Below, in pieces: positions 1 to 27,230 of a stretch of DNA of 27,230 nt. Each line of letters begins with the position of its first letter. Position 1 is the first letter of the stretch. Under the pieces are notes generated by a model, which was not told the origin of the DNA, did not search any database, and was given only the letters and a program-made list of their open reading frames with translations. This DNA comes from Candidatus Eiseniibacteriota bacterium. GTDB lineage: Bacteria > Arandabacterota > Arandabacteria > JAGLYR01. A program made the position numbers and the translations under genes. Location: assembly GCA_023132135.1 (NCBI GenBank), contig JAGLYR010000143.1, forward strand, positions 1-27,230. The letters are read 5' to 3'.

Positions 1-30
1 CGATGCATAGATCCAGTGACAGGTGACAGG

Positions 31-720
31 CTAGAAAGCGAACAAGGCTTTCACCTTGCTCCACGTTTGCTCCGCGATTGCAGCAGGATTGATAGTCGGT
101 ATGCAGGACACGTCTTTTGAGGCGGGGCAGGTGCAGAGAACCTTGTTCCGCCTGAGGCCGTAGACGTCGATGTGCAGCGCAAAATCCGCGCGACCCTGCT
201 GAATCCTGACGGGGACTTCCAGGGTATCTCCCGCTGGAATCGCGTGACGGAGGCGCATGAACAGAACGCCTTGGGCATTGGCGTAGACGCCGGCCTCGCC
301 GTCACCGGGCCGATTGCCGCCGGCCCCGAACGGGAGGCCGTCGATGGGATAGAAGCTCTGGGGTGAAGCGGTCCAGTCTCCAACCGTCAGTGCGGAAAAG
401 GTCCCGCCCCGGTGGGCGAGCAGGAGAAGAACATCATCCAGGGGATAGATGCCGGCATTGCGGATGGACACCGTGAAATCCCAGCGGTCGTCGATGACGT
501 CGGATTCGGAGAGCCACTCATCCGCGTCGGCGAGATGGTAGTGAGGTCCCCCCTCAAACACGCCGTCCGTTGCCGCCCGCAGCGTCATTGCCATGGCGCC
601 GGGCCAGGCGAGTTCCTGGACCTGTTCCGGTGTAAGGATTTCCCCCTGAGCGGTCCCGGTACACACGAGTGCAGCACCGATCACGATAGCAGTCAGCAGC
701 TTTGTCGAAGTCAATCTCAT
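31..720 (-). CDS. Secreted protein of unknown function (229 aa)
   Basis: I do not recognise the family. The protein begins with a clear Sec-type signal peptide (MRLTSTK, a hydrophobic core, then small residues ending near AQG), so export is expected. The mature part looks like an all-beta domain: a stretch around residues 75-105 (WDFTVSIRNAGIYPLDDVLL) resembles immunoglobulin-like or CARDB-type surface domains, but this is only an impression. The C-terminus has three close cysteines (LCTCPASKDVSC), which could form disulfides or bind metal. I chose the ATG at 720 because it starts the signal peptide and follows a GAGGTG ribosome site; the frame stays open upstream to 894, but that extension would bury the signal peptide. 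It stands alone, divergent from the cupin gene. Its stop codon is followed by TAGCCTGTCACC-like sequence (see findings). Confidence 0.75.
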   Translation of the reverse strand: MRLTSTKLLTAIVIGAALVCTGTAQGEILTPEQVQELAWPGAMAMTLRAATDGVFEGGPHYHLADADEWLSESDVIDDRWDFTVSIRNAGIYPLDDVLLLLAHRGGTFSALTVGDWTASPQSFYPIDGLPFGAGGNRPGDGEAGVYANAQGVLFMRLRHAIPAGDTLEVPVRIQQGRADFALHIDVYGLRRNKVLCTCPASKDVSCIPTINPAAIAEQTWSKVKALFAF

Positions 721-735
721 CACCTCGCGGTTTGC

Positions 736-750
736 CCCGCGCAGCGCGGG
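736..750. repeat. Perfect short palindrome in the leader of the 31-720 gene
   Basis: CCCGCGC-A-GCGCGGG has perfect 7-bp arms around one base. It lies 16-30 bases upstream of the start codon at 720, in what would be the 5' untranslated region. It could be a leader hairpin or a protein-binding site; nothing in the sequence decides between them. Confidence 0.5.
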
Positions 751-767
751 TGTCCATGAATCAATGT

Positions 768-796
768 AGCTGTCCTGCGCAGCTATCCTGCGCAGC
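768..796. repeat. Two tandem 13-bp repeats upstream of the 31-720 gene
   Basis: AGCTGTCCTGCGC is followed directly by AGCTATCCTGCGC (12 of 13 identical) and then AGC. Two direct repeats 13 bp apart, about 50 bp upstream of a start codon, would suit a transcription factor that binds side by side, but no factor can be named. Confidence 0.45.
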
Positions 797-949
797 CCTC
801 CTGCTCCTGTTAATCCTAATCGGAGCTGTGAACGGAATCCTTTAGTGTGTTCGCAACGCAATGGGGAGGAGCCCAGAGCCCCGGTTTGAGGCATCAGATG
901 GACAACTGGGCGATTTTGGGGATACCGGTGTTTTCATGTGGCCGGAGGT

Positions 950-978
950 TTGACACAGGCGGGAATCAGGTCTATCCT
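950..978 (+). promoter_or_regulatory. Sigma70-type promoter for the cupin gene
   Basis: A perfect -35 TTGACA (950-955), a 17-bp spacer and a -10 TATCCT (973-978, 4 of 6) predict a transcript starting near 985, about 20 bases before the cupin ATG at 1006. Confidence 0.6.
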
Positions 979-1005
979 CTGGGGGAATCCGGAAAGGAGG
1001 AAGGA

Positions 1006-1350
1006 ATGAAAGTCGCTCACAACTCGGAAATCCCCGCTGCGAAGATGGACGTCCCCGGGGCAGAGAAGGTCACGATTCGCTGGTTGGTCGGGGAAAAGGA
1101 TGACCCGCCCAATTTCTACATGCGGGAGTTCGAAATCGAACAGGGAGGTTGCAGTCCTCGTCACGAGCACGACTACGAGCACGAGGTTTACGTGCTGGAG
1201 GGTGAAGGTTCTGTCTTTGGCGGCGGTGGGGAGAAACCTCTCCGGCCAGGGTCGGCCGTCCTCGTGCAACCGGGGGAGGAGCATCAATTCAGGAACACGG
1301 GTGACGGGCCGCTGCGGTTCTTGTGCCTGGTGCCGAAAGATGCGACGTAG
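1006..1350 (+). CDS. Small single-domain cupin protein (114 aa)
   Basis: This is a cupin beta-barrel protein. Motif 1 is visible as HEHDYEHEVYVLEGEG (about residues 54-69, the HxH...E...G pattern that supplies metal ligands) and motif 2 as PGEEHQFRNTGDGPLRFLC (about 89-107, with the second-motif His). The 114-residue length is normal for stand-alone metal-binding cupins. The family includes dioxygenases, isomerases and small ligand-binding proteins, so the substrate cannot be assigned. I chose the ATG at 1006 because a strong GGAGG-type ribosome site lies just upstream and the cupin fold begins soon after; the frame is open further upstream to 847, but the promoter at 950-978 lies inside that extension. 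It runs convergently into the DUF401 gene with only 30 bases between stops. Confidence 0.85.
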   Translation: MKVAHNSEIPAAKMDVPGAEKVTIRWLVGEKDDPPNFYMREFEIEQGGCSPRHEHDYEHEVYVLEGEGSVFGGGGEKPLRPGSAVLVQPGEEHQFRNTGDGPLRFLCLVPKDAT

Positions 1351-1363
1351 CGCACACAAGCCC

Positions 1364-1384
1364 TTGGTGAGAAATGCAGGCTAG
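1364..1384. repeat. Solitary copy of a dispersed 20-bp stop-codon motif
   Basis: TGGTGAGAAATGCAGGCTAG (1365-1384) recurs at 17796-17815 (one mismatch) and inverted at 17633-17652 (one mismatch). On the minus strand it reads TAG followed by CCTGCATTTCTCACCA, the TAG being the stop codon of the DUF401 gene. The nucleotidyltransferase gene at 14328-17636 ends in exactly the same way. Confidence 0.75.
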
Positions 1385-2601
1385 AAATACGCGCGCGCTG
1401 CCAGGAGAGCGAAGGCGCCCAACTGTACCATGACGGCCGCAGGAATAAGATAGCGGTACACGCCGGGATAGCGGGCCCCGTAGTAGCCCTTGGTCAGCAG
1501 CAGGCACAGGTGAACAGGTGACAGGAGAACTCCGACGAATCCGCTCACGTAGGCCAGCATCACGAGAGAGAAGTCCGGATTCGGCCCGCCCATCAGAGGA
1601 ACGAGCATCGGGAATGAAACTCCAACGTAGGCCTGATTGACGCCGGTCAGAATACCCACGGCAAAGGGGGCCAGAACAAGAAGCAGGACAGGAGGCACTC
1701 CCAGTTCCTCGAACGCCATAGGGATGGCATCGATAGCCCCCGACCCATCCAGCACCCGCTTGAAGACCATGACAGCCACCAGAACCAGAGCCGTTCGCCA
1801 CGACAGGCTCTTTCGCAAGAGAGGCCAGAGCCGGCTCCATCCCATACGAGCGACCAGAATACTGGCCACAATGGCCAGGCCAAGAGCGACTACCATCGGC
1901 AACTGAGTCGCAAGGACCAGCGCCAACACGAGGACGATAGGCCAGACGCTGGCCGCGAGGAATCGTAGTCCTGCTACAGGATTCTTCCCGCAAGGGTCGG
2001 TGGAGACCTGCCTGGGGAGCCGGAGGATTCCCAGGAGAGTGCCGGCTCCGATGGCCACCAGGGTGATGGGCCATTGCGCAGCCATCATGCGGGTGATGGG
2101 AACTTCGAGGATCGCGGCTCCAAGGATAAGCCCTGGATAGAGGGGCCAGCAGTACTCCCAGAGGTGCCGGAACCAATAGTTGATGAAGGTCTTCATCTCT
2201 GCGCTGAGGTTCATCCGCCGCCCTCCCTCCTCGACCATGGGGGCGGAGAGCATTGCTCCTCCCGGCATTGGAAGCAGCCCGATGAACGCAGCCGGCAGAA
2301 CCAGAGTAACCTTCCGGTAGGGAATCAGCTGTTCCAGGGCAGCCGCGATGTTGCGGAGATTCCCGGTTTCTCCCAAAAGGTTCCCGAGCAGCAGGATGAG
2401 GAGGATGATGGCCACCAGGTTGATGGTGGGAAGCTGGATTGTCCCCAGCCAGAATGAGCGGAGGATCTCCACCGGAGGCATGCCGAAGATCAGCCCCAGG
2501 AGCAACGAGGAAGCGAGGATGGAAACACCCAGGTCCACGCGTTTCATCACCAGGCCTACGAAGATCACGACAACAATCAGCAGTTCCAACAGCACCATCA
2601 T
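1381..2601 (-). CDS. DUF401 family polytopic membrane protein
   Basis: This 406-residue protein is almost entirely hydrophobic helices (roughly 10-12 membrane spans), starting with MMVLLELLIVVVIFVGLV. Segments such as LLPMPGGAMLSAPMVEEGG (about residues 109-127) and the FINYWFRHLWEYCWPLYPGLIL region are what I associate with the DUF401 family, which resembles ion or organic-acid transporters in overall plan but has no established substrate. Its ATG overlaps the stop of the MarR gene (ATGA, 2598-2601), so the two are translated as a coupled pair. A MarR protein next to a transporter-like protein commonly means that the regulator senses a compound the membrane protein moves; here that is inference. 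The stop codon is embedded in the dispersed motif at 1364-1384. Confidence 0.8.
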   Translation of the reverse strand: MMVLLELLIVVVIFVGLVMKRVDLGVSILASSLLLGLIFGMPPVEILRSFWLGTIQLPTINLVAIILLILLLGNLLGETGNLRNIAAALEQLIPYRKVTLVLPAAFIGLLPMPGGAMLSAPMVEEGGRRMNLSAEMKTFINYWFRHLWEYCWPLYPGLILGAAILEVPITRMMAAQWPITLVAIGAGTLLGILRLPRQVSTDPCGKNPVAGLRFLAASVWPIVLVLALVLATQLPMVVALGLAIVASILVARMGWSRLWPLLRKSLSWRTALVLVAVMVFKRVLDGSGAIDAIPMAFEELGVPPVLLLVLAPFAVGILTGVNQAYVGVSFPMLVPLMGGPNPDFSLVMLAYVSGFVGVLLSPVHLCLLLTKGYYGARYPGVYRYLIPAAVMVQLGAFALLAARAYF

Positions 2602-3062
2602 TCCCGGTGTTCCTTCTCGGTCCGGACCAGTGCTTCCAGAAGAGCATCCAGGGCACTGGCCAGCGTCTTGCGCTGATAGGGGGTGAGTTCCGCGGCCGCC
2701 CGAATGAGCGCGCCTTCCTGATCCTGCTGGATTCTCCGTGCCAGGGACCGGCCCCGATCCGTAAGCTGGATGGGGTATACCCGGCGGTCGCCCGAGTGGC
2801 GCGACCGGACAAGGAGACTCAGCTGTTCCAGGGCATCGAGGGAAGACGAAACCGTGCTCTTGGACATGCGGAGGTTGCCCGTCAGCTCCGACATGCGCGT
2901 CAGTCTCCCGGACCCGATGGCCGACAGTACCCGCGCCTGGGAGGGACTGAGCCGGGCGCGCGCCAGAGCCGCTTTCTCTTTCCTGCTCATACTGGCGAGT
3001 ATTGCCTCAAGAACGTGGGCGAGTTTGACGACGGATGGTGGATGCGGCATGAGAATCCCCAT
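2598..3062 (-). CDS. MarR family transcriptional regulator
   Basis: This is a 154-residue winged-helix regulator. It has the MarR layout: an N-terminal dimerisation helix, a helix-turn-helix with LSPSQARVLSAIGSGRLTRMSELTGNLRMSKSTVSSSLDALEQLSLL (about residues 38-84), the wing SRHSGDRRVYPIQLTDRG (about 87-104, containing the typical D-R-R), and a C-terminal helix. It acts as a cytoplasmic dimer on palindromic operators. A second in-frame ATG at 3050, preceded by GGGGA, is an equally plausible start. It is transcribed divergently from the kor-hdr cluster, from a promoter containing a CTGTA-N6-TACAG palindrome, which suggests autoregulation and possibly control of the large cluster. The DUF401 gene follows with a 4-base overlap. 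Confidence 0.9.
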   Translation of the reverse strand: MGILMPHPPSVVKLAHVLEAILASMSRKEKAALARARLSPSQARVLSAIGSGRLTRMSELTGNLRMSKSTVSSSLDALEQLSLLVRSRHSGDRRVYPIQLTDRGRSLARRIQQDQEGALIRAAAELTPYQRKTLASALDALLEALVRTEKEHRE

Positions 3063-3098
3063 GGTGGTTCATAGAGTGAACAGTTCAAGAGCGGAACC

Positions 3099-3127
3099 AC
3101 TATGCCTGTAAGTGTCTACAGTGTCAA
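3099..3127 (-). promoter_or_regulatory. Promoter of the marR-DUF401 operon with an internal palindrome
   Basis: On the minus strand TTGACA (3122-3127), a 17-bp spacer and CATAGT (3099-3104) lie about 37 bases upstream of the marR start. The spacer is filled by an inverted repeat, CTGTA-N6-TACAG (3106-3121), a typical size and place for a MarR dimer site that would block RNA polymerase. Confidence 0.6.
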
Positions 3128-3170
3128 GCGATAGTTTTGCGCTCGCGTGTGGCGATTGCTGCTTTTCTGA

Positions 3171-3199
3171 TTGACAGATGAGTCCCGGAGTGGCAGAAT
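3171..3199 (+). promoter_or_regulatory. Promoter of the long kor-hdr cluster
   Basis: A perfect TTGACA (3171-3176), a 17-bp spacer and CAGAAT (3194-3199, 4 of 6) precede korC. The predicted start near 3206 leaves a leader of about 60 bases. It is back to back with the marR promoter, 43 bp away. Confidence 0.55.
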
Positions 3200-3268
3200 G
3201 AAAGACCTGTGTCACATTTCTGGGGAAGCCTTGTGTCGGACGCGCCCCGGGGGCGCTGGGAGGGATAG

Positions 3269-3814
3269 ATGGGTTTTCGGCATGAAGTTCGATTGAGTGG
3301 AACGGGTGGGCAGGGTCTGCTGCTCATCGGGAAAGTCCTGGCCGAAGCTGCGGCTGTCTACGATGGGAAGAATGCGACGCAGTCACAGTCGTATGGCCCC
3401 GAAGCACGCGGCGGGGCCAGCAAGAGTGAGGTGATCATCAGTGACGAGGAGATCGACTACCCGAAAGCTACGGAAATCGATTTCCTCCTCTGCCTGACCC
3501 AGGAATCCTGTGACAAGTACGCGTCCGATGTCAAGCCCGAGGGCACTCTCCTGGTGGACAGCACCTATGTCAGCAGTGTCCCTGAAGGCAACTACAGGGT
3601 TTTCCAGTTTCCCATCACTCAGAAGGCCAAGGATGAGCTCGGGAGTGCAACGGTTGCCAACGTCGTGGCTCTCGGGATGATCTCGGCATTGACCTCGGTC
3701 GTCTCCTCGGAGTCGATAGAATCCGCGATACTCGCGAGAGTTCCGAAGGGGACCGAGGACCTGAATCTGAAGGCATATCGGCTGGGGAGAACACTCGTCG
3801 AAGAAGCGGGCTAG
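3269..3814 (+). CDS. korC: 2-oxoacid:ferredoxin oxidoreductase, gamma subunit (first copy)
   Basis: The gamma subunit of 2-oxoacid:acceptor oxidoreductases helps build the CoA-binding part of the enzyme that turns a 2-oxoacid plus CoA into acyl-CoA, CO2 and reduced ferredoxin. The family signature is clear: an N-terminal glycine loop (RLSGTGGQGLLLIGKVLAEAA), then QSQSYGPEARGGASKSEVIIS and the ending ARVPKGTEDLNLKAYRLG. At 181 residues it has the normal length. Start ATG 3269 follows GGGAGGG. It is the first gene of the long cluster, 25 bases before korD. A second gamma gene follows korB at 6151, the usual position, so this leading copy is extra for this enzyme. The convergent korDAB operon has no gamma gene, so this copy may serve it. 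The substrate (2-oxoglutarate, branched-chain oxoacid or other) cannot be fixed from sequence alone. Confidence 0.88.
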   Translation: MGFRHEVRLSGTGGQGLLLIGKVLAEAAAVYDGKNATQSQSYGPEARGGASKSEVIISDEEIDYPKATEIDFLLCLTQESCDKYASDVKPEGTLLVDSTYVSSVPEGNYRVFQFPITQKAKDELGSATVANVVALGMISALTSVVSSESIESAILARVPKGTEDLNLKAYRLGRTLVEEAG

Positions 3815-3839
3815 CCAGACCGAGGACGGAGGCTCAAGG

Positions 3840-4133
3840 ATGAAGTTCTGGAGAACCCCTTTGGATGTAGAGCGCCTCAAGGTTCCCCGCGGCGAAGTCC
3901 ACATTATCAAGGACCGCTGCAAGGGATGCGGTTTCTGTGTGGAGTATTGCCCCCGCGGCGCCCTTGAGATGTCCGACGAGTTTAACGCCAAGGGCTACCA
4001 TCCCCCAAGAATCACGGACGAGACTCTCTGTGTTAGCTGCAACCTCTGCGAAATGCTCTGTCCTGAGTTCGCCATCTTCTGCGTGCTCAAGGAGGAACCG
4101 GAACCTGGGGAGGAGAAGAAGGTTGAAGGCTGA
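3840..4133 (+). CDS. korD: 2-oxoacid:ferredoxin oxidoreductase, delta (ferredoxin) subunit
   Basis: This 97-residue bacterial-type ferredoxin carries two [4Fe-4S] motifs: C27-C30-C33-C37 (CKGCGFCVEYCP) and C64-C67-C70-C74 (CVSCNLCEMLCP). In KorDABC-type enzymes this subunit takes electrons from the thiamine site in KorB and hands them to external ferredoxin or, here, possibly to the neighbouring Hdr proteins. The ATG at 3840 is preceded by GGAGGCTCAAGG. It lies between korC and korA and overlaps korA by 11 bases. The 20-residue N-terminal extension before the first cluster and the acidic tail (EEPEPGEEKKVEG) are normal for the family. Confidence 0.92.
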   Translation: MKFWRTPLDVERLKVPRGEVHIIKDRCKGCGFCVEYCPRGALEMSDEFNAKGYHPPRITDETLCVSCNLCEMLCPEFAIFCVLKEEPEPGEEKKVEG

Positions 4134-5280
4134 TCCGAAAGGCGTTCTGACGGGCGCGCACTACATTGACGGCAACTACGCGATTGCAGAAGGAGCCCTG
4201 GCTGCCGGCTGCCGTTTCTTTGGCGGGTATCCCATCACGCCATCGACGGAAATAGCGGAGAGGTTCGTTCAGCGCGCCCCTCATGTGGGCGGCCTCTTCA
4301 TCCAGATGGAAGACGAGATGGGTTCCATGAATGCGGTGCTGGGTGCTTCCTGGGGCGGCGTGAAGTCGATGACGTGTACCTCGGGTCCGGGTTTTTCCCT
4401 GATGATGGAGAACTTCGGGTTGGGCCTGATGCTGGAGACGCCCTGTGTTCTTGTGAACGTGCAGCGGGGCGGACCCTCGACGGGACTGCCGACTTTGCCC
4501 GGCCAGGGGGACATGATGCAGGCGCGGTGGGGTTCCCATGGGGATTACGAGGTCATTGCCCTGGCGCCGGACTCTCCGCAGGAAGGGTTCGATCTGACCA
4601 TCCACGCCTTCAACCTCTCTGAGCGGTACCGGATGCCGGTCCTGATGATGACCGACGAGTGCGTGGGGCACATGACGGAAAAAGTGGTGATTCCTTCTGC
4701 CGAGGGGATTGAGGTCGAACCCCGGAGATTCACGAAGAAACCGCCGTCGGAGTTCCTCCCCTACGAGGTCGATGAGAGCCTCGTTCCGTATGCCCCGATT
4801 CCGGGTGAGGGTTACCGGTTCCATGTCAGCGGGCTCACCCATGATGAGCAGGGCTACCCCGTGATCAACGCAGAGGCCCAGGACAAGCTGGTGCGCCGGC
4901 TCGTGGACAAGGTCAAAAAGAACGCCGCGGACATCTGCAAGTACGAGGAGAAGGACATCGATGGCGCAGACGTTGTGGTTCTGTCCTACGGCATTACCTC
5001 CCGGGTCGTGCAGCCTGCCGTCGAGATGGCGAAGAAGAAAGGGATCAAGATCGGCCAGATCCGGCTCATTGTCGTGTGGCCTTTTCCGGAGGAGAGGATC
5101 CGGGAACTGGCCGGGAGCGTGAAGGGCATCGTTGTACCGGAGATCAACTTGGGGCAGATGGTCCTGGAGGTGGAACGCTGTGCCGCCGGCCGCTGTGCCA
5201 CGATCCTCGTGGCCCACGCGGGAGGAGGCGTGCACGATCCGGAGACCATATTCCAGGCGATCAAGGAGGCTGCGAAATGA
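4123..5280 (+). CDS. korA: 2-oxoacid:ferredoxin oxidoreductase, alpha subunit
   Basis: This is the alpha subunit (385 aa) of a KOR/VOR-type oxidoreductase, which packs against KorB to complete the thiamine-diphosphate active site. Family motifs include GGYPITPSTEIAER near the N-terminus, MEDEMGSMNAVLGASW, TSGPGFSLMMEN, QRGGPSTGLPT, and the C-terminal domain with VVPEINLGQMVLEVER. The start is most likely TTG at 4123, preceded by AGGAG seven bases upstream; no ATG lies near the conserved N-terminus in this frame, and an ATG far upstream (3937) would overlap nearly all of korD. It overlaps korD by 11 bases and korB by 4 (ATGA), so translation is tightly coupled. I use the symbol korA for the family; the exact oxoacid is not certain. 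Confidence 0.92.
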   Translation: MKADPKGVLTGAHYIDGNYAIAEGALAAGCRFFGGYPITPSTEIAERFVQRAPHVGGLFIQMEDEMGSMNAVLGASWGGVKSMTCTSGPGFSLMMENFGLGLMLETPCVLVNVQRGGPSTGLPTLPGQGDMMQARWGSHGDYEVIALAPDSPQEGFDLTIHAFNLSERYRMPVLMMTDECVGHMTEKVVIPSAEGIEVEPRRFTKKPPSEFLPYEVDESLVPYAPIPGEGYRFHVSGLTHDEQGYPVINAEAQDKLVRRLVDKVKKNAADICKYEEKDIDGADVVVLSYGITSRVVQPAVEMAKKKGIKIGQIRLIVVWPFPEERIRELAGSVKGIVVPEINLGQMVLEVERCAAGRCATILVAHAGGGVHDPETIFQAIKEAAK

Positions 5281-6158
5281 GAGCGGATGCACCGGCCAAG
5301 CCGGCGATAGAACACCCGATGGAAAGCCTTCTGAGGATGGATCGGATTCCTCACATCTGGTGTCCGACCTGCGGCATCGGAACAGCAGTGACCGCCTTCG
5401 CCAGCGCGCTGGAGGAGAACGAGATCCCTCTTGACTCGGTCTCCGTCGTGTCGGGCATCGGGTGCACCGGGCGGGTGGCAGGGTACATGAAGCTTGATTC
5501 GTATCATACCACCCACGGGCGCGCGGTGCCCTTTGCGGTGGGTCTCCATCTGGCCAAGCCCTCCCTGAAGGTTGTCGTGTTCAGCGGGGACGGGGACCTG
5601 GCGGGAATCGGCGGGAACCACTTCATCCACACGGCCCGCCGGAATGTGGACATCACGGTCATCTGTGTGAACAACTTCCTCTACGCCATGACGGGTGGGC
5701 AGGTGGCGGCCACCACGCCCGTCAGCGCCAACACCTCGACGTCACCCTACGGGAATTTCGAGCAGCCCTTCAATCTACCGCTCCTGGCCCAGTCGTGCGG
5801 GGCGGTTTACGTGGCTCGATGGACGGCCCTTCACATCCGGCGAATGACCAAGGCCTTTGGCGAAGCGCTGAACAAGAAGGGGTTCTCGTTTGTCGAAGTT
5901 ATCGCCCCCTGTTCGACCCTCTACGCGCGCCGGAACCGGCTGGGCACAGGCCTCGATCTCATGAAGTTCTACCACGACAACAGTGAGATCCGTCACGGGG
6001 CTGACCCCAACGATCTGAATATCGGGTTCCAGGAGAAGATTATCTGCGGCAAGTTCGTCGATATCGAGAAACCGACCTTCCTGGATTCCATGAACGAGTG
6101 CTACGGCAAGTCACTTGGAGAGAAGTACGAAATCTACGAAGGAGCCGCCCATGCCTAG
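5277..6158 (+). CDS. korB: 2-oxoacid:ferredoxin oxidoreductase, beta subunit (TPP-binding)
   Basis: This is the catalytic beta subunit (293 aa). It binds thiamine diphosphate through GDG(D)...NN: GDGD at 104-107 and N132-N133 (VNNFLYAMTGGQ). It also carries the cysteines that hold the proximal [4Fe-4S] cluster (C29 and C32 in HIWCPTCGIGT, C63 in GIGCTGR). The conserved HTTHGRA segment is present. Start ATG 5277 follows AGGAGG and overlaps the korA stop. The C-terminal 60 residues match the family and include ICGKFVDIEKPTFLDSMNE. The following gamma gene starts 8 bases before its stop. Confidence 0.92.
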   Translation: MRADAPAKPAIEHPMESLLRMDRIPHIWCPTCGIGTAVTAFASALEENEIPLDSVSVVSGIGCTGRVAGYMKLDSYHTTHGRAVPFAVGLHLAKPSLKVVVFSGDGDLAGIGGNHFIHTARRNVDITVICVNNFLYAMTGGQVAATTPVSANTSTSPYGNFEQPFNLPLLAQSCGAVYVARWTALHIRRMTKAFGEALNKKGFSFVEVIAPCSTLYARRNRLGTGLDLMKFYHDNSEIRHGADPNDLNIGFQEKIICGKFVDIEKPTFLDSMNECYGKSLGEKYEIYEGAAHA

Positions 6159-6726
6159 GACAACCGGGATTCGGGTCAGTGGTTTCGGCGGGCAAGGCGT
6201 TATCATGATGGGGCACATCATCGGCAAGGGGGCCGCCATCTTCGATGGCCGACATGCCACGATGACGCAGAGCTTCGGACCCGAAGCGCGGGGTTCCGCG
6301 TGCAGCTCCCAGATCATCGTCTCCGACGATCGCATTCTCTACCCCTATCTGCGGCAGGCGGACATTCTGGTTGCCATGTCGCAGGAAGCCTATGGCAAGT
6401 TCCTGCCGGGCCTGAAACCCAAGGGGATACTGCTCATCGACGAGGATCTGGTGAGAATGAAGGAAAGACCCAAAGATGGGGTCAAGGTGTTCGCTGTTCC
6501 GGCTACCCGGTTCGCGGAGGAACTGGGACGCAGGATCGTTCTGAACATCGTGATGACGGGCTTTTTCGCTGCTGTGACGGGAGCGGTGAAGCCCGACTCG
6601 ATGCGGGAAGCCGTGAAGACCTCCGTCCCCAAGGGCACGGAGAATCTCAACCTCCAGGCGTTCGAGAAAGGCTTTGAGTACGGACGAGAGCAGGTAGAGG
6701 GACATGCTGCAGCGAAGCGACAATAG
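6151..6726 (+). CDS. korC: 2-oxoacid:ferredoxin oxidoreductase, gamma subunit (second copy)
   Basis: This is the second gamma subunit (191 aa), in the usual place after korB. It has the glycine loop [38 protein letters not shown] and the ending [18 protein letters not shown]. It is clearly a paralogue of the protein at 3269-3814, not a recent duplicate, because the two differ across their whole length. The ATG at 6151 is preceded by GGAG six bases upstream and overlaps korB by 8 bases; an in-frame ATG at 6115 would overlap korB by far more and has no comparable site. The gene overlaps hdrA1 by 23 bases, which physically joins the KOR module to the Hdr module. Confidence 0.9.
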
Positions 6727-9700
6727 CGAGTCCGAGTATCCGGCAGCGGAGACGGCCGGCGAGGAACAGGTCTCCGGGGACGGAGAAACGGGGAAATCTC
6801 CGGAGGAGCCTCGCGCCGCTTTGGTGATCGGGGGCGGAATAGCGGGAATCCAGGCGGCCATCGACCTTGCGGACTCCAATATCCGGGTATGCCTCGTGGA
6901 GAAGTCGCCCAGTCTGGGCGGCCGGATGGCCCAGCTGGACAAGACGTTCCCGACGATGGACTGCTCCATCTGAATTCTGGGACCCCGGATGATGGATGCC
7001 GGTCGGCATCCCAACATCGAGGTTCTCACGTACTCGGAGGTCATCGGTCTGGAGGGCGAAGCCGGCAGCTTCGTGGCCACCGTTCGCCGCCACCCGAGGT
7101 ACGTGTCGGAAGATCTCTGCACCGGTTGCGGCCAGTGTGTGGAGAACTGCCCGGTCGTGGTTCCCAACGAGTTCGACGAGGGGTTGGGAGCTCGGAAAGC
7201 CATCTACTCTCCTTTTGCACAAGCCGTTCCCAATATCTACGTGATTGATCGCGAGAACTGCCTCAACACCGACTTCCTGGTCTGCGAGAATTGCCGGAAG
7301 GCGTGCGAGAGGGAAGCCATTGACTACGACATGCGGCCCGAGGACCGGAGTTTCCGGATCGGGGCCGTGATCGTGGCAACAGGCTTCGACCTTTTCGATG
7401 CCCGGGTAATGAAGAACTACGGCTACGGGCTCTACTCCAATGTGCTGACGTCCATGGAGCTGGAGCGCATGCTGAACGCGTCCGGTCCCACGCAGGGGCA
7501 CATCGTACGCCCCAGCGACCGGAAACCTCCCGGATCCATCGTGTTCGTGCAGTGCGTGGGAGCCAGGGGGGAGGCGGGGCAGCAGTACTGTTCCCAGTGG
7601 TGCTGCATGAACACGGTCAAGGATTGTCTGCTGGTCAAGCAACACGAACCGGGGATCGAACGCCTGCAGGTTCTGTACACCGATATCCGGGCCGCGGGGA
7701 AAGGACTCGAGGAATTCTACGTGCGATCCCTGTCGCAACCGGAGGTCTCGTTCCTGCGAGGTCGACCGTCCCGAATTGAGGAGGAATCCGGGACCCGGGA
7801 TCTCATAATCCACGTCGAGGATACAACGACCGGCAAGATTGAGCGGATTCAGGCGGAGATGGTTGTCCTGGCCTCGGCGGCCGTCGCCGGGGCGGACAAC
7901 CGGAAGCTGGCCGGGGTGTTGGGGGTGGAACTGGACCCCCACAGGTTTTTCCAGTCCCGGGAGGCGGAAGGCGAGTTGCTGGAAACTACCCGGGAGGGTG
8001 TGTACCTCTGCGGCTGCGCGGGTGGTCCGAAGGACATCTCCGACTCGGTGGCCCAGGCTTCGGGAGCAGCGGCGCGGGCCGAGGCACACTTGGCCTCATC
8101 CCGGCGACCTGCCGAGAAGGTCAAGGTTGAGCCGCTGGACACATCCGGTCCTCCCAGGGTCGGGATTTTCCTCTGCCACTGCGGGATCAACATCGCGGGG
8201 GTGCTGGACATCGGCCGTATGGCCGAGGAGGCGCGCCGGTTGCCCCACGTGGCGTTTGTGGAGGAAAACCTGTTCCTCTGCTCCGACGCCGGGCAGAGGG
8301 TTGTTCAGGAGGCGATTCGGGAGCACCGGCTCAACAGAGTGGTGGCAGCTGCCTGCACTCCGCGGACCCACGAACCCGTCTTCCGCCAGAGTTGCCTGGA
8401 AACCGGGCTTAACCCATACCTTTTCGAGATGGTGAACGTTCGGGACCAGTGTTCCTGGGTACACAGCAATGAGCCGGCCCTGGCAACGATGAAGGCGGTG
8501 GACCAGATCCGGATGGCCGTGGCCCGGGCGTCGCGCCTGGAGGCGCTGGACTCCCGGGAGATCTCTGTGGAGCAGTCGGTCGTGGTGATCGGGGGCGGCA
8601 TTGCCGGTATGCAGGCGGCGCTGGATCTCGACCGCCAGGGTATCCCTGTCACCCTCATTGAGAAGGACAAGGTCTTGGGTGGCCGGCTCCTGGGCATTCA
8701 TCGCCTGTACCCCGATTTCCGGGAAGCTGCGGTTCTGCTGGAGAAGAAGCGGCGGCAGATCGAGGAGAGCCGCATTGTGGTCCAGACGAGCAGCCGTGTG
8801 GAATCCATCCGGGGCTTCGTGGGCAACTTTGACGTGACCACCGACCGGGCCGCCATCAGGACAGGGGCCCTCATTCTGGCCATTGGCGCCGATGTCTACA
8901 GACCAGAGGGAATGTATGGCTACGGCAGGTTCCCCAACGTGGTCACGGGCCTGGAGCTGGAAGATCTCTTCTTCGCGTCGGAGGGTAAACTGGAGCGGGA
9001 TGGTCATGAGGTCAAGACGGCCGCCTTCATTCAGTGTGTGGGATCGAGAGATCCCGAGCACCGGGTCAGCTGTTCCCGGTACTGCTGCCCGACGACGGTG
9101 AAGCAGGCCATCGAACTCCGGGACCTGGGCGTGAACGTGGTGGTCTTCTACCGCGACATGCGGACGGTATCCCACGGAACCGAGGAGCTCTACCGCCTGG
9201 CGAGAGAAAAGGGCGTGAGGTTCATTCCGTACACGCCGGAACATCCACCCAGGATAGAGGGCAAGACAGCGGCCGAGACCGCCTCGGTCCACTTGGACAT
9301 GGTGGGAGGCGAGATCGAGGTGGATATCGACCTGGTGATCCTTGCTACGGCCATGGTTCCCAGGGAAGAAGAAACGGCAGCGCTCCAGATGCTCCTGAAA
9401 GTTCCGAGGGGGACAGATGGTTTCCTGATGGAGCGACACGCCAAGTTGGGACCGGTGGAAACGGTGGTTGGAGGCGTGTTCATCTGTGGCACGGTGCAGG
9501 GACCGAAGGATATCGCCGAATCCATTGCCCAGGCATCCGCTGCGGCAGCGAAAGCCGCGGCCCTGGTGAGTCGGGAGCGCATCGAACTGGAACCCACCAC
9601 AGCCGTGGTGCAGACAGACCTGTGCCGGGCGTGCGGCCGCTGCGTGGAGATCTGTGATTTCCATGCTCCGGAGATCAAGGAGATGGAGGGCGGCGGTATG

Positions 9701-9844
9701 GCGGCGGTCATCAACCAGGCCCTGTGCAAGGGTTGCGGTACGTGCGCCGCGCTGTGCCCGACAGGCGCCATTGTGGCCCGTCACTTCACGGATGAGCAGA
9801 TCCTGTCGATGATCGATTCCCTGCTGCTGGGGGAGGTTGTCTAG
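6704..9844 (+). CDS. hdrA: HdrA-like iron-sulfur flavoprotein, tandem double module, selenoprotein (Sec90)
   Basis: This is an HdrA-family electron-bifurcating flavoprotein subunit (1046 aa including Sec). The reading frame is interrupted by TGA at 6971-6973 (residue 90). Protein similarity continues unbroken across it: [23 protein letters not shown] matches the HdrA motif where most members have Cys. Order: FAD-binding GGGIAG (43-48); Sec90; ferredoxin insert C139/C142/C145/C149 plus C186/C194/C197/C201; QCVGARGE...YCSQWCC; then a second HdrA copy with its own N-terminal domain (from about 484, [13 protein letters not shown]) and FAD loop (about 626). This second copy has RLYPDFREA where Cys/Sec and the insert should be. 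A two-cluster ferredoxin (about 969-1040) closes it. The first module lacks the usual HdrA N-terminal domain. Start ATG 6704 follows GTAGAGG and overlaps korC2. mvhD follows immediately. Confidence 0.88.
6994..7011 (+). promoter_or_regulatory. Bacterial SECIS hairpin of hdrA1
   Basis: GGATGCC-GGTC-GGCATCC forms a perfect 7-bp stem with a GGUC loop, beginning 20 bases after the UGA at 6971-6973. Bacterial SECIS elements are hairpins just inside the coding region after the UGA, with G and U in the loop read by SelB; position and loop fit. The same 18 bases occur at the same distance in hdrA2. Confidence 0.8.
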
Positions 9845-10294
9845 ATGGCTCGGAAGAAATCCCCCGCCGGCGGGAAAAAGAAGAAAGAGGAGTTTGTCCC
9901 GCGCATCGTGGTTTTCGCCTGCAACTGGTGCAGCTACGCCGGGGCGGACAGCGCCGGAGTCAACCGCATCCAGTACTCGCCCCACTTCCGGGTGATCCGG
10001 ACCATGTGTTCAGGGCGTGTACACCCGGGATTCGTGCTGCGGGCCTTTGAAATGGGAGCTGACGGCGTTCTGGTTTCGGGGTGCCACATCGGAGACTGTC
10101 ACTACATCTTCGGAAACGAGCGGGCCGTCGAGAACTACGAGAAGATGAAAGCCCTGGTCAGGACACTGGGGCTTGAGGAAGGCCGGATTGGTCTGGAGTG
10201 GGTGTCGGCGGCCGAGGGCCCCCGTTGGGGCCAGGTCATTGACGAGTTCGTCGAGCGGGTACGGAGGCTGGGGCCTTCGCCCGTGGGAAGGTGA
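9845..10294 (+). CDS. mvhD: MvhD-type iron-sulfur adaptor subunit
   Basis: This protein (149 aa) is homologous to the delta subunit of methyl-viologen-reducing hydrogenase, a small [2Fe-2S] protein that docks redox partners onto HdrA. The five expected cysteines are present: C26 and C29 ([12 protein letters not shown]), C55 (RTMCSGRV), C80 and C85 (SGCHIGDCHY). Sec-containing versions are known in the family, but this one uses Cys throughout. The lysine-rich N-terminus (MARKKSPAGGKKKKEE) is probably a flexible leader. Start ATG 9845 directly abuts the hdrA1 stop and has GGAGG eight bases upstream. An MvhD normally connects Hdr to a hydrogenase, formate dehydrogenase or NAD(P)H module; none of these is in the window, so its partner may be encoded elsewhere or may be KOR itself. 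Confidence 0.92.
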   Translation: MARKKSPAGGKKKKEEFVPRIVVFACNWCSYAGADSAGVNRIQYSPHFRVIRTMCSGRVHPGFVLRAFEMGADGVLVSGCHIGDCHYIFGNERAVENYEKMKALVRTLGLEEGRIGLEWVSAAEGPRWGQVIDEFVERVRRLGPSPVGR

Positions 10295-10360
10295 ATCACG
10301 GGAAATCATGGATTTCGGGCCTGTCGGCCCCGACGTCCGGGTGGAGGCAGACTGAGTACT

Positions 10361-11500
10361 GTGGAATCGGTGATCCAGAGCATCAGGTCCAGCAGGGCCT
10401 ACTCCTGCCTTGAGTGCGGCAAGTGCACGGCGTCGTGCCCCATTGCCCGGTTCAACGGGGCGTTCTCTCCCCGGCGGGTAGTGGCGGAGGCCATTGAGCG
10501 AGGCGGGGGCGAGCATCTCCTGGCAGACGAGCTCCTGTGGGAATGCTTGACCTGTGGGATATGCGAGCTGCGGTGTCCCACGGATGTGCACTTCGGCGCC
10601 CTTGTCCGGTCGCTGCGAGCGGCAGCTGTCGAGCGGGGGTTTGCGGGCCATCCCTCCCACGGGGGTGTTCTCCAATCTCTGATGCGAATGATGACGTCCC
10701 CGACCCTCAAGCAGGACCGGATGTGGTGGGTCACCGAGGACCTGGAGGTGGAGTCCCGCGGCGAGATTCTCTACTTCGTCGGATGCCTGCCTTACTTCGA
10801 TGATCTGTTTGCGCCGGACCTGAATCTGCGGTCCACGGACATTGCCCGGTCCACGGTTCAGTTGCTGAACGCTGCCGGAATCAAGCCGGTCGTCGACTCC
10901 AACGAGCGGTGTTGCGGTCACGATCTTCTCTGGACGGGAGATGTGGAGAATTTCAGACGCCTTGCTGAGCATAACGTCGCCGCCATCAGGGAAACGGGTG
11001 CGACGGTAGTGGTGACGGCATGCGCGGAGTGCGCGAAGACACTGAGGGACGTCTACCCTGAATGGGTCGGGCCGCTGGGTTTCGAAGTGAAGCATCTGTC
11101 CAGCCTGATCGTTGAACACGCGAGCAGTTTCAGATTCAAGGAGAACACGGGAAAAGTCACCTTCCAGGATCCATGCCGGCTGAGCCGGCACATGGGTGAA
11201 GTCGCCGCGCCGCGTCAGGCGATGGGTCTCGTGCCGGGACTGGAGCTGGTTGAGATGCTTCACTCGGGCGTAAACGCGGTCTGCTGCGGAACGAGCGCGT
11301 GGACGAATTGCGGCCAGACATCCAGGAGTATCCAGGCGGAACGGTTGCAGGAGGCGGGCAGTACGGGGGCCGCGACTCTGGTGACGGCGTGTCCCAAGTG
11401 TCAGATCCACTTCCGCTGCGCTCTCTCGGATGGCAGGGCGGACGCAGAGAACAACATGAATATTCAGGACCTGAGTGTTCTTCTCGCATCGTGTTTGTAA
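10361..11500 (+). CDS. HdrC-HdrB fusion (HdrD-like iron-sulfur protein)
   Basis: This 379-residue protein joins an HdrC-type ferredoxin to an HdrB-type catalytic half, as in HdrD-like proteins. Ferredoxin clusters: C16-C19-C22-C26 and C62-C65-C68-C72. CCG domain 1: C142, C184-C185, C221, C224; CCG domain 2: C272, C308-C309, C344, C347. In HdrB the CCG domains hold unusual non-cubane [4Fe-4S] clusters that reduce a disulfide. The second CCG motif reads CCGTSAWTNC, so the substrate may not be a heterodisulfide. The start is GTG at 10361, preceded by GGAGG at a long distance; the 66 bases before it hold no gene. Its 3' end overlaps the edge of a 39-bp tandem repeat array. It belongs to the long cluster and would accept electrons from HdrA1 or HdrA2. 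Confidence 0.88.
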   Translation: MESVIQSIRSSRAYSCLECGKCTASCPIARFNGAFSPRRVVAEAIERGGGEHLLADELLWECLTCGICELRCPTDVHFGALVRSLRAAAVERGFAGHPSHGGVLQSLMRMMTSPTLKQDRMWWVTEDLEVESRGEILYFVGCLPYFDDLFAPDLNLRSTDIARSTVQLLNAAGIKPVVDSNERCCGHDLLWTGDVENFRRLAEHNVAAIRETGATVVVTACAECAKTLRDVYPEWVGPLGFEVKHLSSLIVEHASSFRFKENTGKVTFQDPCRLSRHMGEVAAPRQAMGLVPGLELVEMLHSGVNAVCCGTSAWTNCGQTSRSIQAERLQEAGSTGAATLVTACPKCQIHFRCALSDGRADAENNMNIQDLSVLLASCL

Positions 11501-11652
11501 ACATTGACGTAGGAGTATTCCAAGGCATCATGTCTGTGAACATTTACGCAGGAGTATTCCGAGGCATCATGCTTGTGAGTATTGACGTAGGAGTATTCCC
11601 AGGCATCGTGCCTGTGAACATTGACATAGGAGTATTCCCAGGCATTGTGCCT
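11497..11652 (+). repeat. Four-copy 39-bp tandem repeat between hdrCB and hdrA2
   Basis: Units begin at 11497, 11536, 11575 and 11614, exactly 39 bp apart, each holding GTGAACATT-like sequence and AGGAGTATTCC. Each also contains a short hairpin: CAGGCA-TCG-TGCCTG in the third, the same with loop TTG in the fourth, and versions with G-U pairs in the first two. A decayed half unit can be aligned inside the end of hdrCB (11473-11502), and GTGAGT after 11652 starts a fifth. The array separates two genes of one apparent transcript. There are no spacers, so it is not CRISPR. Confidence 0.9.
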
Positions 11653-11687
11653 GTGAGTGGCCAACCAAGCAGGAGGTGAATGCGGAA

Positions 11688-14168
11688 ATGCCCGGGGCGG
11701 CAAACAGGAATGGGGTGAGAGTCGGTGTGTTCGTCTGCGACTGCGGGTTGAATATCGCCGGGACCGTGGACTGCGGAGCGGTCGCCGAGTATGCCGGAAC
11801 TCTCGATGGCGTGGTTGCAGTCATTCGCAACAAGTACACGTGCGCGGATCCAGGACAGAACGAGATCAAGAAGGCCATTGTGGAGCACAACCTGAACCGC
11901 GTGGTGGTTGCCTCCTGTACACCCAAGATCCATGAGCCGACGTTCCGGAACTGTGTGGCCGAAGCGGGGATGAATCCCTACCTGTTTGAGATGGCCAACA
12001 TTCGGGAGCATGTCAGCTGGGTCCACCAGAACGAGAAGGATGCGGCCACGGACAAGGCAAAAGCCATCGTCCGTGCGGCCGTCGCCAGGGCCCGACTCCT
12101 GGAACCCCAGATCGAAGCCGAGGTGGCGGTGGAACAGGCGGCGTTGGTGATCGGCGGGGGCATAGCCGGGATCCAGGCCGCGCTGGACCTCGCCGATGCA
12201 GGCCACCAGGTCTACCTGGTAGAAAAGGAGCCATCCATTGGGGGGATCATGGCTGCCCTGGACAAGACCTATCCCACGATGGACTGCTCCATATGAATTC
12301 TCGGACCCAAGATGATGGATGCCGGTCGGCATCCCCGGATCGAACTTCTGTCCAACAGCGAAGTTACAAAGGTGAAAGGTTATGTCGGAAACTTCACCGT
12401 CACGGTCAAGCGCAAAGCGCGGTATGTGGACGAGAAGGAGTGCACCGCGTGCAACGAGTGTGTAGAGGTGTGTCCCGTGGCGGTTCCGGATGAGTACCAG
12501 CAGGGTTTCTCGTCCCGCAAGGCCATCTACATTCCCTTCCCCCAATCCGTCCCGTCGTCGTTCATCATCGACATGGAGAGCTGTCTTGGGAACAATCCCA
12601 TTGCCTGCGGGAAGTGCCTCGAAGCCTGTGACAAGAACTGCATAGACTTCGACGACCAGGACAGGTTCGTTGATCTGGAGGTTGGGACCATCATATGCGC
12701 CACGGGGATGGATGTCTACGACCCCACTGAGATAGTTGAATACGGCTACCGGAGGTACGAGAACGTTATCACCAGCATGGAGTTCGAGCGGCTGATCTGT
12801 GCCAGCGGTCCCACAGAAGGGCACTTCATGCGTCCCAGCGACCAGAAGCGCCCGCTGAGAATCGGATTCATCCAGTGCGTGGGCTCTCGCTCTGAGAAGC
12901 GGGGCGTGGCCTACTGCGGAAACATCTGCTGCATGAACACGATCAAGGATACTCTCCTTCTGGCGGATCACTATCCGGATACTGAGAGCAAGGTGTTCTA
13001 CATGGACATCCGGGCCTTCGGTAAGGGATTCGAAGATCTCTATCGCCGAAGCAAGGAAGCCGGGGCGCAATACATCCGCGGGCTCCCGGGAGAGATCGTC
13101 GAGGACCCCAAGAGCAAGAACCTCGTGGTCCGGGTGGAGAACACCACGGCGGGACGTCTGGAGGAACATGAGCTGGACATGGTGGTGCTGGCGGTGGGCG
13201 TCATCCCCAGACACGATGCTCCGGTGATGCGGCAGCTGCTGACCCTTTCGAAGACGGCCGACGGGTTCCTGATGGAGTCCCATCCGAAACTGAAACCTGT
13301 AGATGCGCCGTCCCGGGGGGTCTTCTTCGCCGGGTGCGCGGAGTATCCCAAGGATGTCAAGGACAGCGTGACTCAGGCTTCGGCTGCTGCCGCCCGGGCC
13401 GGGATTCTGCTGAGCCAGGGGAAGGTCTGCATCGAAGCGATCACATCCCGTATTGACGGCGACCTGTGCATCTACTGCGGCCGCTGTGCCAAGGTCTGCC
13501 CATACAACGCGATCACCGCTCCCGACCGCAAAAAGAAACAGCTTCCCATTGTGATCGAAGCAGCCTGCGCTGGGTGCGGCACATGCGCGGCGGAGTGCCC
13601 GACGGACGCCATCACGATGAAGCACTTCACTGACGAGCAGATTCTGGCGCAGATCGAGGCATACTTGGCGGAGGATCCGGAGGACCAGATCATCATCTTC
13701 GCGTGCAACTGGTGTTCCTACCCGGGTTCGGACCTGGCCGGGACCTCGCGTCTCCAGTACCCCACCCATGGCCGGGTGATCCGGACCATGTGTTCGGGGC
13801 GAGTGGCCGAGAAGTTTGTGCTCCGGGCTTTTGAGCTGGGCGCGCCGATTGTCCTCGTGTCCGGCTGCCACTTCTCCGACTGCCACTACATCAGTGCAGT
13901 GCAATGGACCCAGCGGCGAATTGAGAAACTCTGGGAAAAGATGGAGAAACTGGGTATCCGCCCGGAGAGACTCCAACTGGAGTGGATCAGCGCCGCCCAG
14001 GGTCAGAAGTGGGCGGAAGTTCAGCGCTCGCTGGAGGAGTTGCGCAAAAAGGTAACGAAGGAGGAAATAGGGGAAACCAGAAGGATCCTGGCACAGGAGC
14101 GGGCCAGGAAGGAGAAGAAGGCCAAGGGTAGGCCGAAAGCCGGAGCAGTTGCATCGGAACAGGAGTAA
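11688..14168 (+). CDS. hdrA: HdrA-MvhD fusion, selenoprotein (Sec203)
   Basis: This is a full HdrA flavoprotein fused to MvhD (826 aa including Sec). It is read through TGA at 12294-12296, residue 203, in [20 protein letters not shown], the same position as in hdrA1. Domains: HdrA N-terminal domain ([13 protein letters not shown] to about residue 140); FAD loop GGGIAG (about 156-161); Sec203; ferredoxin insert starting C252/C255/C258/C262; QCVGSRSEK...YCGNICC; two-cluster ferredoxin ([24 protein letters not shown], about 590-640); MvhD domain from about 665 (FACNWCSY...TMCSGRV...[10 protein letters not shown]); and a Lys/Glu-rich tail. I chose ATG 11688 because AGGAGGTGA (11671-11679) lies eight bases upstream; an in-frame GTG at 11676 overlaps that site. 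The layout resembles QmoB or HdrA-MvhD fusions of anaerobes that couple soluble electron carriers by flavin-based bifurcation. Confidence 0.9.
12317..12334 (+). promoter_or_regulatory. Bacterial SECIS hairpin of hdrA2
   Basis: GGATGCC-GGTC-GGCATCC starts 20 bases after the UGA at 12294-12296. It is identical in stem, loop and spacing to the element in hdrA1, while the bases between the UGA and the hairpin differ at several positions. It supports Sec insertion at residue 203. Confidence 0.8.
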
Positions 14169-14173
14169 GTAGC

Positions 14174-14314
14174 ATGCCGGGCGAAGCGGATTTCGTGTGT
14201 CTGAGATGTGGCGCCCACTTCAAGATGCCTTACGAAGAAAGCGAAGGGCCCAAGGAGCGGGCGTGCCCCGAATGCAAGAGCAACAGTGTGCGCAGGGTGA
14301 AGGAGAAGAAGTAG
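14174..14314 (+). CDS. Tiny zinc-ribbon protein (46 aa)
   Basis: This small gene has an ATG at 14174 eight bases after AGGAG, which overlaps the end of hdrA2. The 46 residues contain two knuckles, C9-x2-C12 (VCLRCGAHF) and C31-x2-C34 (ACPECKS), spaced like a zinc ribbon or a rubredoxin-type metal site, and end in a basic tail (RRVKEKK). FmdB-like small ribbons look similar. It sits 5 bases after hdrA2 and 13 bases before the nucleotidyltransferase gene, so it is almost certainly cotranscribed. Its role is unknown; it could be a structural zinc protein, a nucleic-acid-binding ribbon or a one-iron electron carrier. Confidence 0.8.
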   Translation: MPGEADFVCLRCGAHFKMPYEESEGPKERACPECKSNSVRRVKEKK

Positions 14315-14327
14315 AAGGGCCTTCGCA

Positions 14328-17300
14328 ATGGATCAGTCTGCCAGTCTGAAACAGCGGGCCTCGGTTCTGGGCAATCACAACCAGAAGTACATCCGCACTA
14401 TCGAGAAGGTCCGGGACCGTTTCACCCACAGGCTCGAGGTCCGCGGGCTCCACGACAAGATACATTTCTACCGCGCGGCCCCGAACCTGAACGCGGAGAT
14501 GGATGCTATCGTCTCCGCGTCCAACGATCAACAGGACGCGCTGGACTTCCTCGGGTGCTACTACGCGTTCCGATTCCTGTACATGAACCTGAACTCCCTC
14601 GACAAGCTGCACCTGGAGATCCTCTCCGGCAGGGAGCGAATTCCGATCTACCGCCGGTTCATGAAACAAGCCGGAGTTGACTTCCGTTCCCTCACGACCC
14701 ACTACATGCAGCACCTGCTGGACATCTTCCTCCAGGACGGAGAGGTTCCGGAGTACGTTCTGCTGGGTACCGGGACCCGGGCGGACCAGGACGACATCGA
14801 TGTGGGGGTTGTGGTGGGGGAGGACGGAGACCGGGACCACCTGGACCGCGCTGTCGGACGGCTCCGGGCGGAAATGCTGAGGCATGCCAGTTCTCTGCAC
14901 TTCCACCTCTCCGAGCATGTTGGCACCCGGGTCTACTCCGCGACCGTGGAAGAGTACCAGGCGCTGCTAACCAAGCGGATCCACAATTTCGTGATCATCT
15001 CCGAGATGGTGGGCGCGGCCCGCATCCTGGGTTCCCATCGGTTGTTCGAGGGGTTCCAACGGAACATCACCGACCGCTACTACCACAGCTTTGGCGAGAA
15101 CATCTACCACGAGGGATTTCTCAGGGGGATTGTGGGGGAAATCCGGGCACTCCTGGCCTATCCGGTTCAGATGGAATCCATTCATCCCAAGAACGATGGT
15201 CTTCGGATCGTCAAAGGCCTGATCGCTGCGATGAAGACCATCGTCGGTGTGCAGGAAGTCAACGCCTGGGCCATCCTGGATGAACTCAAGAAACGGGATC
15301 CGGGGAACCTCGTGATCTATGGGAAGCTGGACACCTCCCTGACTTTCCTGGAGATCTTCCGCTACCTCTACCAACTGCTGGTTGTCCAGGAGGAAGATAT
15401 TCCCCTCCGTGACAGCAACATGCAGGACAACCTGCAGCAGGTCGCGATCCAGATGGGCTACAGAGACGTGGGGATTGTCAAGGCCTGGAACCACCTGGTC
15501 ATTCACTACAACGAGCATGTTCATGAGGCGCGGGCGGCGGCAGCGGCCCTCATGCCCTTTCTCACACATCACCTGGGGGAGTTCTCGATTTTCCGGTCGA
15601 TGGCCCAGGCAGCTCAGGTGCCGAATGTTACCGAGAACGCAGGACAAAACGTGGCGGCGAGCTTCATCTGGGAAGCAGGGTTCTTCGGCGGGACGTGCTA
15701 CTGGGACGACGTTCTGGCACTCCTGGAATCGGAAGACGGAAAGATCATGGGGCGCTATCTGGCCGACATCCTGGTCCTGGACAAACCGGCGCGGACGAGG
15801 CTGCTCCGGCGATATGCCGCGTGCGCTGCTTTCGCTCCCTTTTCCATCCTCCGGCTCCTGGTTCTCATCAAACGCTACCGGGGCTGTCCCGAATCCGGGG
15901 AGGTTTTTGGTGAGCTGACGGGTCTCGTCCTGGACGAACTCAAGCGGCATCCCGACACGTCCACCCGGTTATGCATGCTGTTCCACCTCTATCCAGGGGG
16001 CATGAACAGTTTCCTGGAAGCGATCTCGGATGAGGACCGCTTCCAGATTCGGGAACTGCTGCAGCGACCCATCTACGACGATGGCTTCGCATCCATCCGG
16101 GATACGCTTCTCTATCTCTGTAACCTGCACATCGAGATGAGCCGCGCGTTCAAGCGGCAGGTCATGAGCGTGGTCAAGCGCCACCCCAACGTTCTTCACG
16201 ACATACGCGATTTCGAGTCGCTCCGGCACATGGCCCGGGGATTCTACGCCGAGAGCCAGCGGATGCCGGATTTCGCCGACCGTAAACAGCTGTTGGGGGA
16301 CTACTATGACTTGTCCTACCTTGCAGTGGCGCTGGAAACGCTGGCCGGTGGATCCATACAGGAGCGGAACGCCCGATTCACCGAGTTCTCGGATGACTAC
16401 GTCGAGTCTCTCCTCGACCTCTGCCGCCAGGAGGTGGAAGAGGAGTCGGGAAAGCCGGTGGATACCCGGGATCTGCTGGCTTTCTACGCTGCCGGAGGCA
16501 ACGCCCGCGAGCAAGCTTTTGACGACGACTACGACATGTTCTTCGTTCTCAATTCCGAGGATGAAGACGTCCGGGCCCACTGCAATCGAATCGCCGGGAA
16601 AATGAACAGCGAGATCGCCAAACGCGGTGTGCTGCCCCAGTACCGTCTGGCCGATCATTTCGGCCACTATGTGACCCTGGCCAGGGAGATCGGAGAGTTG
16701 CTGACGGCCCCGGGCGAATGCGTGTTTGTGGATCAGTCCCAGATCCTGGGGTCCCGGATGGTGGTGGGAAGCCACAGGTTCGAAGAGGACTTCGAAGAAC
16801 ACGTGATAGGGCCGCTGATCTTCAAGAACTCGGAGCGCTATGTACGCGAGATGATAGAGGAAATCCACTGCCGGCACGCGGAGGAATCGTCCGACGTACC
16901 CTGCATGGATATCAAGGAGTGCAGAGGTGGGCTCCGGGATATCGAGATGGTGCTGCTGGTTCTCAAGGCGAAGTACGGGGTCCGTATGCATCTGGGCGAG
17001 CAATTCATGGATCTCATGATTGAAATCCGCAAGGATCACGCCCCGGCAGTCCGGCTGCTGAGAGACGGGTTGTACTTCCTCAAGAACCTGCGGGACGTCC
17101 ATCGGCTGACCTCGGGCAACGATGACTTCATCCAACAGAATTCCTTTGTGGCCGCGGCCCGCGCAATGGGTCTCAGGAAGAACGGAGAGTGGGACTGGGA
17201 AAGCGTTGCCGAGAAGTTCCGCGAGTGGACCCGGGTGGTGAGCCGGACAACAGACGAGCTGATCCACACGATTGAAAAGGAGGAACTGGACCTTCTGAAC

Positions 17301-17636
17301 CTCCTTTCGTTTGCGGGCTTTGACTTCCGGAGCAAGGTGGAGTCGATGATCGCCGATGGTGCGGCGGAGATGTGTCGCTCCTGCGACAGGTGTCTCCAGG
17401 TGTGCCCAATGGTGCGGGAGTCGCCGTCGTTTGATCCGGGCGAGATTCTCCGCCGGGCGTTGTTCAAACGGGACCAGGGCCTTGTTGCCCTCGATTCCTC
17501 CAGCTGGAAGTGCCTGAGCTGCTACGAGTGCTTCGGAGTGTGTCCACTGCCGGTGTGTCCGATGGAGGTGATGTTCGCGCTGAAGAGGTGCATCTGTCAG
17601 CTCAAGGGAATCCCCCCGGAGGTTAATGCAGGTTAG
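14328..17636 (+). CDS. Double GlnE/GlnD-like nucleotidyltransferase fused to an HdrC-type ferredoxin domain
   Basis: This 1102-residue protein has two nucleotidyltransferase modules and an iron-sulfur tail. Module 1: LLGTGTRADQDDIDVGVVV (145-163, putative metal-binding D156 and D158), later HPKNDGLRIVKGLI. Module 2: AAGGNAREQAFDDDYDMFFVL (721-741, D734 and D736), later MDIKECRGGLRDIEMVLLVLK (860-880), the motif shared by GlnE adenylyltransferases and GlnD uridylyltransferases. Each is followed by a long helical region, the plan of GlnE. No HD phosphohydrolase or ACT domain of GlnD is visible. The C-terminus has two [4Fe-4S] motifs of HdrC type: C1016-C1019-C1022-C1026 and C1062-C1065-C1068-C1072. 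GlnE and GlnD attach AMP or UMP to glutamine synthetase or PII; the target here is unknown. Start ATG 14328 has GAAGGG upstream. It is the last gene of the kor-hdr cluster, so the ferredoxin tail probably contacts the Hdr proteins. The stop lies in a palindromic repeat. Confidence 0.85.
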   Translation: MDQSASLKQRASVLGNHNQKYIRTIEKVRDRFTHRLEVRGLHDKIHFYRAAPNLNAEMDAIVSASNDQQDALDFLGCYYAFRFLYMNLNSLDKLHLEILSGRERIPIYRRFMKQAGVDFRSLTTHYMQHLLDIFLQDGEVPEYVLLGTGTRADQDDIDVGVVVGEDGDRDHLDRAVGRLRAEMLRHASSLHFHLSEHVGTRVYSATVEEYQALLTKRIHNFVIISEMVGAARILGSHRLFEGFQRNITDRYYHSFGENIYHEGFLRGIVGEIRALLAYPVQMESIHPKNDGLRIVKGLIAAMKTIVGVQEVNAWAILDELKKRDPGNLVIYGKLDTSLTFLEIFRYLYQLLVVQEEDIPLRDSNMQDNLQQVAIQMGYRDVGIVKAWNHLVIHYNEHVHEARAAAAALMPFLTHHLGEFSIFRSMAQAAQVPNVTENAGQNVAASFIWEAGFFGGTCYWDDVLALLESEDGKIMGRYLADILVLDKPARTRLLRRYAACAAFAPFSILRLLVLIKRYRGCPESGEVFGELTGLVLDELKRHPDTSTRLCMLFHLYPGGMNSFLEAISDEDRFQIRELLQRPIYDDGFASIRDTLLYLCNLHIEMSRAFKRQVMSVVKRHPNVLHDIRDFESLRHMARGFYAESQRMPDFADRKQLLGDYYDLSYLAVALETLAGGSIQERNARFTEFSDDYVESLLDLCRQEVEEESGKPVDTRDLLAFYAAGGNAREQAFDDDYDMFFVLNSEDEDVRAHCNRIAGKMNSEIAKRGVLPQYRLADHFGHYVTLAREIGELLTAPGECVFVDQSQILGSRMVVGSHRFEEDFEEHVIGPLIFKNSERYVREMIEEIHCRHAEESSDVPCMDIKECRGGLRDIEMVLLVLKAKYGVRMHLGEQFMDLMIEIRKDHAPAVRLLRDGLYFLKNLRDVHRLTSGNDDFIQQNSFVAAARAMGLRKNGEWDWESVAEKFREWTRVVSRTTDELIHTIEKEELDLLNLLSFAGFDFRSKVESMIADGAAEMCRSCDRCLQVCPMVRESPSFDPGEILRRALFKRDQGLVALDSSSWKCLSCYECFGVCPLPVCPMEVMFALKRCICQLKGIPPEVNAG

Positions 17637-17812
17637 CCTGCATTTCTCACCAGTTTTCTGCTGCGGTACCGGTCCATGGGCTGCGAGGAGCCTTTTCCCT
17701 CGTCGCTTCCTCAACGTAGCCACGGCTACGCCTTCGGGAGCGACTCAGTCCAAAGGCACCTCTCGCCACATGGCCCGGCCCCTCGCGACGAAACCTGGTG
17801 AGAAACGCAGGC
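17636..17812. repeat. Giant imperfect palindrome with 18-bp terminal inverted repeats
   Basis: GCCTGCATTTCTCACCAG (17636-17653) is matched in inverse at 17795-17812 with one difference. The two halves remain alignable all the way to a perfect core, CGTAGCC-AC-GGCTACG (17715-17730), with shared blocks such as CCGGNCCATG, GCCTTT and GTCGCT. The whole could fold into one long hairpin in RNA or single-stranded DNA. The left edge also forms AATGCAGG-TTAG-CCTGCATT (17625-17644) around the stop codon. It has the shape of a MITE-like or large REP element; no transposase is nearby. Confidence 0.7.
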
Positions 17813-17823
17813 TAGACGGCGAG

Positions 17824-17866
17824 GTGGCGAGTGCGAGAGTGGGCGACAGGGCGAGGGCGAGAACAG
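17824..17866 (+). repeat. 43-bp dispersed repeat, left copy
   Basis: The segment starting GTGGCGAGTGCGAGAG and ending GGCGAGAACAG matches the reverse complement of 21978-22020 at 41 of 43 positions by my count. The two copies face each other on either side of the korDAB-hdrCB operon. Confidence 0.75.
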
Positions 17867-17911
17867 CGAACCCTTGGCCGCAGATTACGCAGAGCAAGAA
17901 GGTCGGGTTTT

Positions 17912-17932
17912 CCCTCTCCCTCTGGGAGAGGG
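17912..17932. repeat. Strong hairpin between convergent operons
   Basis: CCCTCTCCC-TCT-GGGAGAGGG has a perfect 9-bp stem and a 3-base loop, followed by TAGGGTGAGGG. This sequence type is a widespread bacterial intergenic repeat. It could act as a bidirectional stop or RNA-protecting hairpin, but no T-run follows on either strand. Confidence 0.6.
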
Positions 17933-17961
17933 TAGGGTGAGGGTATGATGCCCTTCTCCTT

Positions 17962-17994
17962 GGACTACGCACTAGGGACTACGCACTAGGGACT
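17962..17994. repeat. 14-bp tandem repeat ending in a small palindrome
   Basis: GGACTACGCACTAG occurs twice in a row (17962-17989) and starts again (GGACT). The array runs into AGGGAC-T-GTCCCT (17988-18000), a 6-bp inverted repeat. It lies just after the hdrB stop on the minus strand and may be a transcript-end structure. Confidence 0.6.
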
Positions 17995-18015
17995 GTCCCT
18001 GATGCCCTTTCCCAT

Positions 18016-18897
18016 CTATGCGGTAGGCAGTCCGAGTTTCTCAAGGAGCGGATGCACCTTGATCTTGTGCATGTGCAGGCCCATATCCCTTGGGCTCAGA
18101 CCCTGCGCCAGACCCAGGAGCTGGAAGTAGTAGACAACGGGAATGTTGAACTTGCGGTGAAATCTCCTGGACAAGCGCAGCTGTCCGAGATCGAACTCAT
18201 CGAAGCACGTGGGGCATATGAGCCCCATGCAGTCGGCGTTCACTTGCGCGATGCCGTCGAGGATGTCGCGAGTCATCTCCGCAGGCATCTCGTCGGAGAT
18301 ACAGGCCTTGCCGCAACAGAGAAGGTTCTCGCTATGTACGACGGGAGTGGCGCCGACAAGACGCGTCAGATCCTCGAGAATCGTCGGCTGGTTAGGATCG
18401 TCCACCCGCATGATCTTGCTGGGTTTGAGCAGGTGGCACCCGTAGTGGATGGCTACGACAAGGTCGTCCAGGGGACGCGTCACCGACGCCGCCACCTTTT
18501 CCAGTCCCACGTCGTCGCGCAACACGGTCACGATGTGGCGGACCGAGATCTCGCCCTTGTATTCTTTTCCCACCTTCTTCAGCCGGATGTTGACCTCGTC
18601 CCGCAGCCCGGGATCTTCCTCCAGAATGTGGTGCGCCTCGCTGAGGGTCGCCGTGCAGCCGCTGCACATAGTGATGATGTCGAGCCCGGCTTCTTCGGCG
18701 ATGCACAGATTCCGCGCGGCCAGTGTGAGCCAGATCATCTTGTCGCCGGCCTTGAAGTAGATCGGGTCCGGACAGCAGCTGAATCCCTCCAGGTCCACCA
18801 GCTCCATCCCCAGCGCCGGGCATGTCTTCCGGACCGCGGCCTCGAACTGCGGGTACTTGAGGGAGATCATACAACCGTAGAAGGGTGCGTAGCGCAC
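18016..18897 (-). CDS. hdrB: Heterodisulfide reductase subunit B homologue
   Basis: This is an HdrB-family protein (293 aa) with two CCG domains: C9, C41-C42, C78, C81 (GCMIS, SCCPDP, MCSGC) and C154, C194-C195, C228, C231 (YGCHLLKP, LCCGKA, CPTCFDEFD). In methanogens these hold the two non-cubane clusters that split the CoM-S-S-CoB disulfide; in bacteria the substrate is usually unknown. The full cysteine set suggests an active centre. The start is GTG at 18897 with CGGAGGAAG just upstream; hdrC ends 18 bases before. It is the last gene of the minus-strand korD-korA-korB-hdrC-hdrB operon. No hdrA is in this operon, so it would need HdrA1 or HdrA2 from the facing cluster to receive electrons. 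Confidence 0.92.
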   Translation of the reverse strand: MRYAPFYGCMISLKYPQFEAAVRKTCPALGMELVDLEGFSCCPDPIYFKAGDKMIWLTLAARNLCIAEEAGLDIITMCSGCTATLSEAHHILEEDPGLRDEVNIRLKKVGKEYKGEISVRHIVTVLRDDVGLEKVAASVTRPLDDLVVAIHYGCHLLKPSKIMRVDDPNQPTILEDLTRLVGATPVVHSENLLCCGKACISDEMPAEMTRDILDGIAQVNADCMGLICPTCFDEFDLGQLRLSRRFHRKFNIPVVYYFQLLGLAQGLSPRDMGLHMHKIKVHPLLEKLGLPTA

Positions 18898-18915
18898 TAG
18901 CTTCCTCCGGACAGG

Positions 18916-19377
18916 CTATTCTTCCAGCAATTTCTGGATCTCTTCGACCGGCACCGGTTTCACGGGCTCCAGACCGAGCTCTTTCCGTCTTCTGTCGACC
19001 AGCGGACTCCACGCGACGGTCCGTCCCTGCTCGTTCACGCTTTTCTGAATCTGCTCCAGTATTCCCGGGGCCCGCTTCCCGCCGGACGCGATGTTCTTGA
19101 GCGCGATGATGACTTCGATGGGGCGAACGTCCTGGGGGCATCTCTCATAGCAGGTGTAGCAGTTGGTACAGAGCCAGATGGGTGAGTTCTCCCCGATCAG
19201 CGCTTCTTCCTGCCCGAGGAGGGCCAGGAGCATGATCTGCCGGGGGTTGAAATCGGGGGAATACCGAGCCGCAGGGCAGTCCGCCACACAGGCGCCGCAC
19301 TGGTAGCAGTAGTTGTGATGGTCTCCATCGATAATGGCGTCGAGGCGCTTGCGGAATTCAAAGTTGAGCTTGGCCAT
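18916..19377 (-). CDS. hdrC: Heterodisulfide reductase subunit C homologue
   Basis: This 153-residue ferredoxin-like subunit carries electrons from HdrA to HdrB through two [4Fe-4S] clusters: C24-C27-C30-C34 (CYQCGACVADCP) and C70-C73-C76-C80 (CTNCYTCYERCP). Between them lies the typical FNPRQIMLLALLG segment, and PIEVIIALKNIA follows the second motif. The ATG at 19377 is 7 bases after the korB stop, so the KOR and Hdr halves are cotranscribed. The last 40 residues are charged and helical and may contact HdrB. Confidence 0.93.
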   Translation of the reverse strand: MAKLNFEFRKRLDAIIDGDHHNYCYQCGACVADCPAARYSPDFNPRQIMLLALLGQEEALIGENSPIWLCTNCYTCYERCPQDVRPIEVIIALKNIASGGKRAPGILEQIQKSVNEQGRTVAWSPLVDRRRKELGLEPVKPVPVEEIQKLLEE

Positions 19378-19384
19378 GTTGGTT

Positions 19385-20203
19385 CTATGCTCTCTGCGCT
19401 GCCGCCATGATCAGGCGATCGTACTCTTCGACGTACTCCGGGGTGTCCACGTCTTTGAAGGTGCCAACGACGATCTTGTCGACCAGTTCCTCGGGAGTCA
19501 TCTTCTCCGCCTCAGTAATCTTGACGGACGTCTCCTTGAGCTGGCGTAGCATCGTGGCACCGTCACCCAAGCGGTTCTTGCGGCCGTAGGAGGTGGGACA
19601 CGGCGACATGGCCTCGATGAGGGCGAAGCCTTTCCTGCGGATCCCCCGCTCGATGAACTTGTCCAGAAGGCGTGCCTGGTATGCAGTGGCCCGGGCAACG
19701 TAGGCCGCGCCGGCCGCCGCGGCCAGATGACACACGTCGAAGGGTTGCTCGATGTTTCCGAAGGGCAGTGTGCTGGCCTTCATCCCGCGGGGGGTGGTGG
19801 GTGAACCCTGTCCTCCCGTCATGCCGTAGATGTAGTTGTTGAAGACCACCACTGTAAGATCGATGTTTCTCCGTGCCGCATGGATCAGATGATTCCCACC
19901 GATGGCGGTGGCATCCCCGTCCCCGGTAACCACGATCACGTTCATCTCGGGCTTCGCCATTTTCACACCCGTCGCAAAGGCAATTGCCCGGCCATGGGTG
20001 GTGTGCAACGTGTTGAAGTCGACGTATCCGGGTGTGCGGGAGGAACAGCCGATTCCCGACACCATCACGATGTTGTCCTTCCGGAGCTCCAGTCGATCGA
20101 TGGCCCGGAGAAGGGCTTTCAGTACGATGCCATGGCCGCATCCGGAACACCAGATGTGGGGGAACTTCGTCATCCGAAGGTATTTCGTGTAATCCGTGAG
20201 CAC
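19385..20203 (-). CDS. korB: 2-oxoacid:ferredoxin oxidoreductase, beta subunit (second module)
   Basis: This is the catalytic TPP-binding beta subunit (272 aa) of the second KOR module. It shows HIWCSGCGHGI and GIGCSSR for the proximal [4Fe-4S] cluster, HTTHGRA, the TPP motif GDGDATAIGGNH followed by FNNYIYGMTGGQ, and SPTTPRG. It is slightly shorter than the first KorB. The start is GTG at 20203, directly after the korA stop, with GAGG nearby. It is closely related in plan to KorB at 5277-6158 but differs enough that the two enzymes may use different oxoacids. Confidence 0.92.
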   Translation of the reverse strand: MLTDYTKYLRMTKFPHIWCSGCGHGIVLKALLRAIDRLELRKDNIVMVSGIGCSSRTPGYVDFNTLHTTHGRAIAFATGVKMAKPEMNVIVVTGDGDATAIGGNHLIHAARRNIDLTVVVFNNYIYGMTGGQGSPTTPRGMKASTLPFGNIEQPFDVCHLAAAAGAAYVARATAYQARLLDKFIERGIRRKGFALIEAMSPCPTSYGRKNRLGDGATMLRQLKETSVKITEAEKMTPEELVDKIVVGTFKDVDTPEYVEEYDRLIMAAAQRA

Positions 20204-21340
20204 CTATGCGACCTCGCGAACTGCAGTTATGATTTCCTTGGGAGTGATCGGCTCACCGTCCACACGGTTTACACGGACGATCTCCGCGTGGCAACCGGCA
20301 ACCCGTTCCACCTCACGGGCAAACTGGCCCAGGCTCATTTCTGGGACGATCAGATGAGATACCTGCTTGCCGAAGTCCCGGATTTCCTCATCCGGGAAGG
20401 GCCAGACGGTGACGGGTTGGAGGAGTCCCACTGGAATCCCCTCGCTTCGGGCGGCCTTGACGGTGTGGCGTGCCGTCCGGGCTGTCGAACCATAGGCGAC
20501 GATGCCGATGCGGGCATCGTCGGTTTCCATCTTCCGGACCTGGAGAATGTCGTCCCGGTAGCGGTGGAGCTTCCTGTTGAGACGCCGGTACTGGAGATCG
20601 ATTTCCCGGGTGTTGTTGGTGGGGAAACCCGTCTCGTCGTGGGCAAGACCGGTCACGTGGTACCGGTACCCGTCGCCGAAGGCCGGCATCGGGTTGAGAT
20701 CGGTCCCGCTGTGGCTGTACGGCAAGTACTCTTCCGGGGGCATCCCGGGCTTTTCCCGATTCACCACTTCCAGATCCTCGGGCGCCGTAATCTCCACCTT
20801 TTCTCTCATGTGCCCCACCACTTCGTCCAGAAGCAGGACCACGGGCGTCCGGTATTTCTCCGAGAGGTTGAAGGCCCGCACAGTCAGTTCATACGCTCCG
20901 GTGACGGTGGCCGGGGCAATAACGATGATGGGATGATCCCCGTGCCTTCCCCAGCGGGCCTGCTGAAAATCGGCTTGCGCCGGTTGTGTCGGAACACCAG
21001 TACTGGGTCCGCCGCGCATCACGTTTACGATCACACAGGGGATTTCAGCCATGGCCGCATACCCGATGTTCTCCTGCTTGAGAGAGAAACCCGGCCCCGA
21101 GGTCGCGGTCAGGGATTTAACTCCGCACAGGGAGGCCCCGATGATGGCTCCCATGGATGCGATTTCGTCCTCCATCTGGATGAAGCGGCCGCCGTTCCTG
21201 GGGAGGAGATACGACAGCACCTCACCAATCTCGGAGGAGGGAGTGATGGGGTATCCGGCGAAGAACCGGCATCCTGCGGCGACGGCCGCCAAGGCACAGG
21301 CTTCGTTGCCGGAGAGCATCTGGGCTTTCCGTTCTGCCAT
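20204..21340 (-). CDS. korA: 2-oxoacid:ferredoxin oxidoreductase, alpha subunit (second module)
   Basis: This is the alpha subunit (378 aa) of the second KOR module. Motifs: AGYPITPSSEIGE, MEDEIASMGAIIGAS, TSGPGFSLKQEN, MRGGPSTGVPTQPAQ and VPEMSLGQFAREVER. I chose the ATG at 21340 (MAERKAQMLSGNEA), one base after the korD stop; an upstream in-frame ATG at 21409 lies inside korD. It abuts korB with no gap. No gamma subunit gene is present in this operon, although KOR enzymes need the gamma domain either as a separate or a fused chain, and no fusion is seen here. Confidence 0.92.
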   Translation of the reverse strand: MAERKAQMLSGNEACALAAVAAGCRFFAGYPITPSSEIGEVLSYLLPRNGGRFIQMEDEIASMGAIIGASLCGVKSLTATSGPGFSLKQENIGYAAMAEIPCVIVNVMRGGPSTGVPTQPAQADFQQARWGRHGDHPIIVIAPATVTGAYELTVRAFNLSEKYRTPVVLLLDEVVGHMREKVEITAPEDLEVVNREKPGMPPEEYLPYSHSGTDLNPMPAFGDGYRYHVTGLAHDETGFPTNNTREIDLQYRRLNRKLHRYRDDILQVRKMETDDARIGIVAYGSTARTARHTVKAARSEGIPVGLLQPVTVWPFPDEEIRDFGKQVSHLIVPEMSLGQFAREVERVAGCHAEIVRVNRVDGEPITPKEIITAVREVA

Positions 21341-21341
21341 T

Positions 21342-21584
21342 TCACACCGCCCTGTCGTTGTCCTTGATTTCATTGACCGCGATGGCGAAATCCGGACAGA
21401 GCATCTCACACTGGTAGCACAGGATACAGGCCGACTCGTTGCGGACCACGGCCTTCAGGCCGTGCATTTCGAACACCTGCTTGGGGCAGAACTCGACGCA
21501 AATCCTGCATCCCTTGCACCAGGATTCGTTCACAACCACACTGGCTTTTCGCTTCTTCTTCGCTTTCGGTTCGGTTTCAGACAT
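21342..21584 (-). CDS. korD: 2-oxoacid:ferredoxin oxidoreductase, delta (ferredoxin) subunit (second module)
   Basis: This 80-residue ferredoxin has two [4Fe-4S] motifs, C23-C26-C29-C33 (CKGCRICVEFCP) and C53-C56-C59-C63 (CILCYQCEMLCP). It starts at ATG 21584 and has a lysine-rich N-terminus (KAKKKRK) not found in the first KorD. It is the first gene of the minus-strand operon, about 37 bases after a predicted transcription start. It should pass electrons from KorB towards HdrC/HdrB or a shared HdrA. Confidence 0.92.
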   Translation of the reverse strand: MSETEPKAKKKRKASVVVNESWCKGCRICVEFCPKQVFEMHGLKAVVRNESACILCYQCEMLCPDFAIAVNEIKDNDRAV

Positions 21585-21628
21585 TTGCCCTGCTTGTGTG
21601 AATGGTCCTCAACCCATGCAAACAGAGT

Positions 21629-21658
21629 AGCCTAGCACCGCCGGGGGAGGATTGTCAA
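21629..21658 (-). promoter_or_regulatory. Promoter of the korDAB-hdrCB operon
   Basis: On the minus strand a perfect TTGACA (21653-21658), an 18-bp spacer and TAGGCT (21629-21634; it keeps the key T, A and final T) precede korD. The -10 box is weak, which may mean an activator is needed. Confidence 0.45.
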
Positions 21659-21680
21659 CATATCTTGGGGCGGAGAAGGG

Positions 21681-21755
21681 CATTGGAGGGCCTAAAGCCC
21701 CCGGAGGGGGCGGCTCAGTGTTAGCCCCGGGTGAAGCGAAGCGGAACCCGGGGGG
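21681..21755 (+). repeat. GC-rich double-hairpin repeat, copy 1
   Basis: The unit begins CATTGGAGGG, has hairpin CCCCC-GGA-GGGGG, then CGGCTCAGTGTTAG and a second hairpin built from CCCCGGGT...ACCCGGGG. It is nearly identical to 21882-21957. The form resembles the REP-like elements common in Planctomycetes and several candidate phyla. Confidence 0.75.
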
Positions 21756-21803
21756 AAGAAGAAGAGAAAGGGGAGATCATAGTGATATGGGGGTCGTTCT
21801 CTT

Positions 21804-21865
21804 GTCCCACGGTTCCGCTCCGCTCCACCGTGGGCTAAGTTGAGTCGCCCCCCATCCGGGGGGCT
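21804..21865 (-). repeat. GC-rich double-hairpin repeat, inverted diverged copy
   Basis: On the minus strand this reads AAGCCCCCCGGATGGGGGG, CGACTCAACTTAG, then CCCACGGTGGAGCGGAGCGG-AACCGTGGG: the same layout as the direct copies but with both stems changed on each arm so that pairing is kept. It is followed by a perfect 12-bp palindrome, CTTGCCGGCAAG (21864-21875). Confidence 0.65.
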
Positions 21866-21881
21866 TGCCGGCAAGTGAAAG

Positions 21882-21957
21882 CATTGGAGGGGTTGAAGCC
21901 CCCGGAGGGGGCGGCTCAGTGTTAGCCCCGGGTGGAACGAAGTGGAACCCGGGGGGA
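21882..21957 (+). repeat. GC-rich double-hairpin repeat, copy 2
   Basis: This direct copy of 21681-21755 has a few differences (for example GTGGAACGAAGTGGAAC instead of GTGAAGCGAAGCGGAAC), and those in the second stem-loop fall mostly in the loop. The copy spacing of about 200 bp does not suggest a tandem array. Confidence 0.75.
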
Positions 21958-21977
21958 CAGAGCGACAACGCCCACCC

Positions 21978-22020
21978 CTGTTCTCGCACTCGCCCTGTCG
22001 CCCCCTCTCGCACTCGCCAC
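21978..22020 (-). repeat. 43-bp dispersed repeat, right copy
   Basis: This is the reverse complement of 17824-17866 with two mismatches by my count. It ends 3 bases before the stop codon of the DUF1460 gene. Together the pair forms inverted repeats enclosing about 4.1 kb with the korDAB-hdrCB operon. Confidence 0.75.
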
Positions 22021-22023
22021 TGC

Positions 22024-22899
22024 CTACCGAAATTCATAGAAAATCACCCCATCGAATCTCGGGGGCTCGTCCTCTGGCAGCAGGTACTGCATGAAAGGCA
22101 CCTTCACCACCTCGCCGGCGGTCGAGGAGGCGTGCACGAAATCCCGTCTGTCGAGGATGATTCCTTCGTGGGCCGCAATCACTCCTATTTCGAACTGCTT
22201 CTCCCTTACCAGCGCGGCTCCGACCACGGGAGGAAGGCGGCCGAGGACTCTCCGGTCCAGGTCCTCCACGGAGAAGTACGCGATGGTGACCTCCCGTTCC
22301 CATGGAACCGGAAGGAGCGAAGTCCCATCGGCTTTCCGGTTCAGCACCACCGTGGCCTCCTTCAACGGGGCGCCGCGAGCGATAATACGGGTGACATCCC
22401 GGAAGTACGGGGAAGAACCCAGGCGATCAACGGTGAAGTGGAGGCGGTTCTCATAGGTGACCCGGTTGCTTCCGACCACCGGGCGGTAGTTGGCGGGCAG
22501 CATGTTGCTCCGCGCCTGCTCCAGCGATGAGGCGTGAACCATGGCAGCCTGGGTCAGAATGAAGACGGTGCAATCGGTGCGGTCGATTCTGAAGATGGGA
22601 TCGGGGTCAAAGCCATCCTCTTCTCCGAGGCAACCTCTTTCGTAGGGAGTTCCAATGCGCCCCAGAGCCAGAATCCGCATTCGATCAAAGAACGGGGCGC
22701 CCTTTTCGCTGAGTTCCCTGAGGAAATTGTCCAGCTCCGCGTCGGTCATCCGATAGATCGAAGGACCTGTGAAGAGTTCCCGGGGTTCGGTAAGCATTTT
22801 CTCCGGGGCTCGCCAGTGCCGGCGCCCCGGCGGGATGACAAGAACCAGCGCCACGACGAGGACAATGACGGCGATCGCGTATCCTGCAGCCCTGCGCAT
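22024..22899 (-). CDS. DUF1460 family, N-acetylmuramoyl-L-alanine amidase-like protein
   Basis: This 291-residue protein has an N-terminal membrane anchor or signal sequence (AAGYAIAVIVLVVALVLVIPP, about residues 4-24), so it acts outside the cytoplasmic membrane. The body matches the DUF1460 plan of papain-like NlpC/P60 relatives that cut peptidoglycan peptides or amides: the putative nucleophile C110 in RTDCTVFI, the segment ENRLHFTVD (about 150-158), H244 in AHEGIILDR and H256 in VHASSTAGEVV. All expected catalytic positions are present. Start ATG 22899 follows AAGGGCGG. It lies 62 bases downstream of the AlkD-like gene on the same strand, separated by a hairpin, so it is probably a separate unit. 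The cell-wall function is inferred from the family. Confidence 0.8.
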   Translation of the reverse strand: MRRAAGYAIAVIVLVVALVLVIPPGRRHWRAPEKMLTEPRELFTGPSIYRMTDAELDNFLRELSEKGAPFFDRMRILALGRIGTPYERGCLGEEDGFDPDPIFRIDRTDCTVFILTQAAMVHASSLEQARSNMLPANYRPVVGSNRVTYENRLHFTVDRLGSSPYFRDVTRIIARGAPLKEATVVLNRKADGTSLLPVPWEREVTIAYFSVEDLDRRVLGRLPPVVGAALVREKQFEIGVIAAHEGIILDRRDFVHASSTAGEVVKVPFMQYLLPEDEPPRFDGVIFYEFR

Positions 22900-22954
22900 G
22901 CCAGACCGCCCTTCAGAACCGATCGCACCGACTACGCCGAGAAAAAGCCGTGTA

Positions 22955-22977
22955 GTCCAGGCTATTGATGCCTGGAC
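22955..22977 (-). terminator. Possible terminator at the end of the AlkD-like gene
   Basis: On the minus strand GTCCAGGC-ATCAATA-GCCTGGAC forms a perfect 8-bp stem that contains the stop codon. A TTTTT run follows about 9 bases after the stem (TACACGGCTTTTT). The gap makes it an imperfect intrinsic terminator. Confidence 0.5.
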
Positions 22978-23720
22978 GCTTGGCGTATGAGATCCTGGCC
23001 CACGGTGGGATTCAGGTACGCGACGGCCTTCTTGACAACGGCGAGGGAAATCTCTCGGCGGCCGATGTGAGTCTTGAGGAACTTCTCCAACAATTTGGGA
23101 TGGTATCGGCCGATGGTCTTGAGACCCCAGCCGACTCCCTTCAACACAACGTCGTCGTCGGTGGCCATCAGGGGCAAGGTCAGCTCAAGGAGGCGCTGGT
23201 TTCGGTCGGCATCCCGGACTTCCTCGCTGAAGAACTGGACGGCGGCGCCGACGGATCGTCGGACCCATCGACTCTCATCGTGGCTGAGTTTGTCCAGGAC
23301 CCCGACGGTCTGATCGAAGTACTTGACCAGTGCCTGGCCCAGGACACCTTGGCCCACGTAGTCCGAAACCTCGAAGCTCTCACCCTGGGCAATGTAGTCC
23401 CGGGCGTGGTCGCAGCACTGTTCGAGATGGGTTTCCAGCATCCTGCTGAGAGCCTTGGCCACGATCACGTAGCAGCCCTGGGACTTCTTCTCGACCATTT
23501 CGTCGAAGGCCCGGAAGTAACGCTCGGGGTCCTTCGAAGCCTGCTCCCCGAGAATCTCTCCGAACAGGGCAAGGGATTCATCGGAGATCTTGGCTTTCAG
23601 GACCGGCTGGAGGCAGCCCCAGAAAGCATCGAGGTTATCCGCGGCGAGGTGGACGCCGCATTCCAGGGCGAGCTCGGCCGCCCGCTGGGAGGAGAGTTTT
23701 TCTTCTTCCATGTTAACCAT
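22962..23720 (-). CDS. AlkD-like DNA alkylation repair / HEAT-repeat protein
   Basis: This all-helical protein (252 aa) is built from HEAT-like repeats. Segments such as LSHDESRWVRRSVGAAVQFFSEE and VLKGVGWGLKTIGRYHPKLLEKFL match the DNA alkylation repair (AlkC/AlkD) superfamily, whose members remove bulky or cationic alkylated bases without flipping them. I cannot confirm the catalytic Asp/Arg positions by eye, so a non-enzymatic HEAT protein is possible. Start ATG 23720 (MVNMEEEKLS) or 23711; the frame is open much further upstream, but that part overlaps the tricorn gene and looks random. It lies 40 bases after the tricorn stop and is probably cotranscribed with it. A hairpin spans its stop codon. 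Confidence 0.7.
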   Translation of the reverse strand: MVNMEEEKLSSQRAAELALECGVHLAADNLDAFWGCLQPVLKAKISDESLALFGEILGEQASKDPERYFRAFDEMVEKKSQGCYVIVAKALSRMLETHLEQCCDHARDYIAQGESFEVSDYVGQGVLGQALVKYFDQTVGVLDKLSHDESRWVRRSVGAAVQFFSEEVRDADRNQRLLELTLPLMATDDDVVLKGVGWGLKTIGRYHPKLLEKFLKTHIGRREISLAVVKKAVAYLNPTVGQDLIRQASRHQ

Positions 23721-23760
23721 TCTACCAGACGCCGGGAATTGTGCAACGTCCTTGTCCCTG

Positions 23761-26700
23761 TTACGGCCGGGTTTCGTAATCCGGCCGCTCGGGCAGCTTC
23801 TTCGGGTCCTTCCTGATGAGGTCCAGGATGACCTCAATGCCTTTTTCCAGCTGCGGGTCGTGGCCCCTGGCGACGAGATCCGGACGGTTGTCCACGACGA
23901 TGTCCGGATCCACACCGTGATTTTCCACCATCCAACGACTGTCCATCGCGTAGCCCGCAATCTCGGGTTTCGTAACGTACCCGCCGTCCACGAGTCTTGC
24001 GAAACCGCGGATCCCGACAATTCCCCCCCAGGTGCGTCGGCCGATCACGGGTCCCAGCCCGTACTCCTGGAAGTAGTGGGGGAAGTAGTCCCCGTCCGAC
24101 GCGGAGTACTGGTCACACAGGCAAACGAGGTGTCCGTAGTAGGACGCCGGGGGATACGTGAAGTTGTTCTTTGAATTCCTGGGAGCGGACATCCCCATCA
24201 CCTGGCGGCGCAGCCGTTCCAGAATCATCTCCGAAACGAAGCCCCCGCCGTTGGCCCGGACGTCGATGATGAGTCCTTCCTTGCGAATCTGCGCGTAGTA
24301 CCGCTTGGCCCACTCGCTGAGACCCTGGAGGCTCATGTCCGGGATGTGAAGGTAGCCGACGCGGCCGTTGGTGGCCTCGTCCACGATCCTCTGGTTTGTT
24401 TCCAGCCAGTCGGTGTAACGGAGGTAGTTCTCATCGGCGATGGGTTTGACCTCTACCTCCCGGGCTCCCTTGGGTTGCGGCTTGCGGTTGACCTTGAGGG
24501 TTACGGTGGTGCCCACCGTGTTCTGGAAGAGGCTGTACGGGTTGGTGGGATGGCGGAGAGGTGTGCCGTTTACCTCGATCAGGTATTCGCCCTCCTCGAC
24601 ATTCACCCCCGGCTCGGTCAGCGGCGAGCGGAGATTCTCGGTCCAGTTGTTCCCGGGGAGGATTCTCTTGAAACGGTAGAGACCGGCCCTGGGATCCAGT
24701 TCGAAGTCGACGCCCAGCAGGCCGACGTCTACCCGCTCGGCCCGGGGCATGTCGCCGCCACCGCAGTAGGTGTGTGAACAGCACAGCTCGCTGATCATCT
24801 CCCCGATGACATAGGTCAGATCATAGCGGTGAGCGACGTGCTCCACGAGCGGCTCGTACTGGGCGCGGAGCGCGTCCCAATCGTACCCGTGCATGTTCGG
24901 ATCGTAGAAATAGTCCCGCTCAAACCGCCACGCCTCGTGGAACATTTGCCTCCACTCTTCCCGGGGATCGAGCATCATCTCCAGCCCACCCAGGTCCAGT
25001 TTGCCGTCGCCGACACTGGCTCCCGCCTTGGCGTCGGTTATTCCGTAGGTCCGGTCGCTGGAGTAGATCACCTTTTTCCTGTCGTGGGAAAAGTCCACGC
25101 CGCTGACTCCGGAAATCACGACCTCATCTTCCTTCTCTTCCAGATCGTAGACATGGAGGGCCCCGTCGGGATTGCCCTCTCCGGTGTCCTTGAAGTAGAA
25201 GACCTTGCCCTCATCGGCGATGACCCAGTAGATGTTGCCGGGATCGATGGGGAGAGCTACCTCCCGCTCCGCGATGCCCTTGAGATCGATCCTGACATCG
25301 GGTGTCTCTTCCGCCTTGTCCTCGTCTTCCTTGTCTTTCTTCTCATCTTTCTCGGCCTTGGGTTCCTCCTCGTCGCTCTCGGGTGCGAAGGGCGAAGGAG
25401 TGTCGGCCTGAAGAGTGACCAGGTACACGCGGCTCAGCTCGTCGTACATGAAGTTGCTCTCGAAGGCGACCATCTGCGGGCTGAAGTCCCTCTCCGATAT
25501 GTAGTAGAGGTACTTTCCGCCGGGATCGAAGACGGGACCGGAATCGTCCGTACCTGGTCCCGTGACCCTCGTGATCCTGCCGCCGCCGAGATTGTAGAGG
25601 TAGATGGACCCGAAGAAGCTGTTATCGAACTTCGCATAGGTAATCCACTTGGAATCGGGCGACCACGAATAGCTCCGGATTTCCCATACGCCGGAACGAT
25701 CGATCTCGTGGACCTTCTTCTTGTCGATATCGACCCAGTAGAGACGGAGATTCTTGTCGGCATAGACCATCTTCTTCGAATCGGGCGACCAGTAGGGAAT
25801 GAACTTGTCGGCATTCCCGCCCGTGGTGATCTGGATGGGGTCGCTCTTTCCGTCCTGCGGGATGATGTAGATCTCCTCTTCGCCGGTGACGTCGGAGATG
25901 TAGCTGACCCACTTGCCGTCGGGGGACCACCTGGAGCTGGTTTCCCGGGCCCCGGAGGTGCGAGTCAAGTTGCGGGTGTTGCCCTTGTCCGGTGGAACCG
26001 TGAAGACCTCGCCCCGGGCGCCGAAGAGAGCGCGCTTTCCGGTGGCCGAGAGATTGTAGTCGGTGATGTTGTCCTTGACCGAGACAAGCCGCGGCCGGGT
26101 CAGGGGGCGGTCTCCTGGAATCTCCACCCGGATCTTCCGGGTCTTCTCCGTCGAGGTGTTCAGGATGTAGAGATAGCCGCCGGCCTCGTAGACGATGTCT
26201 CTGGTGTCGCAGCCCGGCCAACGGACGTCGAACCCGTCGTGAGCTTTGCTGTCCGTGATCTTCCGAATCGCCCCATCTCCGAGATCGCAGCAGAAGATTT
26301 CCTCTTTCAGGTCGCGGTCGGACACAAAGTAGATCCGGTCTCCCATCCACATGGGGAAGTGGTCCGTCGCCGGATCCGTTGTGATTTGCTCGATGGAGTG
26401 GGCGCCGAAGTCCCAGATCCAGATATCCTGCGCCATGCCACCGCGGTACCGCTTCCAGGTCCGGAAATCACGCATCACGCGATTGTAGGCCAGCCTCTTC
26501 CCGTCGGGAGAGAAACTGGAGAAACCGCCGTAGGGAATCTCAAGGAGTTTGGGAAGGCCGCCCGCGATTCCAATTTGGTACAGGCGTCCCAACCAGTCGG
26601 TATACACTTCCCGTCTCGACCGGAATAGAATGCTCTTCCCGTCGGGGAACCAGTCGATCACCATGTCATCGAAACCCATTCTCCCTGGAGCTCCCGGCGG

Positions 26701-27030
26701 CTCGGGGCGGTAGGTGAGTCGCCTGGGCTCGCCGCCCTCGGCCGGCATCACGTACACGTCGATGTTCCCGTCGTATTCCCCGGAGAAAGCGATGTACTCT
26801 CCGTCCGGCGAGAAGCGGGGGAAACGCTCCAGCCCTTCGTGGGTGGTGATCTGCCGGGCGATGCCTCCCCCCGCATCCACCAGCCAGAGATCGCCCGCGT
26901 AGCAGAAGACGACCTTGTCTCCATGGATGTCGGGGAAACGCATGAGACGGGCCTCGGGCCCGGCAAAAGCCACGGTGGAGAGAACCAGGACGGCCGCCAA
27001 CCACAGGATACTGATCCTCGTGAATCTCAT
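23761..27030 (-). CDS. Secreted tricorn-type protease (S41 family)
   Basis: This is a 1089-residue tricorn protease homologue. A signal peptide (MRFTRISILWLAAVLVLSTVAFA) directs it out of the cytoplasm, unlike archaeal tricorn. Domains: a TolB/PD40-type beta-propeller (about 25-285, repeats such as FSPDGEYIAFS), a second propeller (about 300-640, WSPDGKWVSYIS, WSPDSKKMVY), a Glu/Lys-rich insert (about 550-580), the C1 domain, a PDZ domain (about 775-850) and the C2 peptidase core. The catalytic tetrad of tricorn is visible: S752-H753 (CCSHTYCGGG), S978 in YSASDGD and E1036 in ENHGVDPDIVV. It should degrade peptides to short fragments in the periplasm. Start ATG 27030 has AGGAGGTAG five bases upstream. 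It is first in a unit with the AlkD-like gene. Confidence 0.93.
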   Translation of the reverse strand: MRFTRISILWLAAVLVLSTVAFAGPEARLMRFPDIHGDKVVFCYAGDLWLVDAGGGIARQITTHEGLERFPRFSPDGEYIAFSGEYDGNIDVYVMPAEGGEPRRLTYRPEPPGAPGRMGFDDMVIDWFPDGKSILFRSRREVYTDWLGRLYQIGIAGGLPKLLEIPYGGFSSFSPDGKRLAYNRVMRDFRTWKRYRGGMAQDIWIWDFGAHSIEQITTDPATDHFPMWMGDRIYFVSDRDLKEEIFCCDLGDGAIRKITDSKAHDGFDVRWPGCDTRDIVYEAGGYLYILNTSTEKTRKIRVEIPGDRPLTRPRLVSVKDNITDYNLSATGKRALFGARGEVFTVPPDKGNTRNLTRTSGARETSSRWSPDGKWVSYISDVTGEEEIYIIPQDGKSDPIQITTGGNADKFIPYWSPDSKKMVYADKNLRLYWVDIDKKKVHEIDRSGVWEIRSYSWSPDSKWITYAKFDNSFFGSIYLYNLGGGRITRVTGPGTDDSGPVFDPGGKYLYYISERDFSPQMVAFESNFMYDELSRVYLVTLQADTPSPFAPESDEEEPKAEKDEKKDKEDEDKAEETPDVRIDLKGIAEREVALPIDPGNIYWVIADEGKVFYFKDTGEGNPDGALHVYDLEEKEDEVVISGVSGVDFSHDRKKVIYSSDRTYGITDAKAGASVGDGKLDLGGLEMMLDPREEWRQMFHEAWRFERDYFYDPNMHGYDWDALRAQYEPLVEHVAHRYDLTYVIGEMISELCCSHTYCGGGDMPRAERVDVGLLGVDFELDPRAGLYRFKRILPGNNWTENLRSPLTEPGVNVEEGEYLIEVNGTPLRHPTNPYSLFQNTVGTTVTLKVNRKPQPKGAREVEVKPIADENYLRYTDWLETNQRIVDEATNGRVGYLHIPDMSLQGLSEWAKRYYAQIRKEGLIIDVRANGGGFVSEMILERLRRQVMGMSAPRNSKNNFTYPPASYYGHLVCLCDQYSASDGDYFPHYFQEYGLGPVIGRRTWGGIVGIRGFARLVDGGYVTKPEIAGYAMDSRWMVENHGVDPDIVVDNRPDLVARGHDPQLEKGIEVILDLIRKDPKKLPERPDYETRP

Positions 27031-27119
27031 GGAACTACCTCCTGCAGGGGTATGGATTGGTCGAGGGGAAGGACTCAGTCGGATTCCAAGGCCCTTGGAC
27101 AAAGAAGACATGACCCGGT

Positions 27120-27148
27120 ACTATGCGCCTTTTTCCGCGGAGTGTCAA
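27120..27148 (-). promoter_or_regulatory. Promoter of the tricorn protease gene
   Basis: On the minus strand a perfect TTGACA (27143-27148), a 17-bp spacer and CATAGT (27120-27125) lie about 90 bases upstream of the ATG. Both boxes and the spacing are the same as in the marR promoter. Confidence 0.6.
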
Positions 27149-27230
27149 GGTTCGTTGGCCGGGAGCCGAGATAGCTGATAGGGTGAGGACGAGAGCGCGA
27201 GGATCGGGGACATGACCCGATTTCCGGCGG

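Follow-up and report, generated by a model that had tools for sequence, protein, structure and literature searches.

AMPylation of proteins by enzymes such as GlnE is familiar from the control of nitrogen metabolism. In the window considered here (the whole stretch of DNA analysed, 27,230 nucleotides of contig JAGLYR010000143.1 from a Candidatus Eiseniibacteriota genome, GCA_023132135.1), a GlnE-like nucleotidyltransferase of two modules is encoded amid kor and hdr genes and ends in an HdrC-type domain with motifs for two [4Fe-4S] clusters. The locus raises the question of what such an enzyme would modify in this setting, and of what an electron-carrier domain would do at its end. The KOR-Hdr setting itself, already proposed in the first-pass annotation, is evident from Pfam and NCBIfam matches of the neighbouring kor and hdr genes as well as from the loci of relatives (Table 1); Rfam gave no match in the window.

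Table 1. Features of the window, in order of position, and the basis on which each was assigned
Feature	Position	Strand	Basis
korC (gamma), family-linked type	3269..3814	+	PRK08537, E 8e-64; reference for the korC linkage count
korD ferredoxin subunit	3840..4133	+	two C-x2-C-x2-C-x3-CP motifs in translation
korA, start approximate	4130..5280	+	POR_N, PRK08659
korB	5277..6158	+	Pfam, NCBIfam
Second korC	6151..6726	+	KorC-type sequence in translation
HdrA-type protein, in-frame TGA 6971-6973 (probable selenocysteine), start not fixed	6698..9844	+	HdrA2 model from position 199 on
MvhD/FlpD	9845..10294	+	Pfam, E 2.3e-50
HdrC-HdrB-like (TfrB-like) protein	10361..11500	+	Pfam, NCBIfam
HdrA-MvhD protein, in-frame TGA 12294-12296 (probable selenocysteine)	11676..14168	+	HdrA2 positions 1-192 and 199-775 flank the TGA
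Nucleotidyltransferase-HdrC fusion gene, 1102 aa	14328..17636	+	ORF, Pfam, NCBIfam, GC3, codon score
Module 1 (aa 115-420), predicted Pol-beta-type nucleotidyltransferase fold plus helices	14670..15587	+	hhalign against module 2; AadA-type structural matches
Module 1 catalytic motif G149-T-R-x-D-Q-D-D156-I-D158	14772..14801	+	G149, D156, D158 in 63/63 aligned rows
Central helical region (aa 421-625), predicted	15588..16202	+	AlphaFold2 model, pLDDT mostly >85
Module 2 (aa 630-985), predicted GlnE adenylyltransferase-type catalytic domain	16215..17282	+	structural matches of aa 565-980
Module 2 catalytic motif G723 ... D734-x-D736	16494..16535	+	G723, D734, D736 in 63/63 rows
DIKECRGGLRDIE, GlnE/GlnD-type motif, aa 861-873	16908..16946	+	K863, G867, D871 in 63/63 rows
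HdrC-type tail (aa 996-1102), without the last ~50 aa of stand-alone HdrC	17313..17633	+	Pfam, NCBIfam, PDB, alignment, fold
First [4Fe-4S] motif C1016-x2-C-x2-C-x3-C1026-P	17373..17405	+	alignment with HdrC
Second [4Fe-4S] motif C1062-x2-C-x2-C-x3-C1072-P	17511..17543	+	alignment with HdrC
Interspersed repeat; first bases TAG = stop codon of the fusion gene	17634..18014	.	repeat copies in genome
hdrB-like, convergent operon	18016..18897	-	translation; hdrB-type neighbours in relatives
Stand-alone hdrC, 33 % identical to the fused tail	18916..19377	-	genome search, alignment
korB, family-linked type	19385..20203	-	family comparison
korA, family-linked type, start approximate	20204..21346	-	family comparison
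korD ferredoxin subunit	21342..21584	-	sequence

Two nucleotidyltransferase modules with conserved catalytic sites

The fusion gene is a single open frame with an ATG start, a TAG stop and zero internal stops, in which the GlnE-like, two-module nucleotidyltransferase occupies residues 1-985 and the HdrC-type domain residues ~996-1102. Both nucleotidyltransferase sites that the first-pass annotation had read from the sequence (D156/D158 and D734/D736) lie where it had placed them, as does the GlnE/GlnD-type motif. Because every one of the 63 aligned family rows has G149, D156, D158, K288, R293, G723, D734, D736, K863, G867 and D871, the catalytic aspartates included, both active sites are under constraint. 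Pfam assigns GlnD_UR_UTase (PF08335) to aa 839-979 (E 2.3e-13) and, at the borderline, DUF294 to aa 675-768; it found neither an HD nor an ACT domain in the fusion protein, in keeping with the earlier reading, and no PF03710 match. By that family test, the protein is not GlnE.

Profile comparison shows module 1 and module 2 to be homologous (hhalign probability 99.8, E 4.6e-30), and GlnE itself is built of two homologous domains arranged around a middle part (PMC12409994). The AlphaFold2 model has a mean pLDDT of 88 overall and exceeds 85 across most of the first 985 residues. As modelled, aa 565-980 resemble GlnE 1V4A (Z 33.7, rmsd 3.9, 389 aligned), and the module 2 region also resembles GlnE 3K7D (Z 30.3) and the AMPylase domain of DrrA (Z 24.2), predicted likenesses that agree with the initial description of a GlnE-type two-module nucleotidyltransferase. 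Taken with the conserved residues, the predicted fold suggests that the protein would carry out nucleotide-transfer chemistry.

The HdrC-type tail and the repeat behind it

The tail has eight cysteines in its two cluster motifs (C1016/1019/1022/1026 and C1062/1065/1068/1072), and the prolines of both motifs are kept. Pfam places Fer4_8 at aa 1013-1073 (E 3.3e-7), NCBIfam and PDB searches assign aa ~1014-1091 to HdrC, and stand-alone HdrC proteins from clusters of this sort share 32-39 % identity with the tail. When a conserved HdrC position is defined as one present in at least nine of ten HdrC rows, the tail keeps 8/8 cluster cysteines versus 20/38 other conserved positions, a modest test of cysteine retention (Fisher one-sided P 0.012). 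Since MAFFT had put the stand-alone HdrC rows elsewhere in the big alignment, the tail region of the full-length model is unreliable, and the tail was folded separately; together with HdrC rows it is predicted to adopt the HdrC fold, its seven best PDB matches all being HdrC (TM 0.71-0.76). The HdrC-type tail recognized in the first pass thus stands as regards its eight cysteines and its predicted fold, although it comprises only the N-terminal, two-cluster part of HdrC.

In the HdrC tree the tail lies on a very long branch with weak support, a position that does not allow placement. The tail is fast-evolving and probably derives from a duplicated HdrC copy that was fused to the C terminus of the nucleotidyltransferase. 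The interspersed repeat that supplies the stop codon has dozens of copies in the genome, and the other copies inspected likewise start TAGCCTGCATTT; its insertion may have cut the tail short.

A nucleotidyltransferase family linked to kor genes

The fusion protein belongs to a family that numbers about 70-80 homologues in the sample, spread over many candidate phyla; its membership follows from full-length homology, possession of both D-x-D sites and the presence of kor genes nearby. A profile scan of GTDB species genomes returned 68 homologous loci from KSB1, WOR-3/Stahlbacteria, Zixibacteria, Latescibacterota, Calditrichota, Neomarinimicrobiota, Gemmatimonadota, Effluviviacota and others, and the family was also found in 18 of 385 other sampled genomes, which overlap in part with those holding the 68 loci. 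These relatives were detected by an alignment-based scan of genome contigs; a single-sequence scan gave none. Viral contigs and plasmids yielded no relatives of the nucleotidyltransferase, and among the eight genomes of the window's own class the family occurs in the source genome alone. The phylum of genome G008 is represented by one genome only.

The unfused members of this family are recurrent neighbours of kor, and the link between the family and KOR is the strongest new result of the analysis. On the same strand, 43/68 loci have a korC gene at most 900 bp upstream, as do 37 of the 54 loci with at least 2.5 kb of upstream sequence and, after clustering at 60 % identity, 24 of 38 clusters; kor is absent nearby in 16 of the 54 loci with enough upstream sequence, and several kor-less loci adjoin succinate dehydrogenase/fumarate reductase genes. 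In L087 and L090 the nucleotidyltransferase gene sits inside the kor operon, in the order korA-korC-nucleotidyltransferase-korD-korB, and in L008, L119 and L120 kor genes flank it on both sides. An extra gene stands between korC and the nucleotidyltransferase gene in 21 loci; the one tested from L056 encodes a DUF6036 nucleotidyltransferase, and the one tested from L033 had no Pfam match. Hdr genes are nearby in 19 loci. L049 and L076 resemble the window in having hdrA, mvhD, hdrBC, hdrA-mvhD, (korC) and the nucleotidyltransferase gene, followed by convergent hdrB-hdrC.

The first-pass annotation had asked whether the same fusion always lies beside hdrA/kor. The HdrC fusion is unique to the source genome in this sample, the other homologues having no HdrC tail, and it is the unfused family that recurs near korC. 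A different Fe-S fusion does occur. One homologue of 1131 aa from Candidatus Effluviviaceae Genus IV (Effluviviacota; L100, contig WJLY01000125.1) has a C-terminal ferredoxin-type domain with two [4Fe-4S] clusters predicted (Fer4_6, E 2.5e-8) and coding-like composition in that tail, and its cluster resembles the window in that the nucleotidyltransferase gene follows directly behind hdrA-mvhD and faces convergent hdrB-hdrC. Since different cluster domains stand at the same protein end in two lineages, the sequences point to independent origins of the two fusions, that is, to convergence, and with this second case it becomes more credible than a single case could make it that the nucleotidyltransferase and an electron carrier are functionally linked. 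Separate Fe-S genes also follow the nucleotidyltransferase gene directly, namely hdrC in L058 and korD in L087, L090, L008, L119 and L120. Three of these loci had been considered as further fusions when matches seemed to run into the tail, and were rejected: in L058 hdrC is a separate gene, and L090 and L120 have no tail and a separate korD behind.

Within the limited literature set searched, neither the family nor the HdrC fusion was found described, and no paper joining AMPylation with 2-oxoglutarate and ferredoxin oxidoreductase was found. The parts are individually of known types; what did not turn up in that set is the GlnE-like family linked to kor, with the Fe-S fusions that occur in it.

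Proposed role and alternatives

Gene order is what suggests KOR or the KOR-Hdr complex as the target. The explanation that we prefer, and hold tentatively, is that the protein serves KOR or the KOR-Hdr complex as a reversible, GlnE-like nucleotidylyltransferase that acts on protein. Module 2 would most likely modify a side chain of a protein with AMP (or UMP); the likeliest task of module 1 would be to remove the nucleotide or to act on a second site. The tail, presumably loaded with two [4Fe-4S] clusters, would dock the enzyme into the KOR-Hdr relay and probably read its redox state, and 2-oxoacid oxidation might thereby be adjusted to the state in which the ferredoxin/Hdr pool finds itself. 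The intact ORF, the homology of the two modules, the conserved catalytic residues, the GlnE and HdrC folds, the eight cysteines, the kor linkage, the Effluviviacota fusion and the separate Fe-S genes directly behind the nucleotidyltransferase gene in other loci are points in its favour; the single occurrence of the HdrC fusion, the long branch of the tail, the missing C-terminal part of HdrC, the modest outcome of the cysteine-retention test and the kor-less loci are points against it.

Carried by many uncultured phyla, most of which gave no GlnE match and many no PII match, a kor-operon-tied GlnE-like family would add a new branch to the control of metabolism by nucleotidylylation, and the two apparently independent electron-carrier fusions offer a direct, testable case for its redox-wired version. 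That version, in which electrons on the cluster pair (HdrC-type here, ferredoxin-type in Effluviviacota) would control reversible modification of KOR by AMPylation, we consider rather unlikely in this strict sense; if true, such a redox-gated switch would let the ferredoxin/Hdr pool feed back post-translationally on 2-oxoacid oxidation across several candidate phyla.

The main alternative, somewhat doubtful in our estimation, is that the tail serves only as a tether, holding the enzyme at the Hdr complex through the protein-protein surface of HdrC, and exerts no redox control over transfer. Nearly all homologues work without a tail, and the separate hdrC and hdrB genes behind the nucleotidyltransferase gene in L058 suggest that proximity alone is useful. 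However, a docking surface alone would have no need of the eight cysteines, all of which survive amid the loss of many other conserved HdrC residues; moreover, the C-terminal part of HdrC is missing, and the Effluviviacota protein acquired a ferredoxin-type domain, which shares the clusters rather than the HdrC surface. It is distinctly unlikely that the tail is a decaying remnant, namely an hdrC duplicate into which the reading frame happened to run and which the repeat cut short, with only the nucleotidyltransferase functioning. The very long branch, the ~50 missing residues and the stop codon taken from the repeat would fit such decay, but the frame is open, codon use is coding-like in that frame only, all eight cysteines and their prolines persist, and an analogous fusion exists in a second lineage.

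A small molecule or a nucleic acid, in place of a protein, is an improbable substrate of the nucleotidyltransferase. The best structural matches of modelled module 1 are indeed AadA-type small-molecule adenylyltransferases (Z about 8.5), yet the match to the protein adenylyltransferases GlnE and DrrA is far stronger, and the two-module layout and size are those of GlnE.

Glutamine synthetase or PII as the target, with the protein linking nitrogen control to 2-oxoglutarate, had been suggested in the first pass and has become very improbable. It draws on the GlnE fold and on the fact that the source genome yielded no second GlnD_UR_UTase protein, so that the fusion protein could replace GlnE there. 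This genome (completeness 96.4 %) nevertheless gave no PF00543 match for PII and no PF03710 match for canonical GlnE, and its one glutamine synthetase is without the KNLYDLP-type adenylylation tyrosine region; both targets were rejected on these grounds. Among 28 related family-bearing genomes, 16 are without a PII match and 25 without canonical GlnE, while three carry canonical GlnE alongside the family protein. Because those three hold both, most have no GlnE match and many no PII match, the family is a distinct protein with a task of its own, and its neighbours are kor rather than glnA.

The least probable alternative is an assembly artefact joining two genes, which the first-pass annotation had itself named as fatal to its reading. 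The fusion is known from one MAG contig in an assembly of 345 contigs, the repeat lies immediately behind the gene, and a second genome with the same HdrC fusion was not found in the sample. Against this, GC3 stays level from one end of the gene to the other, the tail has the same codon score as the remainder and a lower one in the other two frames, and the nucleotidyltransferase part stops at the end point of its unfused relatives while the tail begins at the start point of stand-alone HdrC. The genome search found no other place more than ~30 % identical to the tail, and nothing nearly identical to either half elsewhere in the genome. The repeat sits after the fusion, not within it, and the convergent hdrB-hdrC behind the gene recurs in the same layout in L049, L076, L082, L085 and L086. 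With composition and codon use even, the halves not copied and the domain boundaries matching, an artefact is unlikely; the fusion ORF has no sign of a frameshift or chimera.

Comparison with known systems

Among known systems, the fusion protein may be set beside GlnE (1V4A, 3K7D), with which it shares two homologous modules of predicted Pol-beta type, a helical middle, about the same length, the GG(L/I)RDIE motif and the modelled fold of module 2. It differs in having no PF03710 match, a shorter motif loop in module 1, kor linkage and an HdrC tail, and in belonging to a genome in which neither PII nor an adenylylatable glutamine synthetase was detected. The PII uridylyltransferase GlnD has PF08335 in common with it, whereas the fusion protein is without the HD and two ACT domains, has two nucleotidyltransferase modules and comes from a genome without a PII match. 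The AMPylase domain of DrrA/SidM has a similar predicted fold around module 2; however, DrrA is a single-module, secreted effector without a kor or Fe-S link. Like HdrC of HdrABC (5ODC, 7BKB, 8RVU), the tail has two C-x2-C-x2-C-x3-CP motifs and, as modelled, the same fold, although it is fused to a nucleotidyltransferase, diverged and missing its C-terminal part. The Effluviviacota protein, encoded in a KOR-Hdr gene cluster, combines the same nucleotidyltransferase family with a C-terminal domain predicted to hold two [4Fe-4S] clusters, but its tail is ferredoxin-type rather than HdrC-type.

Iron–sulfur fusions and an interspersed repeat

Within the nucleotidyltransferase family of the window's fusion gene, a second Fe–S fusion, in locus L100, is independent of the HdrC-type one. 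The stop codon of the window's fusion gene is the first three bases of an interspersed repeat, matched by 68 stretches across the genome, many of them partial, and this repeat also seems to supply a stop codon in L128.

Gene neighbourhoods

A second small gene separates korC from the large nucleotidyltransferase gene in L056 and 20 other loci. In L092, L093 and L102, for which no neighbouring kor genes were found, the nucleotidyltransferase gene has succinate dehydrogenase/fumarate reductase genes in its vicinity. Downstream neighbours include an acetokinase-family (butyrate-kinase-like) gene in 10 loci, including L048, and a nucleoside diphosphate kinase gene in L041, L044, L053, L057, L073 and L091.

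Features of the window and of homologous loci
Feature	Location	Strand	Details
In-frame TGA codons	window 6971-6973 and 12294-12296		one in each HdrA protein
Interspersed repeat	window 17634-18014		begins TAGCCTGCATTTCTCACC
Tricorn-type protease gene	window 23761-27111	-	PD40, Tricorn_C1, PDZ, S41
Small intervening gene	L056:7679-8455		DUF6036 nucleotidyltransferase match, E 1.2e-5
Acetokinase-family gene	L048:17699-18829		
Nucleotidyltransferase–ferredoxin-type 2x[4Fe-4S] fusion	L100:8866-12258		Candidatus Effluviviaceae

In-frame TGA codons

Both HdrA in-frame TGA codons fall at the same motif, DCSI*ILGP, and probably encode selenocysteine. A standard gene caller would break each hdrA gene in two.
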